From Acidimicrobiales bacterium mtb01 (GTDB lineage: Bacteria > Actinomycetota > Acidimicrobiia > Acidimicrobiales > Ilumatobacteraceae): 64,000 nucleotides of DNA. The notes beneath the pieces are model-generated. The model was not told the origin of the DNA and searched no databases. It worked only from the letters and a program-made list of their open reading frames with translations. The position numbers were made by a program, and so were the translations under genes. Shown here piece by piece: positions 1-64,000 of the stretch. Positions within the stretch are counted from its first letter, which is position 1, and every line of letters starts with the position of its first letter. Location: contig NBNI01000006.1 of NCBI GenBank assembly GCA_004379135.1, positions 62,001-126,000 of the forward strand. The letters run 5' to 3'.

Positions 1-1097
1 ATCTCGTCGAGGGAGTACGTCTTGGTGATGAGTTCGTCGAGCTTCAACTGGCCCGCGCGGTACATGTCGAGCAACGCCGGGATGTCGGCGCGCGGATTGA
101 GCGAACCGAAGATGGTTCCCTTGATCTCCTTGTTCCACATGGCCAACTGGAAGAGGTTGACCGAGGCGGTTTCGGAGGTCATGGGCGAGATGGCGGTGAC
201 CACGCAGGTGCCGCCCTTGCCGGTGAGCTGCATGGCTTCGCCGAGCATCTCGCCGTAGAGGACGCCGGGCGTCATGATGACGCGATCGGCCATCTGGCCG
301 TAGGTCATCTCCATGACCGGCATGATGGCTTCGGCCATCGACGCGTAGGTGTGCGTGGCGCCGAACTCCATGGCCTTCTCGCGCTTGAACTCGAGCGGGT
401 CGACCGCGATGATGCGCTTGGCGCCGGCCATGCGCGCACCCTGCACCGCGTTCATGCCGATGCCGCCGCAACCCACCACGATGACCGTGTCGCCCGCCTG
501 GGTGCCGGCGCGATTGGCGGCCGATCCCCAACCAGTGGCCACACCGCACGACACGAGCGCGACGCACTCGAGCGGGATGTCCTTCTCGACCTTGATGATG
601 GAGTTCTCGGCCACGCAGGCGTATTCGCTGAACGTTCCGAGCTTGGCCATCAGCGTGACGGGCTGACCCTTCACGAAGTGACGGTGGGTGCCGTCGGTGA
701 TCATGCCGCCGATGAACGTGCCCGCACCGTTGTCGCACAGGTTCTGACGACCGGTCGAGCAGTAGCGGCAGCGGCCACACGACGGAACGAACGACGCCGA
801 CACGTGATCACCGGGCTGGACCGTGGTGACACCGGGACCGACTTCCACCACGACACCAGCACCCTCGTGGCCGCCGATCACCGGGAAGAAGTCGGAGATG
901 CCCATCATCTCGAGCATTTCCTTGGGCGGAACCATGTCGCCCGTGACGAGGTGTTCGTCGGAGTGGCACAAACCGGCGGCGCGCCAGTGCACGAGCACCT
1001 CGCCGGCCTTGGGCGGATGGACCTCGATCTCCTCGATCGACCACGGCTGATTGAGCCCCCACAGAACGGCGGCTCGAGACTTGCGGACCTGCGACAT
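1..1097 (-). CDS. NDMA-type zinc alcohol dehydrogenase (3' end outside window)
   Basis: Medium-chain zinc alcohol dehydrogenase of the group that keeps its NAD(H) tightly bound and needs an external acceptor (NDMA in vitro, mycofactocin in vivo); that role is family knowledge. The ATG at 1097 gives 365 visible residues. Compared with the paralogue at 1207-2319, about 20 C-terminal residues are cut off by the window edge. Catalytic-zinc ligands are C44, H77 and E78, the structural zinc set is C107, C110, C113 and C121, and a GCGGIG nucleotide-binding loop lies near the middle. Relative to the paralogue it carries an insertion of about 12 residues around residues 56-71. It lies 109 bp downstream of that paralogue on the same strand, next to the mycofactocin genes, which supports mycofactocin dependence. 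The natural alcohol substrate cannot be told from sequence. Confidence 0.9.
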   Translation of the reverse strand, partial: MSQVRKSRAAVLWGLNQPWSIEEIEVHPPKAGEVLVHWRAAGLCHSDEHLVTGDMVPPKEMLEMMGISDFFPVIGGHEGAGVVVEVGPGVTTVQPGDHVSASFVPSCGRCRYCSTGRQNLCDNGAGTFIGGMITDGTHRHFVKGQPVTLMAKLGTFSEYACVAENSIIKVEKDIPLECVALVSCGVATGWGSAANRAGTQAGDTVIVVGCGGIGMNAVQGARMAGAKRIIAVDPLEFKREKAMEFGATHTYASMAEAIMPVMEMTYGQMADRVIMTPGVLYGEMLGEAMQLTGKGGTCVVTAISPMTSETASVNLFQLAMWNKEIKGTIFGSLNPRADIPALLDMYRAGQLKLDELITKTYSLDE

Positions 1098-1206
1098 GGA
1101 ACACCCCCGAACTCGGCGCCCCGGGTTGGGGCGACGCGCCCGACGCTACTCCTCTGTCTTGTGGTCTCCGAAAGCCGAGATACCGGCCGGCCCGAAGGCG
1201 TTCGGA

Positions 1207-2319
1207 TCAGGAATAGACGAGCACTCCGCGGATGTTCTCGCCCTTGCGCATGGCCTCGTAGCCGTCGTTGATGCCCTCGAGCGGGTACGTCCGGGTGACG
1301 AGTCCGTCGAGGTCGAGCTGACCTTCGCGGTACAGGCCGGCCAGCTTCGGAATGTCGGCGCGCGGATTGCCCGAACCGAACAGCGAACCGACGACCTGCT
1401 TCTCCATGAGCGTCACGTCGAGCAGGTTGATGTTGGCCGACATCTCGAGGGCCGGGTGGATGTTGGTGACGACTACTCGGCCGCGCTTGCTGGCCAACGC
1501 CATCGCCTCGGCGAGGACCTTGCCGTCGCCCACACCCATGGTCATGATGACCTTGTTGGCCATCGTGCCCCAGGTGATCTCCTGCAGGAGACCGACCGCT
1601 TCGGTCATCGACGACGCGGTGTGGGTCGCACCGAACTCCATGGCCTTCTCGCGCTTGAACTCGATCGGGTCGATCGCGACGATGCGCTTCGCACCGGCGA
1701 GACGCGCACCCTGGATCGCGTTGGCACCGATGCCACCGACACCGACCACGACCACGGTGTCACCGGGCTTCGACTGCGCGGCGTACACCGCCGATCCCCA
1801 GCCGGTGACCACACCGCAGCCGAGGAGGCACATCTTGTCGAGCGGAAGATCCTGATCGACCTTGATGCAACTCGCTTCGTTCACCACGGTGTGATGCGCG
1901 AAGGTGCCGAGCAGGCACATGAGGCTCAGGTCCTGGCCGCGCGCGTGGTGGCGCGACGTGCCGTCGGTGATCTGACGGCCGATGCCCATGAGCGCTCCGA
2001 GGTCGCACAGGTTCTGGTGTCCGGTCGAACAACTGGGGCAACGACCGCACGACGGAATGAATCCGAACACAACGTGATCGCCGGGTGCGAGCCAGCTCAC
2101 ACCGGGGCCGACTTCCTTCACGATGCCGGCGCCCTCGTGGCCGCCGATGATCGGCGGAGCGAACGGAAGATCACCGGTCACGAGGTGCTCGTCGGAATGG
2201 CACATACCCGACGCCTTCAACTCGACCAGCACTTCTCCGGCCTTGGGTGCGTCGAGTTCGATCTCTTCGACGCTCCAGGGCTTGCCCACTTCCCACAACA
2301 CGGCGGCCTTGGTCTTCAT
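1207..2319 (-). CDS. NDMA-type zinc alcohol dehydrogenase
   Basis: A 370-residue medium-chain alcohol dehydrogenase closely related to its neighbour at 1-1097. Catalytic-zinc ligands C40, H61, E62 and C168 are present, as are structural-zinc cysteines C91, C94, C97 and C105 and the Rossmann loop GVGGIG at 193-198. The ATG at 2319 is preceded by a GGGGAG ribosome-binding site. Members of this family are known nicotinoproteins that hand electrons to mycofactocin. The gene starts 83 bp from mftA and is divergent from it, so the two transcripts share a promoter region. Expected role: cytosolic oxidation of a primary alcohol to an aldehyde. The two dehydrogenases probably have different alcohol ranges; that part is inference. 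Confidence 0.92.
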   Translation of the reverse strand: MKTKAAVLWEVGKPWSVEEIELDAPKAGEVLVELKASGMCHSDEHLVTGDLPFAPPIIGGHEGAGIVKEVGPGVSWLAPGDHVVFGFIPSCGRCPSCSTGHQNLCDLGALMGIGRQITDGTSRHHARGQDLSLMCLLGTFAHHTVVNEASCIKVDQDLPLDKMCLLGCGVVTGWGSAVYAAQSKPGDTVVVVGVGGIGANAIQGARLAGAKRIVAIDPIEFKREKAMEFGATHTASSMTEAVGLLQEITWGTMANKVIMTMGVGDGKVLAEAMALASKRGRVVVTNIHPALEMSANINLLDVTLMEKQVVGSLFGSGNPRADIPKLAGLYREGQLDLDGLVTRTYPLEGINDGYEAMRKGENIRGVLVYS

Positions 2320-2402
2320 GACTCCCCATTCGCTCGGGTGGCCGACCCCCGGCCACGCACTCCGAAAGGTACTCCTCGCCGAGGTCGGGGTACGCTTCGG
2401 AC

Positions 2403-2561
2403 ATGGACAGCACCACCGCCCCCACGTCCCCGATCGCGACCTCGGCCCCGATCGATGCGACCACCAGCGAGTCCGCCCCCGACACCCCCGTCGCCCCCGC
2501 CGTCACCGACGAACTCCTCATCGAAGAGATCTCGATCGACGGGATGTGCGGCGTCTACTGA
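2403..2561 (+). CDS. mftA: Mycofactocin precursor peptide MftA
   Basis: A 52-residue peptide that begins MDSTTAPTSP and ends in the diagnostic core IDGMCGVY, preceded by ELLIEEIS. In characterised systems MftC modifies the terminal Val-Tyr, MftE releases a Val-Tyr-derived pyrrolidinone, and later steps make the redox cofactor mycofactocin. The leader is low-complexity and rich in Ala, Pro, Ser and Thr, as is common for actinobacterial MftA. The ATG at 2403 has only a weak ribosome-binding site. mftB follows after 41 bp containing a small inverted repeat. Identification rests on the exact C-terminal core and the position directly before mftB and mftC. Confidence 0.96.
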   Translation: MDSTTAPTSPIATSAPIDATTSESAPDTPVAPAVTDELLIEEISIDGMCGVY

Positions 2562-2581
2562 TCGTTCGATCGACCGAACGA
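2562..2581 (+). promoter_or_regulatory. Inverted repeat between mftA and mftB
   Basis: TCGTTCG at 2562-2568 pairs with CGAACGA at 2575-2581 around a 6-base loop, starting immediately after the mftA stop. A small hairpin here could weaken read-through or protect the mftA message so that precursor exceeds enzymes. No T-run follows, so it is not a strong intrinsic terminator. Function is inferred from position. Confidence 0.4.
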
Positions 2582-2602
2582 CTGAACGGCTGATCGGCAC
2601 CC

Positions 2603-2875
2603 ATGGCCGTCGCCCTCGACACCGCACTCGAGTTGCACCCGCAGGTCGCGGTTCGCCCCGAACCGTTCGGCGCCCTCGCCTACCACTACGGCAACCGTCG
2701 GCTCATCTTCTTGAAGCACCCCGACGTTGTGTCGGTGGTCAACAACCTGGCCGCGCACGATTCGCTGCAGTCAACTCTCGACGCCTGCGGCGTGGCGCCC
2801 GAACGCTGGCCGTCGTTCGTGACCGCATTGTCGTCCCTCGAGTCATCGGAGATCGTTCGTGAGCGCGCTCGTTGA
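2603..2875 (+). CDS. mftB: Mycofactocin peptide chaperone MftB
   Basis: A 90-residue protein of the size and position expected for MftB, the RiPP-recognition-element protein that binds the MftA leader and presents it to MftC. The N-terminal half (HPQVAVRPEPFGALAYHY) shows the usual MftB pattern of a beta-strand segment with a Pro-Phe-Gly-Ala turn, and a helical C-terminal half follows. The ATG at 2603 follows mftA by 41 bp, and the 3' end overlaps mftC by 17 bp, which suggests translational coupling. Family role is established knowledge; assignment here uses context plus the motif. Confidence 0.93.
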   Translation: MAVALDTALELHPQVAVRPEPFGALAYHYGNRRLIFLKHPDVVSVVNNLAAHDSLQSTLDACGVAPERWPSFVTALSSLESSEIVRERAR

Positions 2876-3980
2876 TCAGTTGAAGGGTGGGCTCGACGCG
2901 CCCATCTGCCTCACGTGGGAGCTCACGTACGCGTGCAACCTGCAGTGCGTGCACTGCTTGTCGTCGAGCGGTCAGCGCGATCCTCGTGAACTCTCCACCG
3001 CCGAAGCCAAGCGCGTGCTAGACGAATTGCGTGACCTGCAGGTGTTCTACATCAACATCGGCGGCGGCGAGCCGATGGTGCGCCGTGACTTCTTCGAGTT
3101 GGTCGAGTACTCGGTGAACAGCGGCATCGGCGTGAAGTTCTCCACCAACGGTGCGTTCATCGACACCGAGAAGGCTCGCCGTCTGGCCGCGATGGATTAT
3201 CTCGACATCCAAATCAGCCTCGACGGCGTCGACGAAGCAACCAACGACGCGGTGCGCGGAGCCGGCTCGTATCGCATGGCCCGCACCGCCATGGACAATC
3301 TGGCCGCGGCCGGTTTCGGCCCGTTCAAGATCTCGGTCGTCGTCACGCGCCACAACGTTCCGCAACTCGATCGATTCAAGGAGTTGGCCGATTCGTACGG
3401 TGCCCAGTTGCGCATCACGCGCTTGCGCCCGGCCGGTCGCGGTGCCGATTCGTGGCCCGAACTGCATCCGACCCTCGGTCAGCAGCGCGAGATCTACGAC
3501 TGGTTGATGAAGCACGGAGACAACGTGCTCACCGGCGACTCGTTCTTCCACCTCAACGCCCTCGGCGATCCGTTGCCGGGGCTCAACATGTGCGGTGCGG
3601 GCCGGGTGGTGTGCCTCATCGATCCGGTCGGCGACGTGTACGCGTGCCCGTTCGTGATCCACGACGAGTTCCGAGCCGGCAATGTGCGCGACGAGGGCGG
3701 TTTCGCCCGGGTCTGGAAGCAGAGCGACTTGTTCAGTTCCCTGCGCGAACCGCAATCGGCCGGGGCCTGCGCATCGTGTGGTGCGTACGACGCCTGCCAG
3801 GGCGGGTGCATGGCGGCCAAGTTCTTCACCGGTCTCCCGCTCGACGGCCCCGACCCCGAATGCGTCGGCGGTGAGGGCGAGCACGCGTTGGCCGGTGTGG
3901 CCGTCGGTTCCGCCCCCAAGCCGAGCCAGGACCACTCGCAACCGGTGCGACTCACGCGCAAGCCGATCTCCGTCTCCTGA
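2859..3980 (+). CDS. mftC: Mycofactocin radical SAM maturase MftC
   Basis: A 373-residue radical SAM/SPASM enzyme. The SAM-binding 4Fe-4S motif is C26, C30 and C33, followed by the GGEP-type segment at residues 69-72 (GGEP). The C-terminal SPASM region has C245, C252, C263, C304, C307, C313, C317 and C335, enough for two auxiliary Fe-S clusters. Known MftC enzymes decarboxylate the C-terminal Tyr of MftA oxidatively and then crosslink it to Val. The start is GTG at 2859, inside the end of mftB. The stop overlaps the next ATG by one base (TGATG), so this gene, mftB and the following flavoenzyme are probably co-transcribed. Confidence 0.96.
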   Translation: MSALVDQLKGGLDAPICLTWELTYACNLQCVHCLSSSGQRDPRELSTAEAKRVLDELRDLQVFYINIGGGEPMVRRDFFELVEYSVNSGIGVKFSTNGAFIDTEKARRLAAMDYLDIQISLDGVDEATNDAVRGAGSYRMARTAMDNLAAAGFGPFKISVVVTRHNVPQLDRFKELADSYGAQLRITRLRPAGRGADSWPELHPTLGQQREIYDWLMKHGDNVLTGDSFFHLNALGDPLPGLNMCGAGRVVCLIDPVGDVYACPFVIHDEFRAGNVRDEGGFARVWKQSDLFSSLREPQSAGACASCGAYDACQGGCMAAKFFTGLPLDGPDPECVGGEGEHALAGVAVGSAPKPSQDHSQPVRLTRKPISVS

Positions 3981-5878
3981 TGCGCCTCGCCGAGTCGTTG
4001 CCCATCGGCGCTCGCACCGCGCCCAGTCGGGTGATGTTCGGTCCGCATGTCACCAACCTGGGCGACGACGACCGCTCGTTCACCGATCGGCACGTCGCGT
4101 ATTACGAACGGCGCGCGCGCGGCGGTGCCGGCATCATCGTCACCGAGGGTGCGGGCGTCCACGCCAGCGACTGGCCCTACGAACGCGCGCCGCTCGCCGA
4201 ACGTTGCGCCGAGGGATGGCACAACATCGCCACCGCGTGTCACGCCCACGGTGCGCTCGTGATCGCGTCGCTCGATCACGCCGGCGGGCAAGGTTCGTCG
4301 GCCTACTCGCAGTCGCCGTTGTGGGCGCCCTCGCGCGTCCCCGAAGTGAACACGCGCGAAGTTCCGAAGTGGATGGAGGACGCCGACATCGCCGCCGTGA
4401 TCGACGGTTTCGGCCGAGCCGCGCGTCTGGCCGTCGAGTCGGGGCTCGACGGCGTGGAGATCAACGCCGGTCAGCACTCGTTGGTGCGGCAGTTCATGTC
4501 GGGACTCACCAACCACCGCGGTGATCGCTGGGGCGCCGATCGACTCGAGTTCGCGCGCGCGGTGATCCGCGCGGTGCGCGACGCCGCGGGCTCGGCGATC
4601 GTGGGTCTGCGTCTGTCGTGCGACGAACTCGCACCGTGGGCCGGCATCACACCCGAGATGGCACCCGGCATCGCGGCCGATATGTGCTCGCTCGGCGTCG
4701 ACTACGTCGTCGTCGTTCGCGGCGCGATCTTCTCGGCCGAGAAGACCCGGCCCGACTTCCACGAACCCACCGGATTCAACATCGACGTGTGCCGGGCCGT
4801 GCGCGCGGCCGTTGGCGCCAGTACCGCGGTGTTCCTGCAGGGTTCGGTGGTCGACGTCGGCCAGGCCGAGTGGGCCGTCGAAGACGGAGTGTGCGACGGC
4901 GTGGAGATGACGCGCGCGCAGATCGCCGACGCCGAGTTGATCGCCAAGGTTCGGCGAGGTGACGCCGACCGCGTTAGGCCGTGCATCCGCTGCAATCAGA
5001 CGTGCCAGGTTCGCGACGCCCGCAATCCGATCGTGTCGTGCGTGGGCGATCCGTCGTCGGGCCACGAGACGCGCGACCCGCGATGGGAGGCACCAGCCCC
5101 GACGTCGCGACGAGTGCTCGTGGTGGGCGCCGGTCCGGCCGGCCTCGAAGCCTCCCGCGTGGCCGCCGCGCGCGGACACGACGTCACCGTCGTCGACACC
5201 GATTCACCCGGAGGGCTCGCAAGTGTGGCCGGGCCCGGAGGTCCGCTCGTCGACTGGCTCGTGCGCGAATGCGAAGCGCTCGGCGTGTCGATTCGCGCCG
5301 GCGTCGAACCCGACGAGTGGTCGCGCCTCGCACCGTCGCATGACGTGGTGATCCAGGCCACTGGTTCGCGCCGCGGTATTGCCGACTACACGATCGGCGA
5401 CGGCGCCATCGTGTACGACGTCGCCGATATTCGTCGCGGACGCGTCGCTCTCCCCGACTCGGGTGACGTCGCGGTGCTCGACCCCATCGGCGGGCCGATC
5501 GGTGTGGCCTTCGCCGAAGAACTCGGCGCGCGAGCCGTGCTCGTCACGCCCGACAACATCGCCGGCAACGAGTTGTCGCGCACCGGAGATCTGGCACCGG
5601 CGAATGTGCGCCTCGCGCAGAAAGGCGTGCACATCGAACGGCGCAGCGTCGTGCGCGCCGTCGAGAAGAACGGCGATGGCCTCATCGTCCGACTCCAGGA
5701 TCGATTCTCGGGCGAAGTTCGAACCATCACCGTCAGCGCCGTGGTGGACGCCGGTTTCCGCCTTCCCACCGAACCGCTGCCGGTCGATCGTGCACTGAGC
5801 GCCGGTGATTGCGTGGCGCCGCGCACGTTGTACGAAGCGGTGCTCGAAGGCCGCCGCGCCGCCGTCAAAATCTCGTAA
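3980..5878 (+). CDS. Mycofactocin-associated OYE/FadH-type flavin oxidoreductase 1
   Basis: A 632-residue enzyme built like 2,4-dienoyl-CoA reductase. It has an N-terminal old-yellow-enzyme TIM barrel (residues 1-330), a 4Fe-4S motif C335-x2-C338-x3-C342-x11-C354, and a C-terminal FAD/NAD(P) Rossmann region starting with VVGAGPAGLE near residue 380. It begins on the last base of the mftC stop codon, so coupling is likely. Two OYE/FadH-like families are known to travel with mycofactocin genes, but their substrate is unknown to me. It could reduce an enoyl substrate or move electrons between mycofactocin and NAD(P)H. It is not an MftD-type alpha-hydroxy-acid dehydrogenase. Confidence 0.88.
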   Translation: MRLAESLPIGARTAPSRVMFGPHVTNLGDDDRSFTDRHVAYYERRARGGAGIIVTEGAGVHASDWPYERAPLAERCAEGWHNIATACHAHGALVIASLDHAGGQGSSAYSQSPLWAPSRVPEVNTREVPKWMEDADIAAVIDGFGRAARLAVESGLDGVEINAGQHSLVRQFMSGLTNHRGDRWGADRLEFARAVIRAVRDAAGSAIVGLRLSCDELAPWAGITPEMAPGIAADMCSLGVDYVVVVRGAIFSAEKTRPDFHEPTGFNIDVCRAVRAAVGASTAVFLQGSVVDVGQAEWAVEDGVCDGVEMTRAQIADAELIAKVRRGDADRVRPCIRCNQTCQVRDARNPIVSCVGDPSSGHETRDPRWEAPAPTSRRVLVVGAGPAGLEASRVAAARGHDVTVVDTDSPGGLASVAGPGGPLVDWLVRECEALGVSIRAGVEPDEWSRLAPSHDVVIQATGSRRGIADYTIGDGAIVYDVADIRRGRVALPDSGDVAVLDPIGGPIGVAFAEELGARAVLVTPDNIAGNELSRTGDLAPANVRLAQKGVHIERRSVVRAVEKNGDGLIVRLQDRFSGEVRTITVSAVVDAGFRLPTEPLPVDRALSAGDCVAPRTLYEAVLEGRRAAVKIS

Positions 5879-5936
5879 CACGGCATCCCCGAGCGAAAAC
5901 CACCCGACACGGCGCGTGGTGCGACATGATGGTTCC

Positions 5937-6515
5937 GTGGTCGCCACGCTGATCCTGCTCCCGTTCGCGTACCTGCTCGGAACGTTTCCGAGTGCGGTGC
6001 TCGTGGCGCGGGCCCGCGGCATCGACATCACCTCGGAAGGCTCGGGCAATCCCGGCGCGTCGAACGTCAGCCGACTGCTCGGACGCAAGCTCGGCATCCT
6101 CGTGTTCGTCCTCGACGGATTGAAGGGCGCCATCTCGGTGGGTGTGGGTTTCCTCGCGTTCGAATACGCGGGTGCACTCGCTCTCGCGTGCGCCGCCGTG
6201 GTGGGTCACGTCTTCCCCATCACGCGTCGCTTCAAAGGCGGTCGCGGAGTCGCCACCGCGGGTGGGGCCGCCCTCGCGCTCTACCCGATCCCCAATCTCG
6301 TGCTGCTCGCTCTCTGGATCGCCGTCGTGAAACTCACGAAGAAGGCGTCGCTCGCGTCGCTCGCCATCTGCGTGGGTTTACCCATCGGCGTGGCCATCCA
6401 GGGGCGGCCGGCCGGTGAAGTGATCACCACCGCTTGTTTGTCGGCGTTCGTGATCTCGCGCCACTGGGGCAACGTCAAGCGCCTGCTGCGCGGCACCGAA
6501 TTGTCGTCGCGCTGA
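5937..6515 (+). CDS. plsY: Acyl-phosphate glycerol-3-phosphate acyltransferase PlsY
   Basis: A 192-residue integral membrane protein with the PlsY hallmarks SGNPGASN near residue 38 and KGGRGVAT near residue 100, and about five hydrophobic segments. PlsY transfers the acyl group of acyl-phosphate to glycerol-3-phosphate, the first step of phospholipid synthesis. The GTG at 5937 is chosen because the hydrophobic first helix (VATLILLPFAYLLGTFPSA) begins right after it. It lies 58 bp after the OYE-type gene, and the next gene converges on it at 6523. Its place inside a mycofactocin locus has no obvious functional reason. Confidence 0.9.
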   Translation: MVATLILLPFAYLLGTFPSAVLVARARGIDITSEGSGNPGASNVSRLLGRKLGILVFVLDGLKGAISVGVGFLAFEYAGALALACAAVVGHVFPITRRFKGGRGVATAGGAALALYPIPNLVLLALWIAVVKLTKKASLASLAICVGLPIGVAIQGRPAGEVITTACLSAFVISRHWGNVKRLLRGTELSSR

Positions 6516-6522
6516 GCGCGAA

Positions 6523-7356
6523 CTAGCCCAGACTCGGGTTCTCCTGCGCCGCCGCGCGCTGCATGCGCTCGACCGGAGCCGACCGGAAATCGGGGTGCGT
6601 GAGAATCCAGAAGCGGTCGTTCACGATCGCGTCGTGCACCTGATCGGCCACGTCGGTGGCCGGAATGCCCGTCTCCACACCCACGTGCAGGGCCTCGTTC
6701 ATCATCGCGCTGATCGGATCGACGATCTCGGCCGGCTTGGCCCCGAGGCGATCGGTCCAGTGGATGTTGGTCATCAAGTTGGTCTTCACGAAACCCGGAC
6801 AGAGGCAGCTGCAGCTGACGTTCGAGCCCTTGGCCTTCAACTCGAGGAACAGTCCTTCGCTGATGGCCACCACCGCGTGCTTCGTGGCGTTGTACGGGCC
6901 GAAGCCCGGCATGGCCACCAAGCCGGCCATCGACGCGGTGTTCACGATGTGGCCCTCGTTCTGATCGAGCATGATCGGCAGGAACGCGCGAACGCCGTTG
7001 ACGACGCCGTACAAGTTGATGTTGACGACCCATTCCCACACGCTCATCGGCCCGGTCCACTGATCACCCACGCCGGCCACTCCGGCGTTGTTGCACATCA
7101 CGTGCGCCGCCCCGTACTTCTCGAGCGTCTTGCGCGCCAGTTCCTCCATGCTCTCGGGCAGCGACACGTCGACCACCACCGGCCACACGTCGGCTCCGCC
7201 CTCGCGAAGTTCGGCCTCGGTGGCCCGCAACCGCACCTCGTCGACGTCGCCGAGCACCACCTTCATGCCGGCCGCCACGAACCGATCGGTGAGGGCCCGC
7301 CCGATTCCGCTGGCGGCACCGGTGACCACTGCGACTTTCCCCTGAAGTTCCCGCAT
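6523..7356 (-). CDS. Short-chain dehydrogenase/reductase
   Basis: A 277-residue classical SDR. The cofactor loop TGAASGIG lies at 12-19, an NNAG motif near residue 89, and the catalytic Ser and YNATK are in the middle. An acidic residue after the second beta strand (LGDVDE) favours NAD over NADP. It is the only minus-strand gene within the plus-strand mycofactocin series. It is convergent with plsY (8 bp apart), and its ATG at 7356 is 37 bp from the start of the divergent second OYE-type gene. Several SDRs linked to mycofactocin are nicotinoproteins with bound cofactor. Whether this one is needs an alignment; the characteristic insertion of those enzymes is not obvious here. Confidence 0.88.
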   Translation of the reverse strand: MRELQGKVAVVTGAASGIGRALTDRFVAAGMKVVLGDVDEVRLRATEAELREGGADVWPVVVDVSLPESMEELARKTLEKYGAAHVMCNNAGVAGVGDQWTGPMSVWEWVVNINLYGVVNGVRAFLPIMLDQNEGHIVNTASMAGLVAMPGFGPYNATKHAVVAISEGLFLELKAKGSNVSCSCLCPGFVKTNLMTNIHWTDRLGAKPAEIVDPISAMMNEALHVGVETGIPATDVADQVHDAIVNDRFWILTHPDFRSAPVERMQRAAAQENPSLG

Positions 7357-7393
7357 GGTCAGCCACCCTAGGCGTCCCGTAGCGTTCGGGGCG

Positions 7394-9376
7394 ATGGCCT
7401 ACAAGTACCTGTGGACGCCCCTCCAGTTGGGGCCGGTCGCCACCCGCAACCGCATCGTCTTCTCGGCGCACCTCACCAACTTCGCGCGCGAGGGGCTCCC
7501 CACCGAACAGCACGCGGCCTACTACGCCGCCCGCGCGGCCGGCGGCGCCGGGCTCATCATCACCGAAGAGCACTCCACCCATCCCACCGACTGGCCGTAC
7601 GAGAAACTCATCCACGGCTTCCACCGCGACGTGATCCCGGGTTACAAGCGGATCACCGACGCCGTGCACCGCCACCGTGTGCCGATCTTCGCCCAGATCA
7701 ACCACAATGGCGGTCAGGCGTCGTCGATGTTCAGCCGACTGCCGGTGTGGGCGCCGTCACCCGTGGCCGACCCGTTGTTCCGCGAAGTGCCCAAGGCCGT
7801 CACCCACGCCGAGATCGACGAGATCGTGGCCGGATACGCCACTGTCGCCGAACATTGCGCCGAGGGCGGCTTCGACGGCATCGAACTGCAGTGCTCGCAC
7901 TCTTCCATCGTGCGCGGCTTCTTGTCGCCGGCCACCAACAAGCGCACCGACGAGTACGGCGGGTCGCTCGCCAATCGCGCGCGACTCCTGCTCGAGATCG
8001 TCGCGGCGGTGCGTGGCGTCATTGGCAATCGTCTCGCTCTCGGCGTTCGACTCTGTGGCGACGAGCTCATCGAGAACGGCAGCACCATCGAGGAGGCCGT
8101 CGAAGTGTCGCGCCTCGTCGAAGCGAGCGGCCACGTCGACTACATCAATACGTCGATCGGTGTCGCCACGGCCAGTCTCTTCATGATCGAAGCGAGCATG
8201 CACATCCCGCCCGGATATGCGCTGTTCATCCCGAGCGCCATCCGCAAAGCCGTCGACCTGCCCGTGGTCGGCGTGGGCCGCTTCAAGGATCCGTTGCAAG
8301 CCGAGCGCGCGCTCGCCGAGGGCCACTGCGATCTCGTGGGTGTGGTGCGCGGTCAGATCGCCGACCCCGACTTCGCCGCCAAGGCTCGCGCCGGCGCCAC
8401 CGACGAGATTCGTCTGTGCCTGTCGTGCAACCAGGAGTGCGTGGGCCGCATGGGCCTCAATCGCTGGCTCGGCTGCATCGAGAATCCGCGCACCGGCCGC
8501 GAACACGAATGGGCCGTCACCGATCACGTCGCTCTCACCGCCAAACCGAAGGACGTGATGGTCGTCGGAGCCGGGCCGGCCGGACTGCAGGCCGCCATCG
8601 CGGCCGCGCGTCGCGGACACCGCGTGACGGTGTACGAGAAGGAGAACGTGGCCGGCGGACAGGTTCGCTGGGCGGCAAGTGTTCCGAATCGCGCCGAGTT
8701 CGGCGACATGATCCGCAATCAGTTGAACGAATGCCGTCGTCTCGGTGTCGCCATCGAATTCGGAACCGGTGTGTGGCCCGGTCTGGTGGAAGAGAAGCGA
8801 CCCGATCACGTGATCGTCGCGACCGGCGCCGAACCCCAACGTCCATGGTGGGTCTCAGATCCCGACGCCGACGAGAGCGCGCGTCGCGTGGTCGATGTTC
8901 GCGCGATCCTCGACGGATCGGCCCCGCTCGGCGGCCCGCAGTCGGGCGACTCGGTCGTGGTCGTCGACGAAATCGGCTTCCATCACGCCACATCGGTGGC
9001 CGAACTGCTCGCCGACCGAGGCTGCGCGGTCGAGATCGCCACTCCGGGCATGGTCGTGGGCCAGGATCTCGGCATCACCCTCGACATGGAGAACTGGTGG
9101 ATCCGCGCTTCGGCCAAGGGAATCGTGCAGAGCACCGACTTGGTCCCCATGGGTTTCGCCAACGGCGAACTCACGCTGCTCCACCATCCCACCGGTGCGA
9201 ATCAAACGCGCCGACCCGATTGGGTCGTGCTCGCCGTTCCGCCCAGCCCGGTCGAGTGGCTGTACAACGATCTCAAGAGTTTGGGTGTGAGCGTCGAACG
9301 AGTGGGCGACTGCGTGGCACCGCGCCGCGCGCACGCCGCCGTGGTCGACGGCGAACGGGCCGGCTCGTCGATCTGA
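7394..9376 (+). CDS. Mycofactocin-associated OYE/FadH-type flavin oxidoreductase 2
   Basis: A 660-residue relative of the enzyme at 3980-5878 with the same layout. The TIM barrel opens with YLWTPLQLGPVATRNRIVFS, the Fe-S cysteines are C342, C345, C349 and C361, and the Rossmann motif VVGAGPAGLQ starts near residue 393. The ATG at 7394 is chosen over an upstream in-frame start at 7355, because the added 13 residues do not look conserved and would overlap the divergent SDR start. Having both OYE-type paralogues in one mycofactocin locus suggests consecutive or alternative steps. The substrate is not predictable from sequence. Confidence 0.88.
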   Translation: MAYKYLWTPLQLGPVATRNRIVFSAHLTNFAREGLPTEQHAAYYAARAAGGAGLIITEEHSTHPTDWPYEKLIHGFHRDVIPGYKRITDAVHRHRVPIFAQINHNGGQASSMFSRLPVWAPSPVADPLFREVPKAVTHAEIDEIVAGYATVAEHCAEGGFDGIELQCSHSSIVRGFLSPATNKRTDEYGGSLANRARLLLEIVAAVRGVIGNRLALGVRLCGDELIENGSTIEEAVEVSRLVEASGHVDYINTSIGVATASLFMIEASMHIPPGYALFIPSAIRKAVDLPVVGVGRFKDPLQAERALAEGHCDLVGVVRGQIADPDFAAKARAGATDEIRLCLSCNQECVGRMGLNRWLGCIENPRTGREHEWAVTDHVALTAKPKDVMVVGAGPAGLQAAIAAARRGHRVTVYEKENVAGGQVRWAASVPNRAEFGDMIRNQLNECRRLGVAIEFGTGVWPGLVEEKRPDHVIVATGAEPQRPWWVSDPDADESARRVVDVRAILDGSAPLGGPQSGDSVVVVDEIGFHHATSVAELLADRGCAVEIATPGMVVGQDLGITLDMENWWIRASAKGIVQSTDLVPMGFANGELTLLHHPTGANQTRRPDWVVLAVPPSPVEWLYNDLKSLGVSVERVGDCVAPRRAHAAVVDGERAGSSI

Positions 9377-9415
9377 CGAACCGTTCCGCGACGGCCAGCC
9401 AACTAACCTCTCGTC

Positions 9416-10069
9416 ATGCTCGCGGCCGGCGGAATCATCGGTGATCTCACCGAATGGTTGAAGGACATCTCCGGCCACTGGTGGTTCCTCGCGGTGATCC
9501 TCGTGATCGCACTCCTCGACTCGGTGATCCCGGTGGTGCCGAGCGAGACCTGCGTGATCATCGGCGGCGTGGCGGCCAGCGCCGCCGGCGACGGGCCGTA
9601 CCCGGTGATCCTTGTGATCGTCGCGGGAGCGGTGGGAGCGTTCCTCGGCGACAACCTCTCGTACGTGATCGGCCACAGTTTCAGCGACAACGTGAAACGC
9701 CGCGCGGCGCGCAAACCCAAGACGGCCGAACGACTGCAGTGGGCCCACGAACAAATCGAAGAGCGCGGTGGACTGCTCCTCATCACGGCCCGCTTCATCC
9801 CGGGTGGACGCACGGTTCTCACGCTGTCGTGCGGACTCACCGGTCAGTCACGCCGCTGGTTCTCCACCTGGATCGGCATCGCCGTCGCGATCTGGGCCAC
9901 GTACGCCGCGGTTCTGGGTTACGCCTTCGGCGAGCGTTTCGAGGACGACCACACCCTCGCGTTCATCCTGGCGTTCTCGGCGGCGTTGTCGATCACGGTG
10001 CTGATCGAACTGGTGCGCTGGGTGCGCAAGCGCCGTACGCAGGAGGCCGTCGACCGCACCGCGGTCTGA
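9416..10069 (+). CDS. DedA-family (SNARE-associated) membrane protein
   Basis: A 217-residue membrane protein. The DedA signature is seen as VVPSETCVIIGG in the first half and ARFIPGGRTVLTLSCG in the second, with an acidic and arginine pair as expected for this family. DedA proteins are polytopic inner-membrane proteins linked to lipid flipping and envelope homeostasis. Four or five hydrophobic segments are visible. The gene starts 39 bp after the second OYE-type gene and may be co-transcribed. Its last codons form part of a 30-bp tandem repeat. Its role in the mycofactocin locus is unknown. Confidence 0.87.
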   Translation: MLAAGGIIGDLTEWLKDISGHWWFLAVILVIALLDSVIPVVPSETCVIIGGVAASAAGDGPYPVILVIVAGAVGAFLGDNLSYVIGHSFSDNVKRRAARKPKTAERLQWAHEQIEERGGLLLITARFIPGGRTVLTLSCGLTGQSRRWFSTWIGIAVAIWATYAAVLGYAFGERFEDDHTLAFILAFSAALSITVLIELVRWVRKRRTQEAVDRTAV

Positions 10070-10110
10070 CAGCGAAATCACGACCGCACAGCGGTCTGAC
10101 AGCGAAATCA
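10051..10110 (+). repeat. Two tandem 30-bp units at the 3' end of the DedA gene
   Basis: Units at 10051-10080 and 10081-10110 differ at one base. The first unit contains the last five codons and stop of the DedA gene. Each unit carries a GACCGC...GCGGTC inverted repeat with a 3-base loop. It looks like a local duplication of the gene end. The paired hairpins might act as a weak terminator or pause before the ETF-alpha gene, which begins 50 bp further on. Confidence 0.85.
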
Positions 10111-10160
10111 CGACCGGCTTCACATCGCCTCATCAGCCCCACCACGCCTAGCCTGTCGGC

Positions 10161-11084
10161 GTGTCCGCACTCGTCGCCGTCGTTCCCGTGCGGGCCGGAG
10201 TCGTCCCGGCCGGCGGACTCGAAGCCATCGCCGAAGCCGGTGGTCGCGCCATCCTGATCGGCTCGGGTGCGTCCACCGCGACGACCGATCTCGGCGCCGC
10301 GCGCGACGTCACGGTGGTCGATATCAACGTGTCCGATCCGCAGGCCTGGGGTCGCGCCGCTGCCGATGTCCTCTCGCGTCTCGGCCTCGCCGATTCGGTG
10401 GTCGTGCCCGCCTCCCCCGACGGCCGCGACCTCGCGCCGCATCTCGCGCTCGCCCTGGGCGTCGAACTGTTCAGTGGTGCCACCGAAGTGACACCGACAC
10501 GAGTGCGCGTCGCGCGTCGCGGCGGTCTCGCCATCGCCGAACACCGACCTGCCGGGCGGTTCGTGGCCACGTTGCAACCCGGTGTTCGCGGAGTCGACCC
10601 GGCGTCGATGGCTCCCACCGTGAACAACGTGGACATCGGCGCACCCGAATCCTCGACGGCCGTGATGTCGCAAGAAGTCCTTCCTCCCGACGTGTCCACC
10701 ATGGATCTCGCCGAGGCTCCGCGGATCGTCGGCGGCGGCGCCGGACTCACCGACGCCGAACGCTTCGCCCAACTCGCCGAGTTCGCCAAGTCGATCGACG
10801 CGTCGATGGGCGTCACGCGCGTGATCACCGATCGCGGCTGGGCTCCGCATCAGCGCCAGATCGGAACCACCGGCATCGTGGTCGATCCGAAGCTTTATCT
10901 CGCGTTCGGAGTCAGCGGCGCGGTGCAGCACACCAGTGGTCTCGGTCAACCCGACCACATCATCAGCGTCAACACCGATGCGCACTGCCCCATGATGCAG
11001 ATGGCCGATCTGGCGATCGTCTCCGACGCCAACGCCGTCCTCGACGAATTGGCCGCGCTTCTCAGCAAGGACTCCGCCTCGTGA
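10161..11084 (+). CDS. Mycofactocin-associated electron transfer flavoprotein alpha subunit (FixB/EtfA-like)
   Basis: A 307-residue protein with a weak N-terminal ETF domain and a clear C-terminal FAD-binding domain (GTTGIVVDPKLYLAFGVSGA and the segment up to residue 300). ETF-alpha normally binds FAD and, with ETF-beta, shuttles electrons to a membrane ETF-quinone oxidoreductase. It starts with GTG at 10161 and overlaps the FixC-like gene by 4 bp (GTGA). The order here is alpha, FixC, FixX, beta, followed directly by mftE and mftF. This context suggests it carries electrons from the mycofactocin pool; that is inference. Confidence 0.88.
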   Translation: MSALVAVVPVRAGVVPAGGLEAIAEAGGRAILIGSGASTATTDLGAARDVTVVDINVSDPQAWGRAAADVLSRLGLADSVVVPASPDGRDLAPHLALALGVELFSGATEVTPTRVRVARRGGLAIAEHRPAGRFVATLQPGVRGVDPASMAPTVNNVDIGAPESSTAVMSQEVLPPDVSTMDLAEAPRIVGGGAGLTDAERFAQLAEFAKSIDASMGVTRVITDRGWAPHQRQIGTTGIVVDPKLYLAFGVSGAVQHTSGLGQPDHIISVNTDAHCPMMQMADLAIVSDANAVLDELAALLSKDSAS

Positions 11085-12397
11085 ACCGTCCCGATGCGAA
11101 CGACGCCGATGTGATCGTGGTCGGTGCCGGTCCGGCCGGATCGTGCGCTGCCATCGCCGCCGCGCGCGCCGGCCGTCGCGTGATCCTCATCGAACGCGGC
11201 CCCTTCCCCGGTTCGAAGAACATGTACGGCGGCGTCGTGTATCCGCGCATCCTCGACGAACTCGTGCCGCGCTGGTGGGAGACCGCGCCGGTGCAACGAT
11301 GGGTGGTGCGTCGCTCCACCATGATTCTCTCCGAAACCGGAGCACTCTCCGTCGACTATCGCAGCAACGCCTGGGGTCAGCCGCCCTACAACGGCGCCAC
11401 CGCCTACCGCCCCGACTTCGACGAATGGTTGTCGCGTCAGGCCGTGGCGGCCGGTGCACAGCTCGTCACTTCCACCACCGTCACCGGGTTGCTCCGCGAC
11501 GCATCGGGTCGTGTCGTCGGCGTACGCACCGATCGCCCCGACGGCGACCTCACCGCGTCGGTCGTCATCGCCTGCGACGGCGTCAACTCGTTCCTGGCCA
11601 AGGAGGCCGGCCTCTACTCCGCGACCGATCCGTCCAACTTCACGCTCGGCGTCAAGGAGACGCTCGCTCTCCCCAAGCACGTGATCGACGAACGATTCGG
11701 AGTGCGCGACGATCAGGGTGTCGACATCGAGATCCTCGGCGGCACATCGGGTGTGAACGGCGGCGGATTCGTGTACACCAACCTCGACACGATCGCTCTC
11801 GGTGTGGTGCTCAAACTCCCCAAGTTGGCCGCGCAAAAGAAGCGTCCCGAGGAGATCATCGCGACGCTGAAGGCCCACCCGGCCATCGCCCCGCTCATCG
11901 AAGGGGCCGAGGTGAAGGAATACTCGGCGCACGTGATCCCGGAAGCCGGTTACTCGATGATGCCCACCATGGTCACCGACGGCATGGTGGTGGCCGGTGA
12001 CGCCGCGGCGCTGTGTCTGGCCGCGGGCATCTGGCTCGAAGGCGTGAACTTCGCGATGGCCAGTGGCATGTGCGCCGGCGAGGCGGCGGCCGCCGCGGTG
12101 GCGCGCAACGACGTGTCGGCCAAGGGTCTCGCTCCCTACACCGACAAGTTGAACGCCACGTTCGTGCTGCGCGACCACAAGAAGTTGCGCAAGGTGCCCG
12201 GTCTGGTCCTCTCCGACCGCGTTCAGCAGAGGTACCCGGCGTTCGTGACATCCGTCGTCGAGCGCGTGTTCCGGGTGGACAATCCGCAACCCAAGCCGGG
12301 CCTGCGGCGCATCGTTCGTCAGGAGCGCAAGCGCGCGGGCATCAAACTCTCCGAGCTGATCCGCGACGGCTGGACCGGTCTGCGAGGATTCGGCTGA
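11081..12397 (+). CDS. FixC-like ETF-quinone oxidoreductase
   Basis: A 438-residue flavoprotein of the FixC/ETF-dehydrogenase type. The N-terminal FAD motif is VVGAGPAGSCAA (residues 12-23), followed by ERGPFPGSKNMYGGVVYPR, typical of FixC. The GD-containing FAD motif VAGDAAALCLA appears later. The protein is expected at the membrane face, passing electrons from ETF through the FixX cluster to menaquinone. It starts with GTG at 11081, overlapping the ETF-alpha stop by 4 bp. Its own stop overlaps the FixX start by one base. Such tight coupling indicates a stoichiometric complex. Confidence 0.9.
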   Translation: MNRPDANDADVIVVGAGPAGSCAAIAAARAGRRVILIERGPFPGSKNMYGGVVYPRILDELVPRWWETAPVQRWVVRRSTMILSETGALSVDYRSNAWGQPPYNGATAYRPDFDEWLSRQAVAAGAQLVTSTTVTGLLRDASGRVVGVRTDRPDGDLTASVVIACDGVNSFLAKEAGLYSATDPSNFTLGVKETLALPKHVIDERFGVRDDQGVDIEILGGTSGVNGGGFVYTNLDTIALGVVLKLPKLAAQKKRPEEIIATLKAHPAIAPLIEGAEVKEYSAHVIPEAGYSMMPTMVTDGMVVAGDAAALCLAAGIWLEGVNFAMASGMCAGEAAAAAVARNDVSAKGLAPYTDKLNATFVLRDHKKLRKVPGLVLSDRVQQRYPAFVTSVVERVFRVDNPQPKPGLRRIVRQERKRAGIKLSELIRDGWTGLRGFG

Positions 12398-12708
12398 TGA
12401 CTGCGATCGACCGCGACACCAACTGGCCGGAGATCTCGTTCGAGGAGCGCATCGGCACCGCCGAGTTCCGTATCCACGAGCGCGCGCACATCGTCGTCGA
12501 CGGCGACACCTGCCGCGGCTGCTCCACACGCGAATGCGTCGTCGCCTGCCCGGCCAATCTGTTCGTTCCCACGAGCGACGGCGGCATCCTGTTCAACTAC
12601 GAGAACTGCTTCGAGTGCGGCACCTGCTACCTGGTGTGCAACAAGGAAGGTGCCATCTCGTGGTCGTACCCCGAAGGCGGTTTCGGCATCGTCTTCCACC
12701 GCACGTGA
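12397..12708 (+). CDS. FixX-like ferredoxin
   Basis: A 103-residue ferredoxin-like protein paired with the FixC-like gene. Cysteines C39, C42, C47, C51 and C71, C74, C77, C81 give two four-cysteine groups, including the FixX-like CFECGTCYLVC. At least one 4Fe-4S cluster is expected, and eight cysteines leave room for two. It supplies the Fe-S centre that ETF-quinone oxidoreductases of higher organisms carry in one chain. The ATG at 12397 shares a base with the preceding stop. ETF-beta follows after 4 bp. Confidence 0.9.
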   Translation: MTAIDRDTNWPEISFEERIGTAEFRIHERAHIVVDGDTCRGCSTRECVVACPANLFVPTSDGGILFNYENCFECGTCYLVCNKEGAISWSYPEGGFGIVFHRT

Positions 12709-12712
12709 CGCC

Positions 12713-13492
12713 ATGACCGTCGTCGCCTGTCTCAAGTGGGTCATCCCGCGCGTCGACGATGACGATCGCTTCGCCGGTATCTCGGCGGCCGACCAGTCGG
12801 CTCTCGAGTTCGCATTGCTCAGTGCCCGTCCCGGCGAGGACGTCGTGGCCGTGAGCGCCGGACCGCTGGGCGCCGAACGTGCACTCCGCGATGCCGTCGC
12901 GTGCGGCCTCTCCCGGGCCATCCGAATCGATCTCGATCCCCGCGCATCGAGCAGTGCCGTCGCCTCTTCCATTGCGTCGGCGGTCGCTGGCGCCCGTCTG
13001 GTGTGGTGCGGCGACTATTCGCTCGATCGAGGCACCGGTTCGATGCCGGGCTTCCTGGCCGCTCGGCTGGGCATCGGTCAAGCGCTCGGCCTCATCGACG
13101 TGACGATCGGCGACGACTCGATGTCCGTGGTCCGCCGTCTCGACGGTGCGCGCCGCGAGATCATGCGCGTGACGGGCCCAGCCGTGTTATCGGTGGAAGG
13201 CTCCACCGCACGATTGCGCCGCGCGTCGCTGCGCGGCGTCCTGGCGGCCGACAACGCCATCATCGACGTCATCGCCGGCATGTCGTCCCCCATCGACGCC
13301 GTCGACGAGAAGCCGTACCGCCCGCGGGCGCGAGCGCTCGCCGCGCCGTCCGGCACGTCGGCCCTCGATCGCGTTCGTTCGCTCACCGACGCGGGCACCG
13401 CCACTCAGCGTTCCGAGACCGTCGTGCTCGATCCGCCCGAAGCGGCGGCCCGGATCGTCGGCGCGCTGCGCGACTGGGGTTATCTCGGATGA
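12713..13492 (+). CDS. Mycofactocin-associated electron transfer flavoprotein beta subunit (FixA/EtfB-like)
   Basis: A 259-residue ETF-beta-like protein. The start TVVACLKWVIPR matches the family opening, and the central segment GTGSMPGFLAARLG resembles the ETF-beta nucleotide-binding loop. Its partner is the alpha subunit at 10161-11084. It ends in an ATGA overlap with mftE. Divergence from housekeeping ETF-beta and the operon position suggest a dedicated mycofactocin version. Electron donor and acceptor are inferred from context. Confidence 0.86.
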   Translation: MTVVACLKWVIPRVDDDDRFAGISAADQSALEFALLSARPGEDVVAVSAGPLGAERALRDAVACGLSRAIRIDLDPRASSSAVASSIASAVAGARLVWCGDYSLDRGTGSMPGFLAARLGIGQALGLIDVTIGDDSMSVVRRLDGARREIMRVTGPAVLSVEGSTARLRRASLRGVLAADNAIIDVIAGMSSPIDAVDEKPYRPRARALAAPSGTSALDRVRSLTDAGTATQRSETVVLDPPEAAARIVGALRDWGYLG

Positions 13493-14160
13493 CCTGGACC
13501 GAGGTCGCCGATCTGTCGGCGCCCGTCGTCCTGGTGCCGGTCGGATCGTTCGAGCAGCACGGCCCGCACCTTCCGCTCGACACCGACACGCGCATCGCTG
13601 AGGCGTTGTGCGACGAATTGCAGTCGCTGCTCGCCATCGACAGTGTGATCGCGCCGTCGATCGGCGTATCGGCCAGCGGCGAGCACCAGGGATTCCCGGG
13701 AACGCTCTCCATCGGAACCCACACGACCGTCGCCGTGCTGGTGGAGCTCGCCCGCTCGGCCGATTGGGCGCGCGGTGTGGTCTTCGTGAACGGACACGGC
13801 GGCAACGCCGATGCACTGGCCGCCGCGTCCCGCACGTTGCGCGACGAAGGGTGCGCGGTGTTCTTCTGGTCGCCGAAGTCAGAAGCCACCGACGATGCCC
13901 ACGCCGGATTCACCGAGACGTCGGTGATGCTCTATCTCGCGCCCGAACTCGTGAACATGGACGCGGCCGAGCGCGGCAACGTGCACGCGGTGTCGGCCCT
14001 GGCCGAGCGACTACGGCGCGAGGGTGTGCGAGCCGTATCGGACAATGGAGTTCTGGGCGATCCGCGCCGAGCCGATGCGGCCGAGGGAGAGCGCATCTTC
14101 CAGCGCTGGCTCGGCGATCTCGTGGCCGCGTGCAAACGCATCTGGCCGGAGCAGCCGTGA
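13489..14160 (+). CDS. mftE: Mycofactocin peptidase MftE (creatininase family)
   Basis: A 223-residue creatininase-fold metallopeptidase. Metal-binding patterns are SFEQHGPHLPLDTD (residues 20-33), SGEHQGFPGT and VNGHGGN, all diagnostic of the family. Known MftE cleaves MftC-modified MftA to release the C-terminal Val-Tyr-derived product AHDP. The ATG at 13489 overlaps the ETF-beta stop by 4 bp, and the gene ends in a GTGA overlap with mftF. It is thus in the same transcript as the electron-transfer genes, which ties that module to mycofactocin. Confidence 0.95.
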   Translation: MTWTEVADLSAPVVLVPVGSFEQHGPHLPLDTDTRIAEALCDELQSLLAIDSVIAPSIGVSASGEHQGFPGTLSIGTHTTVAVLVELARSADWARGVVFVNGHGGNADALAAASRTLRDEGCAVFFWSPKSEATDDAHAGFTETSVMLYLAPELVNMDAAERGNVHAVSALAERLRREGVRAVSDNGVLGDPRRADAAEGERIFQRWLGDLVAACKRIWPEQP

Positions 14161-15527
14161 CTCGTTACCGACCCGATTCGTCGTGGTGGCGAACGCGCAG
14201 ACGCAGTACTGACGGATCCGCCAACGACACCGTCGTGGCCGGTTCTCCTCTGCGTCTGTTCCGACTCGGACCGGCCGGCTCGAAACTGGCTGACGCCCTC
14301 GAAGCCACCGGCGACGCACCCGACGGGTCGCAGCAACTCGTGAACCGCTTCGTCGATGCCGGCGCGATCCATCCGATACCCGACCAGGCGATCGATCTTG
14401 CGGCGGTCACCGTCGTGATCCCGGCCCGCAACGAACGGCACGTCGATCTCCAGATGTTGGTGTCGTCGGTGAGCAGCGCCGCCAAGGTGATCGTGGTCGA
14501 CGACGGTTCGCCGCTCGAACTGGCACCCATCGACGGAGCTCTGGTGGTGCGCCGCGAACACTCCGGCGGCCCCGCCGCCGCTCGCAACACCGGGGCCGCC
14601 CTCGCCGACACCGACTTCGTCCTGTTCATCGACGCCGACACGTGCTGGAACGACGACGCGGTCGTGCTCTTCGCGCACTTCACGGACAGCCGGGTGGCCG
14701 CCGTCGCGCCGCGGGTTCGCAGCATCGACGGCCCGTCGTTGCTCGAGCGCTACGAGACGGCCGAGTCGCCGCTCGATCTGGGTCCCGAGGCGGCACGAGT
14801 GAGACCCAACAGCCGCGTGTCGTACGTGCCCGCCGCGGCACTCGCCGTGCGGCGTTCGACCTTCGAGCAACTGGGTGGCTTCGACGAATCGTTCCGGTAC
14901 GGGGAGGACGTCGACTTCGTGTGGCGAGCCGTCGCGGCCGGACACGTGGTGCGTTACGAACCTCTCGCCGAGGTGCAGCATCGCCCGCGCGGTTCGTTCG
15001 AGGCCTGGATTCGTCAGCGAGTCGGTTACGGCTCGGCGGCGGCGTCGTTGGCGGCACGACATCGCGGTGCGGTCACACCGCTCAAGATCAACCGCTGGAG
15101 TGCAGGCGCCTGGGCGCTCACCGGATGGGGGCGACCCGATGCCGGCGTACTCGTCGCCACCAGCTCATGGGCTCTGCTCCTGCGCAAGTTGGGCGACGCT
15201 CCCGACCGCCGCGGTATCGCGTTGCGTCTGGCTGGTCGCGGAAACCTCCATGCCGGACGTTTGGTCGCATCGGCGGTCACACGGGCCTGGTTGCCGATCG
15301 CCATCGTGCTCGCGCTCTTCTTTCCGCGTGCGCGACGCGCGTTGGCGGTGGCGCTCACGGTTCCGAGCGCCGTGCACTGGATCTCGACGAAACCGAACGT
15401 CGACCTGTCTCGTTACGTGCTGCTGAAGGCGCTCGACGATGCGAGCTACTGCACGGGTGTGTGGCGGGGACTAGTGAAGTCGCGTGCAAGCGGCCGCTGG
15501 GGCGCGATCACGCCGCGTTTCGACTGA
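14157..15527 (+). CDS. mftF: Mycofactocin glycosyltransferase MftF
   Basis: A 456-residue family-2 glycosyltransferase. The GT-A core starts with TVVIPARNER near residue 85, the VVDDGSP motif is at 113-119 and the metal-binding DAD lies at 159-161. Hydrophobic segments after residue 330 suggest a membrane-associated C-terminal half. Known MftF adds a beta-1,4-glucose chain to the mycofactocin aglycone, giving the cofactor its soluble, retained form. It starts with GTG at 14157, coupled to mftE. Its last 20 bases overlap the convergent DUF4395 gene. Confidence 0.94.
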   Translation: MTRYRPDSSWWRTRRRSTDGSANDTVVAGSPLRLFRLGPAGSKLADALEATGDAPDGSQQLVNRFVDAGAIHPIPDQAIDLAAVTVVIPARNERHVDLQMLVSSVSSAAKVIVVDDGSPLELAPIDGALVVRREHSGGPAAARNTGAALADTDFVLFIDADTCWNDDAVVLFAHFTDSRVAAVAPRVRSIDGPSLLERYETAESPLDLGPEAARVRPNSRVSYVPAAALAVRRSTFEQLGGFDESFRYGEDVDFVWRAVAAGHVVRYEPLAEVQHRPRGSFEAWIRQRVGYGSAAASLAARHRGAVTPLKINRWSAGAWALTGWGRPDAGVLVATSSWALLLRKLGDAPDRRGIALRLAGRGNLHAGRLVASAVTRAWLPIAIVLALFFPRARRALAVALTVPSAVHWISTKPNVDLSRYVLLKALDDASYCTGVWRGLVKSRASGRWGAITPRFD

Positions 15528-16023
15528 GCCGACCGGTGATGTCGGCGCATTCTTCGCAGATGCTCTCGGGCACCAGGCCGGCGCGGATGAGCAGATTGAA
15601 GATCTTGCAGCCGAGGCAGTAACCCGCGAACGCCTCGAGGCTGGCGGCACCGAGCAGACCGGCGATCACCACGACGGCGAGCGTGTCGGCACCGGCAAGC
15701 GACGCGACGAGCGCCGTCACCGAGAAGGCCACACCGATTCCTTGCGCGAAACGCTTGGGCGGACCGGGCACGAACGAGTGCTCGATCGACAAGCGAGGCG
15801 TGATGACCTTGGTGACCAGAGTGCCGAGCGGGCTGAGCGTCGGGCCGGTGAGCACACGCGCCACGAAGCCGTACGCCAGCGGCAACAGCACCCACCACTC
15901 GCGGATCACGAGGAACAGGACCGACTGCAGAACCACACCGGCGGCGACCAGACGGGCCGAGGTCTCATTGACCGGGTTGGGGAAGGCGAAGAAGCGACCG
16001 GCGGAATTCACGGGGGACGACAT
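15508..16023 (-). CDS. DUF4395 membrane protein
   Basis: A 171-residue protein with the DUF4395 pattern: an FPNPVNE motif near the start, three or four hydrophobic segments, and a C-terminal cysteine set (GYCLGCKIFNLL and ICEECADITG). Family members often sit beside thioredoxin-like or sulfurtransferase genes; none is adjacent here. Function is unknown. The ATG at 16023 places a 17-bp palindrome just upstream between this gene and its divergent neighbour. The 3' end overlaps mftF tail-to-tail by 20 bp. Confidence 0.8.
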   Translation of the reverse strand: MSSPVNSAGRFFAFPNPVNETSARLVAAGVVLQSVLFLVIREWWVLLPLAYGFVARVLTGPTLSPLGTLVTKVITPRLSIEHSFVPGPPKRFAQGIGVAFSVTALVASLAGADTLAVVVIAGLLGAASLEAFAGYCLGCKIFNLLIRAGLVPESICEECADITGRLSRNAA

Positions 16024-16047
16024 GGTTCCCAGGCTAAGAGCGAATTC

Positions 16048-16064
16048 CCGACTTACCAAGTCGG
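16048..16064. promoter_or_regulatory. Palindromic putative operator in a divergent promoter
   Basis: CCGACTT-ACC-AAGTCGG is a perfect 7-3-7 palindrome placed 25 bp upstream of the DUF4395 start and 26 bp upstream of the alanine-racemase-like start. Its size and position suit a dimeric repressor controlling both genes. No regulator gene lies next to it. The role is inferred from symmetry and placement alone. Confidence 0.5.
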
Positions 16065-16090
16065 ATTTAGAGGGTCGGTAGCGTCGCAGT

Positions 16091-17035
16091 GTGACCCTGT
16101 CGCTCGAGGTCGACCGCACCGCCTGGAACCGCCACGTCGAGGGCGTGGCTGGCCGCGTGACGGGCCTGGTCCCGGTCGTGAAGGGCAACGGCTACGGCCT
16201 GGGGCGCCGCTGGCTGGCCGACCGCGCCAGCCACCTGGCCGGCACGATCGCCGTGGGCACGGTGCACGAACTGGCCGACGTCCCCCAGGGGGTCACTCCG
16301 GTCGTTCTCACCCCGACCCTCGACGCGACCGTGGTGGCCCGCCCCGACGCGATCCTCACGGTCGGGTCCCTGGCCCATCTGGCCGCGCTCGGAGGCAGTC
16401 GACAACGCATGGTGGTGAAGGTCCGGTCGTCGATGAACCGCTACGGGACGGCCGTCGCCGACGTTGCCTCGTTGATCGACGAGTGCGAACGAGCCGGGCA
16501 CACCGTCGAAGGCGTGTCGATCCACCCTCCGCTCGCCGGTTCGAGTGCCGAACACGCGGACGAGATCGCCACTCTCCTCCGCGACATCGACGCGCGACAC
16601 ACCGCCTGGGTGAGTCACGTCTCGATCGACGATTACGAGTCTCTGCGCGCGGCCGACGCGAAACGCCAATGGCGACTGCGGCTCGGCACGTCGCTGTGGC
16701 ACGGCGACAAGTCGATGTTCAATCTTCGCGCCGATGTGCTCGATGCGCGGCCGATCGACGCGGGTGCGGTGGTCGGTTACCACGCATCGACCGTTCCCGC
16801 ATCCGGCACTTTGCTCGTCATCGGCTGCGGATCGGCCCACGGAGTCGCACCACTCCCCGATGGCCGCAGCCCCTTCCACTTCGGTCGTCAACGCCTGGTG
16901 CTGTTGGAGGCACCCCACATGCACACCACTCTCGTGCTGGCACCGCATGGTCAGCCGACTCCGCAGGTGGGCCAGTTCGTCGACGTGCAGCGCCCGCTCA
17001 TCTCGTCGCAGCCCGATCACGTCGACTGGCGATGA
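16091..17035 (+). CDS. Alanine racemase-like PLP protein
   Basis: A 314-residue fold-type III PLP protein. The PLP lysine is K31 in PVVKGNGYGLGR, as in the N-terminal barrel of alanine racemase. Later segments (WVSHVSIDDYESL, LRLGTSLWHGDK, GCGSAHGVAPLP) keep the pattern only loosely, and the usual C-terminal catalytic Tyr environment is not clear. True alanine racemases are about 360-380 residues, so this is shorter. It could be an amino-acid racemase of different specificity or a cofactor-handling homologue. It starts with GTG and overlaps the next gene by 4 bp (ATGA), implying a joint function with that membrane protein. Confidence 0.72.
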   Translation: MTLSLEVDRTAWNRHVEGVAGRVTGLVPVVKGNGYGLGRRWLADRASHLAGTIAVGTVHELADVPQGVTPVVLTPTLDATVVARPDAILTVGSLAHLAALGGSRQRMVVKVRSSMNRYGTAVADVASLIDECERAGHTVEGVSIHPPLAGSSAEHADEIATLLRDIDARHTAWVSHVSIDDYESLRAADAKRQWRLRLGTSLWHGDKSMFNLRADVLDARPIDAGAVVGYHASTVPASGTLLVIGCGSAHGVAPLPDGRSPFHFGRQRLVLLEAPHMHTTLVLAPHGQPTPQVGQFVDVQRPLISSQPDHVDWR

Positions 17036-18153
17036 CGCGGTTCGATCGGCCGGCGGCCGGCACCACCAGCGCGGGTCCACCGCGCCTCATCGGCCTCGAC
17101 GTCACACGGGCCATCGCACTCATCGGCGTGGTGGTCATGAATTACGTGGGCACGATGTACGAGATCGAGTTCGATCCGTCGTTCCTCGAACGCGTCCTCG
17201 ACCCGTACACCGGGGTTCTCTCCACCCGCTTCGCCGCCACCTTCGTCGTGGTGGCCGGAATCTCCATCACGTTGCTCACCGAGCGCGCTCGCCGCGGTGA
17301 TGCCTCCGACCGCCGGGACGCACGATTGCGGCTGGCCCGCCGCGGACTCCTGCTCTTGCTGATCGGTTACTTCCTCGACTTCCACTGGCCCGGCACGATT
17401 CTCTTCTTCTACGGCGCCTATTTCCTGTTGGCCACGCTTCTCTTCACGCTGTCGGATCGCTGGCTCGCGGTCATCGGCGTGGGGTCAGCCGTGATCGCCA
17501 CGACCGTGCGAACGGTTCTGAATTGGCGGCTCGACAACGGTCAATACGACGACTGGATCAACTCCGCACCCATCGAGTCCCTCCAGGATCTCCTCGTGCG
17601 AACGTTCCTCGACTACACGCATCCGGTGTTTCCCTGGCTCGCTTATCTGTGCGCCGGAATCGTGATGGGGCGGCACCTACCGACCTTCGCGCAGTGGCGC
17701 GGCCGCGTTGCCGCACTGTGCGTGGGCGTGGTGGTGGGTGTCTACGTCGCCTCGACGGTCCTCGACGCCGGCGACGCGCGGGAGAACTCGGTGGTGTGGT
17801 CGCTCACGTCGATGCAAACCTTCGAGCGCAGCCTCCCCTTCACGGCGACCACGCTGGCCGTCGCGGTCCTGGCCACCATCTTGATCGTGAGCCTGGCCGA
17901 ACGCTTCGCCGCGTCACCGATCGTCGTTGCGTTCCAACGAGCCGGGCAACTCACGTTGTCGCTCTATCTGATGCACGTTCTCGTGTACTACGTGTTCGTG
18001 GAGTGGACGGGTTGGGTGTCTCTGTCGAGTGTCATCGCCGCACTGGTCTTCGCCCTCGTCTTCTGGGTCGTGGCGATCGCTATCGGATCGTGGTGGCACC
18101 ACCGTGTCGGACGAGGACCGGCCGAAGTCGTCTACCGCGCGTTCGGCGGCTGA
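17032..18153 (+). CDS. DUF418/heparan-glucosaminide-acetyltransferase-like membrane protein
   Basis: A 373-residue polytopic membrane protein. It begins with the LIGLDVTRAIALIGVVVMNY segment typical of the DUF1624/DUF418 acyltransferase-like group and has about ten hydrophobic stretches, ending with LYLMHVLVYYVFVEWTGW as in DUF418. Relatives are thought to move acyl groups across the membrane, but few have been tested. Translational coupling to the alanine-racemase-like gene suggests they act on a common envelope-related compound; that is inference. The 3' end overlaps the convergent ROK gene by 22 bp. Confidence 0.75.
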   Translation: MTRFDRPAAGTTSAGPPRLIGLDVTRAIALIGVVVMNYVGTMYEIEFDPSFLERVLDPYTGVLSTRFAATFVVVAGISITLLTERARRGDASDRRDARLRLARRGLLLLLIGYFLDFHWPGTILFFYGAYFLLATLLFTLSDRWLAVIGVGSAVIATTVRTVLNWRLDNGQYDDWINSAPIESLQDLLVRTFLDYTHPVFPWLAYLCAGIVMGRHLPTFAQWRGRVAALCVGVVVGVYVASTVLDAGDARENSVVWSLTSMQTFERSLPFTATTLAVAVLATILIVSLAERFAASPIVVAFQRAGQLTLSLYLMHVLVYYVFVEWTGWVSLSSVIAALVFALVFWVVAIAIGSWWHHRVGRGPAEVVYRAFGG

Positions 18154-19058
18154 CTCGCTCCGCGATTGAGTCCGCGCCAGGCAACGGCGGCGGCGCCAAC
18201 GAGCGGACCCCGATCACCGAGACGCGCCGGAACGACGCGGGCGCCCCGCGAGAAGTCGAGTCGACACTGCTGGTCGAGCACTTCTTGTGCGCTGGCGAAG
18301 AACGTGGGGCCGAAACCGAGCGCGACCCCGCCACCAATCACGGCCAACTTCAGATCGAAGAAGTTGCACACGCTCGCCACCGCCAAACCGACCATGCGCC
18401 CGGTGCGCTGCATGATCTCGTACGTCGGCTGAGTGGGCGGACGCCCCGTGATCGACTCGATCGCGATCCCCGACGCCTCGGCCTCGAGGCACCCGCGCGC
18501 ACCGCAGCCGCAACGGTGCCCATCGGGGTTCACGATCACGTGACCCACGTGGCCCGCGTTGCCGGAACCGCCGTCGAGCAGCTTGCCGTCGAGCACGATG
18601 CCGCCACCCACCCCGGTGCTCACCACCATTCCGATGAAATTGGTTTCACCTTGTGCCGCGCCGAGCCAGCCTTCGGCGAGCGCGAAGGCCTTGGCATCGA
18701 GATCGCCGAACACGGGAACATCGATTCCTGAATCATGAAGGGTCTCCACCAAGGCTTCGCGCAAAGGAAACCGACGCCACGCTGGGATGTTCAGGGGTGA
18801 CACCGTGACGCAATCGGGGTCGATGGGGCCGGCCGATCCGATACCGGTCGCGACGATGCGACCGTTGTGCGTGTCGATTGCGCGTTGGGCCTGACGCCGA
18901 ACCAACGACGCGAGCGAGTCGTACAGATCGTTGGCCCGCTTGTCGAGATCGGTACGCACCATGTCGCGATCGATGAGGTTGCCGCGACGGTCGACGAGGC
19001 CAACAGCGATCTTGGTTCCGCCGATGTCGATCGCGAGTGCCAAGTCGGTATTCGCCAC
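18132..19058 (-). CDS. ROK-family sugar kinase (glucokinase-like)
   Basis: A 308-residue ROK protein. The ATP-binding segment AIDIGGTKIAVG lies near the start, a second phosphate-binding loop is STGVGGGIVLDG, and the zinc-binding ROK signature HVGHVIVNPDGHRCGCGARG is intact. There is no N-terminal winged helix, so it is a kinase rather than a repressor. Glucose or N-acetyl-sugar phosphorylation is the usual activity; exact sugar unknown. It appears monocistronic and ends inside the tail of the convergent DUF418-type gene. Confidence 0.88.
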   Translation of the reverse strand: MANTDLALAIDIGGTKIAVGLVDRRGNLIDRDMVRTDLDKRANDLYDSLASLVRRQAQRAIDTHNGRIVATGIGSAGPIDPDCVTVSPLNIPAWRRFPLREALVETLHDSGIDVPVFGDLDAKAFALAEGWLGAAQGETNFIGMVVSTGVGGGIVLDGKLLDGGSGNAGHVGHVIVNPDGHRCGCGARGCLEAEASGIAIESITGRPPTQPTYEIMQRTGRMVGLAVASVCNFFDLKLAVIGGGVALGFGPTFFASAQEVLDQQCRLDFSRGARVVPARLGDRGPLVGAAAVAWRGLNRGASQPPNAR

Positions 19059-19122
19059 CTCGCGCAGGCTAGCGATTACGGTGCTTGCGACGATCGAGCA
19101 TGACGGTCGTCAGGACGAATGA

Positions 19123-19488
19123 ATGGACGACATGATGACGAAACCGCGGATCGTTGCGCTGGCCTGTTCCATACTCGTGCTCGCAGCCGCGGCCTGCGGG
19201 GGTGATGGCGATGCGAATGATGCTGGCGCCAGCGGAGGCGGCTCGAACGCCGACATCGTCGCCCAATCGGTGATCGATTCGGCCGCCGAACAAGGTGTCG
19301 AACTCGACGACGGCTGCATTCGAGACGCCGTTTCGGAGATCCCCGAAGCCGACCTGCAGATCATGGTCGACAACCTGGAGGCCCTCGACTCGGGCGACGC
19401 CGACGTCGACACGATCGGTATCAGCGAAGAGGGCATGAACGGGCTCAACGCGATCTTCGAATGCGTGACCGGCGGCGCAGGCGGCTGA
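19123..19488 (+). CDS. Small secreted lipoprotein of unknown function
   Basis: A 121-residue protein with a signal peptide ending in a lipobox (LAAAACGG), so the mature protein is predicted to be lipid-anchored outside the membrane. A Gly/Asp/Ala-rich linker follows, then a helical domain with two cysteines (DGCIRDAV and FECVTG) that could form a disulfide. The ATG at 19123 is preferred over ATGs at 19132 and 19135 because AGGAC sits 6 bases upstream. It is divergent from the ROK gene and convergent with the dioxygenase gene. No function is recognised. Confidence 0.75.
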   Translation: MDDMMTKPRIVALACSILVLAAAACGGDGDANDAGASGGGSNADIVAQSVIDSAAEQGVELDDGCIRDAVSEIPEADLQIMVDNLEALDSGDADVDTIGISEEGMNGLNAIFECVTGGAGG

Positions 19489-19494
19489 CGACGT

Positions 19495-20469
19495 TCAGTC
19501 GTCGACGCGTCGCGCGTCCTCGATGAGGTTGATCTGATACAGGACCTCGTCGAGGGCGTCGGCGGCGCTGATGGCCGAGAATCGCTGCGGCGTGTCGGGA
19601 CCGCAGCACGACGACACGGGCGAGAGGATCGTCCACGGCCGCGGATGCAGGAACTGCACCACGCTGTATCGCTCGCCCTCGAAACCGGGTGACGCCACCA
19701 CTCGATGCCAGCCGACGGGAATGACTCCGTTGGTGAGACGCTCGAGCATGATGCCCGTGTTGATGATCACCTTGTCGTCGGGCGGAATCGCGTCGATCCA
19801 CGTGCCATCGACCTCCACCTGAAGACCGGGTGCGGTGGCCCGCGGCAAAGCGGTGATGAGATTGATGTCGCCGTGAGCACCCGCCCATACGTGACCGCCG
19901 GCCGGTGCGTCCCTCATGGACGGATACCGGATCGCTCGGGTGAGCGTGGGGCCGTCCTGCACCATGTCGTCGAAGAACGTCTCGCCGCAACCGATACCGA
20001 GCGCGATGACCCGTAGGAAACGCCGCTGCAAGTCGGCGATCGCGTCGTGGAACGCGTACAGCACCTTCGAGATACCGGGCACCACCGCATCGGGCAGGAG
20101 CTGATCGGGATACGAACCGGGGAACTTGCGACGCAGCGGATGGCCGGACGGAATCGGTGACGCCCAGTTGAGCATCTCCTTCCAGTCGGGCTTGTCGCTC
20201 GACGCCGCTGTTTCCACCAGGAGACCGGTGTAGCCGGTCTGACCGTGGGCACCGGGCGCCACGAACTTCTGCTTCACCTCGGGCGCCATCGAGAAGAACT
20301 CGCGCAGCATTCCGTAGGCGGTGTCGAGCAGGTCGTCCGACAGATCGGAACTCGTGTAGACGAAGCCGGTCTCGAGACTCCGACGGACTCCGTCGACCAC
20401 CGCGCGGCGGGTCGACTCCGATCCATTCTCGAAAGCGAGCAGATCGACGTCGAGGATCTGACTGGTCAT
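19495..20469 (-). CDS. Isopenicillin-N-synthase-type 2-oxoglutarate/Fe(II) dioxygenase
   Basis: A 324-residue non-haem iron enzyme. The iron facial triad is H199, D201 and H255, and R267-x-S269 is the co-substrate-binding pair, all in the expected order. The N-terminal part (ETGFVYTSSDLSDD) resembles the DIOX_N region. The R-x-S pair suits 2-oxoglutarate use; a sulfur-containing substrate is suggested by its neighbours. It begins 10 bp after the upstream Cys/Met-type PLP enzyme gene and is probably the last gene of a three-gene operon. Exact reaction unknown. Confidence 0.85.
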   Translation of the reverse strand: MTSQILDVDLLAFENGSESTRRAVVDGVRRSLETGFVYTSSDLSDDLLDTAYGMLREFFSMAPEVKQKFVAPGAHGQTGYTGLLVETAASSDKPDWKEMLNWASPIPSGHPLRRKFPGSYPDQLLPDAVVPGISKVLYAFHDAIADLQRRFLRVIALGIGCGETFFDDMVQDGPTLTRAIRYPSMRDAPAGGHVWAGAHGDINLITALPRATAPGLQVEVDGTWIDAIPPDDKVIINTGIMLERLTNGVIPVGWHRVVASPGFEGERYSVVQFLHPRPWTILSPVSSCCGPDTPQRFSAISAADALDEVLYQINLIEDARRVDD

Positions 20470-20479
20470 GGAACGAACG

Positions 20480-21550
20480 CTAACGGTTCAGGGCCTGATC
20501 GAGATCGCGCCAGAGATCGTCGACGTCTTCGATGCCCACCGACATGCGCACGAGGCCCGGTTCGACGTGTGCGTCGCCGGGATACTTCTGGCGGCGCTCC
20601 ATGGTGGTTTCGACACCACCGAGGCTGGTGGCTTCGACGATCACCCGTGTGGACGCGCAGACGCGATCGGCCGCCGCCGCGCCACCGCGCACCACGAAAC
20701 TGACCATCGGGCCGACACGGCGCACCGACTCGACGGCGCGGTGCGACGACAGGCGTTCGGCCAGGACACCCGCCGTCTCGGACGCCGCCGCGTAGCGCAG
20801 CGGAAGCGTGCGCAGTCCACGCAGGGCGAGGAAGGCTTCGAGCGCCCCCGGGGTGGCACCCTGCACCACGCGCGCCCGCGCCAACGCATCGAACACCGCG
20901 TCGTCGTTGGTGCACGCGAGGCCGATGAGCAGATCGCTGTGGCCACCGATGAATTTGGTGCCCGAGTGCATGACCACGGTGGCTCCGCTCGCCAGCGGCT
21001 GCACGCCGATGGGCGTGGCGAAGGTGGAATCGACCACCGTGCGAACGCCGCGCGCACCGGCCTCGCGACACAGACGCGTGAGATCGGCTTCGTCGAGAGT
21101 GGGATTGGTGGGCGTCTCGATCCAGAGCAGAACGCCGTCGGCTCCGCGTGACGCCTCGCGTTCGGCCCGTTCGATGGCGGCAACCACGTCGAGCGTGTTC
21201 TGAATGGCGACCGGAACGGTGGTGAGAGTCCCGCGATCGGCCAGATCGCCGAGCAAGGCGCGTACTCCGAGATAGCTCACCGACGGCACCACCACGATCT
21301 GCGGACGCAGTGCAAAGAGGATGGCCGAGGCGACCGCCATACCCGACGAGTACGACAGACAACGTCCGCCTTCGAGCCGACCCACCGCGTCTTCGAGCGA
21401 CGCCCACGTGTCGGTTCCGTGCGTGCGCGAATACTCGGGGCCGCTGCGAAAGTTCGACGCCAGTGTGATGGGTGTGTTGAGCGGATCGCCCGGTTGGTCG
21501 GGTCGGCCGGCCGTGACCGCGATCGTGCGTGGTTTGGGTTGCTCAATCAT
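20480..21550 (-). CDS. Cys/Met metabolism PLP-dependent enzyme (cystathionine gamma-synthase/lyase-like)
   Basis: A 356-residue fold-type I PLP enzyme of the trans-sulfuration family. The Schiff-base lysine is K199 in MHSGTKFIGGHSD, and the ETPTNPTLDEADL motif precedes it. The ATG at 21550 is chosen because it overlaps the upstream stop by 8 bp and begins a homologous-looking N terminus; a longer reading frame upstream is antisense filler inside the next gene. The family includes gamma-synthases and gamma-lyases that sequence alone does not separate. The neighbours suggest a cysteine, homocysteine or methionine-like substrate. Confidence 0.85.
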   Translation of the reverse strand: MIEQPKPRTIAVTAGRPDQPGDPLNTPITLASNFRSGPEYSRTHGTDTWASLEDAVGRLEGGRCLSYSSGMAVASAILFALRPQIVVVPSVSYLGVRALLGDLADRGTLTTVPVAIQNTLDVVAAIERAEREASRGADGVLLWIETPTNPTLDEADLTRLCREAGARGVRTVVDSTFATPIGVQPLASGATVVMHSGTKFIGGHSDLLIGLACTNDDAVFDALARARVVQGATPGALEAFLALRGLRTLPLRYAAASETAGVLAERLSSHRAVESVRRVGPMVSFVVRGGAAAADRVCASTRVIVEATSLGGVETTMERRQKYPGDAHVEPGLVRMSVGIEDVDDLWRDLDQALNR

Positions 21551-22559
21551 GGTGTACGAACACTTCTGGCTGACCTCCGGTGTGGATCCAGACGACATTG
21601 TCGCCGCTCGCCCACCGACCAGCCGACGCGTTGCCCAGCAATCCGGCCATGCCCTTGGCCGTGTACACCGCGTCGAGCACCCACGCGCCGGTACGTGCCG
21701 CCCAATCGGCGGCGGCGGTCGATTCAGGAGTGGGAATCGCGTAGTCGGCGCCCAGCCAGCGCGCATCCACCTCGACGTCGGCGGCCTCGACTCGTCCGGG
21801 CAGTCCGGCCGCTTGCAGCGCGTCGTTGGCGAGTTGCTCGACACTCGGGAATCCGGCCACGACTCCTTTGGCCACACCGATCGCGATCACCGGCGGATGA
21901 GCCGAGCCGAGAGCACGCCGCCACGCGCGGCCGGCCACCAGACCGGCGTGAGTACCGCCGCTCGACGACGTGAAGACGATCGCAGTCGGAGCGAAGCCCG
22001 CACTCGTGCATTGCTCGACCAATTCGTCGTAAGCGAGCACGTATCCGAGCGCACCCACATGAGTGGATCCGCCGATCGGAATCGAGTAAGGCGCGAGCCC
22101 TTGTGCAGCCAACTCGTCGGTGAGCGACTCGCGCGAGATCTCGAGGATTCCCCACTCGGACGGCCCGGCTCCGGTGAAGTGCATGTGCGCTCCGAAACGG
22201 TCGGACAACAACTGATTGCCCTCGAGCCGTTCGGGGCGATCGCCCGCCAGCACGAGGTGTGTCTCGAGGCCGAGGAGCGATCCGGCCGCCGCGGTCATGC
22301 GACAGTGGTTCGACTGACCGGCACCGACGGTGACGAGGGAACGCGCGCCGCTGCGAACGGCGTCACCGCACAAGAACTCGAGTTTGCGCGCCTTGTTGCC
22401 GCCCATCCCGAGACCACTCAGATCGTCGCGCTTGACCCACGGTCGCACCCCGTTTCCCACCAACGGTCCTTGCTCGAGCGGTGTAGGAAGGGTGGCGAGT
22501 CGGACGCGCGGCACGCCGTGCCATTCGGTGAGGCGTTCACGGGCGGGATCCGACGTCAC
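21543..22559 (-). CDS. D-cysteine desulfhydrase / ACC-deaminase-like PLP enzyme
   Basis: A 338-residue fold-type II PLP enzyme. The PLP lysine is K56 in MGGNKARKLEF, and GAGQSNHCRMTAAAG and TSSSGGTHAGLV match the D-cysteine desulfhydrase/ACC deaminase group. It would convert D-cysteine (or a similar small amino acid) to pyruvate, ammonia and sulfide. It is the first gene of an operon with the Cys/Met PLP enzyme and the dioxygenase. Its start at 22559 is 57 bp from the divergent ung gene. Confidence 0.85.
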   Translation of the reverse strand: MTSDPARERLTEWHGVPRVRLATLPTPLEQGPLVGNGVRPWVKRDDLSGLGMGGNKARKLEFLCGDAVRSGARSLVTVGAGQSNHCRMTAAAGSLLGLETHLVLAGDRPERLEGNQLLSDRFGAHMHFTGAGPSEWGILEISRESLTDELAAQGLAPYSIPIGGSTHVGALGYVLAYDELVEQCTSAGFAPTAIVFTSSSGGTHAGLVAGRAWRRALGSAHPPVIAIGVAKGVVAGFPSVEQLANDALQAAGLPGRVEAADVEVDARWLGADYAIPTPESTAAADWAARTGAWVLDAVYTAKGMAGLLGNASAGRWASGDNVVWIHTGGQPEVFVHHD

Positions 22560-22616
22560 GCTTCGAGGCTACGAGACGATGTCGAGCGGAACATGTCCGA
22601 CTGCCAAGATGACCCC

Positions 22617-23279
22617 GTGCCCACGACCGATTGGAACCCGATCCTGCGGGCCGAGTTCGACGAGCCGTACTGGGCCGAACTCCAGTCGTTCGTGACCGAC
22701 GAACGGGCACGCGGCGCGGTGTATCCGCCGGCGGCCGATGTGTTCGCCGCGCTGCACCTCACGTCGTACGCCGACACCAAGGTGGTGATCCTCGGTCAGG
22801 ATCCGTACCACGGCGCCGGTCAGGCACATGGTCTGTGCTTCTCGGTGCGTCCCGGGGTGGCGGTGCCGCCGTCGCTGCGCAACATCCACAAGGAACTCGC
22901 CGACGACCTCGGCTGTGCGATTCCGAAACACGGCAATCTCGAGGCGTGGGCCCGGCAGGGGGTCCTTCTCCTCAACACAACGCTCACTGTTCGCGCCGGC
23001 CACGCCGCCTCGCATCAGGGCAAGGGCTGGGAGCGGTTCACCGATCGGGTGATCGCCGCGGTCAACGACAAGACCGAACGCGTGGTGTTCATGCTGTGGG
23101 GTTCGCCATCGCGCAAGAAGAAGTCGCTCATCGACGCAACTCGTCACACGATCATCGAGTCGGCCCACCCGTCGCCGCTGTCGGCCCACAACGGGTTCTT
23201 CGGGTCCCGACCCTTCTCGCGCGCGAACGCCGCGTTGCGAGAGGCGGGCCGGGACCCGATCGATTGGCGGATCAGCTAG
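22617..23279 (+). CDS. ung: Uracil-DNA glycosylase
   Basis: A 220-residue family-1 UDG. The catalytic water-activating loop GQDPYHG is at 60-66 with D62, and the C-terminal HPSPLSAHNGFFGSRPF segment contains the catalytic His and DNA-intercalating loop. It removes uracil from DNA to start base-excision repair. It starts with GTG at 22617. The tail overlaps the convergent binding-protein gene by 8 bp. Confidence 0.96.
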   Translation: MPTTDWNPILRAEFDEPYWAELQSFVTDERARGAVYPPAADVFAALHLTSYADTKVVILGQDPYHGAGQAHGLCFSVRPGVAVPPSLRNIHKELADDLGCAIPKHGNLEAWARQGVLLLNTTLTVRAGHAASHQGKGWERFTDRVIAAVNDKTERVVFMLWGSPSRKKKSLIDATRHTIIESAHPSPLSAHNGFFGSRPFSRANAALREAGRDPIDWRIS

Positions 23280-25005
23280 CCGGACTCGGGAAGTCGCGCG
23301 GCTCCTCGCCGGCCGGTGGCGTGTCGTAGATGGTCACCGAACCGTCGACGACGAACAACTTGTCCTCGCTCGGCCAGGCGCCGGGCAAGTAGCGCTTGCC
23401 GCCGTCGACGTAGCGAGCCATTCCCGTGCCGTCCTTGCGGATCTCGTCCGGGCCGGTGGCGGTGACGTCCCACCAGAACAGCGTCGCGTCGTCGATTCCG
23501 GCGTAGTCGGCCTTGTCCCAGATCCCGTGGTCTCCCCACGTCAACCATGGCTGACTGATGGCTTGCACCGTCTCGAAACTCCGGATGGCGTCGGCCAACG
23601 ACTCGTGCGTGAGATCGGGACCCGCGCTCTGCAGCGCCGACATCAGGAGGAAGAACGGCGGCATGTACACGCCGATCGAATCCTCGGCCGCCGGTGCCTG
23701 ACCCGTGAACCACTTGTACAACGCGTAGTAGCCGCTCGTCACCGGATCGAGACGCGCCGCCAGGCTCGTCACGCCGAAAGCGTGGGCCCACTGCGCCTGA
23801 TCGTACGAACGACCGAACGCGGTCGTGTCGGTGAGCGTCGCCGCCGCCACGATCCACTCGGGGAAGTACTCCTGAGCGGTCGCCTCGCGGGTGAAGTCGC
23901 GCGGAGCCACCGGATCGGTCGCCAGGATCACCGATGTCACGCCGGCCGCCTTCAACTTGGCGATGGCCTGCGACGCGGTCTGCTGCAGCGTGCCCGGATC
24001 GAGGACGTACGGGATCACCTCGGCCGGTTCGGCGCCGACTTCGGCCAGACGCGACACCATGAGATCGGCGAGCACCTTCGACTCGGAACTGCCCTCGACG
24101 TACATGAGGCCGAACTTGCGCGTGGTGTCCTTGAACTCGTCACCGGCGTGCGAGGCCGGCTTGCCGGCCAGCTGCTTGCCGATGAACTCGACGACGTGGA
24201 CCTGCTTCTGCTCGGCCGCGCCGTCGATGCCCCACACGTACGGGTCGCGCTCGGCGTACCACTCGGGCGAACCCCCGCCGCACGAAATGCAGAGGATCTC
24301 GCGCGCCGCCAACTCGTCGCCGAAGGCGTTGGTGAGGCTCGGTCCGCCGATCACGGCGAACGGCTTGAACTCGTCGGCGATGCGCTGCGCGTCGGCGCGA
24401 GCAGTCACTTCGTCGGTGGCGATGCCTGTGCTCTCGTACTTGACGTAGTTGATCTTGCGTCCGTAGAACTCGTAGTACGTCTGGAAGTACTCGATGAAGC
24501 CGCGGACCACTTCTTCTTCCTGCGCGTTGGTGTCGTCCACCTTGATGGCGTCGGTGATGTAGTTGATCACGGGGTCGCTATCCGGACCCATGTAGTGGAC
24601 GATCGTGATCTCGTCGGCCGTGACGCCCACATCGGTGGCTCCACCGTTGTCTCCGGTGAACGGAGCCATGCAGAACGGGGCGAAGTAGTCGATCACGGCG
24701 ATGCGTCCGACGCTGGTGTCGCAACGCGCACCCCAGTCGATGTCGCCCTCGATGCCGAGTTCTTGCGCCTGCGGATACGAGAGCGGATACGTCCAGCCGC
24801 CATCGGTGGGCGCCTCCGATCCGGCCGGTGCTTCGGTGGCCGCCGGAGCGGCCGTGGTGTCGGTGGATTCGCCGTCGTCACCACCACCGCCGGCCAGTGC
24901 CACGATCGCCACGACGATCACGGCCACCACGGCGATGCCGATGAGCGGACCCCACTTCTTGAGAGAACGCGACCCCCCGGCCGGTCCACTGCTGGCTGGT
25001 TGCAT
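23272..25005 (-). CDS. Membrane-anchored branched-chain-amino-acid-type ABC substrate-binding protein
   Basis: A 577-residue periplasmic-binding-fold (LivJ-like) protein. Residues 17-40 form one hydrophobic helix without a lipobox, so it is probably anchored by an uncleaved signal, followed by a Thr/Ala/Glu-rich linker to about residue 70. The binding domain follows. It belongs with the MFS-LivF-LivG fusion that ends 2 bp upstream and the LivH-LivM fusion beyond. Ligands of such proteins range from amino acids to aromatic and steroid acids; none can be named. It is longer than typical LivJ (about 380 residues). Confidence 0.85.
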   Translation of the reverse strand: MQPASSGPAGGSRSLKKWGPLIGIAVVAVIVVAIVALAGGGGDDGESTDTTAAPAATEAPAGSEAPTDGGWTYPLSYPQAQELGIEGDIDWGARCDTSVGRIAVIDYFAPFCMAPFTGDNGGATDVGVTADEITIVHYMGPDSDPVINYITDAIKVDDTNAQEEEVVRGFIEYFQTYYEFYGRKINYVKYESTGIATDEVTARADAQRIADEFKPFAVIGGPSLTNAFGDELAAREILCISCGGGSPEWYAERDPYVWGIDGAAEQKQVHVVEFIGKQLAGKPASHAGDEFKDTTRKFGLMYVEGSSESKVLADLMVSRLAEVGAEPAEVIPYVLDPGTLQQTASQAIAKLKAAGVTSVILATDPVAPRDFTREATAQEYFPEWIVAAATLTDTTAFGRSYDQAQWAHAFGVTSLAARLDPVTSGYYALYKWFTGQAPAAEDSIGVYMPPFFLLMSALQSAGPDLTHESLADAIRSFETVQAISQPWLTWGDHGIWDKADYAGIDDATLFWWDVTATGPDEIRKDGTGMARYVDGGKRYLPGAWPSEDKLFVVDGSVTIYDTPPAGEEPRDFPSPAS

Positions 25006-25007
25006 GG

Positions 25008-27935
25008 TTATCCCCCTTGCCCGGAACGGGCGATCGCGGCACTCGACGTGCCGAGGTATGACTCGACGACCGTTGGATCCACGAGAACTTCGGGCGGTGG
25101 TCCACTGGTGACCACTCGCCCTTGGTCCATCGCGACCAATCGATCGGCGACCGATGAGATGAACGGAATGTCGTGTTCGACGATGAGGAGAGCCGCACCC
25201 ATTTCATCGCGAAGACGGCGAACGACCGGCGCCAACGCTTCCACCTCGCGTTGCGCGAGTCCGGACGTTGGTTCGTCGAGGAGGATGACCGCGGGTCGGT
25301 GCGCCACCAAGCAGGCCAAGTCGACGATGCGCCGTGTTCCGGTGGACAACTCCCGCACGGCCTTGCGTTGGAAGTCGCCGAGACCGAGCACGTCGATCAA
25401 TTCGTCGACGCGCCGTCGCACGGCGTCCTCCGATTCGAACACCGGTGGCAGGTGGAGTGCCGCGGCCAGCGCACTGCGGACACCGACCCACCGTTCGAGC
25501 GACACCGCGAGCGTTTCGCGCACCGTGAGTTCGGGGAACAGTCGCGCGTCCTGGAAGGAACGGCCCAAGCCGGCGTTGGCACGGCCGTTGGGCGACGCGC
25601 TCGTGACGTCGCGGCCTCCCACCTCGATGGTGCCGCTGATGAGCGGCGTGTAGCCGGAAATGAGATCGAAGAGGGTGGTCTTGCCGGCGCCATTGGGACC
25701 GATCACGCCCACGATCTCGCGCTCGTGCACCTCGATCGACACACCGTCGACCGCGCGAATGCCTCCGAACCCGGCCGACACGGCGGTGGTGCGGAGGACG
25801 ACTCCGTCGCCGACGGACGAGGGTTCGCGATCGCCCGTTGGCGTGTCGTCGGCCATGCCCGACAGGAAAACCGACCGCAGAACGTCGGGCCGTTGGAGGA
25901 GTTCGGCGGTGGGGCCCGAGAATCGGATCTCGCCGCGTTCGAGGAAGTAAGCCCGCTCGGCCACGGTGAGCGCGACGTTCACGCTCTGCTCGACCAGCAC
26001 GACGGTCACACCGTCGTTCGACATGCGCTGCACGATCGGGAGCATCTGGCCCACCACCACGGGCGCGAGACCGAGCGACAGTTCGTCGATGAGCAGCACC
26101 TTGGGCCGCATCACGAAACTCATGGCCAGTGCGAGCATCTGCTGCTGACCGCCCGACAAGTTGACGGCCGGTTCATTGAGGCGGGCCGCCAGCATCGGGA
26201 AGATCTCGAGCACTTCGGCCTTGGCTCGTTCGACTCCGGCCGCGTCGCGGCGGTTGGTCCAACCCGAGAGGTCGAGGTTCTCGCGCACGGTGAGCGAACC
26301 GAACACGCCGGCCCCACCGGGCATCTGCACGATCCCGAGGTGCGCGATCTCGTGCGGTGGCGCGTGCGTGATGTCGCGTCCGTCGAAGATCACGGCACCG
26401 CGGTCGGCCTCCACCACTCCGCTGATGGTCTTGAGCAACGTGCTCTTGCCCGCCCCGTTGGTACCGAGGAGCGCGACGATCTCCCCTTCCTCGAGATCCA
26501 TGTCGATGCCGTGCAGGACCGGACGCGCGTCGTAGCCCGAACGAACTCCGCGGAGGATGAGCAACTTGGCGCGACCCTGGCGGCGCTCGTAGAGAACTTC
26601 CGAGCGGGCCGCGGCCGACTGCCATACCTGACCGATGTCGTCCATGATCACGTTGCCGATGGTGCGCTGGATGAGCCCGCCGATGATGAAGAGCGGAATC
26701 ATCACGAGCATCCCGACGCGAATGGAGAACTGATCGGCCAGCCAACCGATCATGGGCAGGACGAACAGACCCGGAATGACCCACAGCGACGCGACCGAGA
26801 AACCGGTGGCGCGAGCGCGCGGCGGAATCGCGAGCGAGAGTCCGGAGAAGACCGCCGGTGCGAGGATGGCCAGCGCCGCCGAGATCACACAGTTGACGGC
26901 CACCGCCACCACGATGTTGGGTGCGAGCGCGAAAGCCGCCGCGAGGATCGCCGCGGCGATCGACACGTTGGCGCCGACCTTGGTGAGACCGGCCACGTTG
27001 TTGGCGTAGCGCTTGGCGATGTAGCGGCTTCCGAGCACGAGGCCCACCAACTGGAACGGCTCGGAGATCGCGGCGGCGACTCCGCGGGCCCGCTCGTCGA
27101 GGCCGAACTCCTGGTCGTACATCAACGAGGCCAGCGACACGAAGCCGATGAGACCGGTGGCGAGGAACGGCAGGCTGTACCAGATGCGCTTGAGCGACTC
27201 GACCTTGTGCACGGTTCGCCAGCTCTCGCTGAACGATGGAGCCACTTCTTCGGTGGCGGCCACCTCGTCGGACACACCCATGGCCTTGCGCTCCCATTGA
27301 CCGCGCACCGGTTCGACGAGCCGCAGGGCGAGGATCGCGAAAATGACAGTGGGCACGATGAACACGAAGAACGGCGTGCGCCAGCCGAAGTAGTACGCCA
27401 GCAGACCCGCACTGAGCGGTCCGACGAACGCACCCACCGCGTTGGCGGCACGGTGCACCGAGAACACCTTCGTGCGGACTTCGATCGGGTAGTAGTCGGA
27501 GATCAGCGAGTTGTGCGTGGGATCGATGACCGCCTTGCCGAGGGCCGAACCGCTGCGCGCGATCGTGAGGACGATCAATCCGGTGGCGAGTCCGGTGAGA
27601 CCCGAGAACATCGCCCACACCAGCGCGCCGATGAGCGCGAGCCGGGTTCGCTTCGAGCGATCGGCGATCTGGGCGATGGGAACCTGCAGGGCCAGCGCCG
27701 CGACGCTGGCCAGGCCGACCAGTCCGAGCGTGGTGCCGAGATCGAGGTCGAAGTGCTCGCGGATCTCGGGCAGGAGGATTCCGAAGGCCGCTCGATCGAG
27801 TTCGTCGACGGCGTTGAGGCCGAAGAGCACCACCAAGGGGTACACGGCCTGGCCGCCGCACACGTCGCGCAACCACGAACTCGGATGGCGGAACCCGTAC
27901 CAGAAGCGCCGCCACAGCGACTTGTTCTCGCTCAC
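25008..27935 (-). CDS. MFS transporter fused to two ABC ATPases (MFS-LivF-LivG)
   Basis: A 975-residue triple fusion. Residues 30-430 form a 12-helix MFS-like region with a DRSKRTR loop after helix 3. Residues 455-690 are a LivF-type ATPase: Walker A GTNGAGKST (491-499), signature LSGGQQQ (593-599), Walker B VLLIDE (613-618) and Gln in place of the switch His, as in LivF. Residues 715-970 are a LivG-type ATPase: Walker A GPNGAGKTT (746-754), altered signature LSTGTRR (863-869), Walker B ILLDEP (884-889) and H921. The start is GTG at 27935 after GGGAGGAG, overlapping the LivH-LivM stop by 4 bp. The reading frame is continuous, so this is a real fusion. The ATPases should drive the LivH-LivM permease; the job of the MFS part is unclear. 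Confidence 0.9.
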   Translation of the reverse strand: MSENKSLWRRFWYGFRHPSSWLRDVCGGQAVYPLVVLFGLNAVDELDRAAFGILLPEIREHFDLDLGTTLGLVGLASVAALALQVPIAQIADRSKRTRLALIGALVWAMFSGLTGLATGLIVLTIARSGSALGKAVIDPTHNSLISDYYPIEVRTKVFSVHRAANAVGAFVGPLSAGLLAYYFGWRTPFFVFIVPTVIFAILALRLVEPVRGQWERKAMGVSDEVAATEEVAPSFSESWRTVHKVESLKRIWYSLPFLATGLIGFVSLASLMYDQEFGLDERARGVAAAISEPFQLVGLVLGSRYIAKRYANNVAGLTKVGANVSIAAAILAAAFALAPNIVVAVAVNCVISAALAILAPAVFSGLSLAIPPRARATGFSVASLWVIPGLFVLPMIGWLADQFSIRVGMLVMIPLFIIGGLIQRTIGNVIMDDIGQVWQSAAARSEVLYERRQGRAKLLILRGVRSGYDARPVLHGIDMDLEEGEIVALLGTNGAGKSTLLKTISGVVEADRGAVIFDGRDITHAPPHEIAHLGIVQMPGGAGVFGSLTVRENLDLSGWTNRRDAAGVERAKAEVLEIFPMLAARLNEPAVNLSGGQQQMLALAMSFVMRPKVLLIDELSLGLAPVVVGQMLPIVQRMSNDGVTVVLVEQSVNVALTVAERAYFLERGEIRFSGPTAELLQRPDVLRSVFLSGMADDTPTGDREPSSVGDGVVLRTTAVSAGFGGIRAVDGVSIEVHEREIVGVIGPNGAGKTTLFDLISGYTPLISGTIEVGGRDVTSASPNGRANAGLGRSFQDARLFPELTVRETLAVSLERWVGVRSALAAALHLPPVFESEDAVRRRVDELIDVLGLGDFQRKAVRELSTGTRRIVDLACLVAHRPAVILLDEPTSGLAQREVEALAPVVRRLRDEMGAALLIVEHDIPFISSVADRLVAMDQGRVVTSGPPPEVLVDPTVVESYLGTSSAAIARSGQGG

Positions 27936-29995
27936 TTCGACTCCTCCCTTCGTTCGGCGCGTCGGGCGATGAGCATCGCCAACTGGTCGCGGATCCTGAT
28001 GACGAGGGCGCCGAGGCCGCCCGGGACGATCAGCAGGACCAACAGCACTCCGGCCGCCGACGACAAAAAGCGCCATTCCTCGGCCGTGACGAACCACTCG
28101 GTGCCGCGCAGGTACACCGCACCGAGCACCGCGCCGAACATCGAGCCGAGGCCGCCCACCACCGACGCGGTGAACACGTCGAGGCTCTTGCCCACGCCGT
28201 AACTGCTGAGGTCGAAGCTGTGGTTGAGATGGGCGAACAATCCGCCGGCGACTCCGGCCAACGTGCCCGAGATCGTGAAGGCGGTGAGCTTGATCTTCGT
28301 GGCCGAGAGCGAATACGCCTGGGCGCCCTTCTCGTTGTCGCGCAGCGCGAGGATCGCGCGACCCGTGCGGCTGCGACGAATGCCGCGCACCGCGAACATC
28401 GAGATCGCAAGCACGACGAGCGTGTACACGTAGAAGCGGGTGGGCGTCTCCACGTCGATTCGTCCGAACAGCGGCGGACGCTCGATGCGCTTGTTGCCCG
28501 GAACCCACGAGAAGAAGCGATCGTTGAGGAGCCACGAGATCACCGACATGGCGAATACGAGCGTGGTGACCGCGAGATACAGGCCGCGCAGGCGCAGAGC
28601 CGGCAGGCCCACGAGGAACGCGGCCGCCGCGCCCGCCACTCCCCCGGCCAGCACGGCGAGCGTGAGGTCGACGTTCCATTCGAGCGTCAACTTGGCGCTC
28701 ACCGCTGCACCGATTGCCACCAACGCGACCTGACCGAGCGAGATCTGCCCGGCCCACCCGGTGAGCACCACCAGCGACAAGCCGATGATGGCGAAGATGG
28801 CGATCGCCGTGATCTTGATGACCTGATCAGATCGCAGCACGAGGGGGATGATCACGACACCGACGGCGGCCAGCGCGAACGTGCCCCAGCGGAGCAACCG
28901 AACCAGGGGCAGGCGTGCGACGGCCGGATCGAGATCGCGCACTTCGTCGGCGAGACGCCACGACGCCGTGGTGTCCTGGTCGAGTCGTGTGCTGCCGCGG
29001 CGTTGCATGAGGAGTGCGGCCATCACCGCGGCACCCACGAACGGGGCCACCAGCAGCGGGCTCTCGGCGTTCCAGGCCACGCCGTACTCGAGGATGCCGA
29101 GGGCGACCGCGGCCACGGCGATGGTGCCGAGATTGCGCAGACGTCCGATCACGAGCGCGGCCAACGCTTGCACGAGAGTGGAGATGCTCAGCGCGTTGCC
29201 GAGCGGAACACCGAGGATGCCCGCGCGCAGGAACAGCGCGAGGAACGACAGGAACGCCGCGAGCATCCAGACGATGGTGGAGAGGCCGCCCACCGGGATA
29301 CCGAGCAGCGACGCCCGCTCGCTGCGTTCGGCGGCCGCGCGCACCGCGGTTCCCACGCGGGTACGGGTGAGGAAGAGAACGACCACGAGCATCGCGAGCG
29401 GCGCCACGACCATCGCGATGAAGTCGTTGGCGTTGAGGATGAACGAGCCGATCGTCAACTTCCAATCGAACGGCGGAGGAATGCGCTGAGACGCCGCGTT
29501 CTCGTCCCACAGGCGCGGAATGAGAATGGCGAACACCGCGAGCAGCTGCGTGATGCCGATGGTGGCGACCGTGAGCACCAATCGAGGCGATCGGGCGAAC
29601 CGTCGGACGATGGCCAACTCGACCAAAGCGCCGAGCACGACCGAAGCACCGAGTCCGGCCGCCAAGCCGAGCAGATACGGCAAGCCCGAGAACACGATGA
29701 TGCCCACTGACAACGCGGCCGGGATGAATCCGAGATCGGCCTGGGCGAAATTGAGAACACGATTGGCGCGGTACACGAGCGCCATGCCCACGGCGAGGAG
29801 AGCCGTGAGCAGACCGATCACGACACCGCGGATCCACGCGCCGAGCGGCACTCCGAAGAACACCAACTGCACGATGACGAGAACAAGGGCAGGCGTGAGC
29901 GGTGCGACCACGCGCCGTGTCGACATCACTCGGTTGGCCAAACCACTCACTGGCGCACCGACCCCCTCGGTTCCCCTCGACTGGTTGTCTATCAC
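27932..29995 (-). CDS. Branched-chain-type ABC permease, LivH-LivM fusion
   Basis: A 687-residue membrane protein joining both permease halves of a LivHMGF system. The LivH part (residues 40-320) includes YRANRVLNFAQADLGFIPA. The LivM part (residues 360-680) includes GWAGQISLGQVALVAIGAA, GLYLAVTTLVFAMSVISWLL and VVGGLGSMFGAVLGA. The ATG at 29995 may be replaced by ATG at 29926, which removes 23 hydrophilic residues. It heads a three-gene operon with the MFS-ATPase fusion and the binding protein. Together these give every part of an ABC importer in three chains. Confidence 0.9.
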   Translation of the reverse strand: MIDNQSRGTEGVGAPVSGLANRVMSTRRVVAPLTPALVLVIVQLVFFGVPLGAWIRGVVIGLLTALLAVGMALVYRANRVLNFAQADLGFIPAALSVGIIVFSGLPYLLGLAAGLGASVVLGALVELAIVRRFARSPRLVLTVATIGITQLLAVFAILIPRLWDENAASQRIPPPFDWKLTIGSFILNANDFIAMVVAPLAMLVVVLFLTRTRVGTAVRAAAERSERASLLGIPVGGLSTIVWMLAAFLSFLALFLRAGILGVPLGNALSISTLVQALAALVIGRLRNLGTIAVAAVALGILEYGVAWNAESPLLVAPFVGAAVMAALLMQRRGSTRLDQDTTASWRLADEVRDLDPAVARLPLVRLLRWGTFALAAVGVVIIPLVLRSDQVIKITAIAIFAIIGLSLVVLTGWAGQISLGQVALVAIGAAVSAKLTLEWNVDLTLAVLAGGVAGAAAAFLVGLPALRLRGLYLAVTTLVFAMSVISWLLNDRFFSWVPGNKRIERPPLFGRIDVETPTRFYVYTLVVLAISMFAVRGIRRSRTGRAILALRDNEKGAQAYSLSATKIKLTAFTISGTLAGVAGGLFAHLNHSFDLSSYGVGKSLDVFTASVVGGLGSMFGAVLGAVYLRGTEWFVTAEEWRFLSSAAGVLLVLLIVPGGLGALVIRIRDQLAMLIARRAERREESK

Positions 29996-30026
29996 ACCTG
30001 GTCATGGCCCTGATACGGTCGACTGG

Positions 30027-30416
30027 GTGGGAACCGTCAGGCGGCACGTGTTCATCGATCGGCCGGCCGATCGCGTGTGGTCGCTGGTCGGCGATCCGGG
30101 CCGTCTGCACGAATGGTTCCCCACCAGCGGCACTGACGTTGTCGGCAACAAGCGTTGGGTATCGCTGGCGTCGGGCCTGAAGTTCGAGGAGGACATCGTC
30201 ACGCTCGACCACGACCTGCGTCGCTTCCAGTACACGATCGTCAACAACCCGATCGTGAAGTCGCACCTCGGCACGGTCGACGTGATTCCCGATGGTGATA
30301 AGCGTTGCGTCGTGGTCTATTCCACCGATGCCGACCCCGAGGTGATGGCCCTCATGATCGCCGGGGCCGCCGGCGACGGCCTCGAACGGCTGAAGACAAT
30401 GATGGAGGCGTCCTGA
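30027..30416 (+). CDS. SRPBCC (START-like) lipid/ligand-binding protein
   Basis: A 129-residue protein of the polyketide-cyclase/START-like superfamily. VRRHVFIDRPADRVWSLVGD with the following RLHEWFP matches the family opening, and a long C-terminal helix ends the protein. The cavity would bind a small hydrophobic ligand; catalysis is not evident. It starts with GTG at 30027, divergent from the permease gene by 31 bp. Its stop overlaps the sulfatase ATG by one base (TGATG), suggesting the two act together. Confidence 0.78.
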   Translation: MGTVRRHVFIDRPADRVWSLVGDPGRLHEWFPTSGTDVVGNKRWVSLASGLKFEEDIVTLDHDLRRFQYTIVNNPIVKSHLGTVDVIPDGDKRCVVVYSTDADPEVMALMIAGAAGDGLERLKTMMEAS

Positions 30417-31969
30417 TGGGTCGCAAGATCCTGTTCATCACGACCGACCAGCAGCGTTTCGACTCGCTCGGCTGCAACGGGGGCAAGGTGGCGCGCACGC
30501 CCACCATCGATCGGGTGGCGGCCGATGGCATCAACTACACGCGCGCGCATCCGCAGAGCGTGGTGTGCATGCCGTCGCGTTCGACCATGATCACCGGGCA
30601 GCACGTGGCCACGCACGGTGTGTGGATGAACGGCGTGCCGCTCCCCGACGAGGCCCCGAGCATCGCGAGCACCTTGCACGACGCGGGCTACCGCACCGCG
30701 CTCATCGGCAAGGCCCACTTCGAACCGTTCCTCGATCCGTTCCTGCGTTTCGTCGAGAATCAACTCGGGACGTCGGGTGACTACTCACGCGAGGTGAACG
30801 GACACCTGCACCGCGGTTTCGATCACATGGAATCGGCGTCTCACGGCGGCATGGGCAACTTCCACTACGCGCGGTGGCTCATGCAGAACCACCCCGAGGC
30901 GATCGGTATGTACTACCGGGTGCTCGACATGACGTTGCAGGTGAATTCGAGCGGCGGGGGCGACACGTCGGGCCCGCAGGTGCATCACAACGCGATTCCG
31001 CGCGAGTGGTATCACACCGAGTGGGTGGCCGATCGCACGATCGCCTGGCTCGATTCGCTGAACGCGAACGACGACTGGTTCTGCTGGATGAGTTTCCCCG
31101 ATCCGCACCACCCGTGGGATCCGCCGCAGTCCGAACTGCATCGCGTGAGTTGGCGCGATCTCGATCTGCCCGAGAACTACCCGGTCGATCGGGCCGAACG
31201 CGAGGCGATCCTCGACGCCAAGCCGCGCCACTGGCGACTGTGGTACGAGGGCGAATTCGTCTCGAACTACGAGGCGCCGGCCAGTTGGGTTCCGAAGACG
31301 CTCACCGACGATCAGGTGCGCGAGATCAACGCGCTCACGCACATCGAGAACGAGCTCATCGACGAGGCGATCGCCCGCGTGCTGCGCACGGTCGCGGCTC
31401 GCGGCTGGGCCGACGACGTCGACATCGTGTTCACCACCGATCACGGCGAACTGCAGGGCGACTACGGCTTGTTGTTCAAGGGTCCCCAGCACGTCGACTC
31501 GCTGATGCGCCTGCCCCTCATCTGGCGCCCGGCTCCGTCGGCCGGAGTCGCGCCGTCGGTGGTTCGGTCGCCCGTCGGACTCGTGTCGCTCGCTTCCACA
31601 TTCGCGCACATCGCGGGTGTGCCCGAACCGTCGTACGTCGAGTCGCACCGTCTGCCCACCAGCGACGCCGAGGCGCCTGCACTCGGGCACGAGCGTGTGC
31701 TCACCGAATGGGACTCGGTGCTGTTCGGCAAGATCGTGCGCCTGCGCACCATCTGTCGCGATGGTTGGGTGGCCACGGCCTGCTTGCCGGGCACGGTGCA
31801 CGACGGCAGCGAGGGCGAGCTCTACGACCTGGCGAACGATCCGCTGCAGCGCGAGAACTTGTGGAGCGATCCGCGGGTGGAGGGCATGAAGGGCGATTTG
31901 TTGGCGGATATGTGGGACTCGCTGCCGAGGGCGGCTTCTCCCCGCCGCGAGTGCGACGCCCCCGTCTAA
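30416..31969 (+). CDS. Type I sulfatase (alkaline-phosphatase superfamily)
   Basis: A 517-residue sulfatase. The active-site formylglycine motif is C51-M-P-S-R55, the N-terminal metal ligands are in ITTDQQR (residues 8-14), and the later metal site is TTDHGELQGDYG. The Cys needs conversion to formylglycine by a generating enzyme, not seen in the window. No signal peptide is visible, so it should be cytosolic. A 57-bp repeat lies 20 bp after the stop. Substrate unknown; translational coupling to the SRPBCC protein hints at a hydrophobic sulfate ester, which is inference. Confidence 0.9.
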   Translation: MGRKILFITTDQQRFDSLGCNGGKVARTPTIDRVAADGINYTRAHPQSVVCMPSRSTMITGQHVATHGVWMNGVPLPDEAPSIASTLHDAGYRTALIGKAHFEPFLDPFLRFVENQLGTSGDYSREVNGHLHRGFDHMESASHGGMGNFHYARWLMQNHPEAIGMYYRVLDMTLQVNSSGGGDTSGPQVHHNAIPREWYHTEWVADRTIAWLDSLNANDDWFCWMSFPDPHHPWDPPQSELHRVSWRDLDLPENYPVDRAEREAILDAKPRHWRLWYEGEFVSNYEAPASWVPKTLTDDQVREINALTHIENELIDEAIARVLRTVAARGWADDVDIVFTTDHGELQGDYGLLFKGPQHVDSLMRLPLIWRPAPSAGVAPSVVRSPVGLVSLASTFAHIAGVPEPSYVESHRLPTSDAEAPALGHERVLTEWDSVLFGKIVRLRTICRDGWVATACLPGTVHDGSEGELYDLANDPLQRENLWSDPRVEGMKGDLLADMWDSLPRAASPRRECDAPV

Positions 31970-31988
31970 CCCCCCACGAATCTGGTTT

Positions 31989-32045
31989 CCCTGAGGATCT
32001 GGTGACTGAAAGTCACCGTATAGGTGACGAAGTCGCACCAGATTC
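31989..32045 (+). repeat. 57-bp dispersed repeat, copy A
   Basis: This copy matches the reverse complement of 33410-33466 at 55 of 57 positions. It contains a hairpin GGTGACT-GAA-AGTCACC at 32001-32017. With 9 extra bases on the left, the ends GAATCTGGT (31978-31986) and ACCAGATTC (32037-32045) also pair. It lies 20 bp after the sulfatase stop, between convergent genes, and may terminate transcription. Confidence 0.9.
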
Positions 32046-32070
32046 CGTGCTTGTCAGGTCTCTCTTGGGG

Positions 32071-32940
32071 TCACTCGCTGCCGTCGAGGCGAATCAGCGG
32101 CCCGTACAACTCGGGGCGACGATCACGGAAGACTCCCCAGCCGCGACGAAGTGCCGCCACAGCGTCGAGATCGAAGTCAGCCGTCAGCACGGCTTCACCG
32201 TCACGGCCCGCTTCGGCCACGACCTCGCCCGTCGGATCGGCGATGAACGACGTTCCGTAGAAGGTGAGCGTGTGTTGGCGCCCCTTCTCGATGCCGTATC
32301 GATTAGCGGCGATCACCGGAACGAGATTGGCGCCGGCGTGACCTTGCATCACGCGTTGCCAGTGGCGGCTCGAATCCCACGACGGATCGAGCGGCTCGCT
32401 TCCGATCGCGGTCGGATACACGATCACTTCGGCACCGCGCAGCGCGAGAACGCGCGCGCACTCGGGGAACCACTGATCCCAGCAGATGCCGACGCCGATC
32501 CGGCCCACCTTGGTGTCCCACACCGTGAAGCCGGTGTCACCGGGATTGAAGAAGTACTTCTCCGAATACCCCGGACCGTCGGGAATATGGCTCTTGCGAT
32601 ATACGCCGAGCACTGAACCGTCGGCGTCGATCATCGCGACCGAGTTGTACGCCGCCGCGTTGGCTCGCTCGAAGAAACTGATCGGAAGCACGACTCCGAG
32701 TTCGGCGGCCAGGCGTGAGAAAAGCGCGATTGTCGGATGACCGTCGAGCGGCCGGGCACGGTCGAAGTGCTCGGCCAATTGGTCCTGGCAGAAGTAGCGG
32801 CCCTCGAACAACTCGGGGATGAGGACGAGGCGCGCACCTCGCGACGCCGCATCACGAACAAGTCGCTCGGCGGTATCGACGTTCGCGGCCACGTCATCGG
32901 CCATCGCCATCTGGACGGCGGCGACGACGAGGCGGCGCAT
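32071..32940 (-). CDS. Carbon-nitrogen hydrolase (N-carbamoylputrescine amidase-like)
   Basis: A 289-residue nitrilase-superfamily enzyme. The catalytic triad is E43 (IPELFEG), K116 (YRKSHIP) and C153 (GICWDQWFPE). The last motif and the overall length fit the AguB/N-carbamoylputrescine amidase branch, which releases putrescine, CO2 and ammonia. The gene starts 3 bp after the flavodoxin-like gene, so the two form an operon. No agmatine deiminase is nearby, so the exact carbamoyl or amide substrate is uncertain. Confidence 0.85.
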   Translation of the reverse strand: MRRLVVAAVQMAMADDVAANVDTAERLVRDAASRGARLVLIPELFEGRYFCQDQLAEHFDRARPLDGHPTIALFSRLAAELGVVLPISFFERANAAAYNSVAMIDADGSVLGVYRKSHIPDGPGYSEKYFFNPGDTGFTVWDTKVGRIGVGICWDQWFPECARVLALRGAEVIVYPTAIGSEPLDPSWDSSRHWQRVMQGHAGANLVPVIAANRYGIEKGRQHTLTFYGTSFIADPTGEVVAEAGRDGEAVLTADFDLDAVAALRRGWGVFRDRRPELYGPLIRLDGSE

Positions 32941-32943
32941 CGA

Positions 32944-33372
32944 TCAGGCCGAGGCGAGAGCGCCGAGAAGCCGCGCCGCGAACTCCTCGGTGTGGCCGGC
33001 GAGTTTGCTGCGATGCAGTGCCATTCCACCGATCACATCGGCACCGAGACCGGTGACCGCCTTGTCCATCGCGCCGAGCGTGCGACCCGGGTTGAGGGCG
33101 AAGGTGCAGAACGTGACGGCCTTCTTGCCGGCGAGCGACGGCAGCGCAGTGATCGCACCGATACCCCACGGGGCCTGGCCGATGATGAACGCGCCGTGCA
33201 CCCACGTTCCGATCAGCACGACATCGGCCGACTGGATCGAGGCGTGGTCGGGACGGCGCATCGGCGAGAGGCCGGTGATCTGCCAACCCTCTTGTTGAAC
33301 GTTGCCGGCGATCATCTCGGCGGCCCGCCAGGTGTTGCCGGTGAGGCTTTCGACCAGAAGCGCTGCTTTCAT
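32944..33372 (-). CDS. Flavodoxin-like protein
   Basis: A 142-residue flavodoxin-fold protein. ESLTGNTWRAAEMIAGN at residues 8-24 corresponds to the FMN phosphate loop (T/S-x-T-G-N-T). GTWVHGAF and the following glycine-rich segment fit the second FMN loop. It would be a small cytosolic FMN electron carrier or quinone-reductase-like protein. It is the first gene of a pair with the carbon-nitrogen hydrolase. A 57-bp repeat lies 38 bp upstream. Confidence 0.8.
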   Translation of the reverse strand: MKAALLVESLTGNTWRAAEMIAGNVQQEGWQITGLSPMRRPDHASIQSADVVLIGTWVHGAFIIGQAPWGIGAITALPSLAGKKAVTFCTFALNPGRTLGAMDKAVTGLGADVIGGMALHRSKLAGHTEEFAARLLGALASA

Positions 33373-33409
33373 GCACTCGATTCAACCACACGGCTCCCGA
33401 CCGCGACCA

Positions 33410-33466
33410 GAATCTGGTGCGAGTTCGTCACCTATGCGGTGACTTTCAGTCACCAGATCCTCAGGG
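33410..33466 (-). repeat. 57-bp dispersed repeat, copy B
   Basis: Inverted partner of 31989-32045, with two mismatches. Read on the minus strand it lies 20 bp after the pcrA stop, exactly the distance seen for copy A after the sulfatase stop. Partial similarity reaches back to a CCCCCC run at both stop codons. It therefore looks like a mobile or copied 3'-end element; a terminator role is plausible. Confidence 0.9.
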
Positions 33467-33485
33467 TCAGATCGTCGGAGGGGGG

Positions 33486-35726
33486 TCAGAGTTTTTTGAG
33501 GGGGGCCCAGGCGAGGAGGAGGTGCTTCTTGCCCTTCCCGCCGAAGTTCACCACGGCCTCGGTCTTGTCGCCCGACCCGGTGATGTCGATGATGATCCCC
33601 TCGCCGAACGCCGAATGCTCGACGCGATCGCCGATCCGCAAACCGAGCGTGTGCGAGTTGGTGGCCGGAATCGGCGCCGAATCGCGCCCGGCAGCCAGCG
33701 CCTGATCGACCATGCGCTCGCGCTTGGCCCACTTCGCCTCACGATCGTCGTCGTCGATGTCGAACGAGCTGACGGCCCGTCGCGAACCGCCAAATGCATC
33801 GCGCGACGAGCGGTGAGTGGGCACGTTGCCCTCATTCTCCACGAGTTCGGCCGGGATCTCCTCGAGGAAGCGTGACGGCGGGTTGTACTGCGTGGTTCCG
33901 AACTGCTGACGCGACCAGGCGTGGCACAAGAAGAGCTTTTCCTGCGCGCGCGTGATGCCCACGTACGCCAACCGCCGTTCCTCCTCGAGCTCGTCGGGGT
34001 CGGTGAGCGCGCGCACATGCGGGAACAGCCCCTCCTCCACCCCGACGATGAACACCACCGGGAACTCGAGGCCCTTGGCCGAGTGGATGGTCATCAACAC
34101 GACTTTGTCGTCGTCGTTGAGTTGATCGGTGTCGGCCACGAGTGCGACCTGTTCGAGGAACTCGTCGACGCGTGCGAACTCGCGAGCCGAGCCAACCAAT
34201 TCGGCCAGGTTGTCGAGACGCCCGTCGGATTCGACCGACGACTCGGCTTCGAGTTCGGCGAGATAGCCCGACTTGTCGACGAGGAACTGCAGCAGATCGC
34301 CCGGGCCGCTCTCGTAGTGGCCGCTCGCTTCGTCGATGACCGCGAGGAACTCGGCGATTCCCTTGCGAGCGGCCCCGGTGACACCGGCCTCGACCGACTG
34401 CCGCAACGCATCGATGAACGGCACGCCGAGTTCGGCCGCCAGCGCATCGATCCGAGCCACCGAGGTGTCGCCGATACCGCGCTTGGGAACGTTGAGCACC
34501 CGCTTCACGTTCACTTCGTCGAGAGGATTGTGCACGACGCGCAGATACGCAATCGCGTCCTTCACCTCGCGGCGATCGTAGAAGCGCGTGCCGCCGAGCA
34601 CCTTGTACGGAACGCCGAAACGCATGAGCGCCTCTTCCACCGCGCGGCTCTGCGGATTGGTGCGGTAGAACACCGCCATCGATCGCCACGACCGCCCGTT
34701 GTTGTGCAGACGTTCGATGGAGCGAGCGACGTAGTTGGCTTCGTCGCCCTCGTCGTCAGCGTGGAAGCGGACGATCTTGTCGCCCGCTCCGGCGTCGGTC
34801 CAGAGATCCTTCGGCTTGCGCGCCACGTTCTGCGCGATCACGGCGTTGGCCGCGTCGAGGATGTTCTGAGTGCTCCGGTAGTTCTGATTGAGGACGACCA
34901 CCGCGACGTCGGGGAACGCGTCCTGGAACTGGAGGATGTTGCGGTAGTCGGCACCGCGGAACTTGTAGATCGACTGATCGGTGTCGCCCACCACGCACAC
35001 GTTGTGGTGCTGGGCGCCGAGCATGAGCACCATCTCGTTCTGGGCCACGTTCGTGTCCTGGAACTCGTCGACGAGGATGTACTTGAACTTGCGTTGGTAC
35101 TCGGCCAGCACGTCGGGGTGGTTGCGCAACAGATGGACGGTGTTCACGAGCAAGTCGTCGAAGTCCATCGCCCCGGCCTTGAGCAGGCGGTTCTGGTACT
35201 CGGCGTAGATGTCGGCGTGCTTGCGGTCGATCATGCTCCCGGAGCGTTCGGCCGCTTGCGCGGGCGAGAGCAATTCGTTCTTCCAGTTTGAGATGGCGGC
35301 GTGGACTCCGCGTGGCGTGAAACGCTTCTGGTCGAATCCCATGTCGCGGATCACATAGCCGGTGAGACGCTGGGCGTCGGCCTGGTCGTAGATGCTGAAG
35401 TTCTTCGGGTACCCGATGCGTTCGGCGTGGACACGCAACATGCGCACGCACGCCGAGTGGAAAGTGGAAATCCACATCGAGTTGGCCACCGGACCGACGA
35501 GCGCCTCGATGCGATGCTTCATCTCGCCGGCGGCCTTGTTGGTGAAGGTGATGGCGAGGATGGCCGAGGGGTGAACGCCGTGGTGCTCGATCAGGTGGGC
35601 GATGCGATTGGTGAGCACACGCGTCTTGCCCGAACCCGCACCGGCGACCACCAGCAGCGGGCCGTCGACGTGCTCGACGGCGTCGCGTTGCATGGGATTG
35701 AGACCGGTGGACTCGAGCGACGACAT
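33486..35726 (-). CDS. pcrA: ATP-dependent DNA helicase PcrA/UvrD
   Basis: A 746-residue SF1A helicase of usual actinobacterial length. Walker A is GAGSGKT at 29-35. DEFQDTN, GDTDQSIYKFRGA, QNYRST, TIHSAKGLEF and VGITRAQEKLF cover the other helicase motifs in order. The C-terminal 60 residues (GLRIGDRVEHSAFGEGII) match the tudor-like PcrA tail that contacts RNA polymerase. It unwinds DNA 3'-5' in excision repair and replication-transcription conflict. It appears monocistronic with a 57-bp repeat after its stop. Confidence 0.95.
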   Translation of the reverse strand: MSSLESTGLNPMQRDAVEHVDGPLLVVAGAGSGKTRVLTNRIAHLIEHHGVHPSAILAITFTNKAAGEMKHRIEALVGPVANSMWISTFHSACVRMLRVHAERIGYPKNFSIYDQADAQRLTGYVIRDMGFDQKRFTPRGVHAAISNWKNELLSPAQAAERSGSMIDRKHADIYAEYQNRLLKAGAMDFDDLLVNTVHLLRNHPDVLAEYQRKFKYILVDEFQDTNVAQNEMVLMLGAQHHNVCVVGDTDQSIYKFRGADYRNILQFQDAFPDVAVVVLNQNYRSTQNILDAANAVIAQNVARKPKDLWTDAGAGDKIVRFHADDEGDEANYVARSIERLHNNGRSWRSMAVFYRTNPQSRAVEEALMRFGVPYKVLGGTRFYDRREVKDAIAYLRVVHNPLDEVNVKRVLNVPKRGIGDTSVARIDALAAELGVPFIDALRQSVEAGVTGAARKGIAEFLAVIDEASGHYESGPGDLLQFLVDKSGYLAELEAESSVESDGRLDNLAELVGSAREFARVDEFLEQVALVADTDQLNDDDKVVLMTIHSAKGLEFPVVFIVGVEEGLFPHVRALTDPDELEEERRLAYVGITRAQEKLFLCHAWSRQQFGTTQYNPPSRFLEEIPAELVENEGNVPTHRSSRDAFGGSRRAVSSFDIDDDDREAKWAKRERMVDQALAAGRDSAPIPATNSHTLGLRIGDRVEHSAFGEGIIIDITGSGDKTEAVVNFGGKGKKHLLLAWAPLKKL

Positions 35727-35827
35727 GAGGACGCCATGTTAGGGACGGGATGCGGCTCGGGCCGGACCACTAGCCTCTCAGCCAATGATCCGGCCCGGCG
35801 GGCGGAAACCGTATGAATGAGGGGGAA

Positions 35828-36556
35828 TCAGTTACCGGTGGGTGCGCTCGGCGCTGTGGGCCGAACGCCGTTCACCAGATCGGTGATGCGCTGACGCAGA
35901 TTCGCCGTCGCATCGGCCACCATGGCGTCGATCACGCTGCTCACCGACACGCCGTTGGCCGTGGCCACCTGAGCGATGGTCTGACCGCTCTGAAGCGCGG
36001 TCTTCAGTTCGTCGACGCTCACACCGATCACCTCGGCGGCCTTGGCGAGGCCCTCGGCTCGCGGTCCGCGCTGATGCGTGGAGCCACTGTGATCGTCGTG
36101 GTCACCGGCACCATCGGCACCCTCAGCCGGACGAGCTGCCTGCAGTGCTGCTGCCACGGCGTCGGCCTTGGCCTGGGTGATGGTTCCGGCGGTCACGAGC
36201 GCCGACAGCTTGGCCTGCGGGCCACGCGGTGCACCTTCCGCAGGACGCGTGGTCGGACGGGTGGTGAGCGCCGTGATGATGGCGGTGCGATCGGCCGCGG
36301 TGATCGTGCCGGCGTCGACGAGAGGCTGGAGCACCTCGTTCAACTTGGCGGTGATCTCGGCCACGTGATCGGCGCGGTTGCCGTGATGCTGCGGTGTGAT
36401 TGTTCCCGAATCGCCACTCGCGTCTTCCGCGGTCACGATCATCGGGCGGCTCGGCGATGCACCGGCGCCACCGGGGATGTTGAGGACGAAACCAGCACCG
36501 GCTCCGGCGAGGAGTCCGGCGGTCACGCCCGCTACTGCCCACTTCTTCTGCTTCAT
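35828..36556 (-). CDS. Secreted Ala-rich protein of unknown function
   Basis: A 242-residue protein with an N-terminal signal or anchor (KKWAVAGVTAGLLAGAGAGF) and two similar helical repeats, each containing VDAGTIT or VTAGTIT followed by charged helices. A third LysM-like or helical segment (GVSVDELKTALQSGQTIAQV) is present. The ATG at 36556 follows AGGAG by 6 bases. No family is named with confidence. It lies just after the two-component genes, and its upstream region carries three phased repeats, so it is probably the target of that system. Confidence 0.78.
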   Translation of the reverse strand: MKQKKWAVAGVTAGLLAGAGAGFVLNIPGGAGASPSRPMIVTAEDASGDSGTITPQHHGNRADHVAEITAKLNEVLQPLVDAGTITAADRTAIITALTTRPTTRPAEGAPRGPQAKLSALVTAGTITQAKADAVAAALQAARPAEGADGAGDHDDHSGSTHQRGPRAEGLAKAAEVIGVSVDELKTALQSGQTIAQVATANGVSVSSVIDAMVADATANLRQRITDLVNGVRPTAPSAPTGN

Positions 36557-36599
36557 GTCATCTCCTGTCGTTCGGGCGTTTGACGCCTCTGGGGTTGTG

Positions 36600-36630
36600 G
36601 TCCCGATCGGCGGGGGGTTCCGATCGGGAC
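36600..36630. promoter_or_regulatory. Inverted repeat ahead of the secreted-protein gene
   Basis: GTCCCGATCGG at 36600-36610 pairs perfectly with CCGATCGGGAC at 36620-36630 around a 9-base loop. It sits 44 bp upstream of the ATG at 36556 and 69 bp after the histidine-kinase stop. It may be an operator, a leader hairpin, or a terminator for the kinase transcript. No T-run follows it. Confidence 0.55.
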
Positions 36631-36651
36631 ACTCTCAGATTGCGCCACCCA

Positions 36652-36693
36652 GGTGAGAGGCCAACCGGGTGGGGGTGAGAACCAGGTGAGAAC
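36652..36693 (-). promoter_or_regulatory. Three helically phased direct repeats, likely response-regulator sites
   Basis: GGTGAGAAC occurs at 36674-36682 and 36685-36693, and GGTGAGAGG at 36652-36660. Start-to-start spacings are 11 and 22 bp, so all face the same side of the helix. OmpR/PhoB-type regulators bind such direct repeats. The site is upstream of the secreted-protein gene and directly after the histidine-kinase gene, supporting control by the neighbouring regulator. Confidence 0.65.
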
Positions 36694-36698
36694 TTTTG

Positions 36699-38021
36699 TC
36701 ATCCGCCGAGCGGCAGCGTGAACCCCACCTCGGCGCCACCGCCCACACGATCGCGCGCGAACGCCTTGCCGCCGTGGGCTTCGGCCACATCGGAGACGAT
36801 CGACAGACCGAGTCCCGAACCCGGAAGTGTGCGGGCGTTGACGGCGCGATGGAACCGTTCGAACACCTTCGATTGTTCGTCGGCGGGAATTCCCGGACCG
36901 CGATCGCTCACGACCACGGTGCCGCGCATGACGTCGACGCCGATCTCGCCGCCGCTCGTGTCGAACTTGAGCGCGTTGTCGATGAGGTTCGACACCGCAC
37001 GCTCGAACATATGGCGGCGCACCACGCAGATCGAGTCGTCGGTCGATAGGGACACCATGCGACCACTCCGACGGCGCGCGCGATCGACGAGCGGTGCGAC
37101 CGAATCGGAGAGACGGACCGGTTCGGGAAGTTCGTCAGCGTGACGATCGGCAGCGAGCGCCACCACTTCTTCGACCAGCGACTCGAGGTCGGACACGTCG
37201 CGGTCGATGTCGGAGAGGATCTGCCGACGAGTCGAGTCGTCGAGATCTCCGTGCTTGCGGATCACATCGAGGTTCGTGCGCAGGCTCGTGAGCGGAGTTC
37301 GCAATTCGTGACCGGCATCCTCCACCAATCGCTGCTGTTGCTCGCGCGATTGCGACAACGCTCCGAGCATGTCGCGGAACGTTCGACCGAGCCGGCCCGC
37401 CTCGTCGCGACCGCTCACGGGGGCCTCCACGTCGAGTCGACCGGTGGTGGCGACGGTTTCGACCGCCTGTGAGAGCCGCCGCAAGCGCGACGTGACACCG
37501 AGCGCGATGAGCCAGCCGATCACGGCGACGATCACCACGATCGAGAGCGTGGTGACGACCAGTCGGCGCCGAAGGTCGGCCAGCACGTTGTTGGTCTCGG
37601 TGAGATCGCGTCCGAACTGCACCACTCCCACCGACACGGCCACGCTGCGAACGCGGTAGTCGACGCCTTCGGCCGTCTCCACCGTGTCGAATCCGGGGAC
37701 GACCTGACCCCGGGAGTCGACGCGCGGCGAGGTGATCGGCAGCGTCACACCATCGGTCGCCGCCAACACGTTGCCCCGCGAATCGAGGACCTGGACCACG
37801 AACAGCTCGACGCCCAACGGCCGCTCGGGGACGTCGATGACGGCTCGGCCCCGACCGATCTCCGGCCGTCGGAGGAATCGCTCGGTGGCGTTGACGAGCG
37901 AGCGATCGACTTCGTCGTTGAGACGCGAATCGGTGGTGCGGTAGGTGAGGATGCTCGATGTTCCGACGCCGAGCGTGACGACGACGGCCAGCAACAGCGC
38001 GATCTTCCAACGCAGGCTCAT
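36699..38021 (-). CDS. MprB-like sensor histidine kinase
   Basis: A 440-residue membrane kinase. Transmembrane helices lie at about 7-27 and 155-178, flanking an extracellular sensor of about 125 residues; a HAMP domain follows. The phosphoacceptor is H238 in DAGHELRTPLTSL, with N, G1 (DRGPGIP) and G2 (GSGLGLSIV) boxes after it. The ATG at 38021 overlaps the regulator stop by one base, so kinase and regulator are co-translated. The layout resembles MprB of mycobacteria, an envelope-stress sensor; the stimulus here is unknown. Confidence 0.92.
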   Translation of the reverse strand: MSLRWKIALLLAVVVTLGVGTSSILTYRTTDSRLNDEVDRSLVNATERFLRRPEIGRGRAVIDVPERPLGVELFVVQVLDSRGNVLAATDGVTLPITSPRVDSRGQVVPGFDTVETAEGVDYRVRSVAVSVGVVQFGRDLTETNNVLADLRRRLVVTTLSIVVIVAVIGWLIALGVTSRLRRLSQAVETVATTGRLDVEAPVSGRDEAGRLGRTFRDMLGALSQSREQQQRLVEDAGHELRTPLTSLRTNLDVIRKHGDLDDSTRRQILSDIDRDVSDLESLVEEVVALAADRHADELPEPVRLSDSVAPLVDRARRRSGRMVSLSTDDSICVVRRHMFERAVSNLIDNALKFDTSGGEIGVDVMRGTVVVSDRGPGIPADEQSKVFERFHRAVNARTLPGSGLGLSIVSDVAEAHGGKAFARDRVGGGAEVGFTLPLGG

Positions 38022-38728
38022 CAGTTGACCCGTGCCGTGTAGCCGATGCCGCGCACCGTGTGAATGAGCGGGGTCTCCCCCGCCGTGTCGATCTTGCGGC
38101 GGATGTACCCGATGTAGACCGCGAGGTTCTTCGAGTCGGGGCCGAAGTCGTAGCCCCAGATCCGGTCGTAGATCGTGGAGTGTTCGAGGACGATGCCCGA
38201 ATTGGTCACGAGCAACTCGAGCAGATCGAACTCGGTCTTCGACATCTCGATCTCGTTGTCGGAGCGCCACACACGACGAGCCGCCGAGTCGATTCGCAGC
38301 GTGTCGAGGTTGAGAGTCGCCGCTGCCCCGTCATCATCGGGAAGGGTGCGCCGCAGCAGCGCACGCAGTCGCGCCAGCAACTCCTCCAGCGCGAATGGCT
38401 TGGGTAGATAATCGTCGGCGCCGGCATCGAGGCCAGCCACCCGGTCGCTTGTCTCGGTGCGCGCCGTGAGCATGAGAATGGGAAGGCGGTTCTTCTCGGC
38501 GCGAAGGACCCGGCACACCGTGAGTCCGTCGATGGCCGGCATCATCACGTCGAGCACCAGAACGTCGGGACGTTCGCTCTTCACGAGGTCGAGCGCCTTG
38601 GCGCCATCGTTGGCCGCCACCACCGTGTATCCCTCGAGCGTGAGGGCGCGCACCAGCGACTCGCGCACCGACTTGTCGTCGTCGGCCACCATGATGCGTG
38701 CGGACGACTCGGCTCGGTTCACGATCAC
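38021..38728 (-). CDS. OmpR/PhoB-family response regulator (MprA-like)
   Basis: A 235-residue regulator with a receiver domain (phosphorylated Asp D60 in VLVLDVMMP; acidic cluster ADDD at 15-18; K near 110 in LPKPF) and a winged-helix DNA-binding domain ending in IHTVRGIGYTARVN. The start is GTG at 38728, with GTG at 38722 as an alternative. It forms an operon with the histidine kinase and probably controls the secreted-protein gene through the phased repeats at 36652-36693. Confidence 0.93.
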   Translation of the reverse strand: MIVNRAESSARIMVADDDKSVRESLVRALTLEGYTVVAANDGAKALDLVKSERPDVLVLDVMMPAIDGLTVCRVLRAEKNRLPILMLTARTETSDRVAGLDAGADDYLPKPFALEELLARLRALLRRTLPDDDGAAATLNLDTLRIDSAARRVWRSDNEIEMSKTEFDLLELLVTNSGIVLEHSTIYDRIWGYDFGPDSKNLAVYIGYIRRKIDTAGETPLIHTVRGIGYTARVN

Positions 38729-38777
38729 AGTCTGCCCCTCGCGGGTAAGAAGTCGTTGAGAATGCCGATTCAGTAGC

Positions 38778-40055
38778 GTGACGCGAATGCCGCCGGCCCT
38801 CCGCGCTTCCCTTCACCTGATCGGCATCACGGCTCTGGCCGTGGTCGTGGGCGCCGTTTCCGGCCTTGGTTCATGGGCGCTCTTCGAGGCGCTCGACTCC
38901 GCCACCACCAGCCGGCTCGATGCCGATTGGCTCGTGTGGCTGCTCCCCGTCGCCGCCTTCGCCCTTGGGGCGGCCTACCACTACTTCGGAGCCGACGCGA
39001 ACAAGGGAACGTCGCTCGTGATCACCGAGTCACTCGCACCAACAGGCGACTCGGACAGCGATTCAATGGAGCGCGCCCCGCATGTTCCGGCTCGCATGGC
39101 ACCGATGATCTTCGGCGCCACGTACATCGCCCAACTCACCGGCGCTTCGGTGGGTCGCGAAGGCGCCGCGCTGCAGATCGCAGGGTCGGCCGTGTCGACC
39201 CTGTTGAAGCCGTTGCGCCTGCCCGCGCACGAACTGCGGCTCATGCTCATCGCCGCCATGGCCGGCGCGTTCGGAGGTGCGTTCGGCGTGCCGGTGGCCG
39301 GGGCGATCTTCGCGCTGGAAGTGCAGCGCACGGGACGCATCCGTTACGAGGCGCTCGCTCCGGCACTGGCCGCTTCGGTGACCGCCGACTACGTGGTGGA
39401 AGGACTCGGTCGATCGACTCCGATGCTCGCACTTCCCGTCGATCTCGACGTGTCGATCGTGCTACGACTCGCACTTGTCGGTGTGGCGGCCGGCCTGGCC
39501 GCTCGCGTGTTCATCGTGTCGCTCCACGCGATGAAGAGCGCGACGCGCAAGCTCATCGCCTGGGCTCCGGCCCGTCCCGTCGTCGGTGCCGTCGCCACGC
39601 TCGCGCTGATGGGCTTGTTCGGTCGCGACTATCTCGGTCTGTCTTTGCCACTGGTGGAGAGTGCGCTCGACGGCATCGCCGCCGATTGGTGGGAGCCATT
39701 GCTCAAGATCGTGTTCACCGTTGTGGCCCTCGGTTCGGGGATTCCCGGCGGCGAGGTCACGCCGCTCTTCGTGGTGGGGGCCACTCTCGGTTCGACGCTG
39801 GCCGAACCGTTGTCGCTCGACCCGCGCTTGGCCGCCGCCGCCGCGCTCGCCGCGGTGTTCGGCGCCGCATCCAACACGCCCATCGCCTGTGCGATCCTCG
39901 CCGTCGAACTCTTCGGCGGCGGACTCGCGGTTCCCGCGGCCGTCGTGTGCATCGTCGCCTACGCGGTCTCGCCCGAACGCGGCATCTACGACGGTCAACG
40001 CGAGGGCGCTACGAAAGACCTCCGGGCCAGCGCACCACGACGACTTCGCTCATGA
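38778..40055 (+). CDS. CLC-family anion channel/antiporter, possibly fluoride type
   Basis: A 425-residue polytopic membrane protein. The GREGA motif at 126-130 holds the gating glutamate E128. The later filter-region motif is GGEVTPLFVVGATLG. The canonical first motif GSGIP-x-x-E near the N terminus is missing; at that place stands KGTSLVITES. Loss of this motif and the GGEVTPL sequence resemble the fluoride-exporting CLC-F branch more than chloride CLCs, as far as I recall those families. No fluoride riboswitch was seen upstream. The tail overlaps the convergent methyltransferase gene by 47 bp. Confidence 0.82.
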   Translation: MTRMPPALRASLHLIGITALAVVVGAVSGLGSWALFEALDSATTSRLDADWLVWLLPVAAFALGAAYHYFGADANKGTSLVITESLAPTGDSDSDSMERAPHVPARMAPMIFGATYIAQLTGASVGREGAALQIAGSAVSTLLKPLRLPAHELRLMLIAAMAGAFGGAFGVPVAGAIFALEVQRTGRIRYEALAPALAASVTADYVVEGLGRSTPMLALPVDLDVSIVLRLALVGVAAGLAARVFIVSLHAMKSATRKLIAWAPARPVVGAVATLALMGLFGRDYLGLSLPLVESALDGIAADWWEPLLKIVFTVVALGSGIPGGEVTPLFVVGATLGSTLAEPLSLDPRLAAAAALAAVFGAASNTPIACAILAVELFGGGLAVPAAVVCIVAYAVSPERGIYDGQREGATKDLRASAPRRLRS

Positions 40056-40869
40056 ACGCGGGCGGATGATCGCGGATCCATTCCTCGATCTCCGGTAAAC
40101 GCGACTCGGGCAGGCACAAACGGCGGCGCGCCGATTGCGCGAGCAGAGCCGGATCGTCGGCGTGCCTGCTCATGGGCGGACGCGGAACCTCCACGACTTC
40201 GGGTTCGATGCCGAGTGCGCGCACCACGGCGACGAATTCGTCGGACGTGGGGCCGTCGGGGCGCTTCAGATCCCAGAACCGGCGCCAACCCTCGTTCCAG
40301 GCCGACTGCGGATGGTGCTTGGGCAGGACCACCACCACTCCGAGCGTGGCCGCCGCGGTGAGTGCCACCACGAACGCTTCGATGTTCTGCACGTTGTACA
40401 CGACGTGATGGCACACCACCACGTCGCGTGCCGCGAGCGGAGAACCGAGTAGTTCGGCTTCGATGGCGGCGTCGGGCCACTTGCCCTGAATTTCACTGTG
40501 CGCGACGCGGATTTCGTCGCAAGCGGCCGCGAACTTGGCCAGCATCGCCGGATTCTCGTCGACACCGGTGATGTGCGTGGCTCGCGGCGCGAGCGGAATC
40601 GAACTGCGTCCGCCGCCGCAGCCGACATCCATCACCGAACCGCCTTCCACCGGCAGCAATTCGCGCGCCATCTCGAAGATGGGGCTGCCCGGGTCGACGG
40701 TGTCGTCCATCGCGAAGGTGGCCGGGTCGTGCGCCCAGGGTGGAACTTCAGCCTGCGCAAGGATGTGCTCGGGAACGGCCCAACCGCGCAGCTGTTCCGC
40801 CCAATGCCGACCGGCCTCGGTGAGGAATCCGTCGTCGGCCGACGGTGTCGCGCCCGAGTCGTGCGTCAT
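40009..40869 (-). CDS. SAM-dependent methyltransferase
   Basis: A 286-residue class I methyltransferase. Motif I is VMDVGCGGGRSS near residue 79, and an acidic residue follows in GVDENPAML. The C-terminal part (PEVVEVPRPP and LCLPESRLPEIEEW) shows no known substrate signature. It starts just 1 bp after the P450 gene ends, so it probably shares a transcript with the P450 and ferredoxin. Substrate unknown. Confidence 0.82.
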   Translation of the reverse strand: MTHDSGATPSADDGFLTEAGRHWAEQLRGWAVPEHILAQAEVPPWAHDPATFAMDDTVDPGSPIFEMARELLPVEGGSVMDVGCGGGRSSIPLAPRATHITGVDENPAMLAKFAAACDEIRVAHSEIQGKWPDAAIEAELLGSPLAARDVVVCHHVVYNVQNIEAFVVALTAAATLGVVVVLPKHHPQSAWNEGWRRFWDLKRPDGPTSDEFVAVVRALGIEPEVVEVPRPPMSRHADDPALLAQSARRRLCLPESRLPEIEEWIRDHPPAFMSEVVVVRWPGGLS

Positions 40870-42102
40870 CTACGCGACGCGGACGGGAAGCTGACGCGGA
40901 CCGCGGATCTGACCCACGCTCCACACGACTCCCTCTTCACCGTGCGCCAACTCGAAGTCGGGGAAGCGCTTGATGAATTCTTCGACCGCCACGCGCAGTT
41001 CGAGACGAGCGAGATTGGAGCCGAGGCAGCGGTGGATGCCGAGGCCGAAAGCGGCGTGGCGATTCTCGGCGCGATCGATGAGCACCTTGTCGGCGTCGGG
41101 GAACTCGGCCGGATCGAGATTGGCGGCCGGGAACGGCAGGAGCACCCACTCGTCCTTCTTCATCGGACAGCCGTGGAAATCGTGGTCCTTGGCGACCAAG
41201 CGGGCCATGGTGACCGGCGCGTAGGCGCGCAGGAATTCTTCGATTGCGGTGTTCATGAGCGATGGGTCGTTCACGAGTCGGCGGCGGTCGTCGGCGTGTG
41301 TGGCGAGGTGCCACAGACTCGACCCGATGGCACTCCACGTGGTGTCGATGCCGGCCACGAGCAGCAGCAGGATGAAACCGCCCACCAATTCGTGCGGAAT
41401 CTTCTCGCCGAACAACTCGACATCGAGAAGGTAACCGGTGAGATCGTCGCGTGGGTTGGCGATGTGATCGTCGATCTGGGCCTTGAGGTAGGCGTCGATG
41501 CGCTCGAATGCGGCTATTCGGTCCTGCGGATCGAGGTTGATGTTCTCGAGGATGTCGTGCACGAACTCGCGGAACAAATCCTGATCCTCGAGCGGGAAGC
41601 CGAGCATGCGGGCGATCACGTTGACCGGGATGTGCTGCGCGTACTGGATGGCCGCGTCGATGGTGAGACCGTTCTTGGCCTCTGCTTCCATCGTGTCGAG
41701 GAGTTCGTTGCACATCCGGCGGATCTCGGGCTCCCATTCGGCGATCTTCTTGGGCGAGAACGGTGGCAGGACGATGCGACGCGCCTCGTGGTGGAACGGC
41801 GGATCGCTCGTGATGGGCGGTGCGCCGCCGATGGGCGCCGGATCGAGCGGAACCTCGGTGCTCACGACGACGGCGCGGCTCGTGAAGTTCTCGGTGTCGT
41901 ACGCGATTTCGCGCACGTGCTCGTGCGTGACGGGCAGCCATGTCCCGCCGTAGCGGTCGGAGTGGGCGACCGGGCACTTGTCGCGCAGTTCGGCCCAGAT
42001 GGCGTGCGCGTGCCGGTTGTACTCGGGGTCGCCGTGATCGAAATCGGTCGTCCAATCGGAGACCGGACCGTAGATCGACTTGGGGGCGTCGTATCCGGTC
42101 AT
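40870..42102 (-). CDS. Cytochrome P450
   Basis: A 410-residue soluble P450. The haem-thiolate Cys is C359 in FGLGIHRCLGSNLAR, the I-helix oxygen-binding motif is AGIDTTWS, and EEFLR (ExxR) is in place. It ends RGPRQLPVRVA, as many actinobacterial P450s do. The upstream 64-residue ferredoxin, 1 bp away, is its likely redox partner; a ferredoxin reductase is not nearby. The ATG at 42102 follows the ferredoxin stop. Related enzymes hydroxylate terpenoid or lipid substrates; the exact substrate is unknown. Confidence 0.93.
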   Translation of the reverse strand: MTGYDAPKSIYGPVSDWTTDFDHGDPEYNRHAHAIWAELRDKCPVAHSDRYGGTWLPVTHEHVREIAYDTENFTSRAVVVSTEVPLDPAPIGGAPPITSDPPFHHEARRIVLPPFSPKKIAEWEPEIRRMCNELLDTMEAEAKNGLTIDAAIQYAQHIPVNVIARMLGFPLEDQDLFREFVHDILENINLDPQDRIAAFERIDAYLKAQIDDHIANPRDDLTGYLLDVELFGEKIPHELVGGFILLLLVAGIDTTWSAIGSSLWHLATHADDRRRLVNDPSLMNTAIEEFLRAYAPVTMARLVAKDHDFHGCPMKKDEWVLLPFPAANLDPAEFPDADKVLIDRAENRHAAFGLGIHRCLGSNLARLELRVAVEEFIKRFPDFELAHGEEGVVWSVGQIRGPRQLPVRVA

Positions 42103-42103
42103 G

Positions 42104-42298
42104 TCAGTCCGACAGGGTGATGGCGAACTCAGGGCAGTTGGCCACGGCGAGTCGGGCGCGCTCGACCAGCTCGGGCGGAACGTTCCCGTCGCCGATGACC
42201 ACGGCCTGGCCGTAATCATCGACATCGAAGAGTTCGGGGGCCAGGGCGTAGCAACGGTTGTGACCCTGGCACTTCTCGGCGTCCACATGAATGCGCAT
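42104..42298 (-). CDS. 3Fe-4S-type ferredoxin for P450
   Basis: A 64-residue ferredoxin. Three cluster cysteines are visible (C10, C16 and C54), with His in the position often held by the fourth ligand (CQGHNRC), typical of P450-linked 3Fe-4S ferredoxins. The ATG at 42298 opens MRIHVDAEKCQGH; longer upstream extensions are not conserved-looking. It is directly upstream of the P450 and would deliver electrons to it. Confidence 0.92.
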   Translation of the reverse strand: MRIHVDAEKCQGHNRCYALAPELFDVDDYGQAVVIGDGNVPPELVERARLAVANCPEFAITLSD

Positions 42299-42329
42299 GA
42301 GATGAGGGTAGTGGGACAAACTCTCGGAC

Positions 42330-43058
42330 ATGGCCTCGCGTCGCACTCCCCCGTTGGCGATCCTGCTCCCGCCGTCGGAAGGCAAGGCCGAGGGCGGAAA
42401 GTCCCCGGCGTGGAAGGCCACCGCGGGCACGTTCGGCAAGGCACTGGGCGCGCAACGGGCCGAAGTGATCGCGGCGATCGCCAAGGCCAAGGGTGGCGAC
42501 GCCAAATTGCTCGGCGTGAACGGCCAGCACCTGGCCCGCGCTCAGCAGTCGAACCGCGCGTTGGTGGGGGCGCCCACGTTGCCGGCCCACGCCCGTTACA
42601 CCGGTGTGGTGTGGGAGCACTTGTCGCCGTCCACGTTGTCGGCCGCGACATCGAAGAAGGCCGCCGATTCGATCGTGGTGGTGAGCGGCCTGTTGGGATT
42701 GGCGGGATTCGCCGACCCGGTGCCCGACTATCGACTCAAGATGGGTGCGTCGCTCGCTCCGCTCGGCAAGTTGTCCACCTGGTGGCGTCCGTCGTTGTCG
42801 GATGCCCTCAACGCGTGGGCTGACGGACGATTCGTGATCGATCTCCTACCCGGCGAACACCGCGCGGCGTGGGTTCCGGACGCGAGCGGTTTCGCGGGGG
42901 TGGTGTCGGTGTCGTTCGTGGAGAAGTCAGGCAAGGTGGCCGGACACGATGCGAAGGCGGCCAAAGGGATGCTGGCGCGGCATCTACTGGAGTCGAGCGG
43001 TGATGTGGAGAAGGCACTGAAGGCGTGGAAGCACCCCCGCTTCACCCTCACCTGGTGA
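42330..43058 (+). CDS. yaaA: YaaA family peroxide-stress protein
   Basis: A 242-residue member of the YaaA (DUF328) family, recognised by LLPPSEGKAEGG at residues 12-23, VVSGLLGLAGFADPVPDYRL and the C-terminal VSFVEKSGKVAGHDAKAAKG. E. coli YaaA lowers free intracellular iron during hydrogen-peroxide stress. The gene is divergent from the ferredoxin gene by 31 bp and is followed by a perfect 22-bp-arm hairpin. Confidence 0.9.
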   Translation: MASRRTPPLAILLPPSEGKAEGGKSPAWKATAGTFGKALGAQRAEVIAAIAKAKGGDAKLLGVNGQHLARAQQSNRALVGAPTLPAHARYTGVVWEHLSPSTLSAATSKKAADSIVVVSGLLGLAGFADPVPDYRLKMGASLAPLGKLSTWWRPSLSDALNAWADGRFVIDLLPGEHRAAWVPDASGFAGVVSVSFVEKSGKVAGHDAKAAKGMLARHLLESSGDVEKALKAWKHPRFTLTW

Positions 43059-43070
43059 TCCCGACCTTGA

Positions 43071-43122
43071 TGTTCTGGGTCGCGAAAACGGCCATAAACA
43101 GCCGTTTTCGCGACCCAGAACA
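43071..43122. terminator. Perfect inverted repeat between convergent genes
   Basis: Twenty-two-base arms (43071-43092 and 43101-43122) are perfectly complementary around the 8-base loop CATAAACA. The element starts 12 bp after the yaaA stop and ends 18 bp before the convergent dienelactone-hydrolase stop. It would stop transcription from both sides, although there is no T-tract of the classic type. Confidence 0.8.
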
Positions 43123-43140
43123 CCGATGACCCAGAGTTTC

Positions 43141-43884
43141 TCAGAGCAACTTGTCGCGGAAGAACTGCAGGACGCGCTGGACGCTCGCTTCGTCGCGCTG
43201 TTCGGTGAGCACCGAGTGATCCGACTTCTTCGCGGACGGCAATTCGATGGCCACGAACTTGTCACCGATCAATTCGCGCAAGGTCGAGAACCGATCGCCC
43301 ACGAGTCGATCGCCGGTGTAACGGAGTCCGAGCACTTCGCAGCCGGCGGCCGCGCGCCGTTGCACCGCGCGCTCGTCGTCGGTTGACAGATGCAGGTTGG
43401 CCGCACGCTTCTTGCCGGCCGCGAACGGCAACGACGGTTGGCTGAGAACCGGTGCGACCATGTGGTCGTCGATCATCATGCCGAGCGCGAAGCCGCCCGA
43501 GAAGCACATGCCTAGCGCGCCGATGCCCTTGCCGCCGACCTCGGAGTGCAGTTGCCGTCCGAGCGCGCGCAGGAACGCGATGATCGGCGACGTCTTGTTC
43601 ATGGCCAAGGCCGAGAACTCCTTGGAGACGCACACCTTGGTGAGCGACGACATGGCGTAGCCGTTGGAGAATTCCTTGCCCGGCGTACCCACCAGACTCG
43701 GCATCACCACGGTGAAACCGGCGTCGACCACTTCGTTCGCGAACTTGGTGACGTTGGGCGTGATACCCGGGACCTCGTGCACCACGATGACTCCCGGGCC
43801 CGAACCGCGGCGATACGTGTCGCGCGTGAAACCCGCGGCCGTGAACGAACCCTTCTCCCAACCGGCCAGTACGTCGGTGCTCAT
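43141..43884 (-). CDS. Dienelactone hydrolase family protein
   Basis: A 247-residue alpha/beta hydrolase of the dienelactone-hydrolase family. The nucleophile elbow GMCFSGGFALG carries a Cys nucleophile, VVHEVPGITP is the oxyanion-loop region, and KKSDHSVLTEQ supplies the catalytic His. Physiological substrate is unknown; relatives open lactone rings or cleave small esters. The ATG at 43884 overlaps the stop of the phosphotransferase gene by 4 bp, so they form an operon. Confidence 0.87.
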   Translation of the reverse strand: MSTDVLAGWEKGSFTAAGFTRDTYRRGSGPGVIVVHEVPGITPNVTKFANEVVDAGFTVVMPSLVGTPGKEFSNGYAMSSLTKVCVSKEFSALAMNKTSPIIAFLRALGRQLHSEVGGKGIGALGMCFSGGFALGMMIDDHMVAPVLSQPSLPFAAGKKRAANLHLSTDDERAVQRRAAAGCEVLGLRYTGDRLVGDRFSTLRELIGDKFVAIELPSAKKSDHSVLTEQRDEASVQRVLQFFRDKLL

Positions 43885-44921
43885 GACAATCTCCTCACTG
43901 ATTCGAGCGCGCGTTCGGCGAGCCCCTCCGGACCGAGCTTCAACGCGGCCAGGTCGACGCCTTCTTGCTTGCCCATCGCCCCGTGAAGGTAGCGGGCGTA
44001 GACACCCTCGCTGATCACGGCCAGCCGCCAGCACGAAAACGCGACGTAGTAATCGATCCCGGACACGTCGCGACCTGTGCGCGCCGCGTAGCGGTCGACG
44101 AGCGATCGATAGGTGGGGAATCCGCCGGCCGGAGTGGGATCGTTGGCGCGGAATTGCGGATTGGATGGATCGGCCCAATACACGCCGAGATAACCGAGAT
44201 CGGCCAACGGATCGCCGAGCGTGCAGAGCTCCCAGTCGAGGACCGCGGCGATGCGTCCGGTCTTCACATCGGTAAGGCAGTTGCCGAAGCGGTAGTCGCC
44301 GTGCGCGATCACGGTGCCCTGCTGAACCGGAACGCGCTCGCTGAGGCGACGTGCCACTTCGTCGATAGCAGCCAGCTCGCGCGTCTTGGAGTTCTCCCAC
44401 TGACTCTTCCAACGCTTCAACTGACGTTCGATGTAGCCGTCGCGACGGGCGAGATCGCCCAGACCCACCGCGTCGACGTCGACCGCGTGCAGATCGGCCA
44501 TCACGTCGATGAGGTGATGCGATGCGGTCTCACGCAACGACGGATCGAGCAGGGCGGCCTTGTCGGCACTGTCGAGCACGACACCGTTGACGAACCCCAT
44601 CACGTAGAACGGTGCACCGTTCACCGAGTCGTCGGTGCACACACCAAGCGCGGGCGGAACCGGCACGTTGGTGCGGCCCACCGCGGCGATGATCTTGTAT
44701 TCGCGCGCCATGTCGTGCGCGGTGGCCAGCACGTGGCCCAGGGGCGGGCGGCGCAGCACGTAGTGGGTGCCGTTGGCGTCGGTGACGCGGAACGTGAGAT
44801 TGGAACGCCCGCCGGCGATGAGATCGAACACGAAAGGCGCACGCGCGCCGCCGATGTTCTCGACCAGCCACGCACTCACCTTGTCGACATCGATCCCCTG
44901 CACCGAAACCCCCGGCGTCAC
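43881..44921 (-). CDS. Aminoglycoside-phosphotransferase-fold kinase (acyl-CoA-dehydrogenase-associated type)
   Basis: A 346-residue APH-fold protein. The catalytic loop is IAHGDYRFGNCL (H-G-D...N) and the metal motif is VLDWELCTLGDPLADLGYL, matching the family often found with acyl-CoA dehydrogenases (ACAD10/FadE36-like). It is unlikely to be an antibiotic-resistance enzyme; a role in phosphorylating a hydroxy-acid or small alcohol is possible. The GTG at 44921 is chosen because it lies 10 bp after the guaA stop; the ATG at 44993 would overlap guaA. It is coupled to the dienelactone hydrolase. Confidence 0.82.
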   Translation of the reverse strand: MTPGVSVQGIDVDKVSAWLVENIGGARAPFVFDLIAGGRSNLTFRVTDANGTHYVLRRPPLGHVLATAHDMAREYKIIAAVGRTNVPVPPALGVCTDDSVNGAPFYVMGFVNGVVLDSADKAALLDPSLRETASHHLIDVMADLHAVDVDAVGLGDLARRDGYIERQLKRWKSQWENSKTRELAAIDEVARRLSERVPVQQGTVIAHGDYRFGNCLTDVKTGRIAAVLDWELCTLGDPLADLGYLGVYWADPSNPQFRANDPTPAGGFPTYRSLVDRYAARTGRDVSGIDYYVAFSCWRLAVISEGVYARYLHGAMGKQEGVDLAALKLGPEGLAERALESVRRLS

Positions 44922-44931
44922 CGTAGTGGCG

Positions 44932-46494
44932 TCATTCCCATTCGATCGTGCCGGGCGGCTTCGATGTGATGTCGTACGCCACCCGGTTGACACCCTTCAC
45001 CTCGTTGATGATGCGACTGGCCATCCGCTCGAGGAGGTCGTAGGGCAGGCGGGCCCAGTCGGCGGTCATGGCGTCGTCGCTCGTGACGGCGCGGATGATG
45101 ATGGGATGCGCGTACGTGCGCTCGTCGCCCATCACGCCGACCGAGCGGATGTCGGGAAGCACCGCGAAGGCCTGCCAGATCTCGCGTTCGAGGCCGGCGT
45201 CCTTGATTTCGGCGCGCACGATCGCGTCGGCTTCCTGCAGGATCGCCACCTTGTCAGGCGTGACCTCGCCGATGATGCGCACACCGAGACCGGGCCCCGG
45301 AAACGGCTGGCGCCACACGATCTCGTCGGGCAGGCCCAACTCGTGGCCGAGTCGGCGCACCTCGTCCTTGAACAGCGAACGGAGCGGCTCGACGAGTTTC
45401 AGCGTCATGTCGTCGGGGAGGCCGCCCACGTTGTGGTGGCTCTTGATCACCGACGCGGTTCCGTCGGCACCGCCGCTTTCGATGACGTCGGGATACAACG
45501 TGCCCTGGACCAGGAATTCGGCGTCGGACACTCCGCCGGTGTGTTTCTCGAAGATGCGCACGAAAAGTTCGCCGATGATCTTGCGCTTGGCCTCGGGTTC
45601 GGTGACACCAGCCAACTTTTCGAAGTACTGCGGTCCGGCATCGACATGGATGAGTTCGATCCCCATGTTGCGGCGGAACGTCTCCACCACTTGTTCGCTC
45701 TCACCCTTGCGCATCAGCCCAGTGTCGACGTACACGCACGTGAGTTGCGAGCCGATCGCGCGGTGCACGAGCGCGGCCGCCACCGACGAGTCGACACCGC
45801 CCGACAACCCGCAGATGACGCGCTTGTCGCCCACTTGCGCGCGCACGGCTGCGATCTGCTCGTCGATGATCGACCCCATCGTCCAGGTCGCTTCGCAACC
45901 GGCGAGTTCGTGCAGGAATCGCTTCATCACGTCGGCGCCGAAGGGCGAGTGCACCACTTCGGGGTGGTACTGCACGCCCCAGATGCGCCCGTCGTCGTTT
46001 TCGAGCACCGCCACCGGCGCCTCGGGTGTGGAGGCGACGGCGGTGAACCCGGCGGGCACCCGCGTGATGGCGTCGAAGTGGCTCATCCACACGTCCTGCT
46101 CGGAGGGCAGATCCTTCAGCAAAGTGGAGCCGGACGAAACGGTGAGGCGCGTGCGTCCGTATTCGCCGCGCGAACCGCGACCGACTTCGCCGCCCAACTG
46201 CTGGGCGATGAGCTGCGCGCCGTAGCAGATACCGAGAATCGGCACGCCCGCGTCGTAGACGGCCGGGTCGAGACTCGGTGCGCCGTCGACGTGAACGCTC
46301 TTCGGACCGCCCGACAAGATGATGGCCGCCGGCTGGCGTCGAGTGACCTCGGCGGCCGAGATGGTGTGCGGCACGATCTCGGAGTACACGTTGTGCTCGC
46401 GCACACGACGAGCGATGAGCTGCGCGTATTGGGCGCCGAAATCGACCACGAGCACGGTTTGCCGGGGGCTCACGGGACGATCGTAGTGGCCCAT
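44932..46494 (-). CDS. guaA: GMP synthase (glutamine-hydrolysing)
   Basis: A 520-residue enzyme that converts XMP to GMP. The N-terminal class I glutaminase has the catalytic Cys in GICYGAQL, and the ATP-pyrophosphatase has the P-loop GLSGGVDSS. The C-terminal dimerisation domain ends in [14 protein letters not shown] as in other GuaA proteins. The ATG at 46494 is used; a GTG at 46473 giving [18 protein letters not shown] is an equally good start. It precedes the phosphotransferase gene by 10 bp. Confidence 0.96.
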
Positions 46495-46551
46495 GCCACG
46501 CCGCTTCCGATCCACTGGGCGCGCGTCTTCGGCGCGTGTCACGATGGAAGG

Positions 46552-46878
46552 GTGACGCGACCGAGGCGACTCCTGTTCTGCGCGATCGTGTCGATCGCTC
46601 CGCTCGCCGGATTCGGTTCGAGCGCCTCCGCCACGACACCGCCGCCACCGGCTCCCCCGGTCACGAACGACTTCTTGGATCTCGACCGCGACGTGAGCGA
46701 GTGCATCAGCGCGATGCCCAAGCCCGGATGCGGTCGTGAGCCCACGTCCTCGGGTGACCGCGGTGGTGCGATGCAGCTCGCGCTGTTCGGCATCATCCTC
46801 GTGGCCATGGCCGGCATCGGGACGCGTATCGCCTTCGCAGTGCGGGCGCGCGACCGCGAGAACGTCTCCGTCGACTGA
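46552..46878 (+). CDS. Small secreted/membrane protein of unknown function
   Basis: A 108-residue protein. A signal peptide ([19 protein letters not shown]) is followed by a Pro-rich stretch, two cysteines ([13 protein letters not shown]) and a C-terminal transmembrane helix ([20 protein letters not shown]) with a short charged tail inside. The start is GTG at 46552 with GGAAG just upstream. It is divergent from guaA and abuts the convergent phosphatidylcholine-synthase-like gene. Function unknown. Confidence 0.75.
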
Positions 46879-47607
46879 TCAGACGACCGAACGGCCCACG
46901 ATCGTCCGGTGGGGCGCCCACGTCCGCCACAGCACGAGGAACATCATGTAGAGCGGGGCGAAGAGAATCACCGATCGGAGCACCCCGGGGCCATTGGGGT
47001 AGGTGACGGACAGCCAGCCGAAGCAGAAGAAATAGAAGACCGCCACCGTGACGGTGAGTCGGCGCATGGCACGGGCCCTCACGATGTGAGGGAACTCGAC
47101 ATTCGTCAACTGCAGAACGCAGAAACCGAGGGTGACGAGAAGAACAGTCGTCTCCGAGGCACGAAGAATCAGGAACGAAGGAATCACGATGTTCCACATC
47201 GCCGGAAAGCCCCGGAACCAGTGGTCTTCGGTCTCGGCGTCGGAGCGAGCGAACCACAGAACCGACGAGAGCAGCATCGATCCGGCCACGAGCATCGTGA
47301 ACTCGGAAGCCACCAGGTGCATCTTGACCAGCAACACGGTCGGAACCACCACGCACGTGACGTAGTCGACTAGTAGATCGAGAATGCGGCCGTCGATCCG
47401 GCTCGATTGCGAGTCGATCTCGTAGTAGCGAGCAATGGGTCCGTCTATCCCGTCGAGAATCTGGCAGACGATCAACCAGATGAGCCCGGACCGAATGTCG
47501 CCTTCAACGATCCGCTGCAACGCGATGAGACCGGTGCACGCACCGAGTGCGGTGAGCAGGTGCACCCCATTCGCGATGCGACGTTGAGTCGACAGGGCCT
47601 CGGTCAC
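46879..47607 (-). CDS. Phosphatidylcholine synthase-like CDP-alcohol phosphotransferase
   Basis: A 242-residue membrane enzyme. The CDP-alcohol motif reads DGPIAR (residues 55-60) then G-RIL-D-LLV-D, with the wide spacing and the following YVTCVVVPTVLLV and GFPAMWNIVIPSF that I associate with phosphatidylcholine synthase (Pcs) rather than with PgsA or PssA. Pcs joins choline to CDP-diacylglycerol. Length also fits (about 240). The alcohol used here is unproven; choline is inferred. It is divergent from the next small membrane protein by 40 bp. Confidence 0.75.
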   Translation of the reverse strand: MTEALSTQRRIANGVHLLTALGACTGLIALQRIVEGDIRSGLIWLIVCQILDGIDGPIARYYEIDSQSSRIDGRILDLLVDYVTCVVVPTVLLVKMHLVASEFTMLVAGSMLLSSVLWFARSDAETEDHWFRGFPAMWNIVIPSFLILRASETTVLLVTLGFCVLQLTNVEFPHIVRARAMRRLTVTVAVFYFFCFGWLSVTYPNGPGVLRSVILFAPLYMMFLVLWRTWAPHRTIVGRSVV

Positions 47608-47647
47608 CGGATCACCGTACTCCGCGAGGACATCTATCCTCGTTCAC

Positions 47648-48031
47648 GTGACGATTCACCGGCCCCTCCTGGCTCGGGGCTGGATCGTCGCTTCCGTTCT
47701 CTACGGGTTCGTGCGAATCCTTCTCGTCTGGCGCTTTCTCTCCGACTACGGGATCGACCCGTTCGTGTTCGCAGCAATTGAATTGACATCTTCGGCTCTC
47801 TTCGGATGGGCCAGTGGACGTCTCGTGGTTGCAGTGATCGACCGCGACCGTCGTTCGCGTGGGGTGATGGCGCTTGTCTCGCTCGCCGGATACCTCGCGC
47901 CCGACGTCTACGTCTTCGCGTCGGCCGGCCGTTTCCCCGACGGACTACTCGCCACCGTGGTGACGATCGCGGTGGTCTCGGCTCTGTTGACCTCGATCGG
48001 AATCGTACGGTCGATCAGAAGACTTCGCTGA
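47648..48031 (+). CDS. Small integral membrane protein of unknown function
   Basis: A 127-residue protein with four predicted transmembrane segments (around residues 12-30, 40-62, 72-90 and 98-118) and a charged RSIRRLR end. The start is GTG at 47648. No family is recognised. It is divergent from the Pcs-like gene, with which it may share a promoter, and overlaps the convergent dienelactone hydrolase by 17 bp. Confidence 0.68.
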   Translation: MTIHRPLLARGWIVASVLYGFVRILLVWRFLSDYGIDPFVFAAIELTSSALFGWASGRLVVAVIDRDRRSRGVMALVSLAGYLAPDVYVFASAGRFPDGLLATVVTIAVVSALLTSIGIVRSIRRLR

Positions 48032-48719
48032 AGAAGTCGAGCATCGCGCGCCACGAACGTTCGTCGGAGGGCGCGTGATACCTGATTCCGGGACGACCGA
48101 TAAGATCGGCGTTCCTGTTGGTGAACGAGTGCTCGGCGCCGCCGAACACGTACAGGCGCCAGTCGCATCCCGCCACCATCATCTCGGCTTCGAACGCGTT
48201 GCGTTGTTCGACCGCGATCATCGGGTCGTCGGCACCGATGCAAACAAGAACCTTCGCGCTGATCTGCCCCGGCGCGGCGGGTTTCGACGTGCCGAGTCCG
48301 GAATGGAACCCGACCACGGCGGCCAGGTCGACACCATCGCGCGCCAACTCGAGCGACATCGTCCCACCGAAGCAATAACCGATCGATGCCACACGTTTGG
48401 CGTCGACCCTCGGGTGAGCGAGCAATTGCTCGAGGCCGGCCTTGGCTCGCTTGCGCGTTTCATCCGGCGACTGGATGAGAGCGACGAGCTTGGGCATCAT
48501 CTCGTCGAACGGCACCGGCTTGCCCCCACCGTGATAGTCGAGGGCGAACGCGACATAGCCGAGGTCCGCGAGACGGTCGGCCCTCATTTTCGCATGGTCA
48601 TCGAGTCCTGGGCCTTCGTGGCACACGAGAACCCCCGGTGCACTGCCGGATCCGGTCGGTTCGGCCAAGTAGCCGATGTACTCGGCCCCGTCGATCGCGT
48701 ACGAGACATTGCGTCCCAT
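48015..48719 (-). CDS. Dienelactone hydrolase family protein
   Basis: A 234-residue DLH-family hydrolase. The Cys nucleophile is in SIGYCFGGTMSLELA, the acid in IGADDPM and the His in GGAEHSFTN. The ATG at 48719 is chosen because AGGGGGAG lies just upstream. The earlier in-frame ATG at 48758 falls inside a repeated palindrome that also occurs elsewhere, so the first 13 codons would be repeat sequence. It lies downstream of the acyl-CoA synthetase on the same strand. Substrate unknown; it is only a distant relative of the DLH at 43141. Confidence 0.86.
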   Translation of the reverse strand: MGRNVSYAIDGAEYIGYLAEPTGSGSAPGVLVCHEGPGLDDHAKMRADRLADLGYVAFALDYHGGGKPVPFDEMMPKLVALIQSPDETRKRAKAGLEQLLAHPRVDAKRVASIGYCFGGTMSLELARDGVDLAAVVGFHSGLGTSKPAAPGQISAKVLVCIGADDPMIAVEQRNAFEAEMMVAGCDWRLYVFGGAEHSFTNRNADLIGRPGIRYHAPSDERSWRAMLDFFSEVF

Positions 48720-48744
48720 GTTCGCTCCCCCTCCGTTGGTTTCC

Positions 48745-48789
48745 TGGGCGTCAGACATGCCAGAAATGGCATGGTTCCGCGCCCAAGGG
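48745..48789 (-). repeat. Stop-adjacent palindromic repeat, copy 1
   Basis: Reading on the minus strand, 45 bp follow immediately after the acyl-CoA synthetase TAA: CCCTTGGGCGCGGAACCATG, then the core GCCATTTCTGGC and a closing GCCCA. It is identical to 61496-61540 except for one base. An inner palindrome ATGCCA-TTTC-TGGCAT and outer GGGCG/CGCCC arms allow a strong hairpin, consistent with a terminator. Confidence 0.92.
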
Positions 48790-50511
48790 TTATTCGCCGA
48801 CGAGTTCCTTGCGGAGTTCGCGCTTCAGGAACTTGCCGCTCGCGTTGCGCGGAATCGGCTCGCTCCGGAACCACAGCTTCGACGGAATCTTGTAGCTCGC
48901 CAACGACTGCTTCAGGAACGCGCGCAGTTCGTCCTCGCCCACCGACTTGCCCGGCTGCAGCACGATGCACGCCGCGACTTCTTCACCGAGACGCTCGTCG
49001 GGAATTCCGAACACGGCCGCCTCGGCGATCGCGTCGTGACGGTAGATCGCGGTCTCGACTTCCGAGCAGTACACGTTCTCGCCGCCGCGGATGACCATGT
49101 CCTTGGCGCGGTCGACGATGTAGATGAATCCGTCGGCGTCGATGCGCGCGATGTCACCGGTGTTGAGCCAGCCGTCCTTGATGGTCTCGGCGGTGGCCTC
49201 CGGACGATTGAGGTAGCCCTTGATGGTGATCGCACCCTTCACGCACAAGATGCCGGTGATGGCCGGATCGCGCGGAAGGTCGCGACCCTCTTCGTCGACC
49301 AACTTGACCTCGAGAGTGGGAACGGCCGGGCCGCACGACTCGGGCTTGCTCGTGTACCAGAGCGACGTGTTGGCGGTGATGATGCCGTGAGTCTCGGTCA
49401 TGCCATAGCCCGTGGTGGGCGTGCCGTGCTCGAGTTCCTTGTCGATCTTCTCCACCAGGTCGGGCTGCACCGCTGCACCGCCACCCGAGATGGCGGCGAG
49501 CGACGACGTGTCGCGCTTCTTCCAATCGGGGTGCAGGAGCAACTCACGGCCCATGGTGGGCACACCCGAGAAGTTGGTGCACTTCTCGCGCTCGATGAGT
49601 TCGAGGGCGCGACCCGGATCCCACTTGTACATGAGGACGAGCGTGCCGCCCACGAGGGTGGCCGGATGCAGGATGCAGTTGCACGCCGTCACGTGGAAGA
49701 GCGGAGTGGGCGCCATGAAGACCGGCGGCAGGGCCGGCGGAGCCGGCGGCGCCTGCTTGAGCGCGCCTGCCGCCACGGCCTTGGAGATGCCAGCGGTGGC
49801 CGCGCCGGTCATGGACGCGATGTTCATGACGTTGATGACCGAGCCGCGGTGATGCAACTGCGCACCCTTCGGGAAACCAGTGGTTCCCGATGTGTAGAAG
49901 ATGGTGGCGTCGTCATCGGGGTCGATGTCGGCCGGCGGGAGCGAACCCGGATCGGCCGCGGCCATGATGTCGGTCCAGCGGGCGCCACCGGCGGGCAGCG
50001 CGCGATCGGTGCGCACCGACACCACGTGCATGGCCGGCGGGTTGGCGATCTGACTCAACCGATCGAGACGCTCGTCGTCGACGACGAGCACCTTGGGCTT
50101 GCTGTCGTTGAGCGCGTACTCCATCTCGGTGGGCGTCCACCACGCGTTCATGCCGACGGCCGCGGCGCCGAGCGAGACGGTGGCCCAGTAGCCCACGACC
50201 CACTCGGGATAGTTGCGCATGGAGAGGGCGACGCGATCGCCGCGTTGCACACCCTGGCTCACGAGGTAGTGCGCGAGCTTGCGCACCTGCGCGTGGATCT
50301 CGTTGTAGGTGTACGACTCGTCCTCGTAGACCAAGTACTTCTTGTCGCCGTGGGCCGCAGTGAGCTCCCAGATGAAGCGCATATTGGGCGGTGCGGCGGC
50401 AAAGGTCTTGACCTCCACTCCACGGACTGTGACGGTCGTGACCTCGAAAGGAGATCCGGGACCCTCGATTTCTTTACGGGCGGCGATGTAGTGCTCGATC
50501 ACGGGATACAT
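48790..50511 (-). CDS. Acyl-CoA synthetase (AMP-forming)
   Basis: A 573-residue ANL-superfamily ligase. The P-loop YTSGTTGFPKGA, the GYGMTETHG motif, the hinge DRAKDMVIRGGENVY and the catalytic Lys region PRNASGKFLKREL are all intact. It activates a carboxylic acid with ATP and attaches it to CoA; the type suggests fatty or bulky hydrophobic acids, but the chain is unknown. The region following its stop is a palindromic repeat. It sits on the same strand as a dienelactone hydrolase (downstream) and an acyltransferase (upstream). Confidence 0.92.
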   Translation of the reverse strand: MYPVIEHYIAARKEIEGPGSPFEVTTVTVRGVEVKTFAAAPPNMRFIWELTAAHGDKKYLVYEDESYTYNEIHAQVRKLAHYLVSQGVQRGDRVALSMRNYPEWVVGYWATVSLGAAAVGMNAWWTPTEMEYALNDSKPKVLVVDDERLDRLSQIANPPAMHVVSVRTDRALPAGGARWTDIMAAADPGSLPPADIDPDDDATIFYTSGTTGFPKGAQLHHRGSVINVMNIASMTGAATAGISKAVAAGALKQAPPAPPALPPVFMAPTPLFHVTACNCILHPATLVGGTLVLMYKWDPGRALELIEREKCTNFSGVPTMGRELLLHPDWKKRDTSSLAAISGGGAAVQPDLVEKIDKELEHGTPTTGYGMTETHGIITANTSLWYTSKPESCGPAVPTLEVKLVDEEGRDLPRDPAITGILCVKGAITIKGYLNRPEATAETIKDGWLNTGDIARIDADGFIYIVDRAKDMVIRGGENVYCSEVETAIYRHDAIAEAAVFGIPDERLGEEVAACIVLQPGKSVGEDELRAFLKQSLASYKIPSKLWFRSEPIPRNASGKFLKRELRKELVGE

Positions 50512-50565
50512 CGTGGCCGTTCGACCTCACCCCTGGCAACGTGAGGCCCCCGATTGTCCGCATAT

Positions 50566-50606
50566 TGGGCGCGAAACCATGCCAAAAATGGCATGTTCCT
50601 CGCCCA
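50566..50606 (-). repeat. Stop-adjacent palindromic repeat, copy 2
   Basis: A diverged copy of the element at 48745 and 61496, one base after the stop of the OafA-like gene. It keeps GGGCG and CGCCC ends and the core GCCATTTTTGGCATG, with CGAGGAAC in place of CGCGGAACC on one arm. It lies between the acyltransferase stop and the acyl-CoA synthetase start, and could terminate the first transcript. Confidence 0.85.
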
Positions 50607-50607
50607 G

Positions 50608-52554
50608 TCAGCCCCGAGGCACAGGAATCCGGAGCAACTGATCGGCGATCGTCTCGAAAATCAGTTTCGAACCCCGGCTATACACGTGGACGCCGTCGTA
50701 GCGGTAAGAGAGATCGGTCGCGATCGGCGAGTCGGAGCACCACTCGTCGGGTCCGTCCACGAAGTGCACTCCCGACGGGTACGTCGCGACGATCCGTCGC
50801 ATCAGGTCGTTGAGGTGCGCTCCCCCGGCATCGTTGGCGCGTTCGGCCATCGGGTCGTCCCAACTTTCCACCGGACGGAAGCAAGGAATCTCGAGCAGTG
50901 CCACCGCCACACCCCTGAACAGCAACGTGTCGATCGCCAACCGCAACTGCCGTTCGAAGATTCGGTCGGCGGTCACCGTGCCCACCGGGAGGAGCATCCC
51001 ATCGATCTTCAGATCGAGGAGTTCCCACGCCCCCAGCACCACGAGTGCGATCTGGGCATCGTTCTTGTCGATCGCTCGTATCCATCGTTTGGTGAATCCG
51101 GCGCATCCGTCGAACGGGCGTCGGAATTTGCCGTCATTGGCCCAGCCCACACCTTCCTCGTACACGCCGCAACCCTGGATCGATCCGTTGGTCAGATCGA
51201 AGAAGGCTTCGATGCCGTCGGGTCGATTCACCCACAACGCGTAGGCCTGCGAGTCGCCCACGATCGCCACCCGTCGCGGCAGCGGCGGCAGAGGAGCCAC
51301 GGTCGTGGTGGTGGACGAAACGACGATGCTCGACGCCGGCGCAACGGTCGAAGGAGCCGACGGCGACGCGGGTAATTCGAACACCTCGTCACCGCTGGTA
51401 TCGACGACGACGTTTCGCGCCTCGGTACGCATGACCGCGACCGACGAGGCGATGAGCAGAGCAGTCACGCCCAATGACACTCCCGCAACCACCCGCCGAT
51501 CGAGTCGTCGCCATGCACTCCACCAATCGGCTTTGCGCGCTGGTGTTTCGACGAATCGATAGACGGTTTCGTTCACCACCACGGTGACCAACGAAGCGAG
51601 CAGCAACCGCGGCAACGAATCGCGAGCATCGAAGAACACGAACAGCGGCCAATGCCAGAGGTACAGCCCGTACGAACGCCGACCGATCTCGGCCAGCGGC
51701 CGCCACGCGAAGACTCGGGCCACTCGCCCCTCGGCCATGCCGGCGGCGATGAGCGCCGCGCTGGCCAACGTGGCTGCGACCAACCCGCCGCGATACAGAC
51801 CGATCGAGTTGACCTGCTGCGTTGCGAAGAGCCCCACGAGAGTTGCCGCACCCACCACGCCGACGGCATCCGACCAACGACCCAACAGAGATGGCCGGCG
51901 ATGCCACCACCACGCGAGCGCCGCCCCCACGAGCAGACCCGACGAGCGCGACAACGTGCCCAGGTACAGCCAGTTGATACGGAACCCGTCGCCTTCACGA
52001 ACCCACAGGGCCGTGAACACCATCACCGCAGCCGCAGCCACACTGCACGCGACTCCGATCGACACCCGACGTCGCAGCAACCATGCGGCAACGATCGGCC
52101 ACACCAGATACCACTGCTCTTCGACGGCGAGCGACCACAGGTGGCGCAACACCGGCAGCACCGAGGCCGCGAAGTAGGGCTGGTCGATTCCGTACACCTG
52201 CCACCAGTTCGACACGTAGAACAACGACGGCAACACGTCGCGTCGGAAGTCGGGGCCCGACTCGGTGCGCACGAACGCCGACACCACGAGCACCGCCGAC
52301 AACATCACGAACAAAGCCGGCAGCAATCGCCGTGCCCGTCGCAACCAGAACTGGCGCAGGTCCACCGCACCGGTGCCCACGTGTTCGGCGAGCAGCAAGG
52401 CAGTGATGAGGAATCCGCTGACCACGAAGAACACCTCGACACCGAGGAAGCCACCCGGAATCCAGGTGAGGCCGGCGTGATACAAGATGACGGCGATCAC
52501 GCTCAGCGCGCGAAGACCGTCGAGGGACGGCCGATAGCCGAGGCGCCCGGTCAT
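50608..52554 (-). CDS. OafA/YrhL-type acyltransferase with C-terminal SGNH domain
   Basis: A 648-residue protein. The N-terminal acyltransferase-3 domain has the opening YRPSLDGLRALSVIAVILYH with the catalytic His, then RLLPALFVMLSAVL and about ten transmembrane helices. After residue 400 comes a Ser/Thr-rich linker and an extracytoplasmic SGNH domain with VAIVGDSQA and a C-terminal DGVH. Such proteins move acetyl or acyl groups across the membrane onto cell-wall polysaccharides or glycolipids. The ATG is at 52554. Acceptor unknown. Confidence 0.9.
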   Translation of the reverse strand: MTGRLGYRPSLDGLRALSVIAVILYHAGLTWIPGGFLGVEVFFVVSGFLITALLLAEHVGTGAVDLRQFWLRRARRLLPALFVMLSAVLVVSAFVRTESGPDFRRDVLPSLFYVSNWWQVYGIDQPYFAASVLPVLRHLWSLAVEEQWYLVWPIVAAWLLRRRVSIGVACSVAAAAVMVFTALWVREGDGFRINWLYLGTLSRSSGLLVGAALAWWWHRRPSLLGRWSDAVGVVGAATLVGLFATQQVNSIGLYRGGLVAATLASAALIAAGMAEGRVARVFAWRPLAEIGRRSYGLYLWHWPLFVFFDARDSLPRLLLASLVTVVVNETVYRFVETPARKADWWSAWRRLDRRVVAGVSLGVTALLIASSVAVMRTEARNVVVDTSGDEVFELPASPSAPSTVAPASSIVVSSTTTTVAPLPPLPRRVAIVGDSQAYALWVNRPDGIEAFFDLTNGSIQGCGVYEEGVGWANDGKFRRPFDGCAGFTKRWIRAIDKNDAQIALVVLGAWELLDLKIDGMLLPVGTVTADRIFERQLRLAIDTLLFRGVAVALLEIPCFRPVESWDDPMAERANDAGGAHLNDLMRRIVATYPSGVHFVDGPDEWCSDSPIATDLSYRYDGVHVYSRGSKLIFETIADQLLRIPVPRG

Positions 52555-52568
52555 CGGACGGCGATCGA

Positions 52569-53027
52569 TCAGTTGACGGCGGCCTTGGCCAGGTTGTCGA
52601 GAGTGACTTCCATGTTGGCGCGATTGTGCGATGCACGATCAGCCACTCCGCTCACGACCTTGCCGAGGCGCGACATGAACTTGCTCCGGCGATCGATCCA
52701 GGAGTGGGTCACGCGCGAACCGGTGGCCGTGGGTTCGACTTCGTACACCCAGTCGCACCAACTGCGACTTCCGACCATCAACGCGAAGGCGAACTTGCGC
52801 GGCGCATCGAACTCGATGACCTTCACCTTGGTGGACCACGACCGCTTGCCGTTGGAGTTACGACCCTTGAACTCGACGCCCACGGCCGGACCGGCGGCGC
52901 CGTTCAGCCACTCGCCACCCTGATTCTCGGGCGACCACTCGCCCATGCGCGGCAAGTCGGTCACGAGCGACCACACCTTGTCGACTGGTGCGGTGATGTC
53001 ACGGACGACGGAAACGGGCTGTGTCAT
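52569..53027 (-). CDS. SRPBCC (START-like) family protein
   Basis: A 152-residue protein. VVRDITAPVDKVWSLVTDLP and GEWSPENQGGEW match the polyketide-cyclase/START-like superfamily; a long C-terminal helix ends the fold. It likely binds a hydrophobic ligand. The ATG at 53027 is used; an upstream ATG at 53045 adds six residues. It ends 14 bp before the acyltransferase start, and follows the nuclease operon by 30 bp on the same strand. Confidence 0.78.
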   Translation of the reverse strand: MTQPVSVVRDITAPVDKVWSLVTDLPRMGEWSPENQGGEWLNGAAGPAVGVEFKGRNSNGKRSWSTKVKVIEFDAPRKFAFALMVGSRSWCDWVYEVEPTATGSRVTHSWIDRRSKFMSRLGKVVSGVADRASHNRANMEVTLDNLAKAAVN

Positions 53028-53057
53028 GTCGTCAGTCTGGCACATGCGCCCAGGCGC

Positions 53058-54752
53058 TCAGCCCGTGAGCGTTTCGACCGACTCGAGGTTCCAGCCGCGT
53101 CCGTGCACGCCATCGTGCAGCCATCGACGCAGATCGCGCGTGGCCAGAACGTCGTCAGCGTTGTAGCGCAGCAATTTGGCTCCCATCACCCCACGATCAG
53201 GATTGGTGGGATCGCAGGCCGCGCGATACCAGATGATGGAGTTCGCGCCGCTCGCGTCGTCGGCGTCCCACGCGAATCCAGACATCGGCGCCAACGCCTT
53301 GAGCCCCAACGTGCGCGAGGGCCAGTGCAACTGCTTGGCGATCTCGTGCATGTCGACCCACCAGTCGTGCGACGGAAGAGCACCGATCTCGTCGACCGAC
53401 GGAACGCCGGCAACGTGAGCATTGCGCGCGGAGGCTTCCTTCATGCGTGGGATCTCGGCGAAACCACCCGAGTAGCAGTACACCGCGACCGTGCGACCGG
53501 CGGCGTGGGCGCCAGCAACGGTGGCATGCAGCCAGCCCCAGAAGCCGGCCAGCAACCTCCCCTCGGCCGCGGCGTCGGAACGGTCGTACGTGTGGAACGA
53601 CAGGTACTCGCCGTCGGTCCAGGTGTGTTCGTCGATGCGCTCGGACACATGCAGCCCATACATGTAGACGATGTCGTCGTTCTCGATGTCGAAGTCGATC
53701 TCGATGTCGGCCCGCGGAACCACGAAACCCGCGGCACCGCGCTTGAAGTACGGACGACCATCGTCGCGCAGATAGACGCGCGCGGCGTCGATGTTGGCGC
53801 CTAGAGCCGCGTACTTGGGAACCGGGTTGGCGTCGACGTTCACCGGGTCGAGCGCCGCCAATTGCGGAATGGTCTCGATGCCGCCTTCGGCCAACTTGCG
53901 CACCTGGATGACACCCACACCCGACACGAGCGACACGTGGCCCTCGGCGATGAGTTCGCTCTCGCATACGTCGTGCCAGCGGCACTTCTTGCATTCGTCG
54001 CGATACACCGGACGCGTGTGGCGCTCTTCGCCATTGCGCATCGCGTCGATGGCGGCCCAGCGTTCGTCCCAGGCCGCCTGCGCCTCGGCGATGAAACTGT
54101 TCTTGCCGTCGTCGAGAAGACGCCACACCACTCGCTTGTCGGAGGCGATGGTGGCACCGATCGGGTCGATGGTCGGCGCGTGGCCCAGATCGCGGAGGAT
54201 GAGCCAGTAGTGCGCGAGTTGCAGCGAGTGATCGGTCTTGGCCTTGCCGTTGCCGAGATCGGTGGCCGTGGCATCGTCGAGCCACGGCGCGTCGATCGCC
54301 CCCACCATCCAGACCTTGGCCTTCGAGTCGCCCTCGAGCGGTTTGGAGTTCTTCACGTCGACCGGCAGATACGCCCACTTGCCGTTGCTCATGGGCGCGT
54401 CGCCGTGGCGCACCAGCACATCGGGACGCCCGCCTCGGTGATCGACGATCGGCAGCGACGCACCGATGATCACCTTGTCGCCGCGCGCCATCGCCTGCAA
54501 GGTGGCCGCTTCGGGGTCGTCGGAGAGCCGCATGGACGACACCTTGTGCAGCCGAGCCAACTCGAGGAAGACCTCGTCCTCGAATTCGAGACCTTCGTCG
54601 AACATTCTCTGCTGCTGATCGTCGACGGGCAGCAGCGCCAAACCGTCGTAGCGGGGGTTGCGATCGTTCACTTCGCGATGCGAGCAGCCCACGATGAACC
54701 GCGAGCCGCCCACGTCGCCGACGCGCGGGGAGGATTCAGACAACGAGATCAC
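53058..54752 (-). CDS. TM0106-type Fe-S RecB-like nuclease with C-terminal DEDD exonuclease domain
   Basis: A 564-residue protein with two nuclease-like parts. Residues 15-270 are a RecB/Cas4-like PD-(D/E)xK fold: C23, the FE-type helix around 54-58 (GLEFE), D111, the D132-V-K134 catalytic pair, Q178-x3-Y182, and C254, C257 and C263, which with C23 form an Fe-S clamp. Residues 360-560 resemble an RNase-H-like (DEDD) exonuclease: IDFDIE as the first acidic motif and RYNADDVLATRDL as the last. It overlaps the helicase gene by 17 bp and starts with GTG. Role as DNA end-processing nuclease is inferred. Confidence 0.85.
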   Translation of the reverse strand: MISLSESSPRVGDVGGSRFIVGCSHREVNDRNPRYDGLALLPVDDQQQRMFDEGLEFEDEVFLELARLHKVSSMRLSDDPEAATLQAMARGDKVIIGASLPIVDHRGGRPDVLVRHGDAPMSNGKWAYLPVDVKNSKPLEGDSKAKVWMVGAIDAPWLDDATATDLGNGKAKTDHSLQLAHYWLILRDLGHAPTIDPIGATIASDKRVVWRLLDDGKNSFIAEAQAAWDERWAAIDAMRNGEERHTRPVYRDECKKCRWHDVCESELIAEGHVSLVSGVGVIQVRKLAEGGIETIPQLAALDPVNVDANPVPKYAALGANIDAARVYLRDDGRPYFKRGAAGFVVPRADIEIDFDIENDDIVYMYGLHVSERIDEHTWTDGEYLSFHTYDRSDAAAEGRLLAGFWGWLHATVAGAHAAGRTVAVYCYSGGFAEIPRMKEASARNAHVAGVPSVDEIGALPSHDWWVDMHEIAKQLHWPSRTLGLKALAPMSGFAWDADDASGANSIIWYRAACDPTNPDRGVMGAKLLRYNADDVLATRDLRRWLHDGVHGRGWNLESVETLTG

Positions 54753-56043
54753 GCTCCTCGTGATACTTCCAGAACGCGGTGTGCTGGGCGTGACCCCGGC
54801 CGACGATGTCGTGGCATCCGAGCGCCTGGTCGGCGGCCGGCAGATGCGAATCGAGCGTGCGACCCACGTTGTCGCGCGTGACGAAGAAGCAGGCCGAACG
54901 GTGGCGCGACGCCATCACGCACAGGCGGCCGGTCTCGAGATCGAAGGACGACGGCGTGGCGATCCCCGACAGCGGATGCACCGCGATCATGACCGGACGC
55001 TGCAGACCCTGCCAACGCTCGGGTGTGGTGACCCGAACGCCACGGCGTCCGCGCAACTCGGCCGGAAGCGCGTTCTCGATGGCTGTGTTCATGAGGTTGT
55101 GCGTCGACACGATGCCGATGTCGGACGCCTGTAGCACTGGCGGATCGGCGGGATGCTGTTCGTCAGCGGAGTAGACGCAACCGAGTTCGAGCAGCCGAAC
55201 CGCCAGTGCCGCCACGATCTCGGCCAGTTCGGAATCGGGTTCGGCCACCGACTCGGCGGACACCGACGGATGCGTGAGCACGACGGTGGACGACTCGGAC
55301 AGCCGTGCGATGGCGCGGTCGGAGGGCCGCGACGCATCGAGCGCACCGACCGGACGCAGGAAGCGCTCCCCCGGCCGGGCGTGCGCCGTGAACGTGAAGT
55401 CGTAGAACGTGCGCACCAACGACACCGAATCGTGCGGCAGACGCCAGCAAGTGTCGAGTTCGAGAACGGTGGTGATGTCGCGCAGTTCGGCGTTGCGCAA
55501 AATCACGTCGGGAGCCGGCCGGTGCGGCGCAACCGGCGAAACCTCCCAGCGATCGACGTCGATCGCGACCACCGGCGGGATCTGACCCGGATCGCCGATG
55601 AGCACGTAGCGTGGCGACACGTCGCGCATGGTGAGCAGATCGGCCCACGTCATCTGCCAGGCCTCGTCGACGAACAGCACGTGGTACGGCAGTTCGAACT
55701 TGCTGATTGCCAACTTGGCGACGGTGGCCACCACGATCGACGGGCCACTCGGCAGTTGGTCGGTCTTGTTGACGATCTCGACGTTGGCCGCGATCGTTCC
55801 GTCGTAGGTGCCCGACGAGAAGCGCACCACATGGGTCGTGGGGTATTCGCGCGCGATCTCGGCGCACAGATCGTCGACCTGGTTGTTGGTCTGGGCCGCG
55901 ACCATCACGCGGTACTGCGAGCCGACCACCGCGGCGAGCGTTTTGACGAGGTTGTACGACTTGCCCGAACCGGGTGGCGCCTTCACGACGCACAGCCGAT
56001 CGTCGCCGCGCAGAAACTCCTGGAGCTTGGTGACGACACTCAC
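54736..56043 (-). CDS. SF1 DNA2/UPF1-type helicase core
   Basis: A compact 435-residue SF1 motor. Motif I is PPGSGKS (23-29), motif II VDEA (125-128), motif III GDPGQIPPV (150-158), the arginine of motif IV is in CWRLP (R201), motif V is PERWQGLQRPVMIAV (341-355) and motif VI is VMASRHRSACFF (376-387). The family is DNA2/NAM7/UPF1, not UvrD. It lacks the usual long N-terminal beta-barrel and any nuclease domain, which the two upstream genes may supply. It starts with GTG in a GTGA overlap. Expected 5'-3' translocase on DNA or RNA; substrate not tested. Confidence 0.88.
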   Translation of the reverse strand: MSVVTKLQEFLRGDDRLCVVKAPPGSGKSYNLVKTLAAVVGSQYRVMVAAQTNNQVDDLCAEIAREYPTTHVVRFSSGTYDGTIAANVEIVNKTDQLPSGPSIVVATVAKLAISKFELPYHVLFVDEAWQMTWADLLTMRDVSPRYVLIGDPGQIPPVVAIDVDRWEVSPVAPHRPAPDVILRNAELRDITTVLELDTCWRLPHDSVSLVRTFYDFTFTAHARPGERFLRPVGALDASRPSDRAIARLSESSTVVLTHPSVSAESVAEPDSELAEIVAALAVRLLELGCVYSADEQHPADPPVLQASDIGIVSTHNLMNTAIENALPAELRGRRGVRVTTPERWQGLQRPVMIAVHPLSGIATPSSFDLETGRLCVMASRHRSACFFVTRDNVGRTLDSHLPAADQALGCHDIVGRGHAQHTAFWKYHEERDLVV

Positions 56044-57527
56044 GATTCGGCCTCCACCGATTCGAACACGGCACCGTCGTCGTCGAAAGCGGCGTGACGC
56101 GGCCGCGGCGCGACGAGCAGTGACGTGATGTCGCCGTCGATCGCCTTGTTCGCCATGGCGACGCGATTGCGCATGATCCCGGTGGGCGGATCGAACAGCA
56201 GCACCAGTTGGGCGCCTCGCCACTTCGAGTCGTCGGGCTCCCAGGTGAATGCACCACCGCCCTTCTTCGGGCGCTTCCAACCGGGCGCCAGAGTCATGGT
56301 GCGCTCGTCGAGGTCGACATCGGTGACGCGCAACGACATGGTGGGACGACCCGCGATGGCCAGCACCCGACCCGGTTCGATCGTGGTGAGTTCGGGGTAC
56401 GTGTACGCGATCATCCATTCGTCTTCGGAGTTGGCCGTCACACGCGCAACGACTCCGCGACCCCGCGCGAGTTCTTCTCGCTGCAGCTCGCGATCTCCGT
56501 GCATGAGCGCCACTTGCGAGATCTCGTGATCGGCGACCCTCGACTGATACGAACCGCTCGCGCCGCGCGCGTTGTGATCGGTGAAGACGTTCGGCCAGAA
56601 CTGATCGATGCCGGCCGCCTCGTTGACGACCCGATTGCCCCAGGCATGGAAGAACCCCTTCGCGCTGCCGGTGACCAGATCGGCCAGACCCGGATTCGCG
56701 CCCCGAGGGTCGCGGCGCAATTCGGCCACCGCTGTCGCCGTGAGCTTCCATCGGCGCGTCAACTCGGTGTGCAACGCCGCGTCGATGCGCCGAGCGGTGT
56801 CGTCCGAACGCGACTCGCCCCACTCGGCCACCAACGACGCCAGTTCGCGCCGTTCGACTTCGGGGTCGAGCACCGTCGACACCGAGTTGCGTTCGGCTTC
56901 GTGCGCCGCGCGCAGACGGTCGTCACGTGTGCGACCACCACGCATCCACCCGAGCAAGTGCCCGAGGTGGGCTTGACGGATGGGCGCCGTCGGGAAGACG
57001 TAGGCCGAGCGCAGGGCATCGACCGCCGACATCACCACCTGCTGACCCGGACGCTGCGCTTCGATGAAGAGCGCGTTGCACAGATTGCCGAGGGCGTTGA
57101 GCGTGTCGACATTCGGATGGTTCCACTTCGTGCGCGCGTACGCGGCGGCGATGAAGTGGAGCATCTCGAGATGCGACGGCCCGGGCAGCCAGATCTGGCG
57201 GAGCGACTGCGACTGATAACCGGCCGGCCCGTCGTCGTCGAACGCCGGATGGCGAAAGTGGGCCAGCAGGTGCGGTGCGACCACGACCATCATGTCGGCC
57301 ACCAGTTGGCGATTGCGGGCTTCGGGGACGGTGAACACCGTGGGCCCGTTGGCCAGGGTTCCGATGGCCACGCCCCACGGCCGCGACTCGCCGCCCATGC
57401 GAAGGAACGCCGCCACCAGCACGTCGTCGTCGGCACCCACGTGCACGTTGACGACCGATCCGCGCGGCGTCGGTGCACCTTCGTGCCAGGCGCGGATGCG
57501 GCGGATGGTCTCGAGGTCGTTGCTCAT
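56040..57527 (-). CDS. Unknown protein of the helicase-nuclease operon, possible beta-barrel C terminus
   Basis: A 495-residue protein with no family I recognise. The N-terminal 350 residues are mostly helical. From about residue 360 a beta-rich stretch (GVVARVTANSEDEWMIAYTY, PGRVLAIAGRP, MSLRVTDVDLDERTMTLAPG, GAQLVLLFDPP) looks like the beta-barrel that precedes the motor in DNA2/UPF1 helicases. The helicase gene starts right after it in a GTGA overlap, and the nuclease gene before it overlaps by 4 bp (ATGA). I infer it joins nuclease and motor; no catalytic motif is evident. Confidence 0.7.
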   Translation of the reverse strand: MSNDLETIRRIRAWHEGAPTPRGSVVNVHVGADDDVLVAAFLRMGGESRPWGVAIGTLANGPTVFTVPEARNRQLVADMMVVVAPHLLAHFRHPAFDDDGPAGYQSQSLRQIWLPGPSHLEMLHFIAAAYARTKWNHPNVDTLNALGNLCNALFIEAQRPGQQVVMSAVDALRSAYVFPTAPIRQAHLGHLLGWMRGGRTRDDRLRAAHEAERNSVSTVLDPEVERRELASLVAEWGESRSDDTARRIDAALHTELTRRWKLTATAVAELRRDPRGANPGLADLVTGSAKGFFHAWGNRVVNEAAGIDQFWPNVFTDHNARGASGSYQSRVADHEISQVALMHGDRELQREELARGRGVVARVTANSEDEWMIAYTYPELTTIEPGRVLAIAGRPTMSLRVTDVDLDERTMTLAPGWKRPKKGGGAFTWEPDDSKWRGAQLVLLFDPPTGIMRNRVAMANKAIDGDITSLLVAPRPRHAAFDDDGAVFESVEAES

Positions 57528-58597
57528 GGCAGCACCGGCAAACCGTCGGACAGGCGAACGAGCAGATCGTGTTCGGCGCGATTGGCCGGCCGCCCGCCGT
57601 CGAGCAGTTGAACGACGCGATCGAGAGTGACGCCGCCGAGGAATCGGCCGACGTCGTCGCCCAACGCGACACCGTGACCCTTGGCGAGGGCGTTCGCATG
57701 GCAGAAGTCGGCCCGCTCGCAGAACGACAGGCACGAATCCTGGAAGAAGGTGTCGGCGTGGCGGACCAGATCGAACAGCGACTCGGGATCGTCGTCGTCG
57801 CCGGCTCCGTAGGCACCGTTCATGAGTTGCGCCGAGTCCTCCATGAGTTCGAAGCCGCGACGCGCGCGTTCGAGTTGGTAGCGGAGATCTTCGCCGCTGC
57901 GCACGCTCGGCTGATTGGAACCCGGGTACGTGAGGACCAGAAATCCCTCGACCGACACGTCGACGGCCCGCGCGATTCCGAGACCGTCGAGCGTGACCTC
58001 GAGCGCGTGCACGTACAAACCCATCTGCGCGCGCGCCGCGGCCAGATCGGAGCGCGATGTATGGCCCCCCTGATCGGCGTAGGTCTTGATCTCGCCCACG
58101 GCGATGACGGGGCGTTCGCCGTGCGTCTGCACCGCGAGGACGTCGATGATGAGCAGCGCCTCGGGCAGCATGATGCCGCGCGGAATGCGCACCGTGAGGC
58201 TCGACACCGCGCCGTTGAACACGCGGCCCTCGGCCAACGATTTCAGGAACGCGTGACCAGCCTCGACGGCGGCGTCGAGATCGGCGAGAGTGCCGCCGTT
58301 GGCGGCGATGCGGTGATCGGCGAAGTCGGCCGACAGCGAGTCGATCACGTCGGCGCGTTGCAGTGCGGTGATGAGCAGGTCGCCCCCATCGCGCACCAGG
58401 CCGGCCTCGAACGAGTTGCCGCGGGCCAGCGCGAACACCGACTGCCCCTCGCGCGGGGCCTGGGGGTTCTCGCGCCGGGCGACCGCCCCCATCTTCACGT
58501 TGTGGACGGCCGAGATGACGTTGGCGTGGCACTGGGGGTTGCGGGCCCATTGCTCGAAGCGGCGGCGGGTCTCGCGTTTGGCTCTCTCGTTCTTCAT
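57524..58597 (-). CDS. Fe-S RecB/Cas4-like PD-(D/E)xK nuclease
   Basis: A 357-residue nuclease. RGNSFE (59-64) is the first family motif, D152 follows, E169-I-K171 is the catalytic pair, and Q191-x3-Y195 is the last motif. C23 together with C289, C293 and C299 match the four-cysteine Fe-S clamp of Cas4, AddB and Dna2 nucleases. The ATG at 58597 has AGGTGG close upstream. It is the first gene of a four-gene operon, and its stop overlaps the next ATG. No cas genes are near, so a CRISPR role is unlikely. Confidence 0.85.
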   Translation of the reverse strand: MKNERAKRETRRRFEQWARNPQCHANVISAVHNVKMGAVARRENPQAPREGQSVFALARGNSFEAGLVRDGGDLLITALQRADVIDSLSADFADHRIAANGGTLADLDAAVEAGHAFLKSLAEGRVFNGAVSSLTVRIPRGIMLPEALLIIDVLAVQTHGERPVIAVGEIKTYADQGGHTSRSDLAAARAQMGLYVHALEVTLDGLGIARAVDVSVEGFLVLTYPGSNQPSVRSGEDLRYQLERARRGFELMEDSAQLMNGAYGAGDDDDPESLFDLVRHADTFFQDSCLSFCERADFCHANALAKGHGVALGDDVGRFLGGVTLDRVVQLLDGGRPANRAEHDLLVRLSDGLPVLP

Positions 58598-58647
58598 CGC
58601 CACCTGAACGAAAGTACTACCGGGGTGTGTGCGCGCTCCCGGGGCCG

Positions 58648-59040
58648 CTAGGGCGTCAGTTCGGCCACCAGGGCCTCCACCCGCCCGCGGATCTCGTCGC
58701 GGATGCGCCGGGCCACGTCGGCCGACTGACCCTTCGGATCGTCGAGCGGCCAATCGATGTAACGCTTGCCCGGGACGTACGGGCAAGAGTCGCCACAACC
58801 CATCGTGACCACCACGTCGACGCGATGGAGCAGTTCGTCGGTGAACTTCTGCGGTGTGAAGCCGGCGATGTCGATTCCGACTTCGCGCATCACTTCCACC
58901 GCCGCCGGATTCACTTGATCAGCCGGTTCGGATCCACCGGAGAAAATGTCGACCCGGCCATCGCCGATCGCCCGCGCGAATCCGGCCGCCATCTGCGAGC
59001 GACCGGCATTGTGGATGCAGAGGAAGAGGATGCCGGGCAT
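58648..59040 (-). CDS. arsC: Arsenate reductase (low-molecular-weight phosphatase type)
   Basis: A 130-residue protein with the phosphatase-like arsenate loop C8-I-H-N-A-G-R14, redox cysteines C82 and C86, and WPLDDPKG, typical of LMW-PTP-type ArsC. It reduces arsenate to arsenite; the electron donor in actinobacteria is thioredoxin or mycothiol, not decidable here. The ATG shares a base with the stop of the aquaporin gene (TGATG). It is the last gene of the arsenic operon. Confidence 0.9.
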   Translation of the reverse strand: MPGILFLCIHNAGRSQMAAGFARAIGDGRVDIFSGGSEPADQVNPAAVEVMREVGIDIAGFTPQKFTDELLHRVDVVVTMGCGDSCPYVPGKRYIDWPLDDPKGQSADVARRIRDEIRGRVEALVAELTP

Positions 59041-59705
59041 CAGTCGCGGTGAGTGAAGAGAATCCGGCACAGACCGAACGCCACGACGCCGCCGATCAAT
59101 TGCATGACCGCGAACATCGGCCACGACTCCGGCGCGATGCCGGCGAACGAATCGGAGAATATGCGCCCGAAGCCGACGGCCGGGTTGGCGATGCTGGTGG
59201 ATGACGTGAACCAGTAGGCACCGGTGATCCAGGCCGCCACGAGCGCGGCCACGTTGGCCTTGGCCGCGATACCACCGCGGATGATGAGCAGCAGACCCAC
59301 CACCGCGACCGCTTCGGCGAACCACTTCGGTCCGCCGTCGCGAATCTTCGACGAGGTCTCGAACACCGGATGCTCGAACATCGCGTTGGCCATGAAACAA
59401 CCCACCGCCGCTCCGGCGAATTGCGCGACGATGTCAACGAGCAAGCGAACCGGATTCGAGTCGCGATCGAGAAAATGGCCGACGAGGGTGACGACCGGGT
59501 TGAACGACGCGCCGGAGATCGGGGCGAAGATCGTGATGAGGCCGAACAAGGCCCCGCCCGTCGCGATGGCGTTGGCAAGAAGCTGCACACCCACGTCGTC
59601 GGTGAGGTTGGTGGCCATGATGCCCGAACCGACCACGGCAATCACGAGAAGAGCCGTGCCGAGGAATTCGCTCAGAACGCGGCGCGCGGACAGGTTCAGC
59701 AGCAC
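59040..59705 (-). CDS. Aquaglyceroporin of the arsenic operon (AqpS-like)
   Basis: A 221-residue MIP-family channel. The two half-helix motifs are modified: the first reads GASFNPVVTL (NPV), and the second is SIANPAVGFGR (NPA). Six hydrophobic segments are present. In Sinorhizobium, AqpS in an ars operon lets arsenite made by ArsC leave the cell by diffusion. The GTG at 59705 overlaps the dioxygenase gene by 10 bp. No ArsB or Acr3 pump occurs in the window. Confidence 0.86.
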   Translation of the reverse strand: MLLNLSARRVLSEFLGTALLVIAVVGSGIMATNLTDDVGVQLLANAIATGGALFGLITIFAPISGASFNPVVTLVGHFLDRDSNPVRLLVDIVAQFAGAAVGCFMANAMFEHPVFETSSKIRDGGPKWFAEAVAVVGLLLIIRGGIAAKANVAALVAAWITGAYWFTSSTSIANPAVGFGRIFSDSFAGIAPESWPMFAVMQLIGGVVAFGLCRILFTHRD

Positions 59706-60160
59706 GTGTCGGGACCGCAGACGCTGCCGTTGGCTTCGACCATCAGGAGCGGCTTCTTGCGGAGGTTGATGGTCGTCGCGGCGAGCGACGTGTCGGCGGG
59801 TGCGTCCTCGAGGACCGTGTACCACTCCCACGGAACTTCGCCGGAGTTGATCCAGACCTTGTCTTGAACGGCGAAGCAGCAGGTCTCGCTCTCGTGCACC
59901 GAGATGTCGAAGCCCTGGGCGCGTGCGTCGTCGATCTTGGCCGCCACCTCGTCGGTGGATTCGAGTTCGACGCCCACGTGGTTCATCGTGCCGGGCTGGC
60001 CGTGGCCGGCGATGAGCACCAGCTTGAGGGGCGGGTTCGCGATCGCGAAGTTGGCGTAGCCGTCGCGCACCTTGGCCGGGCCGACCCCGAACATCCTGGT
60101 GTAGTGCTCGATCGCGGCGTCGAGGTCGCCCACGTTCAGGGCCAGTTGCACGCGTGCCAT
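59696..60160 (-). CDS. ArsI/CadI-type VOC dioxygenase (C-As lyase-like)
   Basis: A 154-residue VOC-fold protein. The vicinal pair C94-C95 binds trivalent organoarsenicals in known ArsI; metal-ligand positions are Q5, H61 and E112. A second Cys cluster (CGPDTCC) ends the protein. Known ArsI cleaves the carbon-arsenic bond of methylarsenite and roxarsone-type compounds, while CadI homologues answer to cadmium. AGGAGG lies just upstream of the ATG at 60160. First gene of the operon with aquaporin and ArsC. Confidence 0.88.
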   Translation of the reverse strand: MARVQLALNVGDLDAAIEHYTRMFGVGPAKVRDGYANFAIANPPLKLVLIAGHGQPGTMNHVGVELESTDEVAAKIDDARAQGFDISVHESETCCFAVQDKVWINSGEVPWEWYTVLEDAPADTSLAATTINLRKKPLLMVEANGSVCGPDTCC

Positions 60161-60280
60161 GTCGATTCCTCCTGGCCTTTCAGCATAGGAGTCCTCGTCC
60201 GGCGCCGAGCCGAGCCGTGGGTGAACTTTGGGTGACGACCAGCCAACCAATTCGCCTAACCTGGCATCCAGGGGGTTGCC

Positions 60281-61495
60281 ATGACCTACGGAAGCGAGCG
60301 AGTCGACTCGGAGCCGGTCAAGAGTTGGATCACCGACTGGGACTGGCTCGACGACGGTTGGGGCGAGAACGCCATCGACATCTGGAACGACGTGCGCGAG
60401 CAGTGTCCGGTGGCCAGCACCGAGCGGTACGGCCGCGCGTTCATGCCGGTGACCATGGAAGCCGTTCGACAGATCGCGAACGACACCGACAACTTCTCGT
60501 CCATCTGGGTCGGCGTGGCTCGACCCGACGCTCCACGACATCCCGCCCCGCCGATCACCAGCGACCCGCCCAATCATCACGGACATCGCCGACTCATCCT
60601 CCCGGCGTTCAATCCGAAGGCCGTCGCCTCCATCGAGCCCGAGATGCGCGCGTTCTGCCGCAAACTCATCGCCGACATCGGTGACTCGCCCACCGCCGAC
60701 GCTGCCGAGCAGTACAGCCAGCACATTCCGGTGCACGGCATCTGCATCATCACGGGTCTGCCCGAAGAGGACGCCGACTTGTTCCGCGACTGGATCTATC
60801 GAAGCTTCCAACTCGCACCCAAGGACAATGCGGTCCGGCATCAGGTTGCCGTCGAGATGACCGAGTACATCGACGCGCTGCTGAAGGATCGTCTGAAGAA
60901 TCCGAAGGACGACTTGTTGACGGTGGTGGCCAACGCCCAGATCGACGGCCAGGACGTCGACTGGATGGTGAAGGTCGGATACATCCGCCTGCAGATCGTG
61001 GCCGGCATCGACACCACCTGGAGCGCGATCGGTTCGGGTCTGTGGCACTTCGCCCAACACAACGACGAGGTGCAGCGACTGATCGCGGTTCCCAACGATC
61101 ACGACCTGTGGTCGGAGGCGACCGAGGAAGTCCTTCGCTATTACGCACCGGTCACGATGGCGCGCAAGGTCGTGAAGGACGTGACGGTTTCGGGTTGCCC
61201 GATGCACGCCGGCGATCAGACGCTCGTGACGTTCCCGGCCGCCAATCACGACCCGAACGAGTTCGAGCGCGCCGACGAGTTCATCCTCGACCGCAAGAAC
61301 AATCGGCACGTCGCGTTCGGTTTGGGAATCCACCGGTGCGCGGGGTCGAATCTGGCGCGACTGGAGATGATCGTCGCGTTCCAGGAATGGTTGCGCGCCT
61401 TCCCGAACTACTCGCTCGACCCGAGCACCAAGGTCACGTGGGCGAATGGTCAGGTCCGCGGCCCCCGCATCCTCCCCGTCCTCACGAACCCCTAA
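60281..61495 (+). CDS. Cytochrome P450
   Basis: A 404-residue soluble P450. Haem ligand C353 lies in FGLGIHRCAGSNLAR, the I-helix motif is AGIDTTWSAIG and the ExxR is EEVLR. It is similar to the P450 at 40870 but has no ferredoxin gene beside it. The ATG at 60281 is divergent from the arsI-type gene by 120 bp. A stop-adjacent palindrome follows immediately. Substrate unknown; the pair may be paralogues for different lipids. Confidence 0.92.
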   Translation: MTYGSERVDSEPVKSWITDWDWLDDGWGENAIDIWNDVREQCPVASTERYGRAFMPVTMEAVRQIANDTDNFSSIWVGVARPDAPRHPAPPITSDPPNHHGHRRLILPAFNPKAVASIEPEMRAFCRKLIADIGDSPTADAAEQYSQHIPVHGICIITGLPEEDADLFRDWIYRSFQLAPKDNAVRHQVAVEMTEYIDALLKDRLKNPKDDLLTVVANAQIDGQDVDWMVKVGYIRLQIVAGIDTTWSAIGSGLWHFAQHNDEVQRLIAVPNDHDLWSEATEEVLRYYAPVTMARKVVKDVTVSGCPMHAGDQTLVTFPAANHDPNEFERADEFILDRKNNRHVAFGLGIHRCAGSNLARLEMIVAFQEWLRAFPNYSLDPSTKVTWANGQVRGPRILPVLTNP

Positions 61496-61540
61496 CCCTT
61501 GGGCGCGAAACCATGCCATTTCTGGCATGTCTGACGCCCA
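61496..61540 (+). repeat. Stop-adjacent palindromic repeat, copy 3
   Basis: It begins on the base after the P450 TAA and differs at one base from the minus-strand copy at 48745-48789. The inner ATGCCA-TTTC-TGGCAT and outer GGGCG/CGCCC arms form a hairpin. It fills the gap between two convergent genes (next stop at 61545), so it can serve as a two-way terminator. Confidence 0.92.
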
Positions 61541-61544
61541 TGAA

Positions 61545-62300
61545 TCAGCCCGCGACGGTGTTGAAGCGGACTCCGCCGATCGTGACGGCCTGATCGTCGA
61601 TCGGAAGGCCGCGTTCGCGCGCCCGTCGCAGCACCTCGGCCGAGTCGCGTACCACGATGTCGACCGCGTCGAGGCCTTCGCCCCGCGGACCGGCCGGTAC
61701 GAAGCGCACGCAGAAGTCGACTGGGCGCACCTTGTGCATGCCGCAGTTGCGTCCGATGGTGACCGGCAGATCCATGAGCCGCCCCCACCGCGCCGACACC
61801 GCCTCGGGATCGACGCAGCCCACGTCGGCCTGACCCAGTCGCATCGCGACCGACGTGTCGACGGCAGCGCGCCACGTGGGGCCGGCCGGATGCCAATCGC
61901 CCGGAGGCGTCTGCTCGTCGATCTCGACGAACGTGCCGCCGGTGTCGGCGGGATGCAGTTGCATGTCGATGAAACCAGGTGCTCCGTAGTCAGCGACGAT
62001 GCGAATGCCCATCTCGTCGACACGCGCTCGGTGTGCTCCGAAATCGTCGGTCTGGAAGATGAGCATGTATCCGCCGTCGCCGTCACGCTTGGCGAGGTAG
62101 CGCTCGGCGGTCGTGTTGTCGGTGATGGGCGCAACCACCTCGAGGAACTGATCGCCCACCGGGATGACCGCGTTGTGCAAGCCGAGCCGGTGGATGTGCG
62201 GGTCGTTGTACCCCACGCGCAGCCCGAACACCGCGCACAGATCGTCGACCACCGCATCGCGGTCGCGAGCCACGAGGCAGATCTGACGCAAGCGGATCAC
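61545..62300 (-). CDS. VOC (glyoxalase-fold) family protein
   Basis: A 251-residue protein with two VOC-like halves: RLRQICLVARDRDAVVDDLC at the start and a second, degenerate module after residue 125 (GQADVGCVDPEAVSARWGRL). Metal ligands are not clear. The start is GTG at 62300, giving IRLRQICLVA; upstream ATGs would run into the divergent promoter. Function unknown; such proteins include dioxygenases, isomerases and binding proteins. Confidence 0.75.
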   Translation of the reverse strand: MIRLRQICLVARDRDAVVDDLCAVFGLRVGYNDPHIHRLGLHNAVIPVGDQFLEVVAPITDNTTAERYLAKRDGDGGYMLIFQTDDFGAHRARVDEMGIRIVADYGAPGFIDMQLHPADTGGTFVEIDEQTPPGDWHPAGPTWRAAVDTSVAMRLGQADVGCVDPEAVSARWGRLMDLPVTIGRNCGMHKVRPVDFCVRFVPAGPRGEGLDAVDIVVRDSAEVLRRARERGLPIDDQAVTIGGVRFNTVAG

Positions 62301-62368
62301 CCGCCCAGTATGGCCCGGTTCACGCGCCCACTGGGAGGCCTGACGACCCACCGACATACGCTCGCGGC

Positions 62369-63460
62369 ATGCCGATGATTCCCGAGCAGATCGCCAACAT
62401 CACCACCGAGTGGCTGAACGAGGTCCTCGCCACCAACCCCGCGGTGGGACGCATCGCAAACTTCCGTGCCGAACGACTCGGCGAAGGCGTCGGCATCCTC
62501 GGCGAACTCGCGCGGCTCCACCTCACCTACGCCCCCGGCGAATCGGGCCCGGCGACGATGATCGCCAAGTGCCAATCGCCGGCACCCGAGAATCGCTTCC
62601 TCGGTGAGGTGATGGGGTTCTACTTGCGCGAGGTCAACTTCTACAAAGAAGTCGCCACGTCACTCGACATCCGCGTGCCGCTTCCGTACCACGCCGACTC
62701 CGGCGCCAACGGTCTGCCGTTCATCCTTCTCATCGAGGAGATCGTCGGCGCGCGCTGCCCCGACCAGATCACCGGCATCACCATCGATGAGACGCGGCGG
62801 ATCATCGACGTCATCGCGCAATTGCATGTGCGTTTCTGGGATTCGCCCGACCTCGAGACCATGACGTGGCTCCCGCCCATGAACAACCCGCTCTACAAGT
62901 CGGGCCGCGACATGGCCCTGGCGCGCCTCCCCGAGTTCAAACAGAAGTTCGCCGATCGCGTATCACCGGAGTTCATGGACGTGATCGAACGCGCGTGCAA
63001 CGAGTATCCGAACCTGCTCGATCATCTGGCCGCGCTCGACCACCTCACGTTCACACACACCGACTGCCGCGCCGAGAACTACCTGTTCGGCGGATCGGCC
63101 GGCACCGACACCGTCACCATGATCGACTTCCAACTCTCCACTCGGCACATGGGTCCGTGGGACGTGGCCAATCTCGTGACCGGGTCGCTATCGCCCGAGG
63201 TGCGCCGCACCTGTGAGATGGACCTGCTGCGCCACTACTACGACCGCGTGGTCGCACTCGGCGTGAAGAACTACTCGTTCGAACGCTGCTACCTCGATTA
63301 CAAGCGCAGCCTGCTGCAGTTGTGCACGGCTCAGGTGATCACGAGCGATCTGCAAGGCGGAAACGAGCGCGGAACGATTCTGTTGGAAAACCTGCATATT
63401 CGGCCCGTTCTCGCCGCCGAGGAGCACGGCGTGGGCGAGCTTCTCGACGAATTCTGCTGA
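62369..63460 (+). CDS. Kinase-like phosphotransferase (EcKinase/APH fold)
   Basis: A 363-residue APH-fold protein. The catalytic loop is THTDCRAENYLF (H-x-D...N) and the metal motif is MIDFQLSTRHMGPWDVANL. The family resembles the CHK/EcKinase group that includes ecdysteroid and other sterol or small-alcohol kinases. It is divergent from the VOC gene by 68 bp. An antibiotic-resistance role is unlikely. Substrate unknown. Confidence 0.78.
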   Translation: MPMIPEQIANITTEWLNEVLATNPAVGRIANFRAERLGEGVGILGELARLHLTYAPGESGPATMIAKCQSPAPENRFLGEVMGFYLREVNFYKEVATSLDIRVPLPYHADSGANGLPFILLIEEIVGARCPDQITGITIDETRRIIDVIAQLHVRFWDSPDLETMTWLPPMNNPLYKSGRDMALARLPEFKQKFADRVSPEFMDVIERACNEYPNLLDHLAALDHLTFTHTDCRAENYLFGGSAGTDTVTMIDFQLSTRHMGPWDVANLVTGSLSPEVRRTCEMDLLRHYYDRVVALGVKNYSFERCYLDYKRSLLQLCTAQVITSDLQGGNERGTILLENLHIRPVLAAEEHGVGELLDEFC

Positions 63461-63502
63461 CACCGGTCACAGCGCGAACACCCGACCGACTTTCGTCATT
63501 GA

Positions 63503-64000
63503 AACTCGTTACCGTTTGATCCCATCTCGTACTCGACTCGACCCTTCTCGCCGAAAGCGCTCGTCCTCGTCGTTGCTCTGACTCTCGGCATCTCCGTGGC
63601 GGGCTTGGGGGCTGACGTCGCTCTGGCCCACAATTCGTACGACTCGAGCTCGCCCGCGGATGGCGAGGTGCTCACCGCGCCACCGGCCGAGTGGGTCGTC
63701 ACCTTCGCCAAAGACGTGCCGCTCGAGTCGGCCTCGGCCGAGATCATCACGGCCGATGGAGTGCGCGCCGATCTCCCGCCCGCGGTGGCCGGCCCGCAGG
63801 CCAACATCATCCGGTTCGCGCTTCCCGCCGCGCTGTCCGGTCCGGTGGGTTTGCGCTGGAAGTTGGTGAGCGAAGACGGTCACGTGGTGTCTGGGCGCGT
63901 GGCGTTCACCATCGATGCGGCGGCGGCCGCGACTCCCGGTGTCGCCGTCACCACACCCGTTGCTGTCGAACCCGTCGCCACACCGCCCAGCTTCGACGAC
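63503..64000 (+). CDS. CopC-domain copper resistance protein (3' end outside window; start uncertain)
   Basis: The reading frame open from 63503 to the edge encodes a signal peptide (KALVLVVALTLGISVAGLGA then DVALA) and a CopC domain beginning HNSYDSSSPADGEVL, with a later SEDGHVVSGRVAF match. CopC binds copper outside the membrane. No ATG, GTG or TTG occurs in this frame before or within the signal peptide; the first GTG lies too late in it. A frameshift, sequencing error or rare start (ATC at 63524) may explain this. A Thr/Pro/Val-rich linker begins near the edge. Confidence 0.72.

Follow-up and report, generated by a model that had tools for sequence, protein, structure and literature searches.

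A conserved gene triad of nuclease, middle protein and SF1 motor in an Acidimicrobiales bacterium and its likeness to DNA2-type helicase-nucleases

The operon and its products

The genes considered here lie in a 64,000-nucleotide stretch of DNA from Acidimicrobiales bacterium mtb01 (the whole stretch analyzed is referred to below as the window). They comprise four consecutive genes on the minus strand, named g1 to g4 in transcription order, with overlaps of 4 nt between g1 and g2, 4 nt between g2 and g3 and 17 nt between g3 and g4. A first-pass annotation had described them as a Dna2 nuclease-helicase divided into separate proteins, together with a second nuclease. The coordinates, strand and overlaps given there proved exact when the window sequence was re-read, as did the motifs assigned to g1, g3 and g4, which are described below.

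The first gene, g1 (57524..58597, minus strand), encodes a 357-aa Fe-S "iron-staple" PD-(D/E)XK nuclease, the motifs of which (C23/C289/C293/C299, D152, E169-K171 and Q191-Y195) are invariant in 15 aligned sequences. When the set was extended to 42 sequences, the four Cys residues, D152 and Q191 were found in all 42, Y195 in 41, K171 in 39 and E169 in 38, with all exceptions coming from three pPIWI-RE-linked loci and L101. In the three pPIWI-RE-linked proteins, E169 is replaced by Leu and K171 by Arg, all four Cys residues are retained and a PprPDDEXK nuclease gene is adjacent; in the window protein, the catalytic motif is complete. As g1 yielded no Pfam, NCBIfam or PADLOC family and no meaningful match in a PDB profile search, its assignment as a nuclease rests on these motifs. 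It also did not match TIGR03491.

The third gene, g3 (54736..56043, minus strand), encodes a 435-aa SF1 motor of the UPF1/DNA2 type. Its motif positions are invariant in 40 of 40 g3 sequences, namely P24/G25/G27/K28 of Walker A (APPGSGKS, 55957..55980, minus strand), D126/E127/A128/Q130, G150/D151/P152/Q154, R343/Q345/G346 and R380/H381. The window protein matches AAA_11 in Pfam (1.9e-13), as well as AAA_30 and related models, with no UvrD model among the listed matches; in PADLOC, it gives partial matches over ATPase parts (MkoA, MkoC, RecD-like and others). A profile of 15 g3 sequences found DNA2 as its best PDB match (1.1e-15), followed by SMUBP-2 (9.5e-13), SEN1 (6.5e-9) and UPF1 (about 5e-8). 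It should be considered that the single sequence reached only 9kwf_B (2.8e-4), and did not reach DNA2 at 0.01. As g3 begins about 20 residues upstream of motif I, it has no barrel ahead of this motif.

Between these genes lies g2 (56040..57527, minus strand), encoding a 495-aa protein that is conserved as far as Streptomyces and an IMG/VR contig and for which no convincing match was found in Pfam, NCBIfam or PADLOC. Scanning 14 g2 members to an E-value of 10 returned three Pfam families, all implausible, and a PDB profile search with g2 gave nothing meaningful. In PADLOC-DB 2.0.0, no family was found for window g1 or g2 at E-values up to 1, nor for g1 or g2 of L026 at 1e-3. The beta-rich C terminus that had been annotated for g2 is backed by a moderate-confidence AF2 model of residues 342-491, built from three sequences, which presents a helix, seven strands and a helix (mean pLDDT 65.1, pTM 0.59; pLDDT of 38-56 in the remaining four models). 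The strands form a barrel-like part at residues 358-458 (56154..56456, minus strand), with a helix on either side. L101, which aligned badly in g2 alignments, was left out of folding. The model of the entire g2, again from three sequences, was unusable (pLDDT 34.5), and its helical N-terminal part is of very low confidence.

A Foldseek search with the model of the g2 C terminus gave no match at an E-value of 0.001 or better. The listed fold matches were mostly unrelated barrels, such as F1-ATPase beta and riboflavin synthase (best Z 5.4), and no SF1 helicase was among the best 50 fold matches of either search, which excludes nothing. At the profile level, the g2 C terminus showed no significant similarity to the part of TM0106 helicases that precedes motif I (probability 1.1, E 0.049). 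Homology of the barrel-like part to the Dna2 barrel was not detected by profile, and its fold matches are mostly generic barrels.

The last gene, g4 (53058..54752, minus strand), encodes a 564-aa TM0106-family Fe-S nuclease carrying an RNase_H_2 (DEDD-type) domain at residues 355-545 (53118..53690, minus strand) and having no helicase of its own. The protein matches TIGR03491 with 158.1 bits (3.6e-46; curated cut-off 97.45) and RNase_H_2 at 4.8e-10. The nuclease residues C23/C254/C257/C263, D111, D132, K134, Q178 and Y182 and the exonuclease residues D353/D355/E357, D467 and D533/D534 are shared by no fewer than 11 of 12 aligned sequences, and the remaining one is a 116-residue fragment selected in error.

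Conservation and distribution of the triad

The conserved unit is g1-g2-g3 and not the four genes. Among 45 loci anchored on g2, a number that includes near-identical copies (e.g., L058 and L059), all three genes are found in identical order in 44, with g1 and g2 overlapping in 43 of 45 and g2 and g3 in 41 of 44. The exception, L063, contains g1-g2 with no g3 nearby; L014, where g2 has two stops, lies outside the 45 and shows the same gene order. Over 40 loci, the distance matrices of g1, g2 and g3 show correlations of r 0.97-0.99, a value that none of 1000 permutations reached. Order and overlaps persist over considerable divergence, the window proteins sharing 27-29% (g1), 17-21% (g2) and 33-35% (g3) identity with those of Streptomyces or Nonomuraea. 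The first-pass annotation had proposed a four-gene unit, of which the triad stood, while g4 turned out to be a lineage-specific addition: it immediately follows g3 in all 12 loci of the window's lineage that extend that far. A four-gene core was rejected on the loci searched for g4, as the gene was not found beside the triads of L012-L014, L017-L021, L025-L031 and L101, of which L018-L021 are short stretches.

The expectation that the genes co-occur was borne out for the triad when reading from g2 but not always from g3, where four plasmid loci read lack g1, with a significant g2 in a single case. In this one, on a Euzebya plasmid, a g2-like gene adjoins g3 (hmmsearch 5.9e-11; hhalign probability 96, reversed control 0.12). 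As a g2-like gene and g3 occur here without g1, this locus points to g2-g3 as the core of the motor. The annotation of two plasmid records calls the counterparts of the triad "hypothetical protein" twice and then "AAA family ATPase" or "AAA domain-containing protein".

Of 101 Streptomyces genomes, 99 contain g2, which is sporadic elsewhere (15 of 396 genomes of the phylum and 5 of 397 of the order, the own genome included in both). Two of seven initial hits in the order, G191 and G275, were dropped, having about 100 residues at 28-33% and no g1 or g3 near. Viral collections scanned with alignments yielded one relative, L101, and scans with L101 proteins returned the same contig only; in the phage record collection, neither g2 nor Streptomyces g3 had a match. 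An IMG/VR contig carries g0-g1-g2-g3, where g0 is a gene also added to the second copies in Streptomyces, together with a cytosine methyltransferase and a serine recombinase.

Genomic contexts and defence genes

The neighbours of the second copies in Streptomyces include SbcCD, Wadjet, pPIWI-RE-type, Hma and type III or type IV restriction genes, with whole or partial SbcC/SbcD genes adjoining 9 of 12. At 1e-20, 85 ORFs neighbouring second copies gave 110 PADLOC models (several per gene), and 76 ORFs around seven core Streptomyces copies gave none. Defence or restriction genes are also adjacent to the triads of three relatives from the order and of one other phylum member, and type III genes lie beside those of the three order relatives and L027. 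A link to defence, raised at first as one possible role, holds for the Streptomyces second copies and in several loci from other groups but not for the window copy, where none of nine neighbours scanned matched a PADLOC family. An empty-site comparison of eight relatives' stretches was uninformative, finding a polyketide-cyclase-like gene without the three other queried window neighbours within about 1.5 kb.

The defence contexts represent few independent events: in the g3 tree, the three pPIWI-RE loci are nearly identical, and a single clade holds most of the SbcCD/Wadjet loci. Wadjet is described as frequent among Actinobacteria, with an enrichment at the chromosome ends of Streptomyces (PMC10482375). 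As some second copies lie at these ends, the association may be due in part to chromosomal position.

Relation to known systems and a possible mechanism

AddAB, AdnAB and RecBCD combine nuclease and motor to act on DNA ends, using UvrD-type motors with a fused nuclease. The triad resembles them in pairing nuclease and motor, but g3 is of the AAA_11/AAA_12 type and is fused to no nuclease in the 45 loci. In 10 of 15 loci scanned, the TM0106 (TIGR03491) nuclease shares its frame with a GPPG-GKT helicase motif; g4 is a member of this family without the helicase. Eukaryotic DNA2, which partners Mre11-Rad50, has the order of nuclease, barrel and motor that g1, the barrel-like g2 and g3 follow, and is the top PDB profile match of g3. 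In this sense, the idea of Dna2 parts spread over separate, tightly coupled proteins was partly supported. DNA2 is, however, a single chain, and g2 is far larger than a barrel alone. The SbcC/SbcD genes beside second copies present a parallel to its partnership with Mre11-Rad50.

The closest characterized protein found is Bad of Geobacillus stearothermophilus, a bacterial DNA2-like helicase-nuclease of 1245 aa in a single chain, with its motif I lysine at 815 and a type III methyltransferase gene as neighbour (PMC7430649). By that description, Bad begins with an iron-staple Fe-S nuclease and ends with an SF1 helicase, with an uncharacterized region in between, in the same order as here. Placed end to end, g1, g2 and g3 amount to 1287 aa with the motif I lysine at 880, similar to Bad in total length. 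Of the DNA2/Bad features, the four-Cys iron-staple nuclease is present in g1 and the UPF1/DNA2-group SF1 motor in g3. The joining of nuclease and motor in one polypeptide is not, as the three genes are separate in 45 of 45 loci and fused homologues, which it had been proposed to seek, are absent among them.

We consider it fairly probable that the triad encodes the subunits of a single DNA2- or Bad-like helicase-nuclease in three chains. In single-chain UPF1/DNA2 motors, domain 1B and a stalk directly precede motif I; g3 lacks this part, which the barrel and adjoining helices at the g2 C terminus would supply. The g2-g3 pair would then be a complete motor that loads on ssDNA at an end or flap and moves 5' to 3', with g1 cleaving the strand fed to it and a 4Fe-4S cluster holding the g1 fold; in the window's lineage, g4 may contribute a DEDD exonuclease along with another iron-staple nuclease. 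Such a machine would process or destroy DNA ends. In core genomes, the triad alone could serve repair or the clearing of linear foreign DNA, and second copies may work with a defence system that makes or recognizes ends, such as Wadjet, type III restriction, pPIWI-RE or SbcCD.

That the genes are independent DNA enzymes, three or four in number, merely sharing an operon is improbable. The loci having g2-g3 without g1, or g1-g2 without a nearby g3, agree with such independence, but order and overlaps that persist over large divergence, and a g3 devoid of the pre-motif-I part that related motors carry, speak against it. A serious competitor, although one we would not bet on, is a housekeeping end-resection nuclease of general DNA repair, standing in for AddAB/AdnAB and only secondarily recruited to defence contexts. 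The near-universal presence of g2 in Streptomyces and the lack of PADLOC models around core copies agree with this. So do the nuclease frames: in the window's genus and its sister genus, no frame with a PDDEXK_1 match exceeds 445 aa, whereas 9 other genomes have such matches in frames of at least 1,012 aa, the own genome's UvrD-type proteins being in frames of 730-848 aa. Nonetheless, the two Streptomyces genomes checked contain both the triad and such long frames, and the triad is sporadic elsewhere. Moreover, long AdnAB-like frames are likewise missing from those members of the genus that have no triad, such that the triad is not essential.

That the triad is an immune effector in every setting, the window included, is rather unlikely. 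The defence and restriction genes adjoining second copies and the relatives' triads, and the methyltransferase and recombinase on the IMG/VR contig, would fit this role, but no PADLOC neighbours were found among the ORFs scanned at core Streptomyces copies or at the window copy. A broader form of the three-chain reading, which we offer tentatively, is that g1-g2-g3, with g0 in mobile copies, may be an undescribed, exchangeable DNA-end-destroying engine that bacteria combine with immune systems of many kinds (Wadjet, type III or type IV restriction, pPIWI-RE). Pairing with SbcCD would then be the bacterial counterpart of Mre11-Rad50 with DNA2, and the g1 active site would decay beside another nuclease, as at pPIWI-RE, with g1 kept as a structural piece.

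Among the open-access matches listed, a pool outside of which most subscription papers and bioRxiv fall, nothing was found on g1-g2-g3 or g0 by name, and nothing relevant on TM0106. Dna2, Cas4 and RecB do not appear in the main text, as available, of the pPIWI-RE paper PMC3702460, nor do the words "nuclease" and "helicase" in that of PMC10482375, while PMC11090510 deals, in its available part, with other UPF1/DNA2-like helicases. If the three-chain reading is true, bacteria would possess a multi-subunit DNA2-like machine, the sole characterized example found being the rare single-chain Bad, and the triad would show where a DNA2-like motor can be split into chains. The fate of DNA after cutting by Wadjet or a restriction enzyme would become testable, with the natural g1 variants devoid of catalytic residues serving as ready-made separation-of-function cases, and genes present in nearly every Streptomyces genome would be given a function.

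Four overlapping genes and a conserved triad

The first-pass annotation had described four overlapping genes at 53058-58597, and these were recovered at the same coordinates on the minus strand, transcribed from 58597 to 53058 as g1 (57524-58597), g2 (56040-57527), g3 (54736-56043) and g4 (53058-54752), with successive overlaps of 4, 4 and 17 nt. The g1 protein (357 aa) matched none of the Pfam, NCBIfam and PADLOC families searched, and its iron-staple and RecB nuclease motifs lie exactly where that annotation had sited them. For g2 (495 aa) no family match was found, and a Pfam scan of all 14 members of its alignment returned only three implausible families up to E 10. An SF1 motor is encoded by g3, whose top Pfam match is AAA_11; a profile of 15 g3 proteins found DNA2 first in the PDB (1.1e-15), followed by SMUBP-2, SEN1 and UPF1, while the window g3 as a single sequence matched 9kwf_B alone (2.8e-4). 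The g4 product belongs to the TM0106 nuclease family and also carries an RNase_H_2 domain.

Our search for relatives was anchored on g2, with the window's own genome counted in the genus, order and phylum samples. Homologues were found in 15 of 24 genomes of the genus, 5/397 of the order (two false hits removed), 15/396 of the phylum (using a wider profile) and 99 of 101 of genus g235, presumably Streptomyces, as well as on two named Streptomyces plasmids and in Nonomuraea gerenzanensis. Gene order was read at 45 g2-bearing loci, with start codons chosen by script and locus L014 excluded; in Streptomyces genomes beyond these loci, g2 alone was counted. The triad g1-g2-g3 is complete, on one strand and in this order at 44 of the 45 loci, with g1/g2 overlapping at 43 of 45 and g2/g3 at 41 of 44. 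Locus L063 (genome G588) has a g1-g2 pair with no g3 nearby, and a GGDEF-EAL protein gene comes next. Among the three proteins, distance matrices correlate at r 0.97-0.99 (40 loci), as expected for genes inherited together.

Of the four genes described as one operon, g1-g2-g3 thus form the conserved unit, and g4 is specific to the window's lineage. In the window's genus and the sister genus, g4 lies directly behind g3 at all twelve loci that reach that far (window, L008, L009, L011, L102-L104, L106-L108, G870 and G863); in other groups, wherever the g4 query was included, no g4 was seen next to the triad. Fifteen loci were scanned from the top TM0106 hits in the phylum sample; at 10 of them the frame continues downstream into a GPPG-GKT motif, so that one chain holds the nuclease, the RNase_H_2 part and an SF1 helicase. 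g4 is a stand-alone kind of TM0106 protein.

Within the genus the operon occupies two chromosomal sites, with a PALP/cysteine-synthase-like neighbour at one (L102-L109) and LMW-phosphatase-like and, by eye, aquaporin-like neighbours at the other (window, L008, L009), and has therefore moved. A repeat of ~42-52 nt (81-96% alike) occurs at 48741-48792, 50565-50606 and 61493-61544 of the window (48000-64000 searched), in direct and inverted copies with a short inner palindrome (CATGCCA...TGGCATG), and looks like a dispersed REP-like element.

The middle subunit and the motor

The structure model of whole g2 was unusable (pLDDT 34.5). Its C-terminal 150 residues modelled alone gave a helix, seven strands and a helix (pLDDT 65.1, pTM 0.59); Foldseek with this model returned nothing at E 0.001 or better, and the Foldseek and VIA-align matches listed were mostly small closed barrels (F1-ATPase beta N-domain, riboflavin synthase; Z up to 5.4). 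The model thus supports a C-terminal barrel, without pointing to a particular relative. A profile comparison of the g2 C terminus with the region before motif I of TM0106 helicases was not significant.

UPF1/DNA2 motors carry a barrel and stalk before motif I, for which g3, starting ~20 residues ahead of that motif, has no room. As g3 cannot hold this part, g2 would be its supplier. A stalk-like extension is described as characteristic of the UPF1/DNA2-like helicase family (PMC11090510).

g3 is spread more widely than the triad: the window g3 matched 75 plasmid records at 1e-5, TM0106-family proteins among them. At four plasmid g3 loci (L165-L168; Euzebya pacifica, Rhodococcus erythropolis, Mycobacterium avium and Pseudarthrobacter), g1 was found in none. 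In Euzebya, g3 directly follows a g2-like gene of significant similarity (5.9e-11; hhalign probability 96, reversed control 0.12); in Rhodococcus and Mycobacterium a 390-395-aa gene shows weak collinear g2 similarity (tested jointly, E 0.00096 and probability 22; reversed control E 0.67), and at the Pseudarthrobacter locus neither kind of gene was found. AAA (MoxR-type) and VWA genes precede at the Rhodococcus and Mycobacterium loci. Because these loci lack g1 and Euzebya has a g2-like gene before g3, we take g2-g3 as the putative motor core, to which g1 would have been added in lineages keeping the triad.

Restriction and defence neighbours

Type III restriction genes adjoin the triads of three order relatives (L012-L014) and of L027, from another family of the phylum. 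Res is present in L012, L013, L014 and, by eye, L027, and Mod in L013, L014 and L027; the reading of L012 gave no intact Mod frame. A convergent UvrD-PD-(D/E)XK gene lies between triad and type III genes in L012, L013 and L027 and, by eye and interrupted, in L014. Two in-frame stops break g2 of L014 (1304-2866), and the UvrD-nuclease gene beside it (4169-6913) is interrupted as well. An IMG/VR contig (L101) carries g1-g2-g3 preceded by a further gene, g0, together with cytosine methyltransferase and serine recombinase genes.

Additional Streptomyces triads (second copies) were found at twelve loci (10 genomes and 2 plasmids, the two terminal copies of G811 counted as one). All twelve have g0 before g1, encoding ~275-290 aa; the members scanned gave no significant Pfam family, and no g0 was seen in the window copy or the usual Streptomyces (core) copies. 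g0 is a previously undescribed protein of ~250-290 aa, seen in L051-L062, L064, L101 and Nonomuraea L017 (9920-10690); by eye, a coiled coil is followed by a winged-helix-like part, which in actinobacterial members bears an SLRRDEERS-like motif.

Next to nine of the twelve second copies lie divergent SbcC or SbcD genes, complete or partial; on plasmid L052 they are fragmented, and in L059, which also has a long SMC-like gene, only part of SbcD was seen. Wadjet genes adjoin L051, L052, L058 and, by JetA3, L056. Genes of pPIWI-RE type adjoin L053, L054 and L062, an assignment made from scans of PprPDDEXK in all three and of PprRE in L053 rather than from the pPIWI protein. Hma genes lie by L062, a type III restriction pair by L054 and a type IV enzyme-like gene by L060; in L055, L057, L059 and L061 no clear system was established beyond SbcC/SbcD. 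The 85 ORFs around the second copies gave 110 PADLOC models at 1e-20 (25 of 110 listed) and the 76 ORFs around seven core copies, as control, gave none, although it should be considered that the sets are unequal in size, the ORFs script-called and many of the models redundant on one gene. Nine neighbours of the window copy matched no PADLOC model at 1e-3.

The three pPIWI-RE-linked g1 proteins replace E169 by L, K171 by R and E64 by H and keep all four cysteines, which we read as g1 having lost its cutting role at loci that hold a further nuclease; being near-identical, the three represent one event. In the same alignment, the L101 g1 has D at E169 and Q at Y195. As the defence and restriction settings fall in few clades of the g3 tree, they go back to perhaps four to six independent events.

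A probable helicase-nuclease in three chains

Replacement of AdnAB was considered. In the window's genome, the only frames found with PDDEXK_1 are 282 and 384 aa long, and those with UvrD helicases are limited to 750, 848 and 730 aa; in ten other genus members and two sister-genus genomes, several of which are incomplete, PDDEXK_1 frames reach 445 aa. Nine other genomes have PDDEXK_1 in frames of at least 1,012 aa, some in close pairs resembling the AdnAB arrangement. Given these short frames, the genus seems to be without AdnAB, and as members without the triad are also without it, the operon does not simply replace AdnAB.

Bad of Geobacillus stearothermophilus is described as a 1245-aa single chain in which a conserved domain of unknown type separates an iron-staple nuclease from the SF1 helicase that follows (motif I lysine 815); it is active as 5'-3' helicase and ssDNA endonuclease, its gene adjoins a type III methyltransferase, and the authors suggest a novel restriction system (PMC7430649). 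The triad has the same part order (1287 aa for g1+g2+g3, motif I lysine at 880), and four loci of other groups also have type III neighbours. Bad and DNA2 are each one chain, whereas the triad is in separate chains and thus falls outside these single-chain families.

We consider it probable that g1-g2-g3 is one DNA2/Bad-like helicase-nuclease made as three chains. That it is an exchangeable end-destroying engine attached to immune systems is a less likely reading, on which the second-copy neighbours bear; the Wadjet association is weakened, as Wadjet occurs widely among Actinobacteria and is enriched at the chromosome ends of Streptomyces (PMC10482375). This, together with the occurrence of g3 without g1, slightly lowers our confidence in both. 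The data show the three-gene unit and its conservation, the motifs, the family of the motor and the genomic settings; from these we infer complex formation, a barrel role for g2, and the polarity and activity of the enzyme. By anatomy, the triad would work like Bad and DNA2, and the core copy would serve in repair or defence.
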